A DNA stretch of 64,000 nt from an uncultured Naasia sp. (GTDB taxonomy: Bacteria > Actinomycetota > Actinomycetes > Actinomycetales > Microbacteriaceae), in NCBI GenBank assembly GCA_913778905.1, contig CAJYYA010000009.1, positions 1-64,000 of the forward strand. The letters are read 5' to 3'. The notes beneath the pieces are model-generated. The model worked only from the letters and a program-made list of their open reading frames with translations, did not search any database and was not told where the DNA came from. A program made the translations under genes and the position numbers. Shown piece after piece: positions 1 through 64,000 of this stretch. Within the stretch, counting starts at the first letter, position 1, and each line of letters opens with the position of its first letter.

Positions 1-190
1 GAACCCCCTGAACGGCATCGCGAGATGCGCGAATCGCACCACGCCCAAGCAATTCAGCGCTCGCCTCACCGTCTTCGTCATCGGAAGCTGACCGGCGCCA
101 TCGAGCGATCAGAGAACGCCGCCATCAGGCGAGCAACCCCACAGAGCTAGTTCCGTGAGTCGTGTCTCACAACTCGTGTCCGCGAACTAT
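1..190. other. Left flank of the transposition module, no recognised gene
   Basis: No gene is recognised here. One frame is open from the window edge to a stop at 89-91 and another to a stop at 148-150, so the tail of a gene beginning outside the window cannot be excluded. TGTC-starting stretches at about 159 and 176 resemble the ends of Tn552/Tn5053-type elements, which begin with TGTC, but no convincing partner was found on the right side. Confidence 0.3.
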
Positions 191-215
191 GTAACGAGCG
201 CGACGTTCGCGTTAC
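191..215. promoter_or_regulatory. Candidate res (resolution) dyad upstream of the resolvase
   Basis: GTAACG at 191-196 and CGTTAC at 210-215 form an inverted repeat around a near-symmetric CGCGACGTTCGCG core, ending ten bases before the resolvase start. Serine resolvases of Tn552/Tn3-like elements normally bind dyads directly upstream of their own gene, where they recombine cointegrates and repress transcription. Identification is by position and symmetry only. Confidence 0.4.
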
Positions 216-224
216 GCTGAGGAC

Positions 225-791
225 ATGGCCACGATCGGATACGCCCGCGTCTCGACGCGCGAGCAGAACCCCGACGGTCAGACCGACGCGCTCGAAGCGG
301 CCGGTTGCGACAAGATCTTCGTCGAGCACGCCTCCGGCACCCTGGCGAAGCGACCCGCGCTGACCGATGCTCTCGATTACCTGCGGGAGGGGGACTCCCT
401 CGTCGTGACGAAGCTCGACCGGCTTGGCCGCTCCGTCCGCAACCTCAAGCAGATCGCCGACGAGTTACAACAGCGTGGAGTGGGCCTTCGGGCGCTGTCC
501 CAGGGCATCGATACGACCACCCCGGGCGGAAGGTTGTTCTTCCATATGCTCGCCGCGATCGCCGAGTTCGAGCACGACCTGATTGTGGAACGCACGCATG
601 ATGGCCTTGCGGCAGCGCGAGCTCGGGGACGCAAGGGCGGCCCGAAGTTCAAGATGACGCCGACGAAGATCCGGCAGGCGCGCGCTATGTATGACGAGGG
701 TGCGCACACCGTGCAGGAGATCGCCGACACCTTCGGGGTATCTCGCCCCACGATCTACCGGCACCTGGCCGAGCACGTCGAGCGGGCCTGA
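225..791 (+). CDS. Serine recombinase (Tn3/Tn552-type resolvase)
   Basis: A 188-residue small serine recombinase. The N-terminal catalytic domain starts with a YARVST motif that places the nucleophile at Ser10. The conserved KLDRLGRS motif and the AEFEHDLIVERT helix follow, and a C-terminal helix-turn-helix contains EIADTFGVSRPTIYRHL. Length and layout are those of complete resolvase/invertases. In Tn552-like elements this protein resolves cointegrates left by replicative transposition. It lies just upstream of a DDE transposase and an AAA+ ATPase on the same strand, which supports a resolvase role rather than a phase-variation invertase. The start codon is two bases after a GAGG sequence. 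Confidence 0.9.
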   Translation: MATIGYARVSTREQNPDGQTDALEAAGCDKIFVEHASGTLAKRPALTDALDYLREGDSLVVTKLDRLGRSVRNLKQIADELQQRGVGLRALSQGIDTTTPGGRLFFHMLAAIAEFEHDLIVERTHDGLAAARARGRKGGPKFKMTPTKIRQARAMYDEGAHTVQEIADTFGVSRPTIYRHLAEHVERA

Positions 792-856
792 CGAGGGATC
801 ATGGCTCACCTCAGCGACCGGCAGAAAGCCGAGCTCTGCGCCAACACCTCGACGGT

Positions 857-2236
857 GTGCCGTGGACACATATCGCGGAGCACTCCGGCGTCACGGTGCG
901 AACCTTGCAACGATGGGCCGCTCGCATAGACGCGGGGCAGCTCGCAAGACCACCCCGCCGAGATAGAGGTGCCTCCCGTACCCCCACAGAACTGGTCACG
1001 GCGATTGAGGCGCTGGGCGTACGCCGGCCGGCTCCCACCATCGCGTACATTCATCGGCGCATCGGCGATATCGCGCGCGATCGAGGTTTGCCCGCACCCG
1101 GGTACACGACCGTTCGCCAAATCGTGCACGCTATCGACCCGGGCCTGACAGCTCTAGCTGAGGGCGGTGACGCCGCGTATCGCGACAAGTTCGAGCTCGT
1201 CTACCGGCGCACGACAACCGCCCCGAATGAGCAGTGGCAGATGGACCACACGCTGATGGACGTGATGATCCTCGACGACAAGCAGACGCCTGTGCGCCCC
1301 TGGCTGACGATCGTGCTCGATGACTACTCTCGTGCCGTCGCCGGATACGCGCTCGGGGTTTCGGCGCCCACGGCCGAGCACTCCGCACTGGCGTTTCATC
1401 AAGCCGCGAGCCGGAAACGACGTGCCTCGTGGGTGGTGTCGGGGCTCCCCGATGTTCTCTACAGCGATCACGGGTCGGATTTCACCTCTGCTCGGATCGA
1501 ACAGGTGTGCCTAGACCTGCGCGTGCGCCTCATCCACTCTCGAGTCGGCGTTCCGCAGGGCCGCGGGAAGATCGAGCGGTTCTACCGCACCATCGCGACC
1601 GAACTGCTCCCGCACCTACCCGGCTTCATCCCGCACGGCATCGGCGGCACACCCACCAGCGCGCCCACGTTGAACCTGCACCAGCTCGACGACGTCCTCG
1701 AGCGCTTCATCGTCGACGAATACAACGAGCGCCCGCACTCCGCGACCGAGACGGCGCCGCACGCGCGCTGGCGCAGCGGGAGCTTTATCCCGCGTATGCC
1801 CGCACACCCGGAAGACCTCGACGCGCTGCTGCTGACCGCCACCGCCACCAGACGCGTGCAGCGCGACGGCATCCGGTTCGCCTCCACCCGATACGTCTCG
1901 CCCGTCCTCGCCGCCTACGTCGGTGAAGACGTCACCGTCCGGTACGACCCCCGTGACCTCGGCGAGATCCGTCTGTTCCACGACAACGCATTCCTGTGCC
2001 GCGCGATCGCCCCTGAACGCTCCTCCGAAACAATCACGTTCGCCGACCTGCAGAGCGCAAGGAACACTCGGCGTCGGGCGCTGAAGCGGCAACTACGCTC
2101 CCTCAGCAACGTCGCCGGCTCTCTTCCGGAGGACACTCGACACCGACCCGCGGCCGCGCCTCTCTCTCCACCCGAGCCCGACGCGCCAACCCCGCAATCG
2201 AAGAGACACGGACTGAGGACCTATGCCAGCGACTGA
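857..2236 (+). CDS. DDE transposase, TniA/Tn552 p480-like, N-terminus apparently frameshifted
   Basis: From the GTG at 857 the protein is 459 residues: an N-terminal HTH (THIAEHSGVTVRTLQRW), an rve integrase core and a Mu-type C-terminal beta domain. The catalytic triad is readable as Asp130 (QMDHT), Asp204 (YSDHGSDF) and Glu240 (GRGKIERF), with 35 residues between the last two. The GTG start has no ribosome binding site. An ATG at 801 does, with GAGGGATC just before it, and it begins MAHLSDRQKAELC, which looks like the proper N-terminus of this family but is in a different frame. It runs into a stop at 927-929. One extra base near 839 would join the two frames, so a 1-bp deletion, a sequencing error or a -1 frameshift is likely. 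Confidence 0.85.
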   Translation: MPWTHIAEHSGVTVRTLQRWAARIDAGQLARPPRRDRGASRTPTELVTAIEALGVRRPAPTIAYIHRRIGDIARDRGLPAPGYTTVRQIVHAIDPGLTALAEGGDAAYRDKFELVYRRTTTAPNEQWQMDHTLMDVMILDDKQTPVRPWLTIVLDDYSRAVAGYALGVSAPTAEHSALAFHQAASRKRRASWVVSGLPDVLYSDHGSDFTSARIEQVCLDLRVRLIHSRVGVPQGRGKIERFYRTIATELLPHLPGFIPHGIGGTPTSAPTLNLHQLDDVLERFIVDEYNERPHSATETAPHARWRSGSFIPRMPAHPEDLDALLLTATATRRVQRDGIRFASTRYVSPVLAAYVGEDVTVRYDPRDLGEIRLFHDNAFLCRAIAPERSSETITFADLQSARNTRRRALKRQLRSLSNVAGSLPEDTRHRPAAAPLSPPEPDAPTPQSKRHGLRTYASD

Positions 2237-3149
2237 ACCGACCGTCGGTAAACCGGTATCCGTCCTCGTCGGCGCGGACGACGACGGGCGACGGTTCCTC
2301 AACGGCACCTTCGACGAATTCACCCAGGCGCCCCCACCACACTCCGACACCGGCCCTGCGTTCGTCAGCACCCGAGAGCACCGACGTTTCGTGGAGTTCG
2401 CCGACACCGTACGCTCACACCGGTACATCGGCCTCTGCTACGGTCCACCCGGCATCGGCAAGACCCTCTCCGCCCGCCACTATGCCGGCACCGACGAGTG
2501 GGAACAGTGGTACCCGCTTGCCCGAAACGGTGGCCCGCTCCCTCCCGTCCCCGAGGATGTTCAGCAGAGTCGAACGGCGTTCTTCACCCCCACGGTCGCC
2601 GCAACCATCAAGCAGATCGATCAGGGCCTGCCCCGCGCGTGCCAGCAAATCTCCTGGGCCATCGACTACGCCCAGCATGGCCACGTCGACCCTTACGTCC
2701 ACCCCGAATCCCAACACAGCGGGAACACAGAATTGCTCATCATCGACGAGGCCGACCGTCTCAAGACCGCTGGCCTCGAACAGGTCCGCGACTTCTACGA
2801 CCGCCACCACCTGGGCGTCATCCTCATCGGTATGCCCGGCATCGAAAAACGCCTCGCACGCTACCCCCAGCTCTACAGCCGCATCGGCTTTGCCCACGAA
2901 TACCGCCCCCTCCGCAGCGACGAACTCACCGCCGTTGTCACGCAGCGCCTCCCTGCACTGGATCCCACCGACGCGGGACTAGCTCACTCGGCGGCCCTTG
3001 CCGCCATCGTGCGCGCCACCAACGGGAACTTCCGCCTCGCCGATCGCCTCGTCACTCAGATCCGACGCGTTCTCACCATCAACGGCCATACCCACCTCAC
3101 ACCCGAGGCCGTCGACGCCGCTCTAGAGGCCCTCCTAATCGGACGCTAA
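2223..3149 (+). CDS. TniB/MuB-like AAA+ transposition ATPase
   Basis: A 308-residue ATPase with Walker A GPPGIGKT at residues 74-81 and Walker B LLIIDEAD at 171-178, followed by an arginine-rich helical lid. Proteins of this type (MuB, TniB, Tn552 p271) bind target DNA and activate the partner DDE transposase. The gene overlaps the transposase end by 14 bp, as is usual for the pair, and GAGGACC precedes the ATG. No TniQ-like gene and no cargo follow. The next 200 bp are non-coding and repeat-bearing. Confidence 0.85.
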   Translation: MPATEPTVGKPVSVLVGADDDGRRFLNGTFDEFTQAPPPHSDTGPAFVSTREHRRFVEFADTVRSHRYIGLCYGPPGIGKTLSARHYAGTDEWEQWYPLARNGGPLPPVPEDVQQSRTAFFTPTVAATIKQIDQGLPRACQQISWAIDYAQHGHVDPYVHPESQHSGNTELLIIDEADRLKTAGLEQVRDFYDRHHLGVILIGMPGIEKRLARYPQLYSRIGFAHEYRPLRSDELTAVVTQRLPALDPTDAGLAHSAALAAIVRATNGNFRLADRLVTQIRRVLTINGHTHLTPEAVDAALEALLIGR

Positions 3150-3199
3150 ACGACGCGACGAACGTGACAATTACCGCCGCGCTTCACAGCGCTGACGGA

Positions 3200-3266
3200 C
3201 GGCGCCCTGCGTTTCGCTGCGCACAACGGACGGGCACCCGCCCATTGAGCGCAGCGAAATGAAGGG
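3200..3266. repeat. REP-like palindrome, family GCGCTCAATGGGC (copy A)
   Basis: The right arm reads GCCCATTGAGCGCAGCGAAA and is followed by TGAAGGGG. The left arm is a degenerate complement (tttcgctgcgcacaacggacggg). The same core recurs at 15496-15599 and 36481-36640, always between genes. This copy fills most of the gap between the transposition module and the convergent SDR operon. Confidence 0.7.
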
Positions 3267-3351
3267 GAGTCAGCTGCGCGCGAGCTGCGCTGCCCCGTGC
3301 TCGTTTCCCGGCGGCCCCAGCGGGCCTCCTCGACGAGCGGGTGAGGCGCGG

Positions 3352-4125
3352 TCAGCCGTGCTGGAGGGTGCGGCCCCCGTCGATCACGAGGACCTGACCC
3401 GTCACGAAGGAGGCATCATCGCTCGCGAGGAAGTGATAGCCCGCCGCGATGTCCTCGGGGCGGCCGACGCGGCGGACGGCCTGACGCTGCGACACGTCCG
3501 CGATGCCCGCGGCGCCGAGGGAGTTGACCTCGTCGAGGGTCTGCGGAGTCTGGATGATGCCGGGCGCGATCGCGTTGACCGTGATGCCCGATGGCCCGAG
3601 CTCAGTCGCCAGCGTCCGCACCATCCCCGCGACCCCCGCCTTCGCCGCCGAGTAGTGCGCGTGGTCCACCCACGATTCGATGACGCCGACGGTCGAGGTC
3701 GTGGCGAGCAGACGGCCGCGCCCCGCCTTGCGCATGGGCCCCACGGCGGCGCGGAACGTCCGCCACACGCCGGTCAGGTCGATGTCGATGATCTGCGTCC
3801 AGTCCGCCTCGGTCATCTCGGCCAGTGCGTGCAGACGGGCGATGGCCGCATTCGCGACGACGGCGTCGAGGCGTCCGAAGGCTTGCGTGGCCACTCCCAC
3901 GAGCGCCTCCACGGACTCGGTGTCGCGGACGTCGACCTCGCGCACCTCCACCCGGCGCCCCAGAGCGCGCACATCGGCGACGACCGCGTCCATGTCGTGG
4001 CCGTCGGCGGCGTGGTCGCCGAGCACCAGATCGCTACCGGCCGCGGCGAGGCGGCGGGCGGTGGCGGCCCCGATGCCGGAGGCGGCTCCGGTGATGACCG
4101 TGACGGTCCCGTCGAGAGAGAACAT
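3352..4125 (-). CDS. SDR family NAD(P)-dependent oxidoreductase
   Basis: A 257-residue classical short-chain dehydrogenase. The cofactor motif TGAASGIG is at residues 12-19, VVANAA follows near residue 88, the catalytic YSAAK tetrad is near 155, and VNAIAPG follows it. It ends VIDGG, as is typical. It is the last gene of the leftward operon, 33 bp after a second SDR. The substrate is not predictable. Position next to a nucleoside hydrolase and transporter suggests oxidation of a sugar or of a side chain freed from the imported compound, which is inference. Confidence 0.85.
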   Translation of the reverse strand: MFSLDGTVTVITGAASGIGAATARRLAAAGSDLVLGDHAADGHDMDAVVADVRALGRRVEVREVDVRDTESVEALVGVATQAFGRLDAVVANAAIARLHALAEMTEADWTQIIDIDLTGVWRTFRAAVGPMRKAGRGRLLATTSTVGVIESWVDHAHYSAAKAGVAGMVRTLATELGPSGITVNAIAPGIIQTPQTLDEVNSLGAAGIADVSQRQAVRRVGRPEDIAAGYHFLASDDASFVTGQVLVIDGGRTLQHG

Positions 4126-4158
4126 GCGGATACTCCAGGAGGTCGAGAGGGACGGGGA

Positions 4159-4938
4159 TCAGTACGCGGTCCAGCCGCCGTCGACGGGCAGCAGCGCCCC
4201 CGACACGAAGCGGCAGTCGTCGGAGACGAGGTAGGCGGCGGCCGCCGCGATGTCGTCGGGCACGCCGAGGCGGCCGAAGGGGGTGCGCATCAGCGAGAAC
4301 TCGGTGGCGGCGTCGATGGTGCCGTGGTCGAGGTAGTCGCGCTCCCCCGGGTGGTCGCCCGTGATGATGCGCCCCGGTGCGATGGCGTTGACGAGGATCC
4401 CCTCGCGCCCGTAGTCCACCGCGACCTGGCGGGTCAGCTGGATCACGCCCGCTTTAGCGACCGAGTAGGTCAGTGCCCCGGGCGGGCCGGTGATGCCGAG
4501 CTGAGAGGCCATGTTGACGATGCGGCCACGCACGCCGTCACGCTCCTCCTGCCCGAGCATCACGCGCACGGCGGCGCGAGTCATGACGAACGCGGTGCGG
4601 AGGTTGATGTCGAGGTAGGCGTCCCACTCCTCGTCGGTCGTATCGAGGAGGCTCGAGCCGCCGAAGCGGCCGGCGTTGTTGACGACGGCATCGACTCGCC
4701 CCGTCGGTGCTGCCGCGGCGGTGAAGACTCGCTCGACATCGGCCGACGAGGTCGCATCGGCCTCGATCGCCTCGGCGGACCCGCCCGCCGCACGGACCGC
4801 GTCCACGGTCTCGGTGGAACTGCGGAGATCGACGGCGACGACGTGCGCGCCGTCGGTGGCGAGCCGCAGGGTGATCGCGCGACCGAGTCCGGCCGCGGCG
4901 CCCGTCACGACGATCGAGCGGCCGGCCAGAGCCGTCAC
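4159..4938 (-). CDS. SDR family NAD(P)-dependent oxidoreductase
   Basis: A 259-residue classical SDR beginning at GTG (4938), with TGAAAGLG cofactor motif, VVNNAG, catalytic YSVAK and a C-terminal LPVDGGW. The GTG start overlaps the stop of the nucleoside hydrolase (GTGA, 4935-4938), so translation is probably coupled. A longer reading to 5043 only adds arginine-rich antisense-like sequence and was rejected. It is paralogous to the gene downstream; the two may act on successive hydroxyls or as alternative dehydrogenases. Confidence 0.85.
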   Translation of the reverse strand: MTALAGRSIVVTGAAAGLGRAITLRLATDGAHVVAVDLRSSTETVDAVRAAGGSAEAIEADATSSADVERVFTAAAAPTGRVDAVVNNAGRFGGSSLLDTTDEEWDAYLDINLRTAFVMTRAAVRVMLGQEERDGVRGRIVNMASQLGITGPPGALTYSVAKAGVIQLTRQVAVDYGREGILVNAIAPGRIITGDHPGERDYLDHGTIDAATEFSLMRTPFGRLGVPDDIAAAAAYLVSDDCRFVSGALLPVDGGWTAY

Positions 4939-5909
4939 GCGGTCGCCTTCGTCAGCGACGCGACGAGCGTGTCGGGGAACGTGCCATCGGTCTCGAGCAC
5001 GACGGTGCAGTTGCCGCCCGTGATGCCCGTGAACCCGCGCCATTTGGTGCGCGTGTCGCAGATGGTCGCTCCGCGGCCCGGGCCGTCGGTGCAGTCGACC
5101 ACGACGTCGATTCTCGGTGCAACGAGCGGCACCACGTCACCGGTCAGGACACCGGCGGCGAGCGCGTCGTGGCAGGGCGAGCTGAAACGGCCGTAGGACT
5201 CCCGGCCGAAGTGCTCGAAGTAGAACCCGGTCGCGGCGCCGACGAAGTTGGCGGCCGGTTCGGTCGAGGCGAGCAGCGCGTCACGGTGCGCCTCCGTGAC
5301 GACCTCGCGCATCGTCACGTCGAGCGGCACGAGCGTGGTGGTCCACTCGGCGGAGATGACCTCCTGGGCCGCCTCGGGGTCGTGGATGATGTTCGCCTCC
5401 GCGGCGGCCGACTGATTGCCCGGTCCATCTGCGGCCCCGCCCATGATGACGAGGTCGACGATGCGGTCCGGGAGGTCGGGGTGTTCGCGCAGCGCGTGGG
5501 CGAGGTTGGTCAACGGGGCCAGGGCGAGGATGCGGAGTCGGCCTGCGTATTCGGTGGCGAGATCGTCGATCAGCTGCACCGCGGTGCGCGGATCGGGATC
5601 GGTCTGCACGTCGAGCGGAAGTCCCGCATCGCCGAGCCCGTCGGTGCCGTGGACGTGCAGGGCGAGGTACTCGAGCTCGCTCGCGATCGGCTGCTCCTCG
5701 CCGACGGCGACGGGGATGTCCGTCCGGCCGACGAGCTCGAGGATGCGGAGCGAGTTGACGGCGCACTGCGCGGCCGTGTTGTTGCCGAAGACGGTCGTGA
5801 TGCCGACGACCTCGACGTCGGGGTGGCGCAGCAGGTAGAGCAGGGCCATGGCGTCGTCGATACCGGTGTCGCAGTCGACGAGGACGGGGGTGCGCTCGGC
5901 GGAAGTCAT
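4935..5909 (-). CDS. Nucleoside hydrolase (inosine-uridine hydrolase family)
   Basis: A 324-residue member of the IunH/RihA family, which cleaves N-glycosidic bonds of nucleosides to give ribose and a free base. The calcium-binding DCDTGIDDA motif sits at residues 12-20, and GNNTAAQ and a later MGGAAD segment fit the fold. A His in HDALAAG (around residue 240) matches the C-terminal active-site region. It lies 14 bp after the second ABC permease and overlaps the next SDR by 4 bp. This ties a glycosidase directly to the transporter, so the imported solute is probably a nucleoside or analogue. Confidence 0.88.
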   Translation of the reverse strand: MTSAERTPVLVDCDTGIDDAMALLYLLRHPDVEVVGITTVFGNNTAAQCAVNSLRILELVGRTDIPVAVGEEQPIASELEYLALHVHGTDGLGDAGLPLDVQTDPDPRTAVQLIDDLATEYAGRLRILALAPLTNLAHALREHPDLPDRIVDLVIMGGAADGPGNQSAAAEANIIHDPEAAQEVISAEWTTTLVPLDVTMREVVTEAHRDALLASTEPAANFVGAATGFYFEHFGRESYGRFSSPCHDALAAGVLTGDVVPLVAPRIDVVVDCTDGPGRGATICDTRTKWRGFTGITGGNCTVVLETDGTFPDTLVASLTKATA

Positions 5910-5923
5910 GGTGTCCTCTTCTC

Positions 5924-6868
5924 TCAGCCGCGCGGGATGATCGCGGGCACGTAGTTGGTCTCGGAGACGTCGAATCGCTCACGGCGTCGGCGGCCGATGG
6001 CCTGCACCGCGAGCGCGACGACGGTTGCCACGTAGGGCAGCATGTGCAGCAGCTGAGGCGAGACGGTGCCAGTGCCTTGGATCTGGATTCCGAGCGCGGT
6101 GGCCGCCGCGAACAGCAAGCTCGCGAGCACGGTGCCGAGCGGGGTCGCCCGGCCGAAGATCACCGCGGCGAAGGCGATGAACCCGAGGCCGCCCGTGAGG
6201 TTCGAGTTGAAGGACGCGACCGAGCTGATCGACAGGTAGGCCCCGCCCACGCCGGCGAGCGCGCCGCTCAGCAACAGGGTCGCCGTGCGGATCACGACGG
6301 GCTTGATGCCCACCGCGAGCGCCGCCTCGTCCGACTCGCCGACCGCCTTCACATGCACGCCGAAGCGGGTCCTATTCATCACGACGGCGCCCACGGCGAA
6401 CAGCACGATCGTGATGTAGAGAAGGACGCTCTGCCCGCTGAGTGCGGGACCCAGGATCGGGATGGACTCGAGCGGTCCGAGCGGGATGCGCGGGATGAGC
6501 TGCACTCCGGTCGGCACGTACGTGCCGGTCGACCCGAGGACGTTCGTGACCACAAGCAGGGTGAGGCCCGTGGCGAGGAGGTTCGCCGCGATACCTGCGA
6601 TGAGCAGATCGCTGCGCAGCACGAAGGCGGCGAACGCGAGCAGCGAGGCGTACAGTGCGCCCGCCACGATGCCGGCGATGAGGCCGAGCCAGGGGGTTCC
6701 GGTCGCGGCGGCCACGGCGATCGCCGCGAGGGCGGCGACCAGCATGCAGCCATCGAGGGCGATGTTGGAGGCACGGGCCCGCTCGGCGAACATGCCGCCG
6801 ATGGCGGGGGCGAGGATCGGGATGAGGCTCGCCAGGGTGAGCGCGAGGAAATCGCCGAACACGTTCAC
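5924..6868 (-). CDS. ABC transporter permease (NupQ/YufQ-like)
   Basis: A 314-residue hydrophobic protein with about eight to nine predicted membrane helices, of the branched-chain/ribose-type permease family. Members next to BMP-type binding proteins import nucleosides. The start is GTG at 6868 (VNVFGDFLALTL), overlapping the preceding permease stop as GTGA. The NRTRFGVHVKAVGESDEAA segment near the middle is the conserved cytoplasmic coupling loop. It would pair with the permease encoded upstream to form the channel. Confidence 0.9.
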   Translation of the reverse strand: MNVFGDFLALTLASLIPILAPAIGGMFAERARASNIALDGCMLVAALAAIAVAAATGTPWLGLIAGIVAGALYASLLAFAAFVLRSDLLIAGIAANLLATGLTLLVVTNVLGSTGTYVPTGVQLIPRIPLGPLESIPILGPALSGQSVLLYITIVLFAVGAVVMNRTRFGVHVKAVGESDEAALAVGIKPVVIRTATLLLSGALAGVGGAYLSISSVASFNSNLTGGLGFIAFAAVIFGRATPLGTVLASLLFAAATALGIQIQGTGTVSPQLLHMLPYVATVVALAVQAIGRRRRERFDVSETNYVPAIIPRG

Positions 6869-7971
6869 GATCCGCTCCGTCCGAGGCGCTGGCTGGTGAT
6901 GAGCAGGATGAGCACTCCCTGGAGCACGAAGACGAGGGAGAAGGGCACGTTCGACGAGGCCTGCATGGCCGTCGCCCCTGTCATGAGCGAGGCGTAGAGC
7001 GCCGCGGCGACGAGGATGCCCAAGGGGCGCAATCGACCGATCAGAGCGACGGTGATCCCGAGGAATCCGTACTGCGGCGAGAACCCGGAGATGTAGGAGT
7101 GAGTGATGCCGAGTACGGCGACGCCGCCCGCGAGTCCCGCGAGTCCACCGCTGACGGCGAGCGAGACGAAGAGGTAGCGACCCGACTTGACGCCGAGATA
7201 CTCGGCGAAGGCCGGCTGCAGGCCCGCTGCCTCCATCCGCATGCCCGTGCGGGTGCGGTCGAAGAAGATCCAGGCGAGGACGGCGATGACGACGACCAGG
7301 AAGACGCCGACGTTGGCGGGCGAGGGCGGCGGCAGGATGCGGGCCAGCCAGACGCTCTCGTCGAGGGGCGGCGTCTCGACTGCGCCCGAGTCGGGGTCGC
7401 GGAAGAAGTCGGTGACGAGGAAGAGGGCCAGATCGGCGGCGATGTAGTTGAACATCAGCGTCGTCAGGATCTCGTTGGTCCGGAACTTCACGCGGAGGAC
7501 CGCGGGGACCGCGATCCACAGTGCTCCCGTCACGGTCGCCGCCACGAGAGCCAGGATCTGAGCGCCGATACCCTGCACGCCCGCATTGCCGGCCACGACG
7601 GCGGCCGCGAGACCGCCGAGCACCAGCTGACCCTCGGCTCCGATGTTGAACGCACCGGCCCGGAACCCGACCGCCGCGGCGAGCGCCGTGAGCACCAGCA
7701 CCGTCGCGATGGCGATCATGCTGCCGATCGAGTACGGGTTGCGGAACGTACCGAACACGAAGGACCCGAAAGCTTCGAGCGGATTCTCCGCGACGAAGAG
7801 CATGATGACGAAGCAGACGACGACGCCCAGCACGACCGCGATGACGGACTGGCTGAGCCCCAGCGGGACGACACGGCGCGCGGCGGTGAACCAGTTCGTG
7901 CGCGGCGGTATCTGCTCGGAGGTGACCGGCGCGTCGTTGTGCGCGTCGGTGGGGGGCGGGGCTTGTGTCAC
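6865..7971 (-). CDS. ABC transporter permease (NupP/YufP-like)
   Basis: A 368-residue membrane protein with a cytoplasmic N-terminus and about nine to ten hydrophobic helices. FRAGAFNIGAEGQLVLGG and the loop DRTRTGMRMEAAGLQPAFAE are typical of nucleoside/simple-sugar ABC permeases. The GTG start (7969-7971) overlaps the ATPase stop by four bases and its own stop overlaps the next permease start in the same way. The three transport proteins are therefore translationally coupled. Confidence 0.9.
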   Translation of the reverse strand: MTQAPPPTDAHNDAPVTSEQIPPRTNWFTAARRVVPLGLSQSVIAVVLGVVVCFVIMLFVAENPLEAFGSFVFGTFRNPYSIGSMIAIATVLVLTALAAAVGFRAGAFNIGAEGQLVLGGLAAAVVAGNAGVQGIGAQILALVAATVTGALWIAVPAVLRVKFRTNEILTTLMFNYIAADLALFLVTDFFRDPDSGAVETPPLDESVWLARILPPPSPANVGVFLVVVIAVLAWIFFDRTRTGMRMEAAGLQPAFAEYLGVKSGRYLFVSLAVSGGLAGLAGGVAVLGITHSYISGFSPQYGFLGITVALIGRLRPLGILVAAALYASLMTGATAMQASSNVPFSLVFVLQGVLILLITSQRLGRSGS

Positions 7972-9473
7972 TTCTTGCCTTCCAGCATCGCGCGGCCGAC
8001 CTCGGCCTCGGTGGGGCGTCTGCCCGAATACTCGGCGACGATGCGACCGGCCGACATCACGAGCACGCGGTCGGCGATCTGCGTGACCTCCTCGATCTCA
8101 CTGGAGACGAGGAGCACGGCTCCCCCGGCGTCGCGCCGGGTGACGAGTTCGTTGCGTACGAAGGCGGTGGCGGCGATGTCGAGGCCGCGCGTGGGTTCGG
8201 CGCAGACGACGACTCCGGCGTCCTTCGAGAGCTCGCGGGCGAGCACCATCTTCTGCGCGTTTCCGCCGGAGAGGCGCTTGGCGAGCTGACGGGGTGAGGA
8301 CGCGCGCACGTCGAAGCGCCCCATGAGCGCCGTGGCGAGCCCCCCGATCCGTCTGCGTGAGAGGAAGCGGTCGGACCCGAGCGCGTCGTCGAGCCGCCCC
8401 ACGGCGATGTTGTCGGCGACGGACCAGTAGCCGGCCATGCCGCGGCCGATGCGGTCCTCGGGGATGTGAACGAGTCCGGCGGCGCGGACGGCGGCGGGGC
8501 TGCCGCCCGTCACGTCCGTCCCGGCGACCGAGACCGTGCCGCCGACGACGGCGCGGAGACCGGTGATGCCCTCGACGAGCTCGGTCTGGCCGTTCCCGGC
8601 GATGCCGAGGACCCCGACGATCTCGCCGGAGCGCACCTCGAGGCTGACGCCGTCGACGACGTCGAGTCCGCGGGCGCTGCGCAGACGCAGGTCGTCGACC
8701 TTGAGGCGCACCTCGCCGGGTGTGCCCATCTCGACGGTGCTGGGGGCGAAGTCGTCATTGCCCGTGATGAGGGCGGCGAGATCGGCGTTGGTCACCTCGT
8801 CGATGCGGTTCGCGGCGACCCGCTTGCCGCGCCGCAGCACCGTCACGCGGTCGGCGATGCGCCGCACCTCGCTGAGGTGGTGGCTGATGAGCACGACCGC
8901 GAGGCCGCTGGCCGCGAAGCCCCGGACGACCTCGAAGAAGCGCTCGGTTTCGGCGGGCGTCAGCACAGCGGTCGGCTCGTCGAGCACGAGGATGCGCACG
9001 TCCTTCGCGAGGGCCCGCAGGATCTCGACGCGCTGCTGGGCGCCGACCGAGAGCGAGCGCACCTTGTCGCGCGGCTTGACCTCGAGGCCGTACTCGGCGC
9101 TCAACCGTTCGACGGTGCGGATCTGCTCCGCCTCCTTCACGAACGGCCCCGCGTGAGCCTCGGTGCCGAGGAACACGTTCTCGGCGACCGTGAGGGAGGG
9201 AACCAATTTGAAGTGCTGGTGAACCATTCCGATACCCAGCGCGAGCGCCCGCTTCGGGGAGGTGACCTCGACGGCCTCGCCGTCGAGCTCGATGACCCCC
9301 TCGTCCGGGCGGATGAGCCCGAACAGGCAGTTCATGAGAGTGGATTTGCCCGCCCCGTTCTCCCCGAGGAGGGCGTGCACCTCTCCGGCATTGATCTCGA
9401 GGTCGACATGGTCGACCGCGGTCATGGTGCCGAAGCGCTTGACGATGTCGCGCATCTTGAGCGGCGGTTGCAC
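7968..9473 (-). CDS. ABC transporter ATP-binding protein (NupO/YufO-like)
   Basis: A 501-residue tandem ATPase with two nucleotide-binding domains. The first has Walker A GENGAGKS at residues 37-44, signature LSVGAQQR and Walker B ILVLDEPT. The second has a degenerate Walker A (GIAGNGQTE), signature LSGGNAQK and VVCAEPTRGLD, the usual asymmetry of sugar/nucleoside importers. It follows the binding-protein gene by 54 bp and precedes two permeases. Confidence 0.92.
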   Translation of the reverse strand: MQPPLKMRDIVKRFGTMTAVDHVDLEINAGEVHALLGENGAGKSTLMNCLFGLIRPDEGVIELDGEAVEVTSPKRALALGIGMVHQHFKLVPSLTVAENVFLGTEAHAGPFVKEAEQIRTVERLSAEYGLEVKPRDKVRSLSVGAQQRVEILRALAKDVRILVLDEPTAVLTPAETERFFEVVRGFAASGLAVVLISHHLSEVRRIADRVTVLRRGKRVAANRIDEVTNADLAALITGNDDFAPSTVEMGTPGEVRLKVDDLRLRSARGLDVVDGVSLEVRSGEIVGVLGIAGNGQTELVEGITGLRAVVGGTVSVAGTDVTGGSPAAVRAAGLVHIPEDRIGRGMAGYWSVADNIAVGRLDDALGSDRFLSRRRIGGLATALMGRFDVRASSPRQLAKRLSGGNAQKMVLARELSKDAGVVVCAEPTRGLDIAATAFVRNELVTRRDAGGAVLLVSSEIEEVTQIADRVLVMSAGRIVAEYSGRRPTEAEVGRAMLEGKK

Positions 9474-9527
9474 ACTTCCTCCAACGGATTCGAACGGGGC
9501 GGGCGGGTTCTGCAGAGAGGAACGGGC

Positions 9528-10568
9528 TCAGAGAGCCGTGTCCACCTTGATCTGGCCGTCGATGACCTGCTTCTTCAGGGCGTCGATCTGATCCTGGTAC
9601 TTCGCGGGGACGAGGTCGTCGTTGAACGCGATGCCGACACCGTCGTTCGCGATGTTCCCGGACGTGGTGGTGCCGAGCTCGAGCGTCCCATCCAGGTACT
9701 GCTGAATGCCCGTGTAGACGGTGTTGCCGACCGACTTGATGGCGCTGGCAGGAGTCGACTCGGGGTGGATGCCGTTCTGATTCGAGTCGGTGCCGATGGC
9801 GTAACGCCCCGCGTCCGCACCTGCCTGGAGCACGCCGAGACCGGCAGCACCCGCGACCTGGTAGACGACGTCGGCGCCGTCGTTGTACATCGCCGTGGTG
9901 ATGTCGTAGGCGCCCTGGGCGCTTTCGAAGTCGCCGACGAAACGGATGTCGACGGTGATGTTCGGCGAGACGGCCTTGGCGCCCTGCTCGTAGCCGACCG
10001 CGAAGTCGCGGATGACCGGGATGTCCAGTCCTCCGACGAGACCGATGCGGTTCGATCCCTTCGATCGGGGGAAGTCCGTGGGGTTGGTGCTGATCGCGGC
10101 CGCGAGCGCACCGACGAGGAATGCGCCCTCGTTCTGGGCGTAGGAGATCCCGGTCACGTTCGGACCGACCGAAGGCGAGTCGAAGATCAGGTACTTCTGG
10201 TCGGGGAACTGCTTGGCGACCTTCTCGAGCGTGGAGGCCATGACCGTCCCGCCCGTGACGATGAGCTGGTTGGAACCGCTCGCCGAGGCCTCGGTGAGGT
10301 TGCGCTCCCAGGCCGGGGCATCATCCGCTCCGGCCTCGATGACGGCCACCTTGACACCGAGGTCGGCGGCCGCGCGCTGCAGACCGTCGTTCGCGGAATC
10401 CATGAAGCTCTGGTCACCCAGCTGCCCGCTCAGGGGTGCGGAGATGTTGACCTCCCCAGAGGCTCCGGAGGATCCCCCGGAGGGCGTGGATCCGCCGGAG
10501 CAGCCGGCGAGGAGGAGGGACGAGCTCAGGACGAGGGCGGCGCCCGCGAGCCAGGCTGACTTCTTCAT
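9528..10568 (-). CDS. BMP-family substrate-binding lipoprotein
   Basis: A 346-residue exported lipoprotein: basic MKK start, hydrophobic core and lipobox LLAGC with Cys23 as lipidation site, then a Ser/Gly linker. The mature part matches the BmpA/PnrA (Med) family, whose members bind purine and pyrimidine nucleosides. DSPSVGPNVTGISYAQNEGAFLVG and IGLVGGLDIPVIRDFAVGYEQGA are characteristic blocks. Together with the downstream ATPase and permeases it forms a complete importer. Confidence 0.9.
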   Translation of the reverse strand: MKKSAWLAGAALVLSSSLLLAGCSGGSTPSGGSSGASGEVNISAPLSGQLGDQSFMDSANDGLQRAAADLGVKVAVIEAGADDAPAWERNLTEASASGSNQLIVTGGTVMASTLEKVAKQFPDQKYLIFDSPSVGPNVTGISYAQNEGAFLVGALAAAISTNPTDFPRSKGSNRIGLVGGLDIPVIRDFAVGYEQGAKAVSPNITVDIRFVGDFESAQGAYDITTAMYNDGADVVYQVAGAAGLGVLQAGADAGRYAIGTDSNQNGIHPESTPASAIKSVGNTVYTGIQQYLDGTLELGTTTSGNIANDGVGIAFNDDLVPAKYQDQIDALKKQVIDGQIKVDTAL

Positions 10569-10637
10569 GGTGTGCGTCTCTTTCGTTTCGGTGTGCAGGG
10601 GATGGTGCTGTGCGGTGCAGACCGGCTGTGGCCGGGG

Positions 10638-11477
10638 TCAGGAATCGCCGTTGACGGGAAGCACGTCGGCGTGGAAGTCATCGACGAGGCGCGCGATACC
10701 CGCGGCGTCCTCGATGTGCATGTAGTGCTTGAGCTGAGGGACGACGACGAAGCGGGAGTCGGGAATGCGAGCAGCGAGTTGCCCGGACATCGCCGGGGTC
10801 GACCCCAGGTCTCGCTCACCCGTCGCGATCAGGGTCGGAACCTCGACCTCGCCCGCGCGCTCCAGCTGGTCCGTCTCGACGAGCACCTCGTAAGCAGCGG
10901 CGTAGGCGGAGTGGTCGACGTGCGACACGATGGCCAGTTCAGCCTCGACGAGTTCCGGATGCTCGGCGCGGAAGACGTCCGTGAACCAGCGCTCCCCGCT
11001 CGCCGGCGCGAGCTCGGCGGGCGGTGTGGACCGGATGAGAGCGAGGCGGGTGCGGGCGCGATCGAGCTCGGCGGGTGTACGCCCCGCGATCGAGTTGAGG
11101 AGGACCAGGGACGCGACCCGCTCGGGCTCGGCGAGCGCGAAGGCGAGACCGATGACAGCACCGATCGAGAAGCCGACGATGCTGACGCGCTCGATCCCGA
11201 GCTCGTCGAGAAGGCGGACGAGATCCTCGACGAAGTCGCCGACGACGTACGGCCCGGCTGGAGCGTCCGAGGCACCGTGACCCCGGTAGTCGGGCATCAG
11301 GTAGCGCCTGCCCGGGGACAACCGGGGCACGAGTTCGGCCCATGTGTCGGCGGAACTCCCCACTCCGTGCAGCAGCACCACGACGGGTCCGCCGGACGCG
11401 CCGGCCTCGGCGTAGGCGAGACGGGGTGTCGAGTCGGAGAGCTGTCGCGGAGCGAGGAACCGTGGCGTCTGTTGCAT
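10638..11477 (-). CDS. Alpha/beta hydrolase, first gene of the leftward operon
   Basis: A 279-residue alpha/beta hydrolase. The oxyanion motif is LLHGVGSSADTW, the nucleophile elbow GFSIG carries the catalytic Ser, and the His is in QLKHYMHIED. The family includes PcaD lactonases and RutD-like aminoacrylate hydrolases. The ATG at 11477 was chosen because a consensus promoter (11488-11516) ends just upstream, leaving a very short or absent leader. A longer reading to 11618 would run through that promoter. It probably hydrolyses a lactone, ester or amide in the pathway of this locus; the substrate is unknown. Confidence 0.85.
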   Translation of the reverse strand: MQQTPRFLAPRQLSDSTPRLAYAEAGASGGPVVVLLHGVGSSADTWAELVPRLSPGRRYLMPDYRGHGASDAPAGPYVVGDFVEDLVRLLDELGIERVSIVGFSIGAVIGLAFALAEPERVASLVLLNSIAGRTPAELDRARTRLALIRSTPPAELAPASGERWFTDVFRAEHPELVEAELAIVSHVDHSAYAAAYEVLVETDQLERAGEVEVPTLIATGERDLGSTPAMSGQLAARIPDSRFVVVPQLKHYMHIEDAAGIARLVDDFHADVLPVNGDS

Positions 11478-11487
11478 GGTAGCGACG

Positions 11488-11516
11488 AGTATTGACACCC
11501 CCCGTTGTGATGTCAA
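11488..11516 (-). promoter_or_regulatory. Promoter of the leftward hydrolase-transporter operon
   Basis: On the minus strand TTGACA (11511-11516) is followed after exactly 17 bp by AATACT (11488-11493), about ten bases before the hydrolase ATG. The -35 hexamer and a TGTCAA copy at 11492-11497 (minus strand) form a TTGACA...TGTCAA inverted repeat that spans the promoter and could serve as an additional operator. Confidence 0.6.
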
Positions 11517-11580
11517 CACCCCAGCTTTTGCGATTTCGAAACTGCAACATCCCCGTAACACAGGGCGATAGAGATCGTTA

Positions 11581-11590
11581 CTTGCATGCC
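11581..11590. promoter_or_regulatory. Partial GntR operator, upstream copy
   Basis: CTTGCATGCC matches nine bases of the palindrome CTTGCATGCAAG found at 11634. The dyad centres are 53 bp apart, about five helical turns. This copy lies upstream of the -35 of the regulator promoter and between the two divergent promoters, so a looping or dual-control role is plausible. Confidence 0.5.
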
Positions 11591-11602
11591 AGTGCGTTGC
11601 CG

Positions 11603-11631
11603 TTGACAGCATCCTCACCGCGCCATATGTT
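11603..11631 (+). promoter_or_regulatory. Promoter of the GntR-DUF1185-hydrolase operon
   Basis: TTGACA at 11603-11608, a 17-bp spacer and TATGTT at 11626-11631 form a near-consensus housekeeping promoter. Transcription would start near 11638, inside the CTTGCATGCAAG palindrome, which is a classic repressor position. Confidence 0.7.
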
Positions 11632-11633
11632 CA

Positions 11634-11645
11634 CTTGCATGCAAG
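11634..11645. promoter_or_regulatory. GntR operator CTTGCATGCAAG overlapping the transcription start
   Basis: A perfect 12-bp palindrome directly after the -10 box and just before the AGAGG ribosome binding site (11644-11648) of the GntR gene. FCD-type GntR repressors bind short palindromes of this kind, so autorepression is likely, relieved by a pathway metabolite. Confidence 0.6.
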
Positions 11646-11653
11646 AGGACGTG

Positions 11654-12328
11654 ATGCTCGAGGCGCAGAGCATGCAGCTCATGGTGGCCGACCGACTCCG
11701 CGCTCGGATCATCGCGGGCGACCTCGAAACGGGCGTCGGACTCTCGGAGATCGCTCTCGCCGCCGAATACGGGGTGAGTCGCACCCCCGTCCGCGAAGCC
11801 CTCAAGCAGCTGCAGACCGAAGGGCTCGTCGAGATCCGACCCCGGGTCGGCACCTTCGTCTCGACTCCGACCCGCGCGGACATCGTGGAGCTCTTCCAGA
11901 TGAAGGAGATCCTGGAGGGCGCCGCGGCTCGACTCTTCGCCGCGCGAGGCGAGATCCCGGAGCTCGAGGCCCTCCGCCGCAACCTCGAGACATCCGACGA
12001 GGCCGTCGCCCGGGGCGATGTCGCCGGCTACGCGGCCCAGGTCGGCGACTTCCACGACCTGATCGTGCGTGGGTCCGGCAATCGCAAGCTGGTGACGCAC
12101 TACACGATGCTCATGAACCAGCTCGCCTACCCCCGCCTCGTCGCGACCTCGCTCTCCCGCCCCGGTCGACTCGGGGAGAGCGACGCCGAACACGGCCGCG
12201 TCCTCGCGATGATCGTGGCCAAAGACGAGTGGACCGCCGAGCGGCTCATGCGCGAGCACGTGCGCGCCAGCCAGGAGGCGCTCCTCGGAGCCATGGTCTT
12301 CGCCGGCGACGCGGACGCGCGGTCATGA
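11654..12328 (+). CDS. FadR/FCD-family GntR transcriptional regulator
   Basis: A 224-residue regulator: N-terminal winged helix with LSEIALAAEYGVSRTPVREALKQLQTEGLVEI, then an FCD helical ligand domain in which FHDLI and DAEHGRVLAMI and REHV supply the usual metal/ligand-binding Asp and His residues. The ATG at 11654 (or GTG at 11651) was preferred over an ATG at 11639 because AGAGG lies at proper distance and the earlier ATG sits inside the operator. Members of this group typically repress catabolic operons and respond to small carboxylates. It probably controls both divergent operons. The stop overlaps the next start (ATGA). Confidence 0.9.
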   Translation: MLEAQSMQLMVADRLRARIIAGDLETGVGLSEIALAAEYGVSRTPVREALKQLQTEGLVEIRPRVGTFVSTPTRADIVELFQMKEILEGAAARLFAARGEIPELEALRRNLETSDEAVARGDVAGYAAQVGDFHDLIVRGSGNRKLVTHYTMLMNQLAYPRLVATSLSRPGRLGESDAEHGRVLAMIVAKDEWTAERLMREHVRASQEALLGAMVFAGDADARS

Positions 12329-12903
12329 CGACGCCGCGCGTCATCTGTGTGACCCGCGAGGAGGTCCTCTCCGACGCGGGTCGATCGACGGAACAAGCGC
12401 TCGTGCGCGTCGCCGTGGCTGCGGCGATCAGAAACCCGTGGGTGGGCCGCGACGTCGACGACCTGACGACCGAGGTGCGCGTGTTGGCACCTCCCCTCGC
12501 GCAGACGATGATGCGCCGGGCGCTCGACGCGCTCGGCGGGCCCGTCGAGGCGTTCGGTAAGGCCGTCGTCGTCGGTCTCGCCGGGGAGACTGAGCACGGC
12601 GATGCGCTCGTGCACAATCCGTTCTTCTCGAACGTGGTCCGTCTCGGGGCCGCGGGCACCTCGGTCATCGCGTCCACCGAGACGCGGGGCCCCGCCGGGA
12701 CCTCCCTGGCCGTGCCTCTGTGCCACGTCACCGCCGCGAGTACCCGCTCGCATTATCAAGGTATGGCCGTCCGAGTCCCGGATGCTCCCCATGACGACGA
12801 GATCCTGGTCGTCGTCGCCCTCGCGGGCGGCGGCCGACTGCATTCCCGCATCGGCGACCGCACGACGGATCCCGACTTCGACCCGACTCCCTGGAGACCG
12901 TGA
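12325..12903 (+). CDS. DUF1185 ('amino acid synthesis') family protein, first paralogue
   Basis: A 192-residue soluble protein starting at the ATG that overlaps the GntR stop. It shares blocks with its neighbour: AAIRNPW, EAFGKAVVVGLAGETEHG, LVHN, STRSHYQGMAVRVPDAPHDDEI and ALAGGGRLHSR. This pattern is that of the DUF1185 family (BB2672-like fold), whose biochemical role I do not know; the Pfam name 'amino acid synthesis' is not evidence. Conserved Lys (GKA), Glu-His and C-terminal Gly-Gly-Arg-x-His residues look like an active site. Context suggests a hydrolase or isomerase step on a cyclic amide, as inference. Confidence 0.75.
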   Translation: MTTPRVICVTREEVLSDAGRSTEQALVRVAVAAAIRNPWVGRDVDDLTTEVRVLAPPLAQTMMRRALDALGGPVEAFGKAVVVGLAGETEHGDALVHNPFFSNVVRLGAAGTSVIASTETRGPAGTSLAVPLCHVTAASTRSHYQGMAVRVPDAPHDDEILVVVALAGGGRLHSRIGDRTTDPDFDPTPWRP

Positions 12904-12906
12904 CCC

Positions 12907-13458
12907 ATGCACCTGCGATCCATCGTGACCGACGTCTACGAGACACTCGTCGAGGGCGGCGAACCGCTCGACACCCCGCTACGCGTGGCTGTCGTCTCGG
13001 CCGTGATCCGCAACCCGTGGGCGGGCGAAGGCTTCGTCGCCGACCTGAACCCGGGCATCGCCGCGACCGCCCCCGAACTCGGCCGTCTGCTCGCGCCGCG
13101 TGTCGTCGAGGCCCTCGGCGCACCGGCCGAGGCCTACGGCAAAGCGGCGATCGTCGGACTCGACGGCGACATCGAGCACGGATCCGGGCTGATCCACACC
13201 CTCGACTTCGGCGACCACCTGCGCACCCTCATCGGCGCCACGACCCTCCTCCCGGCCGTCGAGAAGCGGGCCCACGCGGGCGCGACGTTCGACATCCCGA
13301 TGAAACACATCACCGATCAGACGACCCGGTCGCATCACCAGAGCGTGGAGGTCCGCCTCGCCGATGCGCCCCACCCGGACGAGATCGTCGTCTCTCTCGC
13401 CCTGTCGTCGGGTGGACGCCCGCACGCCCGACTCACCCCCTACGCACCCCGCCCCTGA
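12907..13458 (+). CDS. DUF1185 family protein, second paralogue
   Basis: A 183-residue paralogue of the preceding gene, starting three bases after its stop. It has the full-length N-terminus ([18 protein letters not shown]), then [57 protein letters not shown] and [11 protein letters not shown]. The first copy has a diverged N-terminus (TREEVLSDAG) and an extra acidic tail. Tandem, translationally adjacent paralogues suggest a heteromeric complex. The family role is unknown. Confidence 0.78.
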
Positions 13459-13504
13459 CCACCCCTCATCCGACCAGATCGCGCAGAGTAAGGAAGCATC
13501 AGAT

Positions 13505-14422
13505 ATGACCAAGGACATCAAAGTCAGCTTCGGCGTGGACGTCGACGCCGTCGCCGGATGGCTCGGCTCCTACGGCGGTGAGGACAGCCTGCAGGACATC
13601 CAGCGCGGCCTCTTCGCCGGCGAGATCGGCATCCCCCGCCTGGTCAAGATGTTCGGCCGCTACGACGTGAAGGCGACCTTCTTCACGCCCGGCCACTCGA
13701 TCGAGACCTTCCCCGAGGCGATGAAGATGGTCGTCGACGCGGGCCATGAGATCGGCGCGCACGGCTACTCGCATGAGAACCCCCGCGACATGTCGCCGCA
13801 GCAGGAGCGCGACGTGCTCGCCCGCTCCATCGAGCTGATCGAGGAGCTCTCCGGCTCGCGCCCGACCGGGTACATCGCCCCCTGGGGCGAGATGACCACG
13901 ATCACCGCCGACCTGCTGCTCGAGGCGGGATTCACCTACGACCGCACCCAGGTGCTGCACGACTTCCAGCCCTTCTACGCGCGCACCGGTGACAGCTGGA
14001 CGAAGATCGATTACACGAAGACCGCCGCCGAATGGATGAAGCCGGTCGTGCGCGGAACCGAGATCCCGCTCGTCAGCCTCGCGTTCAACTGGTACCTCGA
14101 CGACCTGCCGCCGATGATGTTCGTCAAGAGCTCGCCCAACAGCTACGGGTTCGCCAACCCGCGCGACATCGAGCAGCTGTGGAAGGACCAGTTCGACTGG
14201 GTCTACCGCGAGTACGACTACGCGTCGTTCCCGATCTGCATCCACCCCGACGTATCGGGGCGCCCGCAGGTGCTCCTCATGCTCGAGCGCCTCATCGAGT
14301 ACATGCTCGGCCACGACGGCGTGACCATCGAGACCTGCGACGCCATCGTCGAGGACTTCCGTCGCCGCTACCCGTTCGACGAGGCGCCCAAGTACCCGTT
14401 CGACCGCGAATTCCGCGCCTGA
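13505..14422 (+). CDS. Polysaccharide-deacetylase-fold metal hydrolase (HpPgdA/PuuE/cyclic-imidase type)
   Basis: A 305-residue NodB-fold protein without signal peptide. Metal ligands are readable: Asp12/Asp14 in SFGVDVDAV, then His86 and His90 in AHGYSHEN, the spacing seen in Helicobacter HpPgdA. A C-terminal [11 protein letters not shown] block supplies the catalytic His. This cytoplasmic branch also contains PuuE allantoinases and metal-dependent cyclic imide hydrolases, so ring opening of a cyclic ureide or imide fits better here than sugar deacetylation. AAGGAAG precedes the ATG at 13505. It lies between DUF1185 genes and an asparaginase-family gene. Confidence 0.8.
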
Positions 14423-14436
14423 CGCCCGGGCCCGCC

Positions 14437-15456
14437 GTGTCCCCCACTCGAGCACCCGCCGTACCTCCGCGAATAGTCGTGCTCGCGCTCGGCGGGACGA
14501 TCGGTGCGCCCGTCGACGCGGCAGGGTCGAACTCGACCCTGCGCGTCGACGCGGCGGACCTCGTGGCGACGCTGGGCATCGGCGCGGAGACGGTTCGCCT
14601 GGAGCCCGAGACCTTCCGCCGGGTCATGTCGGCCGATATCGGCTGGGACGATGTCACCGCGCTGGCCGAACGGATCCGCTCGCTGTCTCGCGACGGAGTC
14701 GACGGGGTAGTGGTGACGCAGGGCACCGACACCCTCGAGGAATCCGCGTTCCTCCTCGACCTCCTCCTCGACGTGGCGATCCCGGTCGTCGTCACCGGCG
14801 CCATGCGGAACCCCGGGCGCGCGGGAGCCGACGGCCCCGCCAACCTGGCGGACGCCATCCGCGTGGCGTGCTCCGCGGAAGCCGTCTCGGCCGGCGTCCT
14901 CGTCGTGATGGCGGGCAGCATCCACCGCGCGCGGACTGTGCAGAAGACCCATACCTCGTCACTCGGAGCGTTCGCCTCCCACGCCGCGGGACCGGTCGGA
15001 TCGGTCACCGAGAGTCGCGTGCATCTTCGTTGGTCGAGCGCGTCACGCGCACCGACCTGGACGCCGACGAGCTCGGCTGCCCCCCGGGTGACACTTCTAC
15101 GACTGTCGCTCGGGGACGACCCCGCCGTGATCGACGCCGTCACCGGGCTGGACCCGGACGGACTCGTCGTCGAGGTCTACGGAGCAGGCCACGTCGGGGC
15201 GCGCTGCGTCGAAGCTCTCTCGCGCGCCGCCGACCGGATGCCGGTGGTCTTCTGCTCCCGGACCGGAGCCGGGGCTCTCTACCGGACGACAGGTGACTAT
15301 CCGGGATCCGAGGGTGACCTCCTGCGCCGGGGCCTCATCCCCGCGGACCACCTCGATGGCCTGAAGGCACGCCTTCTCCTCATGGCGGTCCTCGCCTCCG
15401 GGGTTAGGGACCGCGTCCGCATCGCGGCGGCCTTCGACGACATCGCCTCGACTTGA
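14437..15456 (+). CDS. Asparaginase/glutaminase family amidohydrolase
   Basis: A 339-residue protein from GTG 14437. The first catalytic threonine is in LGGTIGAP (Thr21) and the second motif is VVTQGTDTLEESAF (Thr97-Asp98), followed by VTGAMRNPGRAGADGPANL, all diagnostic of the L-asparaginase family. The glycine after GGTI replaces the usual alanine. No signal peptide, hence cytoplasmic. As last gene of the rightward operon, 14 bp after the ring-opening hydrolase, it probably hydrolyses the amide produced by that step rather than asparagine itself; this is inference. Confidence 0.82.
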   Translation: MSPTRAPAVPPRIVVLALGGTIGAPVDAAGSNSTLRVDAADLVATLGIGAETVRLEPETFRRVMSADIGWDDVTALAERIRSLSRDGVDGVVVTQGTDTLEESAFLLDLLLDVAIPVVVTGAMRNPGRAGADGPANLADAIRVACSAEAVSAGVLVVMAGSIHRARTVQKTHTSSLGAFASHAAGPVGSVTESRVHLRWSSASRAPTWTPTSSAAPRVTLLRLSLGDDPAVIDAVTGLDPDGLVVEVYGAGHVGARCVEALSRAADRMPVVFCSRTGAGALYRTTGDYPGSEGDLLRRGLIPADHLDGLKARLLLMAVLASGVRDRVRIAAAFDDIAST

Positions 15457-15495
15457 GCGCTCCGTCCGCTGGAGAGGTCGCCTCGCACTCGGACA

Positions 15496-15599
15496 CCCTT
15501 CATTTCGCTGCGCTCAATGGGCGGGCACACCTGCCCATCGAGCGCAGCGAAATGCAAGGGGAGACACGCCCGCCCATTGAGCGCAGCGAAATGAAGAGG
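15496..15599. repeat. REP-like palindromes, family GCGCTCAATGGGC (copy B)
   Basis: Three modules: one forward (CATTTCGCTGCGCTCAATGG at about 15501) and two reverse (CATCGAGCGCAGCGAAATGC and CATTGAGCGCAGCGAAATGA). The first two form a hairpin of about 28 bp with a short loop. It lies between the convergent asparaginase-family and LmeA-like genes and may also act as a transcription terminator. Confidence 0.8.
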
Positions 15600-15611
15600 T
15601 GAGGGCGCCCG

Positions 15612-16400
15612 TCAGGAGCAGGTGCCGGTACGGGCCAGCGCGTCGGAGTCGACGCTGAGATCCTGAGCCGAGATCCGGACGACTGCATCCGTGCCACGGA
15701 GTTCGACGGAGTCGAGCTTCACCTGCTCGGGCAGATACTGGGCCACGCACACGGAGAGGCCGTCCGGCACGATGAGATTGAGCAGTTCGATGCCGTCGAG
15801 CTGGACGAGACCGGCCTGCACCGACGCCGTCTCCGGTCGGAAGACGATCGATCCCGCATCGACGGCCGGCTTCGCGGTGACTGCCAGGGTGATGTCCTGA
15901 CCCAGCACGGAAGTCGTCGTCGAGTAGGCCAGAGCTCCGTCGCCGATGGAGACGTCGCCCGGGACGCCCTGAGCTGCGATGAGACCGGCAACGGTGGCAC
16001 CCGGAACGGTGACCTCCCCCTGGGCGCTCCCGATCGTGCCCGCGATCCGAGTCCCATCGATCGGCACTCCGGCGAGAGCCGCGTCGGCTCGGACGGGCAG
16101 GCCGGCGACGGTCAGGTTCGTCGAGCTCAGTCGGACATCGTCGAACCGGCCCGCCGCGTACTGCTGCAGGAACGAGATCCCACCGATCCGGACATCGATG
16201 TCACCCTCGACCCCCTCCGGCAGCTGCTTCTCGATACCCGCCGCCACCTGCTCCTGCGCGTAGGCGCGGATGGCCATATCGGCGACGATCGCGGCCGCGA
16301 CGAGCAGGAAGAGAATGATCGCGGCGACCAACCACCGGCGCCCGGTGTGCTTTCGGCGCGGCGGCTCGGAGGGCAGGCGCTCCCCTTCGGGGAGGCTCAC
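15612..16400 (-). CDS. LmeA-like (DUF2993) phospholipid-binding protein
   Basis: A 262-residue protein starting at GTG 16400, which overlaps the argS stop (GTGA). A basic N-terminus is followed by one membrane helix (residues 24-42) and an extracytoplasmic domain with repeated '[38 protein letters not shown]' type strands, the DUF2993/LmeA pattern. Characterised mycobacterial LmeA binds phosphoinositides and aids lipomannan maturation. Here a role in envelope lipoglycan metabolism is plausible. The protein ends RTGTCS. Confidence 0.7.
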
Positions 16401-18073
16401 ATCCGCTCCGGAGCACTGACGCCGAGGAGTCCGAGTCCGCTGCGGAGCACCTGGGCGACCGCGTCGTTGAGCCACAGTCGCGTGTTGTGCACGGCCGTCA
16501 CCGGATCGTCGCCCTGCGGGATCACGCGGCAGTTGTCGTACCAGCGGTGGTACGAACCGGCCAGCTCCTCGAGGTAGCGGGCGACACGGTGCGGCTCGCG
16601 CAGCTCCGACGCCTGCGCCAGGATGCGCGGGAACTCCTGCAGGACGCCGAGCAGGATCGACTCGGTCTCGTGCTCGAGCAGCTCGGGCGCGAACACCGCC
16701 TCACCGCCCACCTCGCGGGCGACCCCGGAGGCGGCGGCATTGCGACCGACCGCCTGGGTGCGAGCGTGGGCGTACTGCACGTAGTAGACGGGGTTGTCGT
16801 TGCTGCGCTTGGTCAGCAGATCCAGGTCGATGTCGACCTGCGAGTCCGTGGACGAGCGGACGAGCGAGTATCGGGCCGCGTCCACGCCCACGGCGTCGAC
16901 GAGGTCCTCCATGGTGACGACGGTGCCGGCACGCTTGCTCATCCGGACCGGAACGCCGTCCTTCACGAGGTTGACCAGTTGGCCGATCAGGATCTCGAGG
17001 TTGACCCACGGGGTATCGCCGAACGCGGCGACGGCTGCCATCAAACGACCGATATAGCCGTGATGGTCGGCGCCCAGCATGATCAGGTTGCGCTCGAAAC
17101 CGCGCTCGCGCTTGTCGAGGTAATAGGCGAGGTCGCCTGCGATGTAGGCCGCGTCGCCGTCGCTTTTGATGACGACGCGGTCGCGGTCGTCGCCGAAGTC
17201 GGACGTGCGCAGCCAGATCGCACCGTCCTTCTCGTAGATGTGGCCCTGCTCGCGGAGGCGAGCGACAGCGCGCTCGACAGCGCCGCTGTCATGAAGGTGG
17301 TTCTCGTGGAAGTAGACGTCGAAGTCGACGCCGAACTCGTGCAGCTGCGCGCGGATATCGCCGAACATCAGCTCGACTCCGACGGCACGGAAGACCTCTT
17401 GTGCCTCATCGCGCGGAAGCGAGGACAGATCGCCCGGATAGTCCGCGACGACGCGCGCCGTGATGTCGGTGATGTACCCGCCGGCATAGCCGTCTTCCGG
17501 CGTCGGTACTCCGAGGAACGAGGCGAGGAGGCTGCGCGAGAAGCGGTCGATCTGCGCGCCGTGATCGTTGAAGTAGTACTCGCGCGTCACATCCGCACCC
17601 TGCGCCTGCAGGATGCGGGCGAGGCTGTCTCCGACGGCGGCCCAGCGGGTGCCACCCAGGTGGATGGGGCCGGTGGGGTTGGCTGAGACGAATTCGAGGT
17701 TCATCTTCACGCCGGCGAGAGCGTCGCCACGGCCGAAGGCGCCCTGCTCGTCGACGATGCGCTTCGCGAGCGCACCCGCCGCCGCGGCGTCGAGCGTGAT
17801 GTTGATGAAGCCGGGGCCCGCGATGTCGACAGCGCGGACGCCGTCGATGGCGAGGAGCGACTCCTGCAGCTCCGCCGCGAGGTCGCGGGGTGCGACGCCG
17901 AGACGCTTGCCGAACCGCATCGCCACGTTGCTCGCCCAGTCGCCGTGCTCCCGGTTGCGGGGACGCTCGAGGGCCACGTCGCTCGAGGTGGGGCGGATGT
18001 CGTCGACGCCGCGTCGGACGGCAGCGTCGGTGATGAGGCGGGCTACGGCGTCGGCGAGATCAGCGGGAGTCAC
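16397..18073 (-). CDS. argS: Arginyl-tRNA synthetase
   Basis: A 558-residue class I synthetase: N-terminal additional domain, HIGH-like motif [11 protein letters not shown] (HLGG at 138-141), KMSKS-like [15 protein letters not shown], and a helical DALR anticodon-binding C-terminus with HRWYDNCRV and [10 protein letters not shown] at the end. Full length. It charges tRNA-Arg, one gene for which lies about 2.4 kb to the right. The stop overlaps the start of the LmeA-like gene. Confidence 0.96.
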
Positions 18074-18267
18074 GGGGTACGAGCCTACCGTCGCGACGCC
18101 CCGTCGCCTTCGGCCCGTGGTCCCGTTCGGTCACCGTCATGGTTCGCGTCCCTCGCGGAGAGGGCGGTGACGAGAGATCGCGGTCATAGGAGGCCTTGCT
18201 ACCCTTCCCATTCCACGACCGCCAGGGCCCGACCGCGAGGCCCGGCCGCTTCGATACGGGGGTGCAC

Positions 18268-18882
18268 ATGACGGGTTCCGCACGTCGGAGACGCGTGGTC
18301 GCGTCCGGTTCGACCGTCGCGCTCGCCACGGTCCTGGTGCTGACAGCGTGCACGTCGAATCCCGTGCAGGCGGGTGCGGATCCCGACCGCTCGTCGACCG
18401 GGTCACCGGCGGAGGGGTCCGATTCCGCTGCCACCGCAGCCCCGAGCCAGCCCGCCGGCATCCCGGTCACCCTCGGCTGCGATCAGATCGTGCCGCTCGC
18501 CGACGTGACGCGGTTCGATCCCGCGCTGACCCCCCTGAACGACTACTCCCCCACCTCGGACTCTCCGGCCGCGACCGTCGTCTCCCTGCAGGGCGTCGCG
18601 TGCGCCTGGGCGGCGGCGGGCGGCTCGGATCGCCTGGAAGTGGCTGTGGCGCAGATGTCCCCGGCGGATATCGAGGCCCGCAAGAACGCGATGGTGTCGG
18701 AGAGCAAGCAGGTGCCGACCTTCATCCCCGCGGCGGATGAAGGGTACTTCCGTCTCGACGGGGCCACCGGGCGCGCGGATGCGTTCGTCGGGGATTACTG
18801 GATCGTCGCCGCGTCTCCGCTCTTCTACGAACCGGGCGACGCCCAGACCGTCGTCGAGGCAGCCGCCGCCTCCCTCCGCTAG
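18268..18882 (+). CDS. Putative lipoprotein of unknown function
   Basis: A 204-residue protein with Arg-rich start, hydrophobic core and lipobox LTAC (Cys28), then a Ser/Thr/Ala linker and a domain with two cysteines (GCDQIV and GVACAWA) that may form a disulfide. Resemblance to DUF3558-type actinobacterial lipoproteins is only general. Divergent from argS and convergent with the transglutaminase gene, whose stop is one base away. The function is not recognised. Confidence 0.7.
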   Translation: MTGSARRRRVVASGSTVALATVLVLTACTSNPVQAGADPDRSSTGSPAEGSDSAATAAPSQPAGIPVTLGCDQIVPLADVTRFDPALTPLNDYSPTSDSPAATVVSLQGVACAWAAAGGSDRLEVAVAQMSPADIEARKNAMVSESKQVPTFIPAADEGYFRLDGATGRADAFVGDYWIVAASPLFYEPGDAQTVVEAAAASLR

Positions 18883-18883
18883 A

Positions 18884-19684
18884 TCAGCCGAGGGAGACGA
18901 AGTCGCGGACGTCGTCGACGGGGAGCTCGTCGACGACGGCGGTCACCGAGAGCTCTGTGAGACGCAGGTTGCCGCCGTGGTTGGTGAGGAACGCGGTGTC
19001 GGCGGCGTCCCGACCGGTCGCGATGCGAAGCAGCGACTGGCGGGGGGCGAGCGCGGTTGCGTCGACGACGTGCCACTCCCCATCGACATAGGCCTCGGCC
19101 ACGGCGTGGAAGTCCATCGGCTCGAGTCCCGGAGCGTAGACCGACACGAGTCGGGCGGGGACGTCGAGCGCGCGAAGAAGAGCCACGACGAGATGGGCGT
19201 AGTCGCGGCAGACGCCGCGTCGGTCGAGGAGGGTGTCGCGGGCGCCGTCGGTGGGTTCGCTGGACCCGGGGACGTACCTCAGGTGGGATCCCACCCACGA
19301 GCTGACTCCGGCGAGGAGGTCGCGCCCGCTCAGGCCGGAGAATTCCGCGAGGGCTGTAGGGAGCAGGATGTCCGACTCCGCGTAGCGGCTGGGGCGCAGA
19401 TAGACGATCTCATCGAGCGGGGCCAGCGCGATGGGCTCGCTCCTGCCGGTGACGGTGGCGCTGTAGTCGAAGGTCAAGCGTCCCGCGTCGGCGATGAGGT
19501 GGTGCATGCGCCCGCCGTGCTGATCGACGATCTCCTCGGCCTGCACCTCGTGCCCGTCCGCAAGGATGCGGAGGGTCTCGGTCAAATCGCCCGCCGTCGG
19601 TCTTGCCGCTGCGACGGCGAAGACGAGGTCGGTGCGTCCGTCCAGGTCGAAGGCGATGTGGGCGGAGACCGAGCGCTTCATCAC
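18884..19684 (-). CDS. Transglutaminase-like cysteine peptidase family protein
   Basis: A 266-residue cytoplasmic protein with an N-terminal beta domain and a transglutaminase core. The catalytic triad is readable as Cys in RRGVCRDYAHL, His in MDFHAVAEAYV and Asp in WHVVDATAL. The family includes peptidases and amidases; no specific substrate is evident. It is convergent with the lipoprotein gene and faces the F420-type reductase gene across about 120 bp. Confidence 0.85.
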   Translation of the reverse strand: MMKRSVSAHIAFDLDGRTDLVFAVAAARPTAGDLTETLRILADGHEVQAEEIVDQHGGRMHHLIADAGRLTFDYSATVTGRSEPIALAPLDEIVYLRPSRYAESDILLPTALAEFSGLSGRDLLAGVSSWVGSHLRYVPGSSEPTDGARDTLLDRRGVCRDYAHLVVALLRALDVPARLVSVYAPGLEPMDFHAVAEAYVDGEWHVVDATALAPRQSLLRIATGRDAADTAFLTNHGGNLRLTELSVTAVVDELPVDDVRDFVSLG

Positions 19685-19802
19685 CCCATTCTCACGGGTC
19701 GGATCGGGCGGACTCGCCGCCGCGTGTAACGGAGCGCTGTGTGTTCGCTGGGGCCGAGTCGAATGAGGGAATTACCCCGCCCGCAGACTTGCTGAATCCG
19801 TC

Positions 19803-20459
19803 ATGACTGTCCAGAACATCGAAACGATCGCCACCGTCGGGGCGGGCCTCATCGGCTCTCAGGTCGCTCGCCTCGCCGCGAGAGCCGGGTACAAGGTCGT
19901 GGTCAGCAACTCCCGTGGACCGGAGACCCTCGCAGACCTCGTCGAAGAGTTGGGCCCCGACGCCCGTGCCGCCACCGCCGCGGAAGCCGCGGCGGCAGGA
20001 GACCTGGTCGTCGTGACGGTCCCCCTGCACCGTTACCGGGAGGTGCCCGTCGAGCCGCTCGCCGGCAAGATCGTCATCGACACCAACAACTATTATCCGC
20101 AGCGCGACGGTCAGATCGACGAGCTCGACTCCGGCCGCGACACGTCAGCCGGTCTCCTGCAGAAGCACCTCCCCGAGTCGCACGTCGTCAAGGGTTTCAA
20201 CCACATCCGCGCGGCCGAACTCACCACTGACGGGTCGCCCGCCGGCACTCCGGGGCGTCGCGCGCTCGCGATCGCGGGTGACGACGAGGCGGCGAAGGCC
20301 ACCGTGAGCGCTCTCTTCGACGAGTTCGGATTCGATGCCGTGGACCTGGGATCGCTCGCCGACAGCTGGCGCATCCAGCCGGGCACGCCGGGTTACGGCC
20401 CGCGAGACGACGCGGACCAGCTCCGGACGCACCTGGACGAGGCGGTCCGCGAGGGCTGA
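19803..20459 (+). CDS. NADPH-dependent F420 reductase-like protein (NpdG family)
   Basis: A 218-residue Rossmann protein with ETIATVGAGLIGSQVARLAARAGY, a GxGxxG dinucleotide motif, then VVSNSRGPETL for NADP and ADSWRIQPGTPGYG near the C-terminus. The family contains F420:NADPH oxidoreductases and related proteins of unknown substrate. The F420-type LLM oxidoreductase at 31521 supports F420 use by this organism. A strict Fno function is not proven. Confidence 0.8.
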   Translation: MTVQNIETIATVGAGLIGSQVARLAARAGYKVVVSNSRGPETLADLVEELGPDARAATAAEAAAAGDLVVVTVPLHRYREVPVEPLAGKIVIDTNNYYPQRDGQIDELDSGRDTSAGLLQKHLPESHVVKGFNHIRAAELTTDGSPAGTPGRRALAIAGDDEAAKATVSALFDEFGFDAVDLGSLADSWRIQPGTPGYGPRDDADQLRTHLDEAVREG

Positions 20460-20511
20460 GTCTGGCGGGATCGGCCGGTGGCGTCCTGCTACTCTGGTCC
20501 GGTCCCACCGA

Positions 20512-20583
20512 GCCCCCATAGCTCAGGGGATAGAGCACTGCCCTCCGGAGGCAGGGGCGCAGGTTCGAATCCTGCTGGGGGCA
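20512..20583 (+). tRNA. tRNA-Arg (anticodon CCG)
   Basis: A complete cloverleaf: acceptor GCCCCCA paired with TGGGGGC, D arm GCTC/GAGC with AGGGGATA loop, anticodon stem CTGCC/GGCAG with loop CTCCGGA (anticodon CCG at 20545-20547, reading CGG), T arm GCAGG/CCTGC with TTCGAAT, discriminator A at 20583 followed by CC but no encoded A. CGG is a frequent arginine codon in this high-GC genome. Confidence 0.95.
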
Positions 20584-20589
20584 CCGATG

Positions 20590-20618
20590 AAGGCCCGTCG
20601 CGACAGCGGCGGGCCTTT
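20590..20618 (+). terminator. Terminator after tRNA-Arg
   Basis: AAGGCCCGTCGC, loop GACA, then GCGGCGGGCCTTT: a 10-bp GC-rich stem with one wobble, flanked by A and T runs, starting seven bases after the tRNA. Confidence 0.8.
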
Positions 20619-20649
20619 CCTCGTGGGTGCCAGGCAGGAGGATGGTGGG

Positions 20650-21612
20650 ATGCCGAGTCAGCGAGGTCCAATCGAGCGGGACTGGATCGCATGGGCCTTC
20701 GTCGGGGTCGCCATCCTCGGCGTCGGCGTCCTGACGTGGGCCTGCGCCACCGGGTGGGGCGGGATCGTGCACGGACACCCCGCCTACGCGGTGACATTGG
20801 TCGTCACGACTCTCGGGTGCGCTGGCCTGGCATTGATCGGCCTGAGACGGAAGCAGACGCGGCGAAGCCGTGCTCGCACGGCCGGGCGTCTGCTGCTGGT
20901 CGTCGTGGCCCTGCTCTGGGTCGGCGTCGTCGCCTGGCTCCGCCCTTATCCGGCGGTCGAGCCCGCTCTCGCGGCGATGCAGTCCGATGCATCGGTCACA
21001 GTGGCGGAGTCGCCTACCGAGATCGTGTTGACGCCCGCCGCGACCGGCGACTCCACGGGCGTGCTGTTCCAACCCGGCGCGCTCGTCGATCCTCGCGCCT
21101 ATGCCGCCGTCCTGCGACCGCTGGCCGAAAGCGGGCACACGGTCGTCATCGCGAAGCAGCCTTTCGGCATCGCGTTCCTCGCGACAGGTGCTCTCGATGC
21201 CGCACGGTCCGACCACCCGGAGGTGATCGGCTGGGTCGTCGGCGGTCACTCTCTCGGTGGCACCGTTGCGGCCCTCGAGGCGGACGCAGCGGCCTCCGAC
21301 GCCAGCTCCCCCGCGGTCGGCCTGCTCCTCTTCGCCTCGTATCCGGCGAGTGACATCAGCTCCACGCTGACCGTTCCCGCTACGTCGATCTCCGGCACGC
21401 GCGACGGCCTCGCGACGCCCGCCAAGATCGACGCTTCGCGCGCGACCCTTCCGCCGGGCACCCTCTTCACCGTGATCGACGGCGCCTCCCACGCCCAGTT
21501 CGGCGACTACGGGAAGCAGCCCGGCGACGGTACTCCGACCATCGACCAGGACGAGGCCCGGCGTCTCATCTCCGAGGCGTCCGTCGCCTTCGTCGAGGCC
21601 CGGTCGGAGTAG
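20650..21612 (+). CDS. Membrane-anchored alpha/beta hydrolase
   Basis: A 320-residue protein with three hydrophobic helices in its first ~95 residues and a C-terminal alpha/beta hydrolase domain of the abhydrolase_5 type: VLFQPGALVDPRAYAAVLRPLAESG, nucleophile elbow GGHSLGG, ISGTRDGLATP for the acid region and DGASHAQFGDYG with the catalytic His. AGGAGG lies about nine bases before the ATG at 20650, and an upstream reading would run through the terminator. The hydrolase domain should be extracytoplasmic. Substrate unknown. Confidence 0.82.
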   Translation: MPSQRGPIERDWIAWAFVGVAILGVGVLTWACATGWGGIVHGHPAYAVTLVVTTLGCAGLALIGLRRKQTRRSRARTAGRLLLVVVALLWVGVVAWLRPYPAVEPALAAMQSDASVTVAESPTEIVLTPAATGDSTGVLFQPGALVDPRAYAAVLRPLAESGHTVVIAKQPFGIAFLATGALDAARSDHPEVIGWVVGGHSLGGTVAALEADAAASDASSPAVGLLLFASYPASDISSTLTVPATSISGTRDGLATPAKIDASRATLPPGTLFTVIDGASHAQFGDYGKQPGDGTPTIDQDEARRLISEASVAFVEARSE

Positions 21613-21637
21613 CCGAGCCCCACGAACGCGGCGGAGG

Positions 21638-23986
21638 TCAGACCGTCGTGTGCACCGCCGCGGGCTCGAGGCGGACGATGACGGCCTTCGAGACCGGGGT
21701 GTTGCTCCGATCGGACGCGCTGGCGAGCGGGACGAGGACGTTCGCCTCCGGGTAGTAGGCGGCGGCGCAGCCTCGCGCGGTGTCGTACGACACCACTCGG
21801 AGGTTGCGCAGAACCCGGTCGGACTCCCCCGGCCACTCGCTGAACACGTCCACCCGCTGGCCATCCGTGAGGCCGAGCTCGCGGATGTCGTCGGGGTTCA
21901 CGAAGACCACGTCGCGGCCGTGCTTGATGCCGCGGTAACGGTCGTCGAGCCCGTAGATGGTGGTGTTGAACTGGTCGTGGGAGCGCATCGTCTGCAGGAT
22001 GAGGCGCCCCTCCGGCCGCTCGAGGTGCTCGAGCTCGTTGACCGTGAACATCGCCTTCCCCGTGGCGGTGTCGAAGCGGCGCTCGTCACGCGGGCCGTTC
22101 GGCAGCACGAAGCCCGTCTTCTGACGCACCGTCTCGTTGAACCGTTCGAAGCCGGGCACGACACGGCTGATGTGGTCGCGGATCACGTCGTAGTCACGCT
22201 CGAAACCGTCCCAGTCGATCGACGTGGAGTCGTCGAGAGTGGCCTTCGCGAGCCGGCAGATGATCGAGATCTCCGACAGCAGTCCGGGCGCGACGGGTGC
22301 GACCCGCCCGTGGGATCCGTGCACGGCGCACACGCTGTCCTCGACCGAGACGAACTGCGGACCGGTCTCCTGCAGGTCGACCTCGGTGCGTCCGAGCGTC
22401 GGCAGGATGAACGCCTCGTCCCCCGTCACCGCGTGCGAGCGGTTGAGCTTGGTCGATACCTGCACCGTCATCTCGGTACCGCGCATGGCGGCCTCGGCGG
22501 CGGCGGTATCGGAGATCGCGCCGACGAAGTTGCCGCCCATCGCGAAGAACACCTTGACGTCGCCGCGCTGCAGTCCGCGCACGGTCTGGATGGAGTCGAA
22601 TCCGTGCTTGCGAGGCGGTTCGAAGCCGAACTCATCGCGCAGCGAGTCGAGGAACGTGTCGCTCATCTGCTCCCAGACACCCATCGTCCGATCGCCCTGC
22701 ACATTGCTGTGGCCACGGATCGGCGACGCCCCCGCACCCGGCTTGCCGATGTTGCCGCGCAGCAGGAGGAGCGAGATGAGCTCCTTGAGGGTCACGACGG
22801 CGTTCTTGTGCTGCGTGAGCCCCATCGCCCACGTGATGATGGTGCGCTCCGAGCGGATGTAGAGCTCTGCCACCTCGTCGATCTGCGCACTCGTCAGACC
22901 GGTCGCCGCCAGCACCGCCGCCTCGTCGACCTCGCGCAGATGCTCGGCGTATTCGGCGAATCCCGACGTGTGGGTGTCGATGAAGTCGTGGTCGAGCACC
23001 GTGCCGGGAGCCGCCGCCTCGGCAGCCAGCACCCGACTCGCGACGGCTTGCAGCAGAGCCATGTCGCCTCCGGACCGGATCTGCAGGAAGTGATCGGCGA
23101 TGGGCGTTCCCGTGCCGAGCATCCCGCGCACCTTCTGCGGGTTCTTGTAACGCATGAGGCCCGCCTCGGGCAGCGGGTTGACGGCGACGATGGTGCCGCC
23201 GTTGCGCTTGCACGCCTCGAGTGCGGTCAGCATCCGCGGGTGATTGGTGCCGGGGTTCTGCCCCATGACGATGATGAGCTCGGCCTTCTCGAAGTCGTCG
23301 TAGCGCACGGTCGACTTGCCGATGCCGATCGTCTCTCCGAGCGCCGTTCCGGTCGACTCGTGGCACATGTTGGAGCAGTCGGGCAGGTTGTTCGTACCGA
23401 AGGCGCGGACGAACAGCTGGTAGGCGAAGGCCGTCTCGTTGGCGGTGCGACCGCTCGTGTAGAACGCCGCCTCGTCGGGCGAGGCGAGCGAGCGGAGCTT
23501 CTCGCCGACGATCCGGAACGCCTCGTCCCAGCTCACGGGAATGTAGTTGTCGGATCCGCTCGCTTTGTAGACGGGCTCGGCCAGCCGACCCTGCTGGCCG
23601 AGCCAATGCTCCGTGCGGGTCTGGAGGCTGCTGACCGGGTTCTCCGCCCAGAACGAGGCCGGGATCGTCACGGGAGTCGCCTCCCAGGTGACGGCCTTGG
23701 CCCCGTTCTCGCAGAACTCGGCGGGACTGCGATGCACCGGGTCGGGCCAGGCGCAGCTCATGCAGTCGAAGCCGTCCTTCTGGTTCATGCTCGTCATGAG
23801 CTTCACCGTGCGCGCGGGCCCCATCTTGACCATGGCCGGTTCCATGGAGTGCAGCACGGCGGGCATGCCGACGGCCCACTTCTTGCGCTCGTGGACCTCG
23901 AGATCGGGATAGTCGCCGTGGGGGTCCTCGGGGTCGGCATCGCGAGTGCGGTCGGTCATCCGGCCACGGTCGAACAGATCAGACAT
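21638..23986 (-). CDS. FdhF/YdeP family molybdopterin oxidoreductase
   Basis: A 782-residue molybdoenzyme alpha subunit. DGFDCMSCAWPDP near the N-terminus matches the family's conserved CxxC-type segment, followed by ENGAKAVTWEATP, NMCHESTGTALGETIGIGKSTV, MGQNPGTNHPRML and a C-terminal molydopterin-dinucleotide-binding domain (QTMRSHDQFNTTIYGLDDRYRGI). It resembles formate dehydrogenase H but lacks the classical four-cysteine FeS motif and a selenocysteine; YdeP homologues often have undefined substrates. Start at 23986 overlaps the fdhD stop by eight bases, coupling it to its maturation factor. Confidence 0.88.
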   Translation of the reverse strand: MSDLFDRGRMTDRTRDADPEDPHGDYPDLEVHERKKWAVGMPAVLHSMEPAMVKMGPARTVKLMTSMNQKDGFDCMSCAWPDPVHRSPAEFCENGAKAVTWEATPVTIPASFWAENPVSSLQTRTEHWLGQQGRLAEPVYKASGSDNYIPVSWDEAFRIVGEKLRSLASPDEAAFYTSGRTANETAFAYQLFVRAFGTNNLPDCSNMCHESTGTALGETIGIGKSTVRYDDFEKAELIIVMGQNPGTNHPRMLTALEACKRNGGTIVAVNPLPEAGLMRYKNPQKVRGMLGTGTPIADHFLQIRSGGDMALLQAVASRVLAAEAAAPGTVLDHDFIDTHTSGFAEYAEHLREVDEAAVLAATGLTSAQIDEVAELYIRSERTIITWAMGLTQHKNAVVTLKELISLLLLRGNIGKPGAGASPIRGHSNVQGDRTMGVWEQMSDTFLDSLRDEFGFEPPRKHGFDSIQTVRGLQRGDVKVFFAMGGNFVGAISDTAAAEAAMRGTEMTVQVSTKLNRSHAVTGDEAFILPTLGRTEVDLQETGPQFVSVEDSVCAVHGSHGRVAPVAPGLLSEISIICRLAKATLDDSTSIDWDGFERDYDVIRDHISRVVPGFERFNETVRQKTGFVLPNGPRDERRFDTATGKAMFTVNELEHLERPEGRLILQTMRSHDQFNTTIYGLDDRYRGIKHGRDVVFVNPDDIRELGLTDGQRVDVFSEWPGESDRVLRNLRVVSYDTARGCAAAYYPEANVLVPLASASDRSNTPVSKAVIVRLEPAAVHTTV

Positions 23987-24893
23987 GGAGAACCGCCTCG
24001 GAATCGATATGGGAGTGGATGCGCTCGGCACCGGAGTAGACGACCATCGAACCGCCGCGCAGGAAGCCCACGACGGTGAGGCCCACCTCTTCGGCCAGGT
24101 CGATGGCGAGAGAAGAGGGTGCAGACACGGCCGCGAGGATCGGGATGCCGGCCATCGACGCCTTCTGCACCAATTCGAAGCTCGCTCGTCCCGACACCAT
24201 CAGGACCGTGCCGCCGAGCGGCAGACGGTCCTCTCGCAGGGCCCACCCGACGACCTTGTCCACGGCGTTGTGACGTCCGACGTCCTCTCGGAGGACGAGC
24301 AGTTCACCCGTTGCCGCGTCGAACAGCGCCGCCGCGTGCAGGCCGCCGGTCTTCTCGAAGACGTCCTGCCCTGCACGGAGACGATCCGGGAAGGTCATGA
24401 GGAGCTCATCGGCCACGGCGGAACCGTCGGGTCCGACCGGATGCTCGGAGCGGGTGCGCACTGCGTCGATGCTGGCTTTGCCGCAGAGCCCGCACGAACT
24501 GGTCATGTAGAAGTTGCGCTCGTGACTCGGATCGGGCGCTGCGACACCGGGCGCGAGGGTCACGTCGAGCACGTTGTAGGTGTTCTCACCCGTCTCGGTC
24601 GCGCCCGCGCAGTATCGGATCGCGGGCACCTGATCGAACCGGGAGACGATCCCCTCGGAGACCAGGAAGCCGCACGCGAGATCGAAGTCCGCCCCGGGCG
24701 TGCGCATGGTGATCGAGAGCGCCTCGCCGCCGACACGGATCTCGAGCGGCTCCTCGACCGCGAGCACATCCGCCCGGACGCGTCGAGAGGCCCCGACCAC
24801 GATGCGGGTGACCTGCCTCCGCGCGGTGATGCGCCCCATCTGCGAACTCCCTCGCCGCGGGCCCGGAAGGTCCGCTGTCGTCGTGTCGCTCAT
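23979..24893 (-). CDS. fdhD: Formate dehydrogenase accessory sulfurtransferase FdhD
   Basis: A 304-residue FdhD: VEEPLEIRVGGEALSITMRTPG, ACGFLVSEGI, the catalytic Cys pair in SSCGLCGKAS (Cys134, Cys137), FEKTGGLHAAALFD, REDVGRHNAVDKVVGWAL and VSGRASFELVQKASMAGIP. It transfers sulfur from a cysteine desulfurase to the molybdenum cofactor. ATG at 24893 is chosen; an internal ATG at 24839 gives a length nearer to many homologues and is possible. Confidence 0.94.
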   Translation of the reverse strand: MSDTTTADLPGPRRGSSQMGRITARRQVTRIVVGASRRVRADVLAVEEPLEIRVGGEALSITMRTPGADFDLACGFLVSEGIVSRFDQVPAIRYCAGATETGENTYNVLDVTLAPGVAAPDPSHERNFYMTSSCGLCGKASIDAVRTRSEHPVGPDGSAVADELLMTFPDRLRAGQDVFEKTGGLHAAALFDAATGELLVLREDVGRHNAVDKVVGWALREDRLPLGGTVLMVSGRASFELVQKASMAGIPILAAVSAPSSLAIDLAEEVGLTVVGFLRGGSMVVYSGAERIHSHIDSEAVLHV

Positions 24894-25013
24894 TATCCGC
24901 CCGTCCCCCGACACGTCGGCTGTGCCCGCGCAGATCGGCGATCCGTGCGGCGTCGCGGACGAAGAGCCGTCGCGGCGAGGTCTCGCGGACTCGGCGGATG
25001 GGTACGGTGGGAT

Positions 25014-25886
25014 GTGGACTTCGACGCGATCGTTCTCGCAGGTGGGCGAGCCTCGCGCCTCGACGGGATCGACAAGACCGCGCTCGAGTTCGAAGGGCGG
25101 ACGCTGCTCGACCTGGTCGTCGACGCTGCTCACGGGTCTCGGAGGGTGATCGTCGTCGGCACCCCGCCCGTCAGCGACCGTTACGACACGGTGCGCGAGG
25201 CGCCCGTCTTCGGGGGCCCGGCTGCGGCGCTGCAGGCGGCCCTCTCCGCGCTCGACGGCTCGACGGCCGAGGTCGTCCTGGTGCTCGCCGGCGATCTCCC
25301 TCGGGTGGGCGGAGCGATTCCGCGTCTCCTCGCGCACGCCGCCGAGATGCCCCCGTCCGTCGACGGCGTGATCGCCCTCGACGAGACCGGCCGTCGTCAA
25401 TACCTCACCGCCGTCTACCGGACCCGTGCCCTCCGAGCGGCCGTCGCCGGTGTCGTCGCCGGCGACTCGATGCGGCGCGTGATCGACGGTCTCCTGATCG
25501 ATGAGGTCCCCGTTCCGACCGGGACGACGCATGATGTGGACACATGGCAGGACGCCGAAGCGCTCGGCATCACCAGAAAGGCGGTTTCCGTGAACGAGGA
25601 CGCTCCCCGTCGGTCGGACGACCGGTACCCGGAATTGACCGATTGGAACGCGGCGCTCAGCGAGGCGCTCGACATCCCTCCCGCCGATGTCGAGAGAATG
25701 CTCGGCCTCGCTGGATCCGCCGCCCACCGGGTGCTCCGACCGGCGGCGCCGGTCACGACCTTCCTCGTGGGCTATGCCGCCGGGAAGCTCGTCGCGGGCG
25801 GGATGCCCCTCGAGGAGGCCGTCACTCGGGCGGCGACCGTGACGGAGGATCTCCTCGCGGCTCGTCCGTCGGCGGAGGGCGCGTGA
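25014..25886 (+). CDS. MobA-like molybdenum cofactor guanylyltransferase fused to DUF6457
   Basis: A 290-residue protein from GTG 25014, preceded by GGTGGGA. Residues 1-185 form a MobA-type nucleotidyltransferase: AIVLAGGRASRLDGIDKTAL, FGGPAAALQAAL, VLAGDLP and a late DVDTWQDAEALG. Residues about 205-288 form a helical domain typical of DUF6457 (YPELTDWNAALSEALDIP, VTTFLVGYAAGKLVAGG). The DUF often occurs as a separate small protein near Mo-cofactor genes, so this looks like a fusion. It faces fdhD divergently and overlaps moeA. Confidence 0.85.
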   Translation: MDFDAIVLAGGRASRLDGIDKTALEFEGRTLLDLVVDAAHGSRRVIVVGTPPVSDRYDTVREAPVFGGPAAALQAALSALDGSTAEVVLVLAGDLPRVGGAIPRLLAHAAEMPPSVDGVIALDETGRRQYLTAVYRTRALRAAVAGVVAGDSMRRVIDGLLIDEVPVPTGTTHDVDTWQDAEALGITRKAVSVNEDAPRRSDDRYPELTDWNAALSEALDIPPADVERMLGLAGSAAHRVLRPAAPVTTFLVGYAAGKLVAGGMPLEEAVTRAATVTEDLLAARPSAEGA

Positions 25887-27055
25887 CGGGAACCTCCTCC
25901 GGGAAGGTCTCGTGGCACGAGGCGAGACTCCTCGTGGCCGAAACGGGGCGTGCTCGCGCCCTGCCGGTGACCACGGCCCCCATCGCCGAGTGCCTGGGCC
26001 GCGTGGTCACTCGCGACGTCACGGCTGCGGGCCCCATCCCCCATTTCGACTCGGCCGCGATGGACGGCTGGGCCGTCAACGGCCACGGGCCGTGGACCCT
26101 CGTCCCGAGCGTCGGCGACGGCTCCGCCTTGACCGACGCGCGGGCGACGGCCATCGTCACGGGCGCCCTCGTACCCGTCGGTGCGACGGCGGTGTTGAGG
26201 AGCGAGAGCTCGGTCCTCCGAGACGGCGTCCTGTCCTCCTGTCGACCGGATGAACCGCGGCCCGGTCAACACATCAGGCTCGCCGGACGCGAGGCGGAGG
26301 CGGGTGAGCTCCTGATCGCGTCGGGGACGGAACTCAACCCCGCCCACATCGCGCTCGTCGCATCGGCGGGCGTCGACGCGCTCAGCGTCCGTCCGTCACC
26401 CGCCGTCGACATCCTCCTCACCGGTGACGAGGTCTCCACCAGCGGAGTACCCGCCCCCGGCCGCGTACGCGACGGCTTCGGCGTTCAACTCCCCGGTCTG
26501 CTCGCCATGCTGGGCGGTGCGGCTGGTCCGGTGCGACGGGTGCCCGACGACCGCAAGGCCACGATCGCCGCTCTCTCCTCGACGGATGCCCCTCTCGTCG
26601 TCACGACCGGTGGCACGGGAGAGTCTTCGGCCGATCATGTCCGCGGCGCTCTGCGGGCTCTCGGCGCGGACTTCGTCGTCGACGGGGTCGCGATGCGCCC
26701 GGGCGGGCCCACCTGCCTCGCCGGGCTCCGGGACGGCCGACTGGTCCTCGCTCTGCCGGGCAACCCGCTCGCCGCCATGGTGGCCCTCATCACGCTCGGT
26801 GGGCCGCTTCTCGGGACCCTGCGCGGACGCCCGTTGGACGAGCTCGAGACCGTCCGATCGGTCGAACTGGCCGGGCGCCCCGGGACCACGCTGATCGTGC
26901 CGCACCGTTCCAGTGACGGCGTCGCGATACCGACGGGCTGGAGCGGATCCGCCATGATGCGCGGGTTGGCTGCGGCGCGAGGGCTCTTGGCCGTCCCCGG
27001 GGAGGGCCTTCACCCAGGAGGGTTCGCGCAGTCCGTCCCTCTCCCCTGGCGCTGA
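25883..27055 (+). CDS. moeA: Molybdopterin molybdenumtransferase MoeA
   Basis: A 390-residue MoeA from GTG 25883, overlapping the MobA stop as GTGA. Motifs: GPIPHFDSAAMDGWAVNG, a GDEVS segment in the MPT-binding domain, VTTGGTGESSADHVRGAL, and LVLALPGNPLAAMVAL. It inserts molybdate into adenylated molybdopterin. The cofactor made with MobA would serve the FdhF/YdeP-like enzyme next door. Confidence 0.94.
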   Translation: MTGTSSGKVSWHEARLLVAETGRARALPVTTAPIAECLGRVVTRDVTAAGPIPHFDSAAMDGWAVNGHGPWTLVPSVGDGSALTDARATAIVTGALVPVGATAVLRSESSVLRDGVLSSCRPDEPRPGQHIRLAGREAEAGELLIASGTELNPAHIALVASAGVDALSVRPSPAVDILLTGDEVSTSGVPAPGRVRDGFGVQLPGLLAMLGGAAGPVRRVPDDRKATIAALSSTDAPLVVTTGGTGESSADHVRGALRALGADFVVDGVAMRPGGPTCLAGLRDGRLVLALPGNPLAAMVALITLGGPLLGTLRGRPLDELETVRSVELAGRPGTTLIVPHRSSDGVAIPTGWSGSAMMRGLAAARGLLAVPGEGLHPGGFAQSVPLPWR

Positions 27056-27063
27056 CGTAGGGG

Positions 27064-27273
27064 TCAGGTCCAGGGGTCGATGCCGCGCTCTTCGAACGCG
27101 GCGAGGAGCACCAGGTAGAACAGCGAATTGTCGTCGAAGGGACCGTAGCCGGGCCCTCGTCCCTGCTCCCGCAGAGCCTTGTGCTCGGCGACGTTCTCGT
27201 CGAGCATCAGGCGCAGATCGCTCACGGGCACGTCACGGAGCTGATCCCGTGCCTCGGCCCATGATGCGTCCAT
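27064..27273 (-). CDS. Small hypothetical protein
   Basis: A 69-residue acidic helical protein (MDASWAEARDQLRDVP...FEERGIDPWT). Convergent with moeA, eight bases after its stop. The ATG at 27273 is preferred to a GTG at 27312 that adds a basic tail. No family is recognised. Its codon pattern (G/C at third positions) fits a real gene. Confidence 0.55.
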   Translation of the reverse strand: MDASWAEARDQLRDVPVSDLRLMLDENVAEHKALREQGRGPGYGPFDDNSLFYLVLLAAFEERGIDPWT

Positions 27274-27446
27274 TTCTTCAACATATCGGGCGACCCTGAC
27301 CCGCCGCCTCACAGCCGGGTCATCTCGACGGACACGCAGAGGGTTCTCAGAGACGGTCGGCGACGTCGGGCGAGGCGTCGAGGTCCACCGCCGGTATCGT
27401 GGGAGGCGCTGATATCAAGAGAGTCGGTTCACGGGACGGAGATCGG

Positions 27447-28016
27447 ATGGCCCCGCGCAGCGTTCGCGCCCTGCGCGCCGTCGTGTCGGCTCTCGTCTCG
27501 ACCCACGTCGCCGCCGGCTTCCACGTGGTCGGTGGCGGAGAGACGCCGGGTCTCGTCACCATGCTGCTCGTGGTCGCGGCCGCCACGCTCGTCTGCCTGG
27601 CCGTCGCGCGGGCACGACTCTCACTCCCCCGACTCGCCCTCTCCGTCGTCGCGAGCCAGGCGGCCTTCCATCTCCTCTTCCAGGTGACGGGCACCTCATC
27701 GACGCTCGCGGCGCACAGTCACGCCGCCGTCGACGCCATCGGGACTCCCGCTCCGACACACCACGCGGCCCCCATGGCGGTCTCGCACCTCCTCGCCGCA
27801 GCCGCCACGGTGCTGCTCCTGGCTTACGGCGAGCGGACGGTCCTCGCTGTCGCACGCGTCGTTGCCCGCCTCGTCTGGCGGCCGGACGCCCGCATCGCCG
27901 CGATCGTTCCCGCGTCCGACCCGCGTCTGCTCGTCCTCCCCACGTCCGCCGAGCGCCGACCGCGTCCGGTCGTCTCCACGCCTGGCCTGCGTCGGGGCCC
28001 ACCGCTCTTCGTGTGA
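27447..28016 (+). CDS. Putative membrane protein, His-rich loop, next to YcnI
   Basis: A 189-residue protein with about four hydrophobic helices. Between helices three and four lies a loop with HSHAA and THHAAPMAVSHLL, suggestive of metal binding. The C-terminus is basic and disordered. GGAG precedes the ATG. It is 107 bp upstream of a YcnI-like copper protein on the same strand, and similar pairings occur in actinobacterial copper clusters. No named family is assigned; a role in copper uptake or sensing is inference. Confidence 0.7.
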   Translation: MAPRSVRALRAVVSALVSTHVAAGFHVVGGGETPGLVTMLLVVAAATLVCLAVARARLSLPRLALSVVASQAAFHLLFQVTGTSSTLAAHSHAAVDAIGTPAPTHHAAPMAVSHLLAAAATVLLLAYGERTVLAVARVVARLVWRPDARIAAIVPASDPRLLVLPTSAERRPRPVVSTPGLRRGPPLFV

Positions 28017-28123
28017 TGCCACAGCCGACGCTCGCGCGTCGGATCCCGTGCGCCTGCTTCACAGGAACGGCGCGCATCTCATCCCGGCCCATCCGAGCCG
28101 CCCGCATCTCTCGAAGGACTTCC

Positions 28124-28849
28124 ATGAAGAACCGCAGCATCTTCCGCACCGTCATCGGCCTGAGCGCCGGTGCCGTTCTCGCCGTCGCCGTCCCCCTCGC
28201 GGCGAGCGCACACGTCACCGTCAACCCCTCGCAGGCCGAGCCGGGCGGTTACTCGCTCCTCACCTTCCGCGTGCCGAACGAGTCCCCCACCGCCGGGACC
28301 GTCTCGCTGTCGGTCGCGCTGCCGCAGGACACGCCGTTCGCGAGCGTCAGCTACGAGCCCGTCGCGGGCTGGACCGCGGAGGTCACCCAGAGCGACCTCG
28401 CCGAGCCGGTGAAGGTGGGCGACACCGAGGTGACCCGCGCCGCGACCGCGATCACGTGGACCGCCGACTCGGGCAACCAGATCGCGCCCGGACAGTTCCA
28501 GCTGTTCAACGTGAGCGTCGGCCCCGTCCCCGAAGTCGGATCTATCAAGCTCGTCGCGACCCAGACCTACTCGGACGGCGAGGTCGTGACCTGGGGCGAC
28601 GACCACGACGGCGACCACCCCGCTCCGGTCCTCTATGTGAACGACGCTCCCCAGTCGGGTCACCACGGCGGCTCGCACTCCGATGACGATGCCGCCGCCT
28701 CCGGAGCGACCGTCACCGGTACGCCCGCCGTCGCGACGGGTGAGGCCGACGGACTCGCCCGCGGCCTCTCCATCGGCGCCCTCGCCCTGGGCGCTCTGGG
28801 TGCCGTGCTCGGCGCCTACGCCGCGTTCGGTCGTCGCCGCAAGGCCTGA
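28124..28849 (+). CDS. YcnI family (DUF1775) copper-binding membrane protein
   Basis: A 241-residue exported protein. A signal peptide ends ...LAASA, leaving His30 as mature N-terminus (HVTVNPSQAEPGGYSLLTFRVPNES). In Bacillus YcnI the mature N-terminal His binds Cu(II), so the key residue is present here. A His/Asp-rich linker (GHHGGSHSDDD) precedes a C-terminal membrane helix and RRRKA tail. It is followed by a strong terminator. CopC/CopD-like partners are absent from the window. Confidence 0.88.
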   Translation: MKNRSIFRTVIGLSAGAVLAVAVPLAASAHVTVNPSQAEPGGYSLLTFRVPNESPTAGTVSLSVALPQDTPFASVSYEPVAGWTAEVTQSDLAEPVKVGDTEVTRAATAITWTADSGNQIAPGQFQLFNVSVGPVPEVGSIKLVATQTYSDGEVVTWGDDHDGDHPAPVLYVNDAPQSGHHGGSHSDDDAAASGATVTGTPAVATGEADGLARGLSIGALALGALGAVLGAYAAFGRRRKA

Positions 28850-28858
28850 CCCGCGAAA

Positions 28859-28904
28859 GACATGAGAAGAGGGGCGTCCGACCGGGCGCCCCTCTTCTCA
28901 TGTC
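28859..28904. terminator. Bidirectional terminator between ycnI-like and DUF2236 genes
   Basis: An 18-bp perfect inverted repeat (GACATGAGAAGAGGGGCG and its complement) with a 10-base loop, lying between the convergent genes ending at 28849 and 28932. Confidence 0.85.
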
Positions 28905-28931
28905 CTCGCGGTTCCTCCCCGAGCCGCGCGC

Positions 28932-29804
28932 TCATCCTCCGAGTTCCGCGTTGTCCAATCGTGCGAGGCGGACCTTCGCAGCTCGCTCGGCCGCCGGCTC
29001 GCGGCCCAGGATCGCCCCCGTCGCGGCCAGGAGCATCTTCGTGCCCCACACGACCGGACCGCGGGGTTTCGAGAATCCGAGCAGATGGCGGAAGTCCGGG
29101 TCGAGCGATGCGAGCGCACCCCGGAACAGAACGGGGTAACTCAGCCGGAGCGACGGTTCCAGCGGCGGCTTGCGCAAGAAGCGCACGACGTCGTCGACCC
29201 GCTCGTCGTGCCGCAGCACGCCCGCGTCGAGGTAGGACCGCAGCTGCGCCTGCAGGTCCGCATAGGTCCTCGGCGGGTCCTCGACCCCCATCAGCTCGCC
29301 CGCGAGGGCCCACTCCGCCACATAGGCGTCGGGGCCGCCCGGGATGGGGCGCTTGCCCCACTCGAGGTGCGCGCCGATGAACGCATCGGTGAAAGCGAGA
29401 TGGACCCAGCGCAGCAGATCCGGGTCGGATGCCGAATACGGGACCGGAGTTCCGTCCGGGCCCGGATAGGTGCCCACCACCCGCTCGTGGATCTTCTGCA
29501 CCCATCGGGTGCCGCCGACGGCCGTGGCGCGAGAACCGTAGGTGACCGTGAAGATCCAGCGGATCGTGCCGGACAGGCGACCGAAGGGATCCTCGCGATA
29601 GCGCGAGTGGTCGTGCACGCCGGCCAGGGCGCCGGGATGCAGAGCCTGTGTCAGAAGAGCCCGGATGCCCGCCACGATGGTCGGCATGTCGCCGTGGACC
29701 GCCCAGGCTGCGGACCCCGGACCGAAGAAGCCGCGGTCGTCTCCCTGCTCGAGGTCGACAATCCACTGCGGGGTGCCGCTCGACTGACCGGTGAAGGTCC
29801 GCAT
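28932..29804 (-). CDS. DUF2236 (MpaB/rubber oxygenase-like) family protein
   Basis: A 290-residue protein when started at ATG 29804. Family blocks: GPGSAAWAVHGDMPTIVAGIRALLTQALHPGALAGVHDHSRYREDPFGR, TIRWIFTVTYG, RWVHLAFTDAFIGAHLEWG. The conserved His residues are those proposed to bind heme in MpaB/Lcp-type oxygenases. Homology continues upstream (VGRTLAPIRASL) but no start codon is available there without entering the Gly-rich gene, so the start is uncertain. Substrate unknown. Confidence 0.8.
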   Translation of the reverse strand: MRTFTGQSSGTPQWIVDLEQGDDRGFFGPGSAAWAVHGDMPTIVAGIRALLTQALHPGALAGVHDHSRYREDPFGRLSGTIRWIFTVTYGSRATAVGGTRWVQKIHERVVGTYPGPDGTPVPYSASDPDLLRWVHLAFTDAFIGAHLEWGKRPIPGGPDAYVAEWALAGELMGVEDPPRTYADLQAQLRSYLDAGVLRHDERVDDVVRFLRKPPLEPSLRLSYPVLFRGALASLDPDFRHLLGFSKPRGPVVWGTKMLLAATGAILGREPAAERAAKVRLARLDNAELGG

Positions 29805-29919
29805 GAGACTGGCACGGATCGGCGCGAGCGTCCGCCCGACCCGTCCGACGGGTTGCTCGCCGCCTGACGGCCCGGTGGACGTGACGTGGCCCCGGCCGCC
29901 GGGTGCTCCGCCGCGGAGC

Positions 29920-30588
29920 TCAGACGTCGAACCCGCCACCGAAATCGCCACCACCGAAGTCGCCGAAACCGCCGCCTCCGAAGTCGCCGCCGCCACCGAA
30001 GTCGCCCCCGCCGTCATCCCAGCCGGAGTCGGCACCGGCGTCCGCGCCCGTATCCGCGCTCGCGTCACCCTGGTCTGCGCCGTCGGCGCCCGCCTGGTCA
30101 CCGAAATCGGGTCCCGGCATGAAGGCGTTCACCAGCGCCGAACCGACGACCATGCCCGCCACGGTACCGAGGAGGCTGCCTCCGAGCATCGCGCCGAAAC
30201 CGGGCCCGCCTCCCTGGCCGCGTCCGCTGAACGCACGCTCCATGGTGCCGGGGTTCTGCATCTCGGCACGGGTCGCCGAGCGAGCCAGCGAACCCGCGTC
30301 GTCGTTCACGGGCCGCTCACCGTTCTTCGCCAGGTCGTCGAACACCTGGCGGCGCTGCTCCGGGGTCAGCTTGGCGAACGCTTCGGCGTGCACCTCTTCG
30401 ATCTTCTCCGGGGGCGCGGTCCGCAAGAGGTAGCGGTACCGCTCGAGAGCGATCTCATCCTCGCTCCGCTGTTGCGGCTGCCCCTGCGCAGGAGCGTTCG
30501 CGGGCTGAGATCGATACGCAGAAGGTGCGGCGGCGGTATTTTGAGGAGGCTGTTCTTCCCGGCCCAGCAGTCGGTCGAGGAATCCCAT
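29920..30588 (-). CDS. Glycine-zipper protein with Asp/Gly-rich tail
   Basis: A 222-residue protein. The start is MGFLDRLLGREEQ, followed by a Pro/Gln linker, a helical region (DEIALERYRYLLRTAPPEKIEEVHAEAFAKLTPEQRRQVFDDLAKNGE), a hydrophobic glycine-zipper segment (GGSLLGTVAGMVVGSALVNAF) and a tail rich in Ala-Asp and then in GGGDFGG repeats ending FDV. Such proteins are often mislabelled 'cation-transporting ATPase'; there is no ATPase motif. Probably peripheral or membrane-inserted and of unknown function. Confidence 0.75.
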   Translation of the reverse strand: MGFLDRLLGREEQPPQNTAAAPSAYRSQPANAPAQGQPQQRSEDEIALERYRYLLRTAPPEKIEEVHAEAFAKLTPEQRRQVFDDLAKNGERPVNDDAGSLARSATRAEMQNPGTMERAFSGRGQGGGPGFGAMLGGSLLGTVAGMVVGSALVNAFMPGPDFGDQAGADGADQGDASADTGADAGADSGWDDGGGDFGGGGDFGGGGFGDFGGGDFGGGFDV

Positions 30589-30701
30589 CGGATGTGTCCC
30601 TTCGATGAATGTCCCTCTCCACGCTAGGCAGGGGCACTGGACCGATTCTGGACGCGATCTATGAGATGACCGTGGACGAACGCGGGCCTTCTGCGATCGA
30701 G

Positions 30702-31397
30702 TCAGACGAGGGACTTCCCGCGGCGAGCGCGGCGAATGCGACGCACGACGAGAGCGACGACAAGCGCTACCACGACCGCGATGACGGCGACATCGAGCAC
30801 CCATGAGTACTGGTCGATGAGCTCGTACTGCGTGCCGAGCAGCGATCCGAGGCCGATGAGCAAAAGGTTCCACGCGAGAGAGCCGCCGATGGTGAAGAGG
30901 CTGAACGTGCCGAGGTGCATGCGCGAGGCCCCCGCGGGCAGGGAGATCAGGCTTCGGACGCCGGGCAGCAGGCGTCCGAAGAAGACGGCGGACTTGCCAT
31001 GGCGCCGGAACCACCCGGATGCCTTCTCGAAGTCCTCCCGATCCACGAGGGGGAGCTTGGAGAGGATGCGGATGGTGCGCTCCTCGCCGATCCTCGCTCC
31101 CAACCAGTAGAGGACGAGGGCACCGAGGTACGCCCCCAGCGTCGATGTGATCACGACGAGCACGAAGTTCATGTCGCCCTGCTGGGCGAGGAAGCCCGCG
31201 AGCGGCAGGACGACTTCGCTCGGGATCGGCGGGAAGACCGTCTCGATGAGTGTCAGCAGGCCGACTCCCCATTCACCGAGGGCTCCGATGACGCGGGACG
31301 CCACCCCCACGAGGCCGCCGAGCTCTTCATCCGAGCCGGCGGCGACGAGCGGCGAGCGGGACAGGGACATGAGGGCCGTGGCGGCAGAGGTCGTCAC
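30702..31397 (-). CDS. DedA family membrane protein
   Basis: A 231-residue polytopic protein with LIETVFPPIPSEVVLPLAGFLA, then GALVLYWLGARIGEE and GWFRRHGKSAVFFGRLLPGVRSLISLPAGASRM, the DedA (SNARE-assoc/VTT) signatures including the charged re-entrant helices. Family members flip undecaprenyl phosphate or other lipids and affect proton-motive force. The C-terminus is Arg-rich. Adjacent genes give no specific clue. Confidence 0.9.
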   Translation of the reverse strand: MTTSAATALMSLSRSPLVAAGSDEELGGLVGVASRVIGALGEWGVGLLTLIETVFPPIPSEVVLPLAGFLAQQGDMNFVLVVITSTLGAYLGALVLYWLGARIGEERTIRILSKLPLVDREDFEKASGWFRRHGKSAVFFGRLLPGVRSLISLPAGASRMHLGTFSLFTIGGSLAWNLLLIGLGSLLGTQYELIDQYSWVLDVAVIAVVVALVVALVVRRIRRARRGKSLV

Positions 31398-31520
31398 CCT
31401 GACAGGTTAGACATGAGGCCCTGGGAGTCCCCCGCAATGCGCCTTCGAGACCGTCACCGGTTTCTAGCGTCGAAGGCGCGCCGGCGTGGTCCGCCGCGCC
31501 CCGATGCGAGGAGAGAAGAC

Positions 31521-32501
31521 ATGACCCGATTCGGCTACACCCTCATGACCGAGCAGAGCGGTCCCCGCGAACTGGTGTCCTACGCGGTCGACGCGGAGCG
31601 GGTCGGCTTCGAATTCGCCGTCTCGAGCGACCACTTCTCGCCGTGGTTGGTCTCTCAAGGCCACGCCCCGAACGCGTGGACGATGTTGGGAGCTGTCGCG
31701 CATGCCACCTCCACGATGGACCTGGCGACCTACGTGACCTGCCCCATTCAGCGCTACCACCCCGCCGTCGTCGCGCAGCAGGCGGCGACGCTGCAGATCC
31801 TCTCCGAGGGGCGGTTCATGCTCGGGCTCGGCTCCGGCGAGAATCTGAACGAGCACGTCACCGGTGAGGGATGGCCCCCCGTCGACCAGCGGCAGGACAT
31901 GCTGGTCGAGGCGACCACCATCATCCGCGAGCTCATGTCGGGCGAGCTGGTGACCTGGGAAGGCGACTACTTCCGCGTCGACTCCGCACGTCTGTGGGAC
32001 GTCCCGGACGGTGGCGTCCCGCTGGGCCTCGCGGTGTCGGGGCCGAAGTCGATCGCGCGCTTCGCTCCTCTCGCGGACCACCTCGTGACCACGGAGCCGG
32101 ACGACGAACTCGTCAAGGGGTGGGATGAGGCGAAGGGCTCGACGGACTCGCGCAAGATCGGGCAGATCCCCATCAGCTGGGGACCCGGCCGCGAGGAGGC
32201 CATCGAGCGGGCGCACGACCAGTTCCGCTGGTTCGCCGGCGGCTGGGCGGTGAACGCGGACCTCCCGACTCCTGCCGGCTTCGCGGGGGCGACCAAGTTC
32301 GTCCGGCCCGAGGACGTCGCCGAGCAGATCCCCTGCGGACCCGACCTCGACGAGATCGTCGAGGCCGTCAAGCCGTTCTGGGAGGCCGGCTTCACCGACA
32401 TCGCGCTGGTCCAGGTCGGCGATGCGCTCCAGCAGCGCTTCCTCGACGAGGCCGCCGCCCCGCTCCTGGAGAAGCTCCGCTCCGCCGCCCCCACCTCCTA
32501 G
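31521..32501 (+). CDS. F420-dependent LLM-class oxidoreductase (TIGR03557-like)
   Basis: A 326-residue luciferase-like TIM barrel: TRFGYTLMTEQSGPRELVSYAVDAERVGFEFAVSSDHFSPW, RYHPAVVAQQAATLQILSEGRFMLGLGSGENLNEH, and VAVSGPKSIARFAPLADHLVTTEP. This is the pattern of F420-dependent glucose-6-phosphate-dehydrogenase-like proteins. GAGGAGAG precedes the ATG at 31521. It probably uses reduced or oxidised F420; the substrate is not clear from sequence. Confidence 0.85.
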   Translation: MTRFGYTLMTEQSGPRELVSYAVDAERVGFEFAVSSDHFSPWLVSQGHAPNAWTMLGAVAHATSTMDLATYVTCPIQRYHPAVVAQQAATLQILSEGRFMLGLGSGENLNEHVTGEGWPPVDQRQDMLVEATTIIRELMSGELVTWEGDYFRVDSARLWDVPDGGVPLGLAVSGPKSIARFAPLADHLVTTEPDDELVKGWDEAKGSTDSRKIGQIPISWGPGREEAIERAHDQFRWFAGGWAVNADLPTPAGFAGATKFVRPEDVAEQIPCGPDLDEIVEAVKPFWEAGFTDIALVQVGDALQQRFLDEAAAPLLEKLRSAAPTS

Positions 32502-32521
32502 ATCGGATATTCCGGCACCGT

Positions 32522-32560
32522 CCGCACGTTCCGGCGAGCACTTTCCGCCGGAACGTGCGG
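32522..32560. repeat. 15-bp perfect inverted repeat CCGCACGTTCCGGCG
   Basis: Arms at 32522-32536 and 32546-32560 around a 9-base loop, 20 bases after the LLM gene. It is followed at 32578 by a second strong hairpin. It lacks a T run. Confidence 0.75.
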
Positions 32561-32577
32561 TCTACGGAATCGCATAC

Positions 32578-32618
32578 ATGACGAAGGGCGCCCCCTTACG
32601 GGAGGCGCCCTTCGTCAT
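32578..32618. terminator. Bidirectional terminator between LLM and DUF3072 genes
   Basis: ATGACGAAGGGCGCC (32578-32592) pairs perfectly with GGCGCCCTTCGTCAT (32604-32618), and the loop CCC..GGG extends it. It sits between convergent genes. Confidence 0.8.
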
Positions 32619-32631
32619 GTGCAGGTCGGTG

Positions 32632-32913
32632 CTACTGGCCTCGCCCCGTCTTGGCCTGCAGGCGCTCGATGTGCTCGGATGCCTCGGCCTTGGTGATGTC
32701 GGCCGGGATCTCCTCGCCGGCCTCGCGAGCCAGGGTGTCGAGGTAGCTGCGCTGCGCTCCCGTCATGGGCTCGTCGCCCGTGACCCAGTCCGAGGGATCC
32801 TTGCTCGCGGTCGAGGAATCGTCGCCGCGCGCACCGAGGACGCCTTCGGAGGGGTCGGTCTTGGCGCTGCTGTCGTGCTGGATGGTCTCGTCGTGGTTCG
32901 TGCTGTCGCTCAT
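32632..32913 (-). CDS. DUF3072 domain protein
   Basis: A 93-residue hydrophilic protein with a disordered Asp/Ser/Thr-rich N-terminus and a C-terminal DUF3072 domain: SDWVTGDEPMTGAQRSYLDTLAREAGEEIPADITKAEASEHIERLQ. The domain is helical and of unknown function, and small proteins of this type are common in actinobacteria. Confidence 0.85.
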   Translation of the reverse strand: MSDSTNHDETIQHDSSAKTDPSEGVLGARGDDSSTASKDPSDWVTGDEPMTGAQRSYLDTLAREAGEEIPADITKAEASEHIERLQAKTGRGQ

Positions 32914-33026
32914 GATGCGGACGCTACCGCGCACCTCCGACGCTTCTCTGCACGGGTGCTCACGATCAGCCGGGCGTCGGCTGTCGCTTCGCCGCCAGCT
33001 CGGCGGGCCTGGACCAGAATCGTCGG

Positions 33027-33554
33027 GTGCCGATCCGTCTCCTGCTGCTCGCCGACACGCATCTGCCGAGGCGCGCGAAGCGGCTCCCGGATCGCGTGTG
33101 GACCGAGATCGACCGGGCGGATGTCGTCGTCCACGCCGGCGACTGGGTGGACGAGTCGACGCTCGACGCCCTCGAGGCCCGGTCGCGACGGCTCCTCGCC
33201 TGCTGGGGCAACAACGACGGCGACGGATTGCGTGCCCGCCTCCCGGAGATCGCCCGTGCCGAGATCGACGGGGTCCGCCTCGGCGTCGTCCACGAGACGG
33301 GCCCCGCGATGGGGCGTGAGAAGCGGGCGGATGCCGCCTATCCGGATCTGGACCTCCTGGTCTTCGGCCACTCCCACATCCCCTGGGACACGACCACGCC
33401 AGGCGGCCTCCGACTCCTAAATCCCGGTTCACCGACCGACCGCCGTCGCCAACCCGACCGCACCTGCATGACCCTCGAGATCGACGCGGGAATCATCCGC
33501 TCGGTGGACCTCATCCGCCTCCCGGACCCTCGGGTGTCGGAGAAGGACGGGTAG
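33027..33554 (+). CDS. YfcE/MJ0936-type metallophosphoesterase
   Basis: A 175-residue phosphodiesterase from GTG 33027. Metal-binding motifs are in order: LADTHLP (D-x-H), HAGDWVD (GD), GNNDGD, VVHETG and FGHSHIP. Length fits the single-domain YfcE family, which hydrolyses phosphodiesters such as cyclic nucleotides in vitro; the physiological substrate is unknown. Confidence 0.9.
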   Translation: MPIRLLLLADTHLPRRAKRLPDRVWTEIDRADVVVHAGDWVDESTLDALEARSRRLLACWGNNDGDGLRARLPEIARAEIDGVRLGVVHETGPAMGREKRADAAYPDLDLLVFGHSHIPWDTTTPGGLRLLNPGSPTDRRRQPDRTCMTLEIDAGIIRSVDLIRLPDPRVSEKDG

Positions 33555-33565
33555 ACTTCCATGCC

Positions 33566-33835
33566 GTGGACTGGATCATCCTGGGAGCTGCCGCCCTCGC
33601 GGCGATGGTCGCGATGGTCATTGTGACCCGCAAGCCGCAACGCCCCGTCCGTGGATCCGGGTCGATCGGCAGCGGTATGTTCGGCGCCGTCGACGAGGTC
33701 TTCTCCCCCGCGCGTCACGAGGCGCGCCTGGAGCAGGAGCGTCAGACCTCGCTGTCCATCCCGGTCCCGTCGGCGGATGACGACGATCGCGGCGTGTACC
33801 GCGGGAGCATCCGTATCCGCGTCGACGCGCACTGA
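33566..33835 (+). CDS. Small single-pass membrane protein
   Basis: An 89-residue protein from GTG 33566: one N-terminal helix (WIILGAAALAAMVAMVIV) then a basic and an acidic soluble tail. A TAGACT box at 33552-33557 suggests its own near-leaderless promoter, overlapping the stop of the phosphoesterase. Function unknown. Confidence 0.65.
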   Translation: MDWIILGAAALAAMVAMVIVTRKPQRPVRGSGSIGSGMFGAVDEVFSPARHEARLEQERQTSLSIPVPSADDDDRGVYRGSIRIRVDAH

Positions 33836-33943
33836 CCGCGTCCCGCACCGTCAGCGACTCGAATCGCCCACCCGTTGTACGGGTGTTCCGGCTCAGTTGG
33901 TACGCCGCAACGTTCTCTCTAGGCCGGAGTATCCTGGCGAGGG

Positions 33944-34789
33944 TCAGGGCTGGGCGGTGACGAAGTCGATCAGCTGCTCGACGCGACCGAGGAGCTCGGG
34001 CTCGAGGTCGGTCCAGCTGTCGACCCGGGACAGGATCCGCTGCCACGCGCGGGCGATGTCGGCCTGATCTTCGTGCGGCCAGCGGAGCGCCTCGCAGATG
34101 CCGTGCTTCCACTCGGTGCCGCGCGGGATGACCGGCCATGCCGCGAGACCCAGCCGCGCGGGCTTCACCGATTGCCAGATGTCGATATACGGGTGCCCCA
34201 CCACCAGGACGTGCTTCCCGTAAGGGCCCGCGGCGACCTTCTGCGCGATGCGGCTCTCTTTCGAGCCCGTCACCAGGTGGTCGACGAGCACCCCCACGCG
34301 TCGATCGTTTCGCGGTTCGAACTCCGCGAGCAGCTGCTCGAGGTGGTCGACGCCCTCGATGTACTCGACGACGACGCCCTCGATGCGCAGGTCGTGACCC
34401 CACACCTTCTCGACGAGTTCGGCGTCGTGGCGGCCTTCGACGAAGATGCGGCTGGCGCGAGCGACGCGAGCCCTCGCATCCGTGACGGCTATCGATCCGG
34501 ATGCGCTGATGAGCTTGCCGCCGCGCGCCTGGACCTTGGCGGGGGCTTTCAGGACGACGGGTCGTCCGTCGATGAGGAAGCCGCCGCCGAGCGGGAAGAG
34601 GCGGACCTTCCCGCGCCGGTCCTCGAGACGCACCATGCGTCCCTCGGTACCGACGACCGCACCGCAGTAGCCGTCGGAGGCGAGTTCCACGACCAGGTCG
34701 TTCGCCGCCTCGACGATCGCGGGGGCGACCGTCTTCTTGCGCTTCCAGTCACCGCTGAGGACGTCGCTGCCGTACCGATCGAATTCCAC
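33944..34789 (-). CDS. DUF3097 family protein
   Basis: A 281-residue protein from GTG 34789: DRYGSDVLSGDWKRKKTVAPAI, GFCGAVV-like GYCGAVVGTEGRMVRLEDRRGKVRLFPLGGGFLIDGRPV, then IFVEGRHDAELVEKVWGHDLRIEGVVVEYIEGVDHL and VGVLVDHLVTGSKESRI. The latter half looks like a TOPRIM-type fold with acidic residues (EGRHD, DHL). Widespread in actinobacteria, role unknown. A longer reading to 35119 is Arg-rich and lacks family similarity. Confidence 0.85.
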   Translation of the reverse strand: MEFDRYGSDVLSGDWKRKKTVAPAIVEAANDLVVELASDGYCGAVVGTEGRMVRLEDRRGKVRLFPLGGGFLIDGRPVVLKAPAKVQARGGKLISASGSIAVTDARARVARASRIFVEGRHDAELVEKVWGHDLRIEGVVVEYIEGVDHLEQLLAEFEPRNDRRVGVLVDHLVTGSKESRIAQKVAAGPYGKHVLVVGHPYIDIWQSVKPARLGLAAWPVIPRGTEWKHGICEALRWPHEDQADIARAWQRILSRVDSWTDLEPELLGRVEQLIDFVTAQP

Positions 34790-34857
34790 CTGCGACAGCG
34801 TAGGCGGCGGATGCGGGCACGCCCGGGTCGCCCGGGGCGTGTCCGCTCCTCCCCTGC

Positions 34858-35658
34858 TCAGCCGGCGGTCGGCGCCGTCGGGCGAGCGAAATGCCGGGTC
34901 AGGAGCATCCGCTCGCTGATCCCCCACGCCGCGGAGACGGCCATGAAGATCCCGGCGGCGAAAGGAACCACCACGAACCCGATCAGGGTTCCGTAGGACA
35001 GGAAACCGAACCAGGCCGGGAGCTGCGGAACGGATCGCACCGTTTGCGGGCTCGCGGCGCCTTTCACCGGCCCAGCAGGCTGCGCCGCGGCGAGCGCCGC
35101 CTGCTGCTTCGCACCCCACCGACGACTCACCTCCGCCACGACGACGAGAGCAGCGAGCCCGGCGAGCAGCACGCCGAGCTGCGTCGGCGTGAGCCCTCCC
35201 CCGACGAGCGACAGCAGGGACCTGCCGAGAGGCACATCGACGAGCGAGGCCGCGAGGAGCCCATTCGCGTGCCCGGCGATCGACGGATGGGTGAAGACCG
35301 CATAGACGATGCCGACGACGGGCAGCTGGGCGAGAAGCGGAACGAAGCCGCCGAACGGGGATACGCGTTCGCGCCGCATGAGTTCCCCCGTCTCCCGGGC
35401 CAGCCGCTCGGGGTTCTTGGCATGGCGGGCACGCAACGCCCGCAGCTGCGGACCGATCCGGCGCATGGCGGCCGCGGATCGGGCTGCGATCACACCGAGC
35501 GGAAGGAGAGCGACCCGCACCGCGACGGTGACGAGGACGATGGCGAATGCGGCGGAGGAGCCGCCCGCGAAGGGCGTGAGCCAGGTCGAGAGCGTCTCGA
35601 CGGCGGAATAGGCGGTTTCGAGAGCGAGGGCGAACGGAGGGAAGGCGAAGGGGTCCAC
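34858..35658 (-). CDS. YidC/Oxa1-family membrane insertase paralogue
   Basis: A 266-residue polytopic protein: LETAYSAVETLSTWLTPF, helix TVAVRVALLPLGVIAARSAAAMRRIGPQLRALRARHAKNPERLARETGELMRRERVSPFGGFVPLLAQLPV, which contains the hydrophilic-groove arginine (VAVRVAL) and the coiled C1 loop, then further helices. It is shorter than the main YidC and is not next to rpmA/rnpA-type genes, so it is a second, specialised copy. A DUF6412 gene precedes it by 87 bp on the same strand. Confidence 0.85.
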   Translation of the reverse strand: MDPFAFPPFALALETAYSAVETLSTWLTPFAGGSSAAFAIVLVTVAVRVALLPLGVIAARSAAAMRRIGPQLRALRARHAKNPERLARETGELMRRERVSPFGGFVPLLAQLPVVGIVYAVFTHPSIAGHANGLLAASLVDVPLGRSLLSLVGGGLTPTQLGVLLAGLAALVVVAEVSRRWGAKQQAALAAAQPAGPVKGAASPQTVRSVPQLPAWFGFLSYGTLIGFVVVPFAAGIFMAVSAAWGISERMLLTRHFARPTAPTAG

Positions 35659-35745
35659 GAAGGGGTCCAGTCTGTGAGGGAGGGTCGAGGGATGCGTCAG
35701 CGGCCTCGACCCCTCTCTGTCACCTGAGACAGGCGGCGAAGCGGG

Positions 35746-36036
35746 TCAGGCCGCGCGCATCGACCCCGGAGCTCGCGGCAAACGCCTTCCCGGCGCGTCG
35801 GGCCGAGCCCAGTCCGGACGAACGGATCGAGGTGCGCGGATACCGTCCACCGAGGGGCTCACGACGACCGACGGTGCGAGACCGGCCGACAGAACGGCGA
35901 CGACGGCGATCGTCAGCGCGACGGCGGCCAGGGCGGCGACGGCGGTGACCATGCCGAGGACGCCGAGATCCGGCAGGACGACCGTCTGCAGGAAGCGCAG
36001 CGCGGCGATCACCACGTCTGGGCCCCCGGTCTGCAT
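35746..36036 (-). CDS. DUF6412-like small membrane protein
   Basis: A 96-residue protein from ATG 36036 with one long hydrophobic segment (VTAVAALAAVALTIAVVAVLSAGLAPSVVV) and a basic Arg/Pro-rich tail (APRSVRPDWARPDAPGRRLPRAPG). Pairing with a YidC paralogue suggests DUF6412, and it may be a client or partner of that insertase, as inference. Confidence 0.65.
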   Translation of the reverse strand: MQTGGPDVVIAALRFLQTVVLPDLGVLGMVTAVAALAAVALTIAVVAVLSAGLAPSVVVSPSVDGIRAPRSVRPDWARPDAPGRRLPRAPGSMRAA

Positions 36037-36209
36037 ACCCCCAGTGTGCCCCACAGCTGCCGGATGCGACAGCCCGAGCCCGCTCGAACCGAGGGAGGCG
36101 CGCCTCCGGCGGGTGCGCCCCGCTCGTCCGGGCGTCTCCCACTGAGCGCCGAGGTGTTGCACGCCTCCCGTCCGGCTACCGGGAAGCAACGCCGCATACG
36201 TTCACAGGC

Positions 36210-36458
36210 ATGAGCGAAAACGAGAAGTCGATCGACGAGAAGGACGTGACGTACTCCCCGGCCAGCGAGAGCGAGACCGAGGTCAAGCAGAGCGAGAGCG
36301 TCCAGGCGAGCGAGACCGCGCAGGACTCCGACGTCGAAGACGAGAAGGTCCAGGTGCTTCCGGGGACCGGCGGTCCCGACGACGTCGGCGAGGTGCAGGT
36401 GAACCCCGAGGAGCTGAACCTCAACGGCGGCGAGTTCCCGGGCCACCCGAAGGACTGA
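36210..36458 (+). CDS. Small acidic hypothetical protein
   Basis: An 82-residue very acidic, probably disordered protein (MSENEKSIDEKDVTYSPASESETEVKQSES...) ending LNLNGGEFPGHPKD. It contains no aromatic core and resembles no recognised family. The open frame and ATG are clear, and codons keep the genome's GC bias at third positions. Confidence 0.6.
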   Translation: MSENEKSIDEKDVTYSPASESETEVKQSESVQASETAQDSDVEDEKVQVLPGTGGPDDVGEVQVNPEELNLNGGEFPGHPKD

Positions 36459-36480
36459 CCGCTTCGACCCGCGGCCCGTC

Positions 36481-36640
36481 CGTTGGGCGAAGCGAGATGA
36501 AGGAACCAGAACCACGCTGGACGGCCTTCATTTCGCTCCGCTCAATGGGCGGGCCGCTCCCGTTTCAAGCCAGCCACGCTGGACGGCCTTCATTTCGCTC
36601 CGCTCGATGGGCGGGTCGTCGCCCGTTGAGCGGGGCGAAC
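36481..36640. repeat. REP-like repeats, family GCGCTCAATGGGC (copy C) with a 42-bp direct repeat
   Basis: Two near-identical 42-bp copies starting CCACGCTGGACGGCCTTCAT lie at 36512-36553 and 36574-36615. They differ by one base in CTC(A/G)ATGGGCGGG. Inverted partners occur at about 36481-36503 and 36618-36640. They fill the space between the acidic protein gene and the methyltransferase stop. Confidence 0.8.
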
Positions 36641-36654
36641 GCAGCACGTCGCGC

Positions 36655-38187
36655 TCAGCCGGCGGGGGCGGGCTCCCCGGGGAGGAGCATGGCGTCGTCG
36701 AGGAGGGAGCGGATCGCCGGCAGCAGTTCGGCGCGAAGCGCGGCCTCATCCGCGTCGAGCAGCTCCGACAGCGCAGACACGATGCGCCCGACGGACAGCT
36801 CTCCGTCACAGGCGCCGATGAAACCCGCGAGCGCCGTTCCCAGCGGGACCGTCCGCCCGAAACCCCCGCCCTGACGCAGGTCGATCGCCGCCGGGTGCTC
36901 GTCCCCCGGCCAGAAGTGCCGCTGCTCCGTGACGTCGGGGGCGACGGTGAGGTGAGCCTCCGACAGGGAGGTGTCGTCGAGGGAGGCCTGCCAGTCGTGA
37001 ATCGCGAGGCACGTCGCGAGATGTGCTCCCAACGACGCTGAGGCGTCGATGGGCGTCGTGACCGTCTCATATCGGGCGAGAGTCACCCGTCCCGGAACGG
37101 CGGGCAGCCGCAGGAGCAGGTAGCCGAACCCGACCGCCTCGACGCCGCGCTCGGCGAAGTCGTCGAGCCAGGCCGCGTGGAGGCGCTCGAAATCGGGTGT
37201 CCCGGGCTTGGTGCCGCCATCGCGGATCCACGTCTCCGCGTATGCGGACGGGTCGAGCCTCTCGCGCTCGATCACCCAGGCTTCCAGGCCCGCAGCGTCG
37301 ATCCACGATCGCACTCTGTCGAGCCCGTCGGCTCCGGCGCGATACTCCCAGTTCCCCAGCATCTGAGCGATGCCACCGGGACGAAGAACGTCGGGCAGGC
37401 CGGTGATGACCTGGCGGACGAGCGCGTCCCCGACGAGACCGGCGTCGCGGTACTCGTAGGAGGGAACCCCTTCGGTGCGCGGGGTCACGACGAATGGCGG
37501 GTTGGAGACGACCCGATCGAAACGTTCGCTCGGGAGCACGGGGTCGAACAGGCTGCCGAGGCGTGTCTCGACAGCCGCCTCGTTGAGCGCCGCAGTGAGC
37601 GTCGCCAGTTCGAGCGCTCGAGCGGAGATGTCCGTTGCGACCACCCGGTCGGCGTAGCGGGAGGCGTGCAGGGCCTGGATCCCCGACCCGGTCCCGAGAT
37701 CGAGCAGCGAATCCACACGGTCGGGCAGCTGCAGGCGGGCCAGGGTGAGCGACGCTCCGCCGACCCCGAGCACGTGATCCTCCCGGAGCGGCCCGGCCAC
37801 GGCCTGCTCGCCCAGATCGGACACCACCCACCAGTCGACCTCGCCGTTCGCATCGGCGAGCGAGTACGGGCTGAGATCCAGGCGCGCGCGCACGGTCCAC
37901 GGGGTGGTCGACTCGTCGATCTCGACGAGTCCGACGGCCGCCGCCCCGTCGGAGGTGGCTCGCGGCAGCGCCCGGTCCAGGTCGGCGACCGGTACGACGT
38001 CGTTCAACAGGAAGACTCGCGCCAGCGTGGCGAGCGCCTCCGTCCGATCGGTGAGGGCGCGTCGGGCGGGGAGCCGATGTCCGCGGGCCAGGGCCTCGTC
38101 CGCGGCCGTCCCCCACAGGGCCCGCAGCGACGCGACCGTGAAGCCGGCCTCCTGCAGGTCTTCACGGAGCGCGGCGATGGTGGTCAT
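36655..38187 (-). CDS. Class I SAM-dependent methyltransferase (HemK/RlmG-like, large form)
   Basis: A 510-residue protein: an N-terminal helical domain (about 1-100), a methyltransferase core with SAM motif DLGTGSG (163-169) and catalytic NPPF (229-232), and a C-terminal domain of about 150 residues. NPPY/F enzymes methylate an exocyclic nitrogen of glutamine, adenine or guanine. The large actinobacterial form is uncharacterised as far as I know. It is divergent from the TMEM175 gene. Confidence 0.82.
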   Translation of the reverse strand: MTTIAALREDLQEAGFTVASLRALWGTAADEALARGHRLPARRALTDRTEALATLARVFLLNDVVPVADLDRALPRATSDGAAAVGLVEIDESTTPWTVRARLDLSPYSLADANGEVDWWVVSDLGEQAVAGPLREDHVLGVGGASLTLARLQLPDRVDSLLDLGTGSGIQALHASRYADRVVATDISARALELATLTAALNEAAVETRLGSLFDPVLPSERFDRVVSNPPFVVTPRTEGVPSYEYRDAGLVGDALVRQVITGLPDVLRPGGIAQMLGNWEYRAGADGLDRVRSWIDAAGLEAWVIERERLDPSAYAETWIRDGGTKPGTPDFERLHAAWLDDFAERGVEAVGFGYLLLRLPAVPGRVTLARYETVTTPIDASASLGAHLATCLAIHDWQASLDDTSLSEAHLTVAPDVTEQRHFWPGDEHPAAIDLRQGGGFGRTVPLGTALAGFIGACDGELSVGRIVSALSELLDADEAALRAELLPAIRSLLDDAMLLPGEPAPAG

Positions 38188-38265
38188 GGGAGGGGTTCCT
38201 TCAGCCTGGAGCAGCGACGGCGGGATGGATGCCGGAGGACGAGATCGTGTGGTCTCATGTCCATC

Positions 38266-38931
38266 ATGAGCGAGACCACGGACACCCGGGCGCCCCGACG
38301 CTACACGAGCGAACGCGGGCTAGATCGGCTCGTCTTCTTCACCGATGCGATCTCGGCGATCGCGATCACACTGCTGATCCTGCCGCTCGTCGATCTCGTC
38401 GCCGAGGTCGCCCCCGACTCGACACCGGGCTCGTTCCTCGGCGCGCACTCCCCCGAGCTGCTCAGCTTCGCACTGAGCTTCGCCGTGATCGCCCGCCTCT
38501 GGTATTCGCACCACCAGCTCTTCGAGCACATCGAGCGCTACGACACCCGCCTCGTCGTGCTCGACATCCTGTGGGCGTTCACGATCGTCCTGCTGCCTTT
38601 GCCGACCGCCATGATCAACCGGTTCGCGACGGAACCCCTCGTCATCGGCTTCTACATCGGCACCATGACGGTGAGCGCCCTGTCGCTCACCGCGATGACG
38701 CTCCTCGTTCGCGGCGACCGCCGTCTGCAGTCGACGGAGAACCCGCTCGGTTCCGACGCGTTGGGCGGGATATCGGCATCCGCGACCCTCTTCGTCGTCG
38801 CATTCCTCCTCGGTGTGCTCGTGCCCGGTATGAACTATTGGGCACTCCTCGTGCTGTTCTTCTCGGGCCTCCTCGGCACCGTCTACGCCCGCCTGCTCGA
38901 TCGTCGGGAAGCTCACCGGACCGGCGACTAA
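38266..38931 (+). CDS. TMEM175/DUF1211 family potassium channel-like protein
   Basis: A 221-residue protein with about six helices. The first has RLVFFTDAISAIAITLLILPLVD, matching the FSD signature of TMEM175 channels with Thr in place of Ser. An ATG at 38257 would add three residues. Bacterial homologues form tetrameric K+-permeable channels. It precedes the FBP-domain gene by 11 bp, suggesting an operon. Confidence 0.85.
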   Translation: MSETTDTRAPRRYTSERGLDRLVFFTDAISAIAITLLILPLVDLVAEVAPDSTPGSFLGAHSPELLSFALSFAVIARLWYSHHQLFEHIERYDTRLVVLDILWAFTIVLLPLPTAMINRFATEPLVIGFYIGTMTVSALSLTAMTLLVRGDRRLQSTENPLGSDALGGISASATLFVVAFLLGVLVPGMNYWALLVLFFSGLLGTVYARLLDRREAHRTGD

Positions 38932-38942
38932 CGTGGGGAGGG

Positions 38943-39434
38943 ATGCAGCCCTTGAACGAGTCGGAAATCCGCTCCTCCTTCGTCAACGCGACCGCCGGCG
39001 AGGCCAAGCGGATGACGCTCCCCGGCCTGCACGAGATGCTCTGGGAGCAGCGCGAGTACCTCGGTTGGCGTGATTCGAAGGCCCCGAACCGGGCGTATAT
39101 CGTGCAGTGGCGCGATGCGAAGCCGGTCGGCCTGCTGCTCAACGCGGCTGAGACCCCGATGAAGTCGGGGTTCGCCGCCATGTGCTCGCTGTGCAGCACC
39201 CAGCAGCCGGCCAATCAGGTGTCCCTGTTCTCCGCGCCGCGTGCGGGGGCATCCGGGCGCGACGGCAACACGGTCGGCACCTACATCTGCGCCGACCTCG
39301 CCTGCTCCCTCACCATCCGGATCGCGCCCCCGCGTTACGACATGCAGCCCGATCCCGAGGAGATCGTCGAGCGACGGATTCAGACCCTGGAGACGCGTCT
39401 CGCCGGTTTCACGTCCACGGTGCTGGGCGTCTGA
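38943..39434 (+). CDS. FBP-domain protein with treble-clef zinc finger (FusB-like)
   Basis: A 163-residue protein: helical N-terminus and a C-terminal zinc domain with Cys81-x2-Cys84 (CSLC) and Cys116-x4-Cys121 (ICADLAC). This arrangement is that of the EF-G-binding protein FBP/FusB, which rescues stalled EF-G on the ribosome and can give fusidic acid tolerance. GGGGAGGG precedes the ATG. Confidence 0.88.
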   Translation: MQPLNESEIRSSFVNATAGEAKRMTLPGLHEMLWEQREYLGWRDSKAPNRAYIVQWRDAKPVGLLLNAAETPMKSGFAAMCSLCSTQQPANQVSLFSAPRAGASGRDGNTVGTYICADLACSLTIRIAPPRYDMQPDPEEIVERRIQTLETRLAGFTSTVLGV

Positions 39435-39447
39435 CCCACCTCACGCA

Positions 39448-39906
39448 CTAGGCGCGACCGCGGGTCTCGCTGCGTGCACCACCCTCGGCGAGGAAGGCCA
39501 GCCGCCGCAGGCTCTCCCGATTGCGCAGTGTCAGACCGATGGCACGCACGAACTTCGGCACGAGTCGGCCGGGCCCCTCGACGGCGTCCTCCCAGATGCG
39601 CACCACGCACCCGCTGCCGCGAGGTTTGACCTCCATCTTGATGAGCGCCTCACCGATCGGCCATCCGTGCGCATTCATCGTGAGCCCGTGCGGCGGATCC
39701 CACTCGTACATCTCCGTCTTGTCGTTGATGAACACCGGCCAGCTGCCGAAGGAGTGGTGCAGACGGGAGCCGGGTCGGGGCCACGCCTCGTCGACGTCCC
39801 GCATGCGCGCGGCTCCGACGACCCAGTTCGCGAACAGCCAGCCGTCCTCGAGGATCGCGAAGACGGCTTCGGGTGGCGCGTCGATGTAGCGGACGACCAG
39901 GGACAT
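39448..39906 (-). CDS. SRPBCC family protein
   Basis: A 152-residue START-like ligand-binding fold: MSLVVRYIDAPPEAVFAILEDGWLFANWVVGAARMRDVD, then HSFGSWPVFINDKTEM and KPRGSGCVVRIWEDAVEGPGRLVP. It follows the FAD oxidoreductase gene by three bases. The pair recurs in actinobacteria, perhaps as a lipid or carotenoid-like modification unit, which is inference. Confidence 0.85.
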   Translation of the reverse strand: MSLVVRYIDAPPEAVFAILEDGWLFANWVVGAARMRDVDEAWPRPGSRLHHSFGSWPVFINDKTEMYEWDPPHGLTMNAHGWPIGEALIKMEVKPRGSGCVVRIWEDAVEGPGRLVPKFVRAIGLTLRNRESLRRLAFLAEGGARSETRGRA

Positions 39907-39909
39907 GGA

Positions 39910-41388
39910 TCACATTCCTTTCGTCGCGGTGCGTGGGCCGCTCGGCGCGAGCGACGGTGGGGTGCGCACGCCGAACTCGTCGCGGAGCGCGGTGACGGCG
40001 GCGTTCCAGCCGGCCATGCCGTGCACTCCGGGGCCGGGCGCCGCTGAGGAGGACGCCAGATAGACGCCCTTCGCCGCGGTGCGCCACGGGGTGACCGACA
40101 GAGTGGGACGCGCGACGAGGCGTGTGAACGACCCCTCCCCCGCCGCGATGTCGCCGCCCACGTAGTTGGGGTTGTAAGCCTCGAGCTGACGCGTGGTGCG
40201 GCTCGTGCTCGCGACGATGGTGTCGCGGAAGCCCGGCGCGAAGCGTTCGATCTGACGGATGACGTCTTCGGTCCGGTCAACGGTGGACCCGGCGGGCACG
40301 TGGGTGTACGTCCACAGCACGTGTTTGCCCCGGGGCGCACGCGATGGGTCGAAGAGCGTCGGTTGCGCGGCCAGCACGTAGGGGCTGCGGGGCAGCCGAC
40401 CCGCAGCCACCTCCCTCTCCCCGTAGGCGACCTCGCCACGGCTGCCGCCGATGTGGAGCGTGCCCGCCTCGAGTAGGCGCGAGTCGGTCCAGGGCACCGG
40501 CTCGGACAGGGCGAAGTGGTGTGTCGAGGCCCCGTTCCCGAACCGGAAGCGATCGATCTTCGCGGCATAGGAGTCTGGCATCCGCTCCCCCGCGATGCGG
40601 ACCATGTCGCGCGCGTTGGTGTCGAACAGGACGACACGTGAGGCGGGCAGGTCGCGGATGTCGGCGACGGTCACGCCGGTGCGGATCCGTCCTCCGTGCG
40701 CCTCGAGGTCGTCGATCAGCGCGCCGATGATGCTCCGACTGCCCCCGATCGGGATGGGCCATCCGGCTGCGTGGCCGTGCATCGCGAGCGCCAGACCGGC
40801 CGCAGCGGAGCCGAGGGTCGGCATGGGTTGCACCGCGTGCGCCATCACGCCGCTCAGCAGAGCGGGTGCCGCGTCTTCACGCCATCGGGCGTTCCACAGC
40901 ACGCTGCCCTGCTCGAGGGCGCGGAACCCCAGACGCATCAGCGCGATCGGATGCTGGACCCCGCGCGGCAGGGCTGTGCCCGACAACTCGGCGACGGCGT
41001 CGCGATCGCGCACCAACGGGGCGAAGAGACTCCGCCAGGCGGAGCCGTCGGCCCCCAGGTCGTCCACGGTGCGCTCGATGTCGCGATAGGCGAGCGCTGC
41101 GGCTCCGCGATCGAGGGGGTGCCCGTAGGAGATGGGCGGCGTGACGAGATCGATGCGGTCCGCGAGACGGAACTCGCGGAAGAACGGCGACGCCACCGCC
41201 ATCGGATGAACGGCCGAGCAGAGGTCGTGCAGGAAGCCCGGTTCCGTCAGCTCCCCCGTGCGGGCACCACCGCCCGGGGTGTCGGCCTGCTCGAAGACCT
41301 CGACGGACAACCCGGCCCGGGCGAGCGTCACCGCGGCGGCCAGCCCGTTCGGTCCCGATCCGATGACGACTGCGTCGAGCGCGCTCAT
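39910..41388 (-). CDS. FAD-dependent oxidoreductase, phytoene desaturase/PYROXD2-like
   Basis: A 492-residue flavoprotein. It opens with the FAD motif DAVVIGSGPNGLAAAVTLARAGLSVEVFEQADTPGGGART and has a C-terminal GVYLASSSAAPGPGVHGMAGWNAAVTAL. Such proteins are related to carotenoid desaturases and amine oxidases. There are no carotenoid biosynthesis genes nearby, so the substrate is open. Confidence 0.87.
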   Translation of the reverse strand: MSALDAVVIGSGPNGLAAAVTLARAGLSVEVFEQADTPGGGARTGELTEPGFLHDLCSAVHPMAVASPFFREFRLADRIDLVTPPISYGHPLDRGAAALAYRDIERTVDDLGADGSAWRSLFAPLVRDRDAVAELSGTALPRGVQHPIALMRLGFRALEQGSVLWNARWREDAAPALLSGVMAHAVQPMPTLGSAAAGLALAMHGHAAGWPIPIGGSRSIIGALIDDLEAHGGRIRTGVTVADIRDLPASRVVLFDTNARDMVRIAGERMPDSYAAKIDRFRFGNGASTHHFALSEPVPWTDSRLLEAGTLHIGGSRGEVAYGEREVAAGRLPRSPYVLAAQPTLFDPSRAPRGKHVLWTYTHVPAGSTVDRTEDVIRQIERFAPGFRDTIVASTSRTTRQLEAYNPNYVGGDIAAGEGSFTRLVARPTLSVTPWRTAAKGVYLASSSAAPGPGVHGMAGWNAAVTALRDEFGVRTPPSLAPSGPRTATKGM

Positions 41389-41444
41389 CCTCCGAGTCTG
41401 ACAGGCCGGCTCGGAGCTTCCTGAGAGGCGCGCGTCGGCGTCCC

Positions 41445-41536
41445 CCTCGCCCTCAGCAGGAGGAACAGCGTCTCAGCAGAAGGAATCAGGCGGATTCGTC
41501 CTGCTGAGATGTCGGAGTTCCTGCTGAGCGCGAGGG
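41445..41536. repeat. CTCAGCAGGA inverted repeat, copy 1
   Basis: An imperfect palindrome of about 90 bp with arms of about 43 bases, each arm holding two CTCAGCAG(G/A) boxes about 21 bp apart. It lies downstream of the VOC gene (whose stop is at 41561), in the same orientation as copy 2 at 42024. Confidence 0.75.
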
Positions 41537-41560
41537 CAGCGGCGGAGCGGCGCAGAACGG

Positions 41561-41947
41561 TCAGGTCGTCCGGTTCGCCTGGATGACCGACAGCACATTG
41601 CCCGCCGGGTCCCGGAACCAGGCGATGGTCGGCCCCCACCCGCGGACGATGCCCCGCTCATCCATGGGCATCCGCACATCGTCGTAGATCTTGGTCACGA
41701 CGCCCCTGGCGTTGAGTTCGGTGACCGCGGTGTCGACGTCGTCGACCGGGAAGTTCAGGACCGTGAAGGTGGCTGCCACGTGGTCGTCTTTCGGATAGAC
41801 GAACACCTGCCCGCCATTCGCGAAGGTGATGCGAAAGCCGCCCATCTCGGCAACTGCGTCGAGGCCCAGCACGTCACGGTAGAAGTCGAGGCACTCCTCG
41901 ATCCGGTCGGCGGAGAAGCCGCTGAAGGCGGGTACGGACGCGAACAT
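41561..41947 (-). CDS. VOC (glyoxalase/bleomycin-resistance fold) family protein
   Basis: A 128-residue single-module VOC protein: ASVPAFSGFSADRIEECLDFYRDVLGLDAV, then VFVYPKDDHVAATFTVLNFPVDDVDTAVTELNARGV and WFRDPAGNVLSVIQ. It begins MFASVPAFSGFS with no metal-ligand His at the usual first position, so enzymatic activity is uncertain. It is flanked on both sides by copies of the same inverted repeat. Confidence 0.85.
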   Translation of the reverse strand: MFASVPAFSGFSADRIEECLDFYRDVLGLDAVAEMGGFRITFANGGQVFVYPKDDHVAATFTVLNFPVDDVDTAVTELNARGVVTKIYDDVRMPMDERGIVRGWGPTIAWFRDPAGNVLSVIQANRTT

Positions 41948-42023
41948 GTGGATGACCTCCTCGGCTCCGTCGGACGACGGTGACCGTCACGCTAGTCCTC
42001 CCGTCGCCCCTCGACCGCCTTCC

Positions 42024-42110
42024 CGCACTCAGCAGGAACAACAGCGCCTCAGCAGGGACGATCCGGCGGATTCGTCCTGCTGAGGCGTCGTTGTTCCTGC
42101 TGAGCGCGAG
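42024..42110. repeat. CTCAGCAGGA inverted repeat, copy 2
   Basis: A near-perfect palindrome of about 87 bp with 40-base arms: GCACTCAGCAGGAACAACAG... and its complement ending ...CTGCTGAGCGC. It begins seven bases after the gatB stop on the transcribed strand and could terminate the gatCAB operon. Confidence 0.8.
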
Positions 42111-42116
42111 CGATGG

Positions 42117-43634
42117 TCAGGCGTTCGCGCGCTCCAGCACGAGCTCGCGCACACGGGCCGCGTCGGCCTGACCCTTCATGGCCTTCATGACCGCGCCGAT
42201 GACGGCGCCGGCGGCCTGGACCTTGCCGTCGCGGATCTTCGCGAGCACGTCGGGCTGCGACGCGAGCGCCTCATCGATGGCCGCGATGAGCGCACCGTCG
42301 TCGGACACGACCGCGAGTCCTCGGGCCTTGACGACCTCGTCCGGAGATCCTTCGCCCTCGATGACGCCCTCGAGCACCTGCCGCGCGAGACGGTCGGTCA
42401 GCTCGCCCGACTCGACCAGCGCGATGAGCTCGCTGACGTGGAAGGGGGTCACCAGCGTGCCCGGCTCGACGCCGCGCGCGTTGGCGATGCGGGTGATCTC
42501 GCCCAGCCACCACTTGCGGGCCTGGGCCGGAGCCGCGCCCGCCGCGATGGTCTGCTCGAGCTCGACGAGCACATTGGCGTTGATGATGTCCTGGAATTCG
42601 GAGTCGCTGAACCCGTACTCCGCCTTGAGACGACGACGGAACGCCGCGGGCGACTCGGGCAGAGCTGCGCGCAGCTCGGCGATCAGCTCGGGAGCGGGCA
42701 CAACGGGCACGAGGTCGGGCTCGGGGAAGTAGCGGTAGTCGTCCGCATCCGACTTCGGACGCCCGGCGCTCGTCACCCCGGTGTCCTCGTGCCAGTGACG
42801 GGTCTCCTGCAGGATCGAGCCGCCCTTCTTGAGGATGGCCGCCTGCCGCTGGATCTCGTACCGCACGGCGCGCTCTACGCTGCGCAGCGAGTTGACGTTC
42901 TTCGTCTCGGTGCGCGTGCCGAGCTTCTCCTGGCCACGGGGACGCAGCGACACGTTCGCGTCGCAGCGCAGGTTTCCGCGCTCCATGCGGGCCTCCGAGA
43001 CGCCGAGCGCGCGCACGATATCGCGGATGGTGGCGACGTAGGCGCGGGCGTACTCCGGGGCGCGGTGTTCGGCTCCGAAGATCGGCTTGGTGACGATCTC
43101 GACGAGCGGGACGCCGGCGCGGTTGTAGTCGACGAGCGAGTACTCGGCGCCCTGGATGCGCCCGGTCGAGCCGCCGACGTGCGTCAGCTTGCCGGCGTCC
43201 TCCTCCATGTGGGCGCGCTCGATCGGGATCTTCACCAGCGCGCCGTCGTCGAGCTCGATCTCGACCTCGCCCTCGAACGCGATGGGCTCGTCGTACTGCG
43301 AGATCTGGTAGTTCTTCGCAAGATCCGGGTAGAAGTAGTTCTTCCGCGCGAAACGGCTCGACGGCGCGATCTGGCAGCCGAGCGCGAGACCGAGCGAGAT
43401 CGAGTAGCGCACGGCCTGCTCGTTGACGACCGGCAGCGACCCGGGGAGCCCCAGGTCGACGGTGGCGATCATCGTGTTGGGCTCCGCCTTCTCCCCCGCA
43501 CCGGCATAGGCCGGGTTCGGCGCGGGCGAGAACATCTTGGTGACCGTCGACAGCTCGACGTGCACCTCGAAGCCGAGCACGGGCTCGTACAGTTCGAGGG
43601 CCTCGTCGAAGTCGAGGAGTTCGGCCTTCGCCAT
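42117..43634 (-). CDS. gatB: Asp-tRNA(Asn)/Glu-tRNA(Gln) amidotransferase subunit B
   Basis: A 505-residue Gat[69 protein letters not shown], and a C-terminal YqeY-like tRNA-binding domain ending with [20 protein letters not shown]. It activates misacylated Glu-tRNA(Gln). It overlaps the gatA stop by one base (TGATG). Confidence 0.97.
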
Positions 43635-45214
43635 CAGAGCGTTCCCCCTTCGGGCTCGGTTCCCTGGCCGGGAGCCGGTGCGATGTGTGCCGCCTCACCC
43701 GAGACGGGCTGGGCGGGGAGCAGGTCGAGGATCGGGTGACCCCAGCCCTCTTCGAGGAGCGCCTCGATCGTGGCGCCGAAGGTGTAGAGACGCGCGTCCT
43801 CACGGGCCGGCGCCATGACCTGGAGGCCGACGGGCAGGCCGTCCTCGGGGGCGAGACCGATGGGGAGGCTCAGACCCGGGACGCCCGCGAGGTTCGCCGG
43901 GATAGTCGTGATGTCGTTGAGGTACATCGACAGCGGATCCTCGGTCTTCGACCCGAACTCGAAGGCCGTGGTCGGCGCCGACGGCGACACGAGCAGATCG
44001 ACCTTCTCGAACGCGGCGTCGAAGTCGCGCTGGATGAGGGTACGGACCTTCTGCGCGCTGCCGTAGTACGCGTCGTAGTAGCCGGCCGAGAGGGCGTAGG
44101 TGCCGAGGATGATGCGTCGCTTGACCTCGGGCCCGAAGCCCGCCTCGCGGCTCGCGGCCATGACCTGCTCGACGGTTCCACCGCCCTCGGGCGTGACGCG
44201 GAGGCCGAAGCGCACCGAGTCGAACTTCGCGAGGTTGCTCGACGCCTCGGCGGGGAGGATGAGGTAGTACGCGGCGATGGCGTACTCGAAGTTCGGGGCC
44301 TCGACCTCGACGATCTCGGCACCGGCGCGCTCCATGAGCGCGAGCGCCTCGGTGAAGCGCTGCGTGACACCGGCCTGGAAGCCCTCGCCGCCGAGCTGCT
44401 TCACGACACCCACGCGGACGCCCTTCAGCGAGCGCTCCTGCTGACCCTTGCGAGCCGCGGCCTCGAACGACGGCCACATCTCGTCGAGCGAGGTGGAGTC
44501 GCGGGGATCGTGACCGCCGATGACGTCGTGCACCAAGGCGGCGTCGAGCACGGTGCGGCTGACGGGGCCCACCTGGTCGAGCGACGAGGCGAGCGCGATG
44601 GCGCCGTAGCGCGAGACGCCGCCGTAGGTGGGCTTGACGCCGACCGTTCCGGTCACCGAGGCGGGCTGACGGATCGATCCACCGGTGTCGCTGCCGAGCG
44701 CGACGGGGGCCTCGAACGCGGCGACCGCGGCGGCCGAGCCGCCTCCGGATCCGCCGGGGATCCGGCCGTGGTCCCACGGGTTGCGGGTGGGGCCGTAGGC
44801 CGAGTATTCGGTGGAGGAGCCCATCGCGAACTCGTCCATGTTGGTCTTGCCGAGCGGGATCATGCCGGCCGAGCGCAGACGCGCGACGACCGTCGCGTCG
44901 TATGGCGGGATCCAACCCTCGAGGATCTTCGATGCCGCTGTGGAGGGCATGTCGAGCGTGCAGAGCACGTCCTTGACGGCGATCGGTACACCGGCCAGCG
45001 CTCCGAGCGAGGCGCCGGCGGCACGCTGCGAGTCGATCTCGGCGGCGCGCTCGAGAGCCGCATCGTGAGCGACGTGCAGATAGGCGTGGATGGCGCCGTC
45101 GACGCTGTCGATGCGGTCGAGGTGCGCACGGGTCGCCTCGACGGAGGACACCTCGCCCGAGACGAGCTTCTCGGAGAGCTGCGCGGCGGTGAGACGGGTC
45201 AGATCGGTGCTCAC
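43634..45214 (-). CDS. gatA: Asp-tRNA(Asn)/Glu-tRNA(Gln) amidotransferase subunit A
   Basis: A 526-residue amidase-signature enzyme: catalytic Lys in VAVKDV-type IAVKDVLCT, the Gly/Ser-rich [34 protein letters not shown] with both catalytic serines, and the usual C-terminal domain. It produces ammonia from glutamine for GatB. The GTG start overlaps gatC (GTGA). Confidence 0.97.
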
Positions 45215-45510
45215 TGCTCCTCCCCCAGGATCGCGGAGACGCGGAAGCGCCCCTCGGCCGCATCCGGGGCGCCCGCGAGGGCCTGCTCCTGCGTCAGGAG
45301 CTCGCCGACCACGTCGGGACGCGTGACGTTCTGCAGAGGGATGGGGTGGCTCGTGGCGGGCACGTCGGCGGTGGCGACCTCACTCACCTTGGCGACGTTG
45401 TCGACGATCGAACCCAGCTCGCTCACGAGGTGGTCGATCTCGTCGGAGGTCAGCGCGATGCGCGACAGTCCTGCCAGGTGCTCTACCTGTTCACGGGAGA
45501 AATCAGACAC
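45211..45510 (-). CDS. gatC: Asp-tRNA(Asn)/Glu-tRNA(Gln) amidotransferase subunit C
   Basis: A 99-residue GatC ([38 protein letters not shown]...TRPDVVGE) that holds GatA and GatB together. First gene of the operon. A TAAGTT -10-like box on the minus strand (45517-45522) lies six bases from the GTG start, suggesting a leaderless transcript. Confidence 0.95.
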
Positions 45511-45592
45511 CCCTCAAACTTAGCCGCCGCGGGCGTCGGGCTCGTTCCCGCTCGTGCCGCCGAACCCCGGGACGCGCGCCAGCAGGTGCCAC

Positions 45593-46897
45593 TCAGCCGA
45601 GCAGGGACGGAGTCTTGAGCTGGTCGTCGTCGCTGCCGTCCGTCACGAACTCGCCCTTGGCGATTCCGATCAGCGAGAGGTTGCGCAGGGACTCGGTTCC
45701 GGGCTCCAGATACCAGTCGTGACCGATGGACGCGGTGAGGAATGCCCCCGTGATCGGGTCGGCGCTCCCACTGACATTCATCCGCTTCGCACCGAACGAC
45801 GGGCTGCCCGGGTCCACACCGAAGAACGCCGTGTTGACGACAGGATCCCAGGGCGCCTCCCCCACCCAGACGTTGTCATCCGGGACACCGAGCTCGGCGA
45901 CATCCTTCACCTCGCCGCCCGGCGACCCCATCATCGCGAAGGCGTCCACCGACATCCACCCTCGGGAGAGCGCCATGGACGTCGCCGTCGACCCGTAGGA
46001 GTGTGCGAAGACGGAGAGATAGGGGCCCGACCCCGGGTGCCGCGCACGGATGCCGTTGACGAACGACGCGAGGGCGCTCGCGCCCTGCTCGGCCAGGTCG
46101 AGGGAGATCGCGTTCGTCAGATCGGGCGTGTGATAACCGATCCACGACACCGTGGCGACGGTGCCGTTCTCTCCGAAGGTCCGCTCCCACGACCGCTGCT
46201 CGGCGAAGAGGTCGTCGGTGACCTTGGTCCACTCGGCCATGTGCTCACGGACCGAGAGCAGCGCCCCCGGGACCAGGATGCTGATGTAACTGGCTGTCTC
46301 GAGATCGCCCAGCGCGATGGCGGCCTTGCCGGGGAACTCCGTGTCCAGGGACAGAAGGAGACGGGCGGGCCCGCCCGGGCTGGGAGTCAGCGCCTCGTCG
46401 ATCTGCTCGAGCATCGCAAGACGCTGGGCCGCCGCCACCGCGCTCGCCGTGCCGAGGCCGTCGTCGAGTGATCGGCGCAGCGCCGCGAGGTCGGAGCGAA
46501 GCGTCCTGCGGTTGATCCTGTCGCGCTCGTCGTACGGAACTCCGTCGAGGTTGCCGATGACGGTCGGTTCGGCCGCGGCCGCTGTCGCCCGATCGGCCTC
46601 ATCGAGCCCGTCCCACCAGTCGGCGATGTCGGCCGCTTCGGGCGCCGGAGTGAGGAGCTCCCCGTTCGCGGAGTCGACTCCCGTGCCGGTGACACCGGTC
46701 GCGGCCCGGGCACTGAGCCCACCTACGGAGAGGACGCCCGATGACACCGAGGCGAGCGAAGGAGCCGCGGAATCGGTGGCGAACGGGACCGACCTGATCG
46801 CCAGCACAGCGGAGGGCATGAAGACTCCGGCCGCGACGAGCGCGATGGAGACGATCACTGCGCTCGCTCGCACGCCCCTCAGCCCCCTCGTGACCAT
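45593..46897 (-). CDS. Secreted alpha/beta hydrolase, DUF1023 family
   Basis: A 434-residue exported protein. From ATG 46897 (GGTGGCGG just upstream) it opens with a clean signal peptide (MVTRGLRGVRASAVIVSIALVAAGV...AVLA). The mature part has VTDDLF..., DLAEQGASALASFVNGIRA and the nucleophile elbow FAHSYGS, typical of DUF1023 hydrolases of actinobacteria. An ATG at 46969 would place the start inside the inverted repeat at 46959-46980 and has no ribosome binding site. Possible esterase or lipase; substrate unknown. Confidence 0.8.
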   Translation of the reverse strand: MVTRGLRGVRASAVIVSIALVAAGVFMPSAVLAIRSVPFATDSAAPSLASVSSGVLSVGGLSARAATGVTGTGVDSANGELLTPAPEAADIADWWDGLDEADRATAAAAEPTVIGNLDGVPYDERDRINRRTLRSDLAALRRSLDDGLGTASAVAAAQRLAMLEQIDEALTPSPGGPARLLLSLDTEFPGKAAIALGDLETASYISILVPGALLSVREHMAEWTKVTDDLFAEQRSWERTFGENGTVATVSWIGYHTPDLTNAISLDLAEQGASALASFVNGIRARHPGSGPYLSVFAHSYGSTATSMALSRGWMSVDAFAMMGSPGGEVKDVAELGVPDDNVWVGEAPWDPVVNTAFFGVDPGSPSFGAKRMNVSGSADPITGAFLTASIGHDWYLEPGTESLRNLSLIGIAKGEFVTDGSDDDQLKTPSLLG

Positions 46898-46958
46898 CCG
46901 CCACCGGATTCGACGACCCCTCGCCGAACTCGGATCGCGTCGGATGGACGCCGGGGTG

Positions 46959-46980
46959 GTGTCCCCCATTTTAGGGACAC
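46959..46980. promoter_or_regulatory. CCCCCATTTTAGGG inverted motif upstream of the DUF1023 gene
   Basis: GTGTCCC and GGGACAC flank CCATTTTA, forming a 22-bp dyad 62 bp before the chosen start. It matches 16 of 18 bases of the sequence at 61627-61645 upstream of the sugar transferase gene. Confidence 0.45.
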
Positions 46981-47045
46981 GAGTGGCGTTCGCACGACCC
47001 CCAATCACGAGAGAGCGGGTGAACACCAGGGTTTGACAGAACGGG

Positions 47046-49457
<2,412 letters not shown>

Positions 49458-50558
49458 TCAGGCGGGAACCGCGGAGACGGTCCTGTCGATGGTGCATTGG
49501 CCGAGCACCCGGGTCCCGACGTAGATCACGGCGGTCTGGCCGGGCGCCACACCGTCGAGCGGAACGGAAGGGGTGACGACGAGTTCGCCGTTCATGACGA
49601 CGGCGACGGCGGGCACCGGGTCGGCATGCGCGCGGATCTGCACCTCGCAATCGAACGGCGTCGCCGGATCCGCGGGCGGACGCCCCGCCCAGGTGAATCG
49701 CGACCCACCGATCTCGGCCGTCGCAAGCGCTTCCTTGGGACCCACCACGACCTCGTTGGTGCGGGTCTTGACCTCGAGTACGAAACGGGGCCGCCCGTCG
49801 GGAGCGGGGACGCTCAGCCCCAGTCCGCGGCGCTGACCGACCGTGTAGGACTGGGAGCCCTCGTGCTGACCGACCACGGCACCGTCGCGATCGACGATGG
49901 CGCCGGGCTGGAGGTCCACACGCTCGGCGAGCCAGCCTCGCGTGTCGCCGTCGGAGATGAAGCAGATGTCGTGGCTGTCGGGCTTCGCGGCGACGCCGAG
50001 TCCGCGGGCCGCGGCCTCGGCCCGCACCTCGGCCTTCGACGGAGTGGCCCCCAGCGGGAACATGGAGTGGGCCAGCTGGTCGGCGGTCAGGACGCCGAGG
50101 ACGTAGGACTGATCCTTCGCCCACGCCGCGGAACGGTGCAGCTCCCGGTCTCCGTTCTCATCGATCACGACGGTCGCATAGTGGCCGGTGCATACGGCGT
50201 CGAATCCGAGCTCGAGAGCCTTGTCGAGGAGGGCGGCGAACTTGATCCGCTCGTTGCAACGCATGCAGGGGTTGGGGGTGCGGCCCGCAGCGTACTCGGC
50301 GATGAAATCGTCGACGACGTCGGCCTTGAACCGCTCGGAGAAGTCCCACACGTAATAGGGGATGCCGAGGACGTTGGCCGCCCGCTGCGCATCCATCGAA
50401 TCCTCGATGGTGCAGCAGCCGCGGCTGCCGGTGCGCAGCGTGCCGGGCATCCGGCTCAGCGCGAGGTGCACACCCACAACCTCGTGGCCCGCGTCGACTG
50501 CTCGCGCCGCCGCTACAGCGGAGTCCACTCCCCCGCTCATGGCTGCCAGAACACGCAT
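49458..50558 (-). CDS. mnmA: tRNA-specific 2-thiouridylase MnmA
   Basis: A 366-residue ATP-pyrophosphatase: [10 protein letters not shown] at residues 8-17, [12 protein letters not shown] with the first catalytic Cys, [12 protein letters not shown] with the second, and the C-terminal OB-like domain. It thiolates U34 of Lys, Glu and Gln tRNAs using sulfur relayed from a cysteine desulfurase, which is encoded 170 bp upstream on the same strand. Confidence 0.95.
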
Positions 50559-50619
50559 GAACCCCAGTCTACGTTCGCCCCCGCCGGCCCGGCCGGGCCG
50601 GCAGATCCCGAGCATCCTG

Positions 50620-50705
50620 TTCCCGAATCACGGAGATTTCGAGCCCTGTTCACACGTTCATGCCGATCCGGGCCCCTGGAATCGAAGAACTCCGTGATTT
50701 GGGAA
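50620..50705. repeat. Long inverted repeat between mnmA and the cysteine desulfurase gene
   Basis: TTCCCGAATCACGGAG at 50620-50635 pairs with CTCCGTGATTTGGGAA at 50690-50705 (one mismatch) across a 54-base loop. It sits at the end of the desulfurase gene (stop 50729) in an otherwise empty 170-bp gap. Confidence 0.7.
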
Positions 50706-50728
50706 GGGAAGGTGGCGGGGCGAGAGGG

Positions 50729-51934
50729 TCAGCGTGGGCGGTCGGAGTGGCCGGCCGCGCGGGCCCGGGTCAGGGCCGCCGGCAGCGCGGCGAGGAGCGC
50801 GTCGACGTCGGCGTCCGTGCTCGTCGACCCGAGGGAGAAGCGGAGTGCGCCGCGGGCCTCGCGCTCGGGAACGCCCATGCCGAGGAGCACGTGCGACAGC
50901 TCGGACACCCCGGCGGTGCACGCCGACCCCGTGCTGACCGAGACGCCCGCCATGTCGAGGAGGAAGAGAAGGGAGTCGCCCTCGCAGCCGGGGAAGGTGA
51001 AGTGCGCGTTGCCCGGCAGGCGGTCGGTGACGGATCCGCGCAGCACCGCGTCGGGCGCGATCTCATGCACACCGGCGACGAGACGGTCGCGGAGCGCGGC
51101 GAGCTCGATCGCGTGCTGCTTCAGCCCACCGACCGCCAATTCGGCGGCGACCGCGAACGCGACGGCGGCCGCGACGTCCTGCGTGCCGGACCGGATGCGG
51201 CGCTGCTGGCCGCCACCGTGGAGAAGCGGCACGACGGTGGTCGACCGGCCGAGCACGAGGGCGCCGATGCCCACCGGGCCGCCGATCTTGTGGGCCGACA
51301 CGCTCAGGGCGTCGAGGCCGCTCGCTCGGAAGTCGACGGGGACCGATCCGAACGCCCCCACCGCATCGGAGTGGATGGGCACACCCCGCTCCCGCGCGAT
51401 GGCGGCCAGTTCGGCGATCGGCTGCACCGTGCCGACCTCGTTGTTGGCCCAGATCACGCTGGCGAGTGCCACGTCGTCCGACGAGGAGGCGTCGGGGCCG
51501 GAGGCCGGGCCGACCCCGGCGAGCGCCGCGCGCATCCCTTCCGGCTCGATGCGCCCGTCTGCATCGACGGGGAGGTCGAGGATCCGAGCGCGCTCGTGCG
51601 TCTCGAGCCATTCGACGGTGTCGGTCGTGGCGTGGTGCTCTCCCGGAGGGACCGCGATGACCGGCCGCGGTCGATCGGTGTTGCGTGCCCACCACAGCCC
51701 CTTGAGCGCGGCGTTGATCGCCTCGGTTCCCCCCGAGGTGAAGATCACCTCGACGGGGTCGCAGTTCAGCGATGCGGCGACGCGTTCGCGCGATTCCTCG
51801 AGGACCTGCTTGGCCCGCTGGCCGTGCGAATGGATGGACGAGGGGTTGCCGACGCCGGCGAGCGCAGCCGTGTACGCCTCCAGAACCTGGGGAATCATCG
51901 GTGTCGTCGCGGCGTGATCGAGGTAGTACCGCAT
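50729..51934 (-). CDS. Cysteine desulfurase (NifS/IscS family)
   Basis: A 401-residue PLP enzyme: MRYYLDHAATTPM start, TSGGTEAINAALKG, SVSAHKIGGPVGIGAL with the PLP Lys, and the active-site Cys in STGSACTAGVSELSHVL. It takes sulfur from cysteine. Position before mnmA points to tRNA thiolation as its job; FeS assembly and FdhD sulfuration are further possible uses. Divergent from glgX with only 18 bp between start codons. Confidence 0.93.
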   Translation of the reverse strand: MRYYLDHAATTPMIPQVLEAYTAALAGVGNPSSIHSHGQRAKQVLEESRERVAASLNCDPVEVIFTSGGTEAINAALKGLWWARNTDRPRPVIAVPPGEHHATTDTVEWLETHERARILDLPVDADGRIEPEGMRAALAGVGPASGPDASSSDDVALASVIWANNEVGTVQPIAELAAIARERGVPIHSDAVGAFGSVPVDFRASGLDALSVSAHKIGGPVGIGALVLGRSTTVVPLLHGGGQQRRIRSGTQDVAAAVAFAVAAELAVGGLKQHAIELAALRDRLVAGVHEIAPDAVLRGSVTDRLPGNAHFTFPGCEGDSLLFLLDMAGVSVSTGSACTAGVSELSHVLLGMGVPEREARGALRFSLGSTSTDADVDALLAALPAALTRARAAGHSDRPR

Positions 51935-51952
51935 GAGCAATACCCTAGATTC

Positions 51953-54025
51953 ATGGCCTCCACGACCTCCCTCGACCGTTTGGGCGTCTCGAGGAACGAG
52001 GCGGGAGTCCCGGAACTCCGGGTGTGGAGCGCCCACGCGACGAGTGTCGAGGTGGTCCTGTTCGACACAGCGGATCCGACCTGGGTCGCCTCCTCACTGC
52101 CGCTCACGCGCGGTGAGGGCGACGTGTGGAGTGTCGCCAGCGAGGGCCTCGTGCCCGGCCGCCGCTACTCCCTGCACGTCGACGGCCCCGCGGGTCCGCA
52201 GCACGCGTTCGACCCGACGACCAACCTCCTCGACCCGTACGCCCGTGGCATCCAGCGCTTGTCGGCGGGCAACTGGCGCGGGGTGATCGTCGACGAGTCC
52301 TTCGACTGGGAGGGCGTGACCAAACCCGCTGTGCCGCTGGATCGCAGCGTCGTCTACGAGGCTCACGTCCGCGGCTTCAGCAAGTCGAACAAGGCGGTGC
52401 CCGCTGAGCTGCGCGGCACCTACGCCGGGCTCGGTCACGAGGCGAGCGTCTCGTACCTGTCAGACCTCGGTGTCACGGCCGTCGAGCTCCTCCCGGTCCA
52501 CGCCTATGGCAGTGAGATGCGGCTCGTCGGGCAGGGCCTCAGCAACTACTGGGGCTACAACTCCTTCTCGTTCTTCGCCCCTCACCCCGGTTACGCCTCC
52601 GCGGCGGCGCAGCGTGAGGGGCCCTCGGCGGTGCTCCGCGAGTTCAAGGAGATGGTCAAGTCGCTGCACCGGGCCGGCCTCGAGGTCATCCTCGACGTGG
52701 TCTACAACCACACGGCCGAAGAGGGCCGGAACGGGCCCCGCTACAGCTTCCGCGGCATCGACAACGCCTCCTACTACCGTCAGACGGAGGACGGCGGCTA
52801 CATCGACACCACGGGCTGCGGCAACTCGCTCGACTTCGGCCATCCGGTTCCGCAGCGTCTTGTCCGCGACTCGGTCGAGTACTGGGCGAACGAGTGCCAG
52901 ATCGACGGTTTCCGATTCGATCTCGCCGCCGCGCTGGGGCGTGACGAGCGCGTCCACTTCGACCCGCAGCATCCTCTGCTCCTCGAACTGCGGGACGACC
53001 CGGCGTTGGCGGGTGTGAAGCTCATCGCCGAGCCCTGGGACGTGGGGATGGGCGGTTGGCAGACGGGGAACTTCCCCGACGGCTGGACGGAATGGAACGA
53101 CGGCTATCGCGGCACCGTGCGCGACTTCTGGCTGAGCGACACCGCCGCGATCCGCCATCACTCGCATCCGCCTGCCGGAATCGGGCGCCTGGCGGGGGCG
53201 CTGTCGGGATCGGCCGACATCTTCTCAGCCGAGCGGGGCCCCGTCGCGTCGGTCAACTTCGTCACGGCTCACGACGGGTTCACCCTCGCCGATCTGACCA
53301 TGTACGGCACCAAGCACAACCTCGGCAACGGTGAGCAGAACCGGGACGGCACGAGCGACAACCGCTCCTTCAACTTCGGGGTCGAAGGCGACACCCGTGA
53401 CGCGACGGTTCGGGGTCACCGCCGCCGGGCGATGCGCAACATGATGGCGACGTTGCTGCTGTCCTCGGGCATCCCGATGATCACGGCGGGCGACGAGTAC
53501 GGGCGCACGCAGCGCGGTAACAACAACGCGTATTGCCACGACAGCGAGCTCACCTGGGTGTCCTGGCAGCGTCAGCCCTGGCAGGAGGAGCTGACGGCGA
53601 GTACGAGCCGTCTGATGCGCGTCCGTCGCGACAACCCCGCTCTCAGCCCCGCGCGCTTCGCGGTCGCCGGTGAACGCGTCATCGGCGCGACGGAACGCAC
53701 CTGGTTCTCGGCCGCCGGCACCCCGATGGCCGATCACGACTGGCACTCACCCGGCAACCGCACGGTGCAGTTCCTGGCCAGGGCGACGACGACGGATGGC
53801 GGGTCGGACTCGGCCACCGATGAGAACACCGTCCTCGTCGTCGTCCACGGTGCGGAGACGGAGGCGACGATCCGTCTACCGGAGCACGACGCCGTCGGCG
53901 GTTACGAACTGCTGTGGTCCAGCGCGGACGACGCGGCCGGAGGCGACCTCATCGCCCCCGGCGGCGACTACGCCCTCGACGGTCCTGCCGTCACGGTCTT
54001 CCGCGCTCTGCCTCCGCAGGTCTGA
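51953..54025 (+). CDS. glgX: Glycogen debranching enzyme GlgX (isoamylase-type)
   Basis: A 690-residue GH13 enzyme with N-terminal CBM48 domain (ELRVWSAHATSVEVVLFD) and a TIM barrel: DVVYNHTAEEG, catalytic Asp in DGFRFDLAAALGRD, Glu in LIAEPWDVG and a final Asp region (TAHDGFTLADL). It hydrolyses alpha-1,6 branches of glycogen trimmed by GlgP. TAGATT just before the ATG suggests a leaderless transcript. The divergent cysteine desulfurase start is 18 bp away. Confidence 0.94.
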   Translation: MASTTSLDRLGVSRNEAGVPELRVWSAHATSVEVVLFDTADPTWVASSLPLTRGEGDVWSVASEGLVPGRRYSLHVDGPAGPQHAFDPTTNLLDPYARGIQRLSAGNWRGVIVDESFDWEGVTKPAVPLDRSVVYEAHVRGFSKSNKAVPAELRGTYAGLGHEASVSYLSDLGVTAVELLPVHAYGSEMRLVGQGLSNYWGYNSFSFFAPHPGYASAAAQREGPSAVLREFKEMVKSLHRAGLEVILDVVYNHTAEEGRNGPRYSFRGIDNASYYRQTEDGGYIDTTGCGNSLDFGHPVPQRLVRDSVEYWANECQIDGFRFDLAAALGRDERVHFDPQHPLLLELRDDPALAGVKLIAEPWDVGMGGWQTGNFPDGWTEWNDGYRGTVRDFWLSDTAAIRHHSHPPAGIGRLAGALSGSADIFSAERGPVASVNFVTAHDGFTLADLTMYGTKHNLGNGEQNRDGTSDNRSFNFGVEGDTRDATVRGHRRRAMRNMMATLLLSSGIPMITAGDEYGRTQRGNNNAYCHDSELTWVSWQRQPWQEELTASTSRLMRVRRDNPALSPARFAVAGERVIGATERTWFSAAGTPMADHDWHSPGNRTVQFLARATTTDGGSDSATDENTVLVVVHGAETEATIRLPEHDAVGGYELLWSSADDAAGGDLIAPGGDYALDGPAVTVFRALPPQV

Positions 54026-54050
54026 TCCACCCCAACACCGCACCCCGGGC

Positions 54051-54145
54051 CGCTTCGCGACGGTCGCAGAGCGACCTCCTCGGCGAGCAGAGGTCACCTC
54101 GACCTGCTCGTTGAGGAAGGCCGTCAGGCCCGTCGCGAAACGACC
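54051..54145. repeat. TTCGCGACGG / CGAGCAG imperfect inverted repeat between glgX and glgP
   Basis: Left arm with TTCGCGACGGTCGCAGAGCG and CCTCGGCGAGCAG, right arm with CTGCTCGTTGAGGAAGGCCG and GCCCGTCGCGAA. It resembles dispersed repeats in Microbacteriaceae and separates two convergent genes, so it may also terminate transcription. Confidence 0.6.
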
Positions 54146-54180
54146 ACGCGAGAGTGCGCTGTCGAGAGTCGGGCCGGACG

Positions 54181-56751
54181 TCAGGACGCGACCGCGATGA
54201 GCCCCATCTCGGCGGGACTCGCGAGGGCGTCGTTCCGCGGGACGATGCGGACGTTGTAGCCGAACGACCCCGGGCTCGTCAGCGTCACGGATCCCGCGAA
54301 CGTGACCGTCGCCGGGCCCCGCTTGCCCGTCCCGGCGGATCCGGGGAGCGGGTTCAGGGCTACGTGCGTGGTGCGGGTGAGCATGTCGCCCTCGCTCGAC
54401 GCACCGTAGACGACCTCGACGCTGACGTCGTCGGGCGACAGAGCGCCGAGCTGGACCTGCGCTCGCACCTGCAGCTCGTCACCGACCCGCGGCACCGAGG
54501 CGAGACCCTCCGACTCGACATGCAATACCTGCGCCCCGGACCAGGCGGCGCGTACACGGTCCTTCCACTCCGTGACCTCGCGGCCGAGCGAGTAGTCGTC
54601 GGCGCTGAGTCGCGCGGCCGCCTGCCCGGCGGGCGTGTAGAGCCGTTCGACGTACTCGCGGACCATCCGCTCGGCCGACAACCTGGGTGACAGGCTGGCG
54701 AGGGTGTGACGCACCGACTTCAACCAGCGGGTGGGCAGGCCGTTCCCGTCGCGGTCGTAGAACCGCGGAGCGACCTGATGCTCGATCAGGTCGTAGAGCG
54801 CGGTCGCCTCCAACGCGTCGCGTTGCGCGGCGTCGGCGGCGCCGTCCGATGACGGGATCGCCCAGCCGTTCTCGCCGTCGAAGTGCTCGGCCCACCACCC
54901 GTCGAGGATGGAGAGGTTGAGCGCGCCGTTGAGCGCCGCCTTCATCCCCGACGTCCCGCACGCCTCGTAGGGACGTAGCGGGGTGTTGAGCCAGACGTCG
55001 GTGCCCGGGTAGAGCTTCTGGGCCATGCCGATGCCGTAGTCGGGCAGGAACACCACGCGGCGGCGCAACTCGGGGTCGTCCGCGAACTGGATGAGCCGCT
55101 GGATCAGGCGCTTCCCTCCGTCGTCGGCGGGGTGCGACTTGCCCGCGATGATGAGCTGGACTGGGCGTTCCGCCGACGTCAGGATCGAGCGCAGGCGGTC
55201 CTCGTCATGGAGCATGAGGGCGAGCCGCTTGTAGGTGGGCACGCGCCGGGCGAAGCCGATGGTCAGGACCTCCGGGTCGAGGACCTCCTTCATCCACGCC
55301 GGGACGACCGAACCGGGGTTCTGCTCCTGCCATGAGCGCCGGACGCGGCGGCGCGCGTCGATCACGGTCTGCTCGCGCATGGCACCGCGGGCCGCCCAGA
55401 GGTCGGCATCCGAGAGCGCGTCGGCAGCCCACGCGGCATCGGTGGTGTCGGAGCGTCCCAGCTTGTCGGCCGCCAGGCGCTGCAGGATCGGGTCCGTCCA
55501 CGTCGGCGCGTGCACGCCGTTGGTGACCGAGGTGATGGGTACGTCGTCCGGATCGAAGCCGGGCCACAGCCCCGCGAAGAGCTCTCGGCTGACTTCGCCG
55601 TGCAGACGGGACACACCGTTGGCGCGCTGAGCCAGGCGCAGCCCCATGACGGCCATGTTGAAGACATCCGGATCGCCGCCGGGGTAGTCCTCGGCGCCCA
55701 GCGGCAGGACGTCGGGGGCGTCGACTCCCGGAAGCAGATCGGCCGAGAAATACCGCTCGACGAGACCGCGCTCGAACTTGTCGATACCCGCGGCCACGGG
55801 GGTGTGGGTGGTGAAGACGGTCCCCGCACGCACGACCTCCAGGGCCTGCTCGAAGGTCAGCCCACCACCCGCGACGAGGTCGCTGATGCGCTCGAGGCCG
55901 AGGAACCCGGCGTGGCCCTCATTGGTGTGGAAGACCTTGGGGAAGCGAGCACCCGTGAGATCCGTGTAGGCCTTGATGGCCCGGACGCCCCCGATGCCGA
56001 GCAATAGCTCCTGCAGGAGCCGATGCTCGCCCCACCCGCCGTAGAGACGGTCGGTCACACCGCGCAGGGCCTCGGTGTTCTCGGGGATGTCGGTGTCGAG
56101 CAGGAGGAGCTTCACGCGTCCGACCTCCGCCTGCCAGACGCGTGCGAAGAGCGTGCCTGCGGGAAGGGCGAGCGCCACCTGGACGGGCGCGCCGTCGGCT
56201 CCGCGCAGCACGGTGAGCGGGAGGCCGTCGGGGTCCTGGATCGGGTAGGTCTCCTGCTGCCAGCCGTCGGACGACACCGACTGACGGAAGTAGCCCGCTC
56301 GATAGAAGAGCCCCACACCGAGCAGGGGAACACCGAGGTCGCTGGCGGCCTTGAGGTGGTCGCCGGCCAGGACGCCGAGTCCGCCGGAATACTGCGGAAG
56401 AGCGGCGGCGAGACCGAACTCGGGTGAGAAGTAGGCGATTGCGGAGGGGGCGTCGGTGACGCTCTGATACCACCGCGGTTCCGTGATGTATCGGCGGAGG
56501 TCCTCGCGCAGGGCCTCGGCGCGACCGACGAAGTCGGCGTCGTCCGCGAGTTCGGCGAGCCGGGTGGCGCCCACGGCGCCGAGAGTCGCGATCGGGTCGT
56601 GGGATGCCTCCCACAGCTCGGGCGACACCTCCTCGAACAGGCGCCTCGTGGGTTGGTGCCAGGACCACCGGAGGTTCCCGGCGAGTTCCTCCAGCGCGGC
56701 CAGCTCGGGCGGGAGGACGGTCCGAACGGTGAACCTGCGAATCGCTCTCAC
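54181..56751 (-). CDS. glgP: Alpha-glucan (glycogen/maltodextrin) phosphorylase
   Basis: An 856-residue phosphorylase of the actinobacterial/archaeal type: DUF3417-like N-terminus (LPPELAALEELAGNLRWSWHQPTRRLFEEV), YFSPEFGLAAALPQYSGGLGVLAGDHLKAASDLG, NEGHAGFL, and the PLP region TSGMKAALNGALNLSILDGWWAE. It releases glucose-1-phosphate from non-reducing ends. Convergent with glgX and divergent from glgE across 245 bp. Confidence 0.94.
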   Translation of the reverse strand: MRAIRRFTVRTVLPPELAALEELAGNLRWSWHQPTRRLFEEVSPELWEASHDPIATLGAVGATRLAELADDADFVGRAEALREDLRRYITEPRWYQSVTDAPSAIAYFSPEFGLAAALPQYSGGLGVLAGDHLKAASDLGVPLLGVGLFYRAGYFRQSVSSDGWQQETYPIQDPDGLPLTVLRGADGAPVQVALALPAGTLFARVWQAEVGRVKLLLLDTDIPENTEALRGVTDRLYGGWGEHRLLQELLLGIGGVRAIKAYTDLTGARFPKVFHTNEGHAGFLGLERISDLVAGGGLTFEQALEVVRAGTVFTTHTPVAAGIDKFERGLVERYFSADLLPGVDAPDVLPLGAEDYPGGDPDVFNMAVMGLRLAQRANGVSRLHGEVSRELFAGLWPGFDPDDVPITSVTNGVHAPTWTDPILQRLAADKLGRSDTTDAAWAADALSDADLWAARGAMREQTVIDARRRVRRSWQEQNPGSVVPAWMKEVLDPEVLTIGFARRVPTYKRLALMLHDEDRLRSILTSAERPVQLIIAGKSHPADDGGKRLIQRLIQFADDPELRRRVVFLPDYGIGMAQKLYPGTDVWLNTPLRPYEACGTSGMKAALNGALNLSILDGWWAEHFDGENGWAIPSSDGAADAAQRDALEATALYDLIEHQVAPRFYDRDGNGLPTRWLKSVRHTLASLSPRLSAERMVREYVERLYTPAGQAAARLSADDYSLGREVTEWKDRVRAAWSGAQVLHVESEGLASVPRVGDELQVRAQVQLGALSPDDVSVEVVYGASSEGDMLTRTTHVALNPLPGSAGTGKRGPATVTFAGSVTLTSPGSFGYNVRIVPRNDALASPAEMGLIAVAS

Positions 56752-56996
56752 GGAATCGGCCTCATCCTTCTCGCGACCTCACCGACGACGGACCAGGGAT
56801 GCGCCGGAGCCGGTGATCGCGTCGTACGTGCTCCTCAGGGTAGGGCCCGAGAGAGCTCCGAGCGACCGTTCCCCCACGCGCCACGCCAGTGTTCGAGGAC
56901 TTCTTGCATCGTTCGGCTGCTCGTGGGAAAACGTTCGGCGGGTTGGTGGGAAAAGACTGGGCGTCCGATCAACGGGGTCGCATTAGGGTTTCGTTC
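56752..56996. promoter_or_regulatory. Divergent glgP-glgE control region
   Basis: No gene. GTGGGAAAA occurs twice (56923-56931 and 56946-56954), 23 bp apart, upstream of glgE. A TAGGGT box at 56984-56989 lies seven bases before the GTG of glgE, compatible with a near-leaderless promoter. The paired repeats could be operator half-sites. Confidence 0.35.
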
Positions 56997-59381
56997 GTGG
57001 CCACTGCGAAGAACGGCGCCGGCTCGCCCGGCGCATCGACTCCCCGCCCTGTCTCGAGCTCGGCCACCGGCCGGAAGAAGCCCGCCGCCGCACCGGAAGC
57101 CGCCGACCCGGCGGTCGTCCCCGACGCCGCGGCCCCGGCTACGCCCCCGGTGGAGCCCCCCGCGAGCAAGCGCCCGGCGGCCCGCAAGCCCGCGGTGCGG
57201 AAGCCCGCCGCGGCGAGCACCCCCTCCGCTACGAAGGGGAAGTCGTCAGCGTCCACCGCGAAGGCGACGACGCCTTCCGCGACGGCCTCGGCAGCACCCG
57301 CGACTCGCGCTCCGAGGCGTCCGACTCCCCCTGCCGCCCCCTCGACGCCGACGGGGTCGACGCCGTCGCCACGCCCCGCGGCGTTCCCCGCGCCCAAGCT
57401 GGGCCGCATACCGATCCTGGACCTCTCGCCGCAGCAACCGGACGACCTGTGGCCCGCGAAGGCGTTCGTCGGCGAGGTGGTCCCGTTCCAGGCGACGGTC
57501 TTCCGCGAGGGCCACGACCTGCTCGGCGCCGACCTCGTCGTGACCGCCCCGGACGGCTCTGTCGGAGTCCACCGGCTCGAATCCCTATCCGCCGGCACGG
57601 ATCGCTGGGGTGTCGAGCTTCTGCTCGACCAGGAGGGTGCTTACACCTGGCACATGCAGGCCTGGTCCGACGATTGGGGCACCTGGCTCCACAACGCCGA
57701 GGTCAAGATCCCGGCCGGGATCGACGTCGAGGTGATGTTCGCTCTCGGAGCCCAGCTGCTCTACCGCGGTGCGCAGGACGGCCGTCCCGCGGATCAGGCG
57801 AAGGCGCTCGAAGAAGCGGCGGAGGCTCTGCTGGACACCGATTCGAGCGATGCCGATCGCCTCGCGGTCGCGGAGGCGCCGGCCCTGGCCGGCGCGATCC
57901 TCGCCCGCCCCATCAAGAGCCTCGACACCGACTCGGCCGAGCGCGTTCTGCGCGTCGAGCGCGCACGCGCCGGCCGGGGCTCCTGGTACGAGTTCTTCCC
58001 CCGCTCCGAAGGCGCCCGCAAGAAGAGCGACGGATCGTGGCAGTCGGGCACCTTCGCGACCGCCGCACGTCGACTCCCGCGCATCCGCGAGATGGGCTTC
58101 GACGTCGTCTACATCCCGCCCATCCACCCGATCGGCACGACGAACCGCAAGGGCCCCAACAACACGTTGACCGCGGGCCCCCACGACCCCGGTTCGCCGT
58201 ACGGCATCGGCGCGGCCGAGGGCGGCCACGACGCCATCCACCCCGACCTCGGCACCGAGGCCGATTTCGTCGCCTTCGTCGAGGCGGTGAAGAAGGAGGG
58301 CATGGAGTTGGCCATCGACATCGCCCTGCAGGCGTCACCCGACCACCCCTGGGTGACCGAGCACCCCGAGTTCTTCACCACGCTTCCCGACGGCAGCATC
58401 GCCTACGCGGAGAACCCGCCCAAGAAGTACCAGGACATCTACCCTCTGAACTTCGACAACGATCCTTCGGGGGTCTACGCCGAGATGCTGCGCATCTTCC
58501 GGCACTGGACGGGGCTCGGAGTACGCATCTTCCGCGTCGACAACCCGCACACCAAGCCGCTGGCGTTCTGGGAGCGGCTCATCGCCGACATCTGCACCGA
58601 GACGCCGGACGCGATCTTCCTCTCGGAGGCCTTCACCAGGCCCGCCATGATGCGCGGACTCGCCAAGGTGGGCTTCCAGCAGAGCTACACCTATTACACC
58701 TGGCGCAACACGAAGAAGGAGCTCGAGGAGTACCTCACCGAGCTCAGCACCGAGACGGCCGACTACCTGCGTCCCAACTTCTTCGTCAACACGCACGACA
58801 TCCTCACGCCCTACCTGCAATTCGGCGGACGTGCGGGCTACCGCATCCGCGCCGCCGTCGCTGCTACTGCGGTCCCCATCTGGGGCGTCTACTCCGGCTA
58901 CGAGCTGTTCGAGGACGTGGCCCGGCCGGGCGCGGAGGAGAACATCGACAACGAGAAGTACGAGTACAAGCCGCGCGACTGGGCCAAGGCCGAGCAGCTG
59001 GGCCTGTCGCTCGCGCCCTATCTCACCCGGCTCAACGAGATCCGTCGAGCGCACCCTGCTCTGGGACAGCTGCGCAACATCCGGATCCACTGGTCCGACG
59101 ATGACCAGATCCTGGTGTTCTCGAAGCACATCGACGGCGCCTTCACGCCCGACGGGAACGACGACACGATCATCGTCGTCGCGAATCTCGACCCGCACGC
59201 CGTGCGCGAGACGACCGTCCACCTCGATCCGACGCTGTTCGGCATGACGGCCGGCGTCCCGTTCGACGTCCACGACCTCGTGACGGACGCCGTCTGGACG
59301 TGGTCCACCGACAACTACGTCCGCCTCGACCCCTATGCCGAGCCCGTGCACATCCTGCACGTGGTCCGTCCTCCGAAGTAG
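56997..59381 (+). CDS. glgE: Alpha-1,4-glucan:maltose-1-phosphate maltosyltransferase GlgE, with long N-terminal extension
   Basis: A 794-residue GH13_3 enzyme. Residues about 1-132 are low complexity (Ala/Pro/Ser/Thr/Lys with KPA repeats) and the catalytic protein starts at PKLGRIPILDLSPQQP. Motifs: NRKGPNN, DIALQASPDHPWV, RIFRVDNPHTKP with the nucleophile Asp, FLSEAFTRP with the acid Glu. It extends alpha-glucan with maltose from maltose-1-phosphate. TreS/Pep2 or GlgM are not in the window. glgB follows after 12 bp. Confidence 0.95.
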   Translation: MATAKNGAGSPGASTPRPVSSSATGRKKPAAAPEAADPAVVPDAAAPATPPVEPPASKRPAARKPAVRKPAAASTPSATKGKSSASTAKATTPSATASAAPATRAPRRPTPPAAPSTPTGSTPSPRPAAFPAPKLGRIPILDLSPQQPDDLWPAKAFVGEVVPFQATVFREGHDLLGADLVVTAPDGSVGVHRLESLSAGTDRWGVELLLDQEGAYTWHMQAWSDDWGTWLHNAEVKIPAGIDVEVMFALGAQLLYRGAQDGRPADQAKALEEAAEALLDTDSSDADRLAVAEAPALAGAILARPIKSLDTDSAERVLRVERARAGRGSWYEFFPRSEGARKKSDGSWQSGTFATAARRLPRIREMGFDVVYIPPIHPIGTTNRKGPNNTLTAGPHDPGSPYGIGAAEGGHDAIHPDLGTEADFVAFVEAVKKEGMELAIDIALQASPDHPWVTEHPEFFTTLPDGSIAYAENPPKKYQDIYPLNFDNDPSGVYAEMLRIFRHWTGLGVRIFRVDNPHTKPLAFWERLIADICTETPDAIFLSEAFTRPAMMRGLAKVGFQQSYTYYTWRNTKKELEEYLTELSTETADYLRPNFFVNTHDILTPYLQFGGRAGYRIRAAVAATAVPIWGVYSGYELFEDVARPGAEENIDNEKYEYKPRDWAKAEQLGLSLAPYLTRLNEIRRAHPALGQLRNIRIHWSDDDQILVFSKHIDGAFTPDGNDDTIIVVANLDPHAVRETTVHLDPTLFGMTAGVPFDVHDLVTDAVWTWSTDNYVRLDPYAEPVHILHVVRPPK

Positions 59382-59393
59382 AAGAGAGCCCTC

Positions 59394-61613
59394 ATGGCCC
59401 GCGCGACCGGTGGCAAAGCCCCCCTCTCCCTTCCCGTGATCGACGACGAGACTCTGGCGCGGATCGCTGCGGGCGAGCACTCCGGTCCGCACTCGGTGCT
59501 CGGCCACCACGAGGTCACGGTGGAGCCCATCGCGAAGCCGGTCGTCGTCATCCGCGCGCTGCGGCCGCTCGCCGAGTCGGTCGCCGCGGTGCTCGAGACC
59601 GGTACCCGTATCGAGCTGACCCATATCGGCCACGGCATTTGGGAGGGCGCGAGCCTCGGCGGCTTCGCCGATTACCGGATAGAGGCGACTTACGACGGCG
59701 GCACGGTGTGGTCGGTCGACGACCCGTATCGCTACCTCCCGACCATCGGTGATGTCGACCTCTTCCTATTCGGTGAGGGCCGTCACGAGCGCCTGTGGAC
59801 CATGCTCGGGGCGCATCGCCGCTCGCACCGCGGCGTGACCGCGGACGCGTCCGGCACCTCCTTCTCGGTGTGGGCCCCCCACGCCCGGGCGGTGCGCGTC
59901 ATCGGCGACTTCAACGGCTGGAGCGGCGTACTCCACGCGATGCGCCGCCTCGACGGCAACGGAGTGTGGGAGCTGTTCGTGCCCGGCGTCGAGGCCGGAT
60001 CCGCCTACAAGTTCGAGATCAAGACGCGCGACGGCCGCTGGATCGAGAAGGCCGACCCGATGGCCCGTTCGACCGAGGTCCCGCCCGCCACCGCGTCGCG
60101 CATCGACGAGAGCGGATATCGCTGGAGCGACTCCGCCTGGATGACGGCGCGTGCGGAGGTCGACCCCCACAACCGTCCGATGAGCGTTTACGAGATGCAC
60201 CTCGGATCGTGGCGTCTGGGACTCGGCTACCGCGACCTGGCCGACCAGCTCATCGGCTACATCCATGAGCTCGGCTACACGCACGTCGAGTTCCTGCCGC
60301 TCGCCGAGCATCCGTTCGGTGGCTCCTGGGGCTACCAGGTGTCGGGCTACTATGCGCCGTCGTCGCGCTTCGGCAGCCCCGACGACCTGCGCTACCTCAT
60401 CGACCGGCTTCACCAGGCCGGTATCGGCGTGATCGTCGATTGGGTCCCCGCGCACTTCCCGAAGGATTCATTCGCGCTGGCGCAGTTCGACGGCGAGCCC
60501 CTGTACGAGCACACGGACCCCCGGCGCGGCGAGCAGCAGGACTGGGGCACCCTCGTCTTCGATTTCGGCGAGTCGCACGTCCGCAACTTCCTCGTCGCGA
60601 ACGCCCTGTACTGGTTCGAGGAGTTCCACATCGACGGCCTCCGGGTCGATGCCGTCGCCTCGATGCTCTACCTCGACTACTCCCGCAACGAGGGCGAGTG
60701 GGAGCCCAACATCCACGGCGGGCGCGAGAACCTCGAGGCCATCAGCTTCCTGCAGGAGGTCAACGCGACCGCCTACAAGCACCACCCGGGCATCGTGATG
60801 ATCGCGGAGGAGTCCACCAGCTGGGGCGGCGTCACCGCCCCGACCGACCAGGGCGGTCTGGGCTTCGGCATCAAATGGAACATGGGATGGATGAACGATG
60901 GACTCCGGTACATCGCGAAGGACCCCATGTACCGCTCCTATCACCAGGGCGAACTGACCTTCTCATTCGTCTACGCCTTCTCCGAGAGCTTCATGCTCCC
61001 GATCAGCCACGACGAGGTCGTACACGGCAAGGGGTCACTGGTCGGCAAGATGCCGGGCGACCCGTGGCAGCAGCTCGCGAACGCACGCGCTTTCCTCGGC
61101 TATCAGTGGGCCCACCCCGGCAAGCAGCTGCTGTTCATGGGCCAGGAGTTCGGTCAGCGCTCGGAATGGAGCGAGGAGCGCGGACTGGACTGGTGGATCC
61201 TCGATCAGCCGGCCCACCGCGGACTGTTCGATTTCGTGGCGCAGCTCAACCGCGTCTACCGCGATCACCCCGCGCTCTGGGAGCGCGACAACGACGAGTC
61301 CGGCTTCGAGTGGATCGATGGAAGCGACTCGGCCAACAACGTGCTCGCCTTCGTGCGCAAGAGCGCCGACGGCACACCCCTCGTGATCGTCGCCAACTTC
61401 AGCGGCCGTCCCGTCGGGTCCTACCGCATCGGCGTCCCGCGCGCCGGACGCTGGAAGGAGCTCCTCAACTCCGACGCCGCCGAGTTCGGGGGATCGGGCG
61501 TGGGCAACTACGGCGAGGTGCGCACCCAGGACGTTCCTGCGCACGGGCGTGACGCCTCCATCGAGATCACGCTGCCGCCGTTCGGAATCCTGTACTTCAG
61601 TCCGCTCGACTGA
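59394..61613 (+). CDS. glgB: 1,4-alpha-glucan branching enzyme GlgB
   Basis: A 739-residue branching enzyme with two N-terminal CBM48-like domains ([22 protein letters not shown]), then [27 protein letters not shown], the nucleophile in [25 protein letters not shown] and [12 protein letters not shown]. It forms alpha-1,6 branches on the glucan made by GlgE. Cotranscribed with glgE. Confidence 0.96.
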
Positions 61614-61626
61614 GCGAGCGATCTGA

Positions 61627-61645
61627 CCCCCGTTTTAGGGGACAT
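61627..61645 (+). promoter_or_regulatory. CCCCCGTTTTAGGGGACAT motif upstream of the sugar transferase
   Basis: A CCCC-TTTTA-GGGG dyad in the 248-bp gap before the transferase, closely matching the motif at 46959-46980. It lies about 40 bp upstream of a TAAATT box at 61687-61692. Confidence 0.45.
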
Positions 61646-61646
61646 G

Positions 61647-61681
61647 GAGAGGCCGCCGGCTGTTGTCGCCGGTGGCCTCTC
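61647..61681. terminator. Hairpin after glgB
   Basis: GAGAGGCCGCCGGC and GCCGGTGGCCTCTC form a 14-bp stem with one G-U wobble and a 7-base loop, 33 bases after the glgB stop. No T run follows, so termination strength is uncertain. A TTGTCG (61663-61668), 18 bp, TAAATT (61687-61692) promoter for the transferase overlaps its right arm. Confidence 0.45.
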
Positions 61682-61861
61682 GGCGCTAAATTGGAAGGCA
61701 CCCCGAACACTGGCTGTGGACGTCACCCCCGTTCACCCCGTTCGTTCACCTGCCGATCCCCCGTCGGCGTATCGGAGCGACGCCCCATCGCTCCGTTCGG
61801 ACTACCCACCCGAGACGAGCCCCTGCATGCCCGCACGCCCCGCTGCACCCGGTCGCGCCCG

Positions 61862-63382
61862 ATGACGGCGACCGCCTCCGCCCCGCCCCGCCTCCACGTG
61901 CCGCCGCTCGGGCGGGCACAGTCCCTCCGGCTGGGCGGCAGAGGAGTCGCCGGCTATTGGCGTCGCATCTACGCTCGCCGTCTCGCGATCGCGGATGTCT
62001 CGTCAGTCGTCGCGGGGACCCTGCTCTGTCACCTGATGGTGTTCGGCTTCAGAGGCGGATCCGTCCGGGCGAACGGAGTCGTCTCGGGCGTCTTCGACCA
62101 GGTGGAGATCACCATCGCCGTCGCCGCGATGTGGCTGGTCTCGCTGGCCGTCTTCGGAACCCGCTCGCGTCGGATCATCGGAGAGGGCAGCGTCGAGTAC
62201 AAGCGGGTCCTCGATGCGGCCAGCTTCACTTTCGTCGTCTTCCTGCTGGCGGTCTTCTTCCTCCAGCTCGACCTCTCCCGACTCTGGGCCGTGATGGTGT
62301 TCGTCGTCACCGGGGCCTTCACCGTGCTCGGTCGCTGGGTGTGTCGTCAGTGGCTCGCGCAGAGACGCCGCGCGGGCGAGCTCTCTTCGCGCCTCGTGCT
62401 GGTCGGTTCGAGGAAGTCGGTGAGCGCCACGGCTCGAGACCTTCTCGCCCTCCCCCAGCACGGCCTGACCCCGGTCGCCGCCTGCATCACGGGGTCGTCC
62501 AAGGGGAACGGACTCACGGTCGGCGGACACCGCCTCCCTCTCATCTCCTCCACCTCAGAGATCGCAGCCGCGATGGAGTCGTTGGACGCGAGCACCGTCA
62601 TGGTGACCGGTTCCCAACACCTGTCCGCGAAGAAGATCCGCGAGATGAGCTGGAGCCTCGACCCCAACCGCCACCAGCTCCTCCTCACGCCGAGCATCAC
62701 CGATGTAGCCGGGTCCCGGGTCCACTTGCGCCCCGTCGCCGGGTTGCCGCTCGTGCACGTCGAGACCCCCGATCACGACAGCCCCCGCCTGCATGCGAAG
62801 CGCGCGTTCGACTTCACGATCGCCGCCGCATTGTTGACGGCACTGGCCCCTGTCCTCGCCGTGATCGCCGTGCTCATCAGGAGAGAGGACGGCGGCCCGG
62901 CCATCTACACGCAGCAGCGGGTGGGTAAGGACGGTGCACTGTTCACGATCTACAAGTTCCGCTCCATGTATGTCGACGCGGATGCCCGTCGCGCGGCCCT
63001 GCTCGCCGAAGCGGATAGCGGCAAGGGCCTTTTCAAGATGCGAGACGATCCGCGGGTGACGCCGATCGGACGGGTCATCCGGAAGTATTCGCTCGACGAG
63101 CTCCCGCAACTCTTCAACGTCCTGCGCGGCGACATGTCTCTGGTGGGACCCCGCCCCGCGCTCCCGGAAGAAGTCGGCATCTACGACGACACCGAGCGCC
63201 GGCGGCTCGTCGTGACTCCGGGTCTCAGCGGGCTCTGGCAGGTCAGCGGGCGCTCGGATCTGGCGTGGGAGGACGGCATCCGCCTCGACCTGTACTACGT
63301 CGAGAACTGGTCGATGGCCGCCGATCTGGTCATCCTGTGGCGCACCGCCAAGACGGTGCTGTTCCCGCGCGGAGCGTACTGA
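61862..63382 (+). CDS. Polyprenyl-phosphate sugar-1-phosphate transferase (WcaJ/exopolysaccharide type)
   Basis: A 506-residue membrane enzyme with four N-terminal helices, a Rossmann-like CoA_binding_3 domain (RLVLVGSRKSVSATARDL) and a C-terminal catalytic domain: KRAFDFTIAAALLTALAPVLAVIAVLIRREDGGPAIYTQQRVGKDGALFTIYKFRSM, SLDELPQLFNVLRGDMSLVGPRP and GLWQVSGRSDL. It starts assembly of an exopolysaccharide or cell-surface glycan on undecaprenyl phosphate. It is probably the first gene of a polysaccharide cluster that would continue beyond the window. Confidence 0.93.
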   Translation: MTATASAPPRLHVPPLGRAQSLRLGGRGVAGYWRRIYARRLAIADVSSVVAGTLLCHLMVFGFRGGSVRANGVVSGVFDQVEITIAVAAMWLVSLAVFGTRSRRIIGEGSVEYKRVLDAASFTFVVFLLAVFFLQLDLSRLWAVMVFVVTGAFTVLGRWVCRQWLAQRRRAGELSSRLVLVGSRKSVSATARDLLALPQHGLTPVAACITGSSKGNGLTVGGHRLPLISSTSEIAAAMESLDASTVMVTGSQHLSAKKIREMSWSLDPNRHQLLLTPSITDVAGSRVHLRPVAGLPLVHVETPDHDSPRLHAKRAFDFTIAAALLTALAPVLAVIAVLIRREDGGPAIYTQQRVGKDGALFTIYKFRSMYVDADARRAALLAEADSGKGLFKMRDDPRVTPIGRVIRKYSLDELPQLFNVLRGDMSLVGPRPALPEEVGIYDDTERRRLVVTPGLSGLWQVSGRSDLAWEDGIRLDLYYVENWSMAADLVILWRTAKTVLFPRGAY

Positions 63383-63525
63383 CCCTCATACTCCGCTGAT
63401 CGGGGGCCGGCCCCCGCCTCGATGCCCACCGGCGCTCTCCCCTGCGACAGGGCTCCCCCGGCCCGACCCGGTGCTGCCGCGTCGTCGCCCCCGATCAGCG
63501 GTCCCCTCTCCCGAACGCCGAACCA
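63383..63525. other. Non-coding stretch after the sugar transferase
   Basis: No gene is seen. CCGATCAGCGG at 63489-63500 mirrors CCGCTGATCGG at 63392-63402, a loose inverted repeat across about 90 bases. Confidence 0.4.
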
Positions 63526-64000
63526 GGGCCTCGATACGCTCCGCTACTCGACCAGTCTCGGTAGGCGGCGCTTCGCGGCCGCTACTCGACTTACGGACGT
63601 CGAGTAGGCCGTCAGGCCGTACCGAGACGGCTCGAGTAGCCGAAGGCGTACCGAGAGCACACGGAACAGCATCGGCGAAGCCGATCCCCCAGCCTGCCCT
63701 CCGAGGCAGGGCCTCGATACGCCTCCGGCTACTCGGCCGGTCTCGATACGCTCCGCTACTCGACCCCCGGAAACCCGGACGTCGAGTAGGCCGCCAGGCC
63801 GTACCGAGACGGCTCGAGTAGCCGAAGGCGTACCGAGAGCAGACAGAACAGCATCGGCGAAGCCGATACCGAACGTCGAACCGAGCGAGGGCCTCGATAC
63901 GCTTCGCTACTCGGCCGGTCTCGGTACGCTTCGCTACTCGACCTCCGTGGGTTCCGGACGTCGAGTAGGCCGCCAGGCCGTACCGAGACGGCTCGAGTAG
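63526..64000. repeat. Tandem ~180-bp repeat units of the CTCGATACGC/GTCGAGTAGG family
   Basis: Units begin with GGGCCTCGATACG at 63526, 63709 and 63889 (periods 183 and 180), the last cut by the window edge. Each has a forward half with CTCCGCTACTCGACC boxes and an inverted half with GTCGAGTAGGCCG and GGCCGTACCGAGACGG boxes, and ends with GCATCGGCGAAGCCGAT, itself a small palindrome. Reading frames through it are by-products of the repeat. Elements of this type are common between genes in Microbacteriaceae. Confidence 0.85.

Follow-up and report, generated by a model that had tools for sequence, protein, structure and literature searches.

Thirteen genes, in two divergent arms around an FCD-type GntR regulator, occupy positions 3352-15456 of the window, the 64,000-nucleotide stretch of DNA analysed here (Table 1). 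Profile searches placed all the gene families named in the initial annotation above their Pfam cut-offs, and its end points, 3352 and 15456, were also right. The families comprise two SDRs, IU_nuc_hydro, two BPD_transp_2 permeases, an ABC ATPase with two ABC stretches, Bmp, an alpha/beta hydrolase, GntR with FCD, two AA_synth proteins (PF06684, DUF1185), Polysacc_deac_1, and asparaginase N and C domains. Searches were run on representatives, and gene labels at other loci come from BLAST to these. The importer, nucleoside hydrolase (NH) and SDR genes had been described as coupled by overlaps. This holds, with four bases each, for SDR2/NH, permease 2/permease 1 and permease 1/ATPase, but gaps separate SDR1/SDR2 (33 nt), NH/permease 2 (14 nt) and ATPase/BMP (54 nt). 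The BMP and alpha/beta hydrolase genes lie 69 nt apart. On the plus arm, GntR/DUF1185a and imidase/asparaginase also overlap by four bases, and gaps of 3 and 46 nt follow DUF1185a and DUF1185b. Gene order is the same in relatives, so the arrangement is not due to chance.

Table 1. Genes and candidate regulatory features of the locus (window coordinates)
Feature	Position	Strand	Evidence or remark
SDR1, short-chain dehydrogenase	3352..4125	-	Pfam adh_short_C2; tree SH-aLRT 98
SDR2, short-chain dehydrogenase	4159..4938	-	Pfam; present in 5/5 system loci
Nucleoside hydrolase (NH)	4935..5909	-	PF01156, 267 bits
ABC permease 2 (BPD_transp_2)	5924..6868	-	Pfam
ABC permease 1 (BPD_transp_2)	6865..7971	-	Pfam
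ABC ATPase with two ABC stretches	7968..9473	-	Pfam
BMP/PnrA-type binding lipoprotein	9528..10568	-	PF02608, 186 bits; PDB matches are BMP-type binding proteins
Alpha/beta hydrolase, PcaD-like (under PcaD cut-off)	10638..11477	-	Pfam
Shared divergent regulatory region	11478..11638	.	TTGACA box for each arm
TTGCATGC box, candidate GntR operator half	11582..11589	+	
Palindrome CTTGCATGCAAG over GntR start codon, candidate operator	11634..11645	.	
GntR regulator with FCD domain	11639..12328	+	Pfam; start picked by comparing relatives
DUF1185 (PF06684) paralogue a	12325..12903	+	PF06684 match
DUF1185 (PF06684) paralogue b	12907..13458	+	
Cyclic-imidase-type (HpPgdA/HxnM) ring-opening hydrolase, predicted	13505..14422	+	PDB 3qbu match
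Asparaginase-family amidase	14419..15456	+	Pfam; start uncertain, 14419 or 14479

Comparison with relatives bears out the proposal that the two arms form one locus and are conserved together. Both are adjacent in five genomes from three genera: the window, L047 and L048, all of the window's genus, and L066 and L173/L072 in two other genera. Within the window's genus, BMP occurs in 3/9 genomes and the imidase in the same three, and all of the remaining six (6/9) have an empty site that lacks both arms. In the two other genera the gene set sits at other sites. The cassette is retained or missing as a whole. Between the arms, TTGACA at 11603-11608 (+) and TGTCAA at 11511-11516 (TTGACA for the minus arm) are present in 5/5 genomes. 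The palindrome CTTGCATGCAAG is exact in the window and L047 and degenerate in L048, L066 and L173.

The importer set is complete, its Bmp lipoprotein, double ATPase and pair of BPD_transp_2 permeases being encoded consecutively. Judged by gene content, it is a BMP/Nup-type nucleoside ABC importer with predicted nucleoside binding. As with known BMP/Nup importers and nucleoside hydrolases, the two share an arm; in the window, however, they are joined to ring-opening enzymes and co-inherited with them. A BMP profile search of 396 genomes of the phylum gave eight at E<=1e-60, the window's own genome counted. The other seven loci (L155-L161) carry a binding protein 36-43% identical to the window's with importer genes adjoining, and an NH lies within the fetched stretch at four of them. 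The imidase, enamidase and DUF1185 had no match in these seven stretches, two of which are on 4-5 kb contigs.

The NH matches PF01156 above cut-off over nearly its full length. Its N-terminal DxDxGxDD and C-terminal HD motifs, which we take to be those of IU nucleoside hydrolases, are invariant in four relatives. It scored under the cut-offs of the four NCBIfam models matched (RihA, UriH, RihC and ribosylpyrimidine nucleosidase). A scan for NH gave at least 588 stretches and at least 362 relatives, of which the best 80 were retained and layouts were inspected for L067-L099. The resulting tree has 84 rows, 79 of the 80 retained loci plus five, L067 being the same locus as L047; here as elsewhere, trees were built in quick mode and branch support is SH-aLRT alone. 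Among these best 80 of at least 362 relatives, the system's clade includes six solitary NHs, at least two of them beside housekeeping genes, and the Microtetraspora fusca NH pairs with a solitary one (L075). The NH may therefore be a general nucleosidase. A relative at L068 was considered as a neighbour of nicotinate phosphoribosyltransferase and ruled out, the adjacent gene being GatB.

SDR1 is sister to the first SDR of other SDR-imidase-asparaginase loci (SH-aLRT 98), and SDR2 groups apart from the second SDR of other imidase loci. Both score below the pyridoxal dehydrogenase cut-off (181.8 and 158.8 versus 325), and the alpha/beta hydrolase falls below that of PcaD enol-lactonase TIGR02427 (169.8 versus 255.85 bits).

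On the opposite arm, the Polysacc_deac_1 gene product matches Helicobacter pylori HpPgdA (3qbu; E=1.5e-133 over residues 1-290 of 305) and carries GVD and HGYSHENP motifs as in that structure. We take these to be HpPgdA/HxnM imidase motifs; the enzyme is accordingly classed as a putative cyclic imidase of this type and predicted to hydrolyse cyclic imides. The asparaginase gene has its Pfam domains above cut-off and reaches 175.5 bits against type II asparaginase TIGR00520 (cut-off 314.3). The imidase was found in 27 genomes, and the neighbourhoods covered are those of the five with the locus, G413 and 11 of the 21 others. The G413 contig starts inside the imidase, leaving only imidase and asparaginase visible. 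Seven of the other 11 loci run asparaginase-imidase-MFS-SDR-SDR without NH, BMP or DUF1185, so the imidase core alone does not imply a riboside.

The DUF1185 proteins match PF06684 above cut-off, and their fold matches 3byq. At L066 and L173 the importer arm includes a DUF1185 gene; in the window and in L047 and L048, DUF1185 lies in the opposite arm. DUF1185 is also present in the fetched stretch at 14/17 enamidase loci, in nine B6-degradation loci and in 15 trigonelline-like loci. In the DUF1185 tree (64/65 rows, L072 being left out as the same contig as L173), the window's pair falls on the trigonelline-like side and not on the enamidase side.

The nature of the ring is suggested by L074, a locus in the distantly related Microtetraspora fusca that unites DUF1185, a BMP importer, NH, an SDR, a VOC-isochorismatase and an enamidase. 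Its binding protein and NH are 61% and 55% identical to those of the window, and its enamidase has 2vun (E=1.8e-122) as its only PDB match at 1e-10. In L074 an enamidase and an isochorismatase-type amidase take the place of the window's cyclic imidase and asparaginase; the two pairs may be interchangeable if the nicotinamide-type reading given below is right. Imidase and enamidase are different families, and their substrates may differ. Enamidase is described as converting 6-oxo-1,4,5,6-tetrahydronicotinate to ammonia and 2-formylglutarate (PMC7356986; PMC9304392). The presence of a closely related importer/NH arm beside it favours a nicotinamide-type ring over a ureide or hydantoin. The initially proposed order of import, N-glycosidic cleavage, cyclic-amide opening and deamidation stands at the level of families, and the suggested substrates are narrowed towards a nicotinamide-type ring and away from a ureide or hydantoin. 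A second locus in G002 of the window's genus (L167) holds DUF1185, isochorismatase, enamidase, NH, SDR, CoA-transferase III, an ABC importer and a glutaryl-CoA dehydrogenase (3swo, E=1.8e-156), the last found at high similarity at 1/17 enamidase loci. NH and enamidase occur together at only 2/17 such loci, a slender basis for linking a riboside to enamidase; the window's genome (G000) has no enamidase match at E<=1e-40. Enamidase is also described as deaminating besides opening the ring (PMC9304392), so that at enamidase loci DUF1185 would have no evident enamine to act on.

Two described nicotinate routes offer further guides. In the hxn pathway of Aspergillus nidulans, as set out in PMC9304392, the SDR HxnW turns a 6-hydroxy compound into the 6-oxo form (a cyclic imide), the HpPgdA-related imidase HxnM opens it and the amidase HxnN frees the nitrogen, an SDR-imidase-amidase order like that of the window. 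However, free nicotinate enters hxn via hydroxylases, and HxnN is FAAH-like whereas the window's amidase is asparaginase-like; the word 'nucleoside' is absent from that paper's text. The enamidase branch of Eubacterium barkeri opens a reduced nicotinate ring, yielding a 2-formyl dicarboxylate (PMC7356986, PMC9304392), and its enamidase has homologues adjoining the closely related importer and NH in L074. The window differs in having a cyclic imidase and an asparaginase instead of enamidase and isochorismatase, and in its predicted riboside entry. Among open-licence PMC papers, no described pathway with the exact gene set was found.

Our leading reading, held tentatively and at somewhat short of even confidence, is that all 13 genes, a dedicated GntR regulator among them, form one catabolic cassette acting on an N-riboside that carries as its base a six-membered ring of the nicotinamide type, already partly reduced. 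The BMP system would import the riboside and NH would split it into ribose and base. SDR1, perhaps with SDR2, could then oxidise a ring hydroxyl to a lactam or cyclic vinylogous imide, as HxnW does, for the imidase to open in the manner of HxnM. The asparaginase-like enzyme would take off the amide, a step that falls in Aspergillus to HxnN, of another amidase family. The DUF1185 pair and PcaD-like hydrolase may handle the resulting 2-formyl-dicarboxylate or its enamine, and the route would lead on towards glutarate or an acid like it. The riboside of 6-hydroxy- or 6-oxo-1,4,5,6-tetrahydronicotinamide, which hydrated NAD(P)H would yield, is the most specific candidate substrate. This reading leaves the need for two SDRs and two DUF1185s unaccounted for. 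To our knowledge, hydrated or oxidised NAD(P)H, a 'damaged cofactor', is known only as repaired by cells. A bolder proposal, which we consider unlikely on balance, is that the locus represents dedicated bacterial catabolism of the hydrated or oxidised NAD(P)H riboside (6-hydroxy/6-oxo-tetrahydronicotinamide riboside), that 2-formyl-dicarboxylates or their enamines are the general business of DUF1185, and that a single DUF1185 and the two-gene pair are interchangeable.

The same enzymes in the same order could instead act on an N-glycoside, riboside or other, of a cyclic imide or hydroxylactam unrelated to nicotinamide. PMC9304392 describes small cyclic imides as substrates for this imidase family, and SDR1-imidase-asparaginase recurs with an MFS importer and without NH; yet the closely related importer/NH in L074 adjoins an enamidase, and DUF1185 accompanies enamidase at 14/17 loci, which makes this rather unlikely. 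A nucleoside of the pyrimidine or ureide type (dihydrouridine, hydantoin or the like), its base opened by a PuuE- or dihydropyrimidinase-like reaction, is quite improbable. The nearest NCBIfam model to NH is the pyrimidine nucleosidase RihA and the imidase resembles the PuuE allantoinase structure 3cl6, but the scores fall below cut-off (172.3 versus 433 bits for RihA; 88 versus 424.6 bits for PuuE model TIGR03212), none of the 13 genes had a Pfam match to a carbamoylase or ureidase family, and the related locus has the enamidase link. A ureide or hydantoin route is on these grounds not favoured.

The importer and NH might belong to ordinary nucleoside salvage, and the imidase, asparaginase and DUF1185 to a separate cyclic-imide module, the two joined by location only; this would fit the NH relatives found alone and the imidase-asparaginase core found without NH. 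We think it very improbable given the joint presence and absence over the genus's nine genomes, the same set at other sites in two further genera, with DUF1185 in the importer arm there, and the divergent promoter region common to 5/5 loci.

Similarly doubtful is breakdown of a glycosylated or N-substituted pyridine by a route of the vitamin B6 or trigonelline type, although DUF1185 occurs in the nine and 15 loci of these types and the NCBIfam models closest to the importer are those named 'putative B6 ABC transporter', matched below cut-off (48.6 against 400 for the binding protein). Trigonelline (tgn) degradation in Acinetobacter baylyi shares DUF1185 (TgnF; PMC7913881), and the 15 tgn-like actinobacterial loci have GntR, a DUF1185 pair and an alpha/beta hydrolase; a B6-degradation locus, L064, shares the BMP-type importer, DUF1185, alpha/beta hydrolase and SDR. 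The window locus, however, is without the LLM monooxygenase, flavin reductase and aldehyde dehydrogenase of the former and the pyridine-specific oxygenase, lactonase and decarboxylase genes of the latter. By Pfam search, flavin oxygenase, LLM monooxygenase, flavin reductase and lactonase families, including the metallo-beta-lactamase family of 4-pyridoxolactonase, are absent among the 13 genes, and a B6 or trigonelline route as such was rejected.

If the nicotinamide-type reading is true, the cassette would add a nutrient route for pyridine nucleosides, and bacteria would gain a use for compounds arising from NAD(P)H damage. DUF1185, a family whose structures are solved but whose function is not settled, would become a testable enzyme or helper, with 2-formylglutarate, 2-formylsuccinate and their enamines as candidate substrates.

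The segment at 3352-15456 is a real, compact and co-inherited catabolic cassette, with 13 genes on two divergent strands, in a host genome of 3.2 Mb in 23 contigs. All 13 genes were located, and the gene families and end points named in the initial annotation were correct. A search of open-licence PMC papers found no description of this combination of known enzyme families.

Genes of the two arms of the cassette
Gene	Position	Strand	Placement
PcaD-like alpha/beta hydrolase	10638-11477	-	innermost gene of minus (importer) arm
BMP binding lipoprotein	9528-10568	-	
ABC ATPase	7968-9473	-	
ABC permease	6865-7971	-	
ABC permease	5924-6868	-	
Nucleoside hydrolase (NH)	4935-5909	-	
SDR2	4159-4938	-	
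SDR1	3352-4125	-	outermost gene of minus arm
FCD GntR regulator	11639-12328	+	first gene of plus arm
DUF1185 gene a	12325-12903	+	
DUF1185 gene b	12907-13458	+	
HpPgdA-type imidase	13505-14422	+	
Asparaginase-family amidase	14419-15456	+	

Joint conservation of the two arms, whose failure in relatives was named in the initial annotation as a refutation, was borne out in five genomes from three genera and by joint presence or absence across nine genomes. Two more genomes of the genus (loci L047 and L048) hold all 13 genes with unchanged order and location, beside argS-lmeA, and the same families occur at other sites in two other genera (L066/L162 of genome G034; L173 of G391, on the same contig as L072). 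Unlike the window, L066 and L173 have one DUF1185 gene, between NH and SDR2 in the importer arm, and the imidase-asparaginase pair directly follows GntR. Within the genus, the BMP binding protein and the imidase are both found in the same three of nine genomes and both missing from the same six. In all six genomes without the cassette, lmeA (beside argS) is followed directly by the far-side flanking gene of L047 and L048; one of these (L247) has an extra ORF between argS and lmeA. Because the arms co-occur in three genomes of the genus and the site is empty in six, the cassette looks to have been gained or lost as a whole. Imidases of at least 79% identity were found in 6 of 398 Microbacteriaceae genomes; the importer arm adjoins the gene in five; the contig of the sixth, G413, starts inside it.

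Because the contig begins at a transposon set, the window lacks the gene that in other species flanks the cassette beyond SDR1. Genes for a serine resolvase, a transposase (rve and Mu-transpos_C domains) and an AAA ATPase lie at 225-3149, ∼200 bases past the end of SDR1, and we take this set to be Tn402/Tn5053-like. An lmeA-like gene, argS and tRNA-Arg(ccg) occupy 15612-20585. Wherever this genus carries the cassette, argS-lmeA lies next to it; L210, an imidase-MFS locus from another genus, is likewise close to argS. Between the arms, TTGACA boxes in both directions are candidate promoters (5/5 cassette genomes), and palindromic TTGCATGC-like boxes (exact in 2/5 genomes), one of which spans the GntR start codon, are a candidate operator.

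In excerpts of earlier work, DUF1185 (PF06684) structures were solved and a role in amino-acid metabolism was guessed (PMC2954203); the homologue TgnF of the trigonelline pathway stimulates succinic semialdehyde oxidation, an effect not seen there for HcdD (PMC7913881). DUF1185a has matches at E<=0.001 in 44 of 398 Microbacteriaceae genomes. The fetched loci comprise 15 trigonelline-like, nine vitamin B6-degradation and four enamidase loci, the remainder being imidase loci and a few others. The trigonelline-like loci (L049-L063), a label resting on TgnF and on the known tgn enzymes, carry GntR, a DUF1185 pair and an alpha/beta hydrolase, with aldehyde dehydrogenase in 15/15 and an LLM monooxygenase in 13/15. 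A BCCT or cytosine/purine-type permease is present in 13/15 (BLAST to L050/L053), and L054 and L058 have ABC genes in its place. At the nine vitamin B6-degradation loci DUF1185 adjoins a flavin oxygenase; the SDR and lactonase of L064 exceed the pyridoxal 4-dehydrogenase and 4-pyridoxolactonase cut-offs of NCBIfam, and the other eight loci are labelled via BLAST to L064. Seventeen enamidase loci were examined, five from Microbacteriaceae and 12 from the order of Microtetraspora fusca; the fetched stretch includes a DUF1185 gene at 14 and none at L183, L240 and L241. Enamidase-DUF1185 pairs of the Microtetraspora order (L232-L239) perhaps represent several pyridine-ring breakdown routes: some, such as L234, lie beside an HpaB-like oxygenase, a flavin reductase and a xanthine-dehydrogenase-like subunit, and others, such as L232 (by eye), beside ferredoxin- and FAD-reductase-like genes. 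A DUF1185 gene on a long tree branch (L174, 10013-10528) lies, by eye, beside nitrilase-like genes.

One side of the DUF1185 tree (64 rows) holds the enamidase and B6 genes and the single genes of L066 and L173 (SH-aLRT 99), and the other the trigonelline-like and window-type pairs (SH-aLRT 99), so that, judged by this tree, imidase loci that are otherwise alike draw their DUF1185 gene from either of the two sides. What DUF1185 loci have in common may be 2-formyl-dicarboxylates or their enamines: 2-formylglutarate and, presumably, 2-formylsuccinate as a second compound. The former is exemplified by enamidase, which in the excerpts converts 6-oxo-1,4,5,6-tetrahydronicotinate to ammonia and 2-formylglutarate (PMC7356986; PMC9304392).

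An NH-profile scan, with one genome per species, placed M. fusca locus L074 among the best 80 loci of the matches listed. It combines an IclR-type regulator, DUF1185, BMP importer, NH, SDR, VOC-isochorismatase fusion and amidohydrolase. Identity to the window is 61% for the binding protein, 61% for the ATPase, 56-59% for the permeases and 55% for NH, the importer relationship being judged by identity alone, without a tree. At a cut-off of 1e-10 the amidohydrolase has a single PDB match, enamidase structure 2vun, with which it aligns along its length (E=1.8e-122). Genome G002 holds both the main cassette and a second, enamidase-type locus (L167, 9883-19839) with DUF1185, isochorismatase, enamidase, NH, SDR, CoA-transferase family III, glutaryl-CoA dehydrogenase (E=1.8e-156 to 3swo) and an ABC importer whose binding protein is of the Peripla_BP_4 family. 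The recurring gene set is NH, SDR, amidase, ring-opening hydrolase and DUF1185; the window has the imidase in the ring-opening slot and the asparaginase in the amidase slot, whereas L074 and L167 have enamidase and isochorismatase.

In the excerpt on Aspergillus, the SDR HxnW (6-hydroxy to 6-oxo), the HpPgdA-related imidase HxnM and the amidase HxnN act in this order on a ring derived from nicotinate (PMC9304392). On chemical grounds 6-oxo-tetrahydronicotinamide would be a vinylogous imide, and an imidase is therefore plausible as a stand-in for enamidase. The substrate of the cassette is narrowed, yet not proven. Our guess, from chemistry, is an NAD(P)HX-derived riboside, which would offer a ring hydroxyl to the SDR, N-ribose to NH and a carboxamide to the amidase, and would give a product suited to enamidase-like opening.

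Several results limit this bridge between riboside and enamidase. NH lies in the fetched stretch at just 2 of the 17 enamidase loci. The M. fusca enzyme forms a pair with one solitary NH in the NH tree, and six solitary NHs fall within the cassette's clade, one adjoining gatB and one holA; because these share its clade, the NH may be unspecific. A close glutaryl-CoA dehydrogenase occurs in one enamidase locus (L167), and L181 has distant homologues of this enzyme and of the CoA-transferase. The 63% identical homologue elsewhere in the window genome carries little weight.

Imidases of 59-65% identity occur in 21 Microbacteriaceae genomes, and 11 neighbourhoods were fetched. Seven (L206, L207, L208, L210, L212, L213 and L214) have the order asparaginase-imidase-MFS-SDR-SDR, six of them with a divergent LacI-like regulator; regulator and MFS families come from a family search on L206 alone. 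No NH, BMP or DUF1185 gene was found in the fetched stretch of any of the 11. Window SDR1 clusters with the SDR that comes first in the imidase-MFS loci (SH-aLRT 98); SDR2 does not. Because SDR1-type imidase-asparaginase loci occur without NH, BMP and DUF1185, gene content indicates that SDR1-imidase-asparaginase is a portable core. Importer, NH, DUF1185 and PcaD-like hydrolase are the predicted additions, required by whatever substrate the window locus handles.
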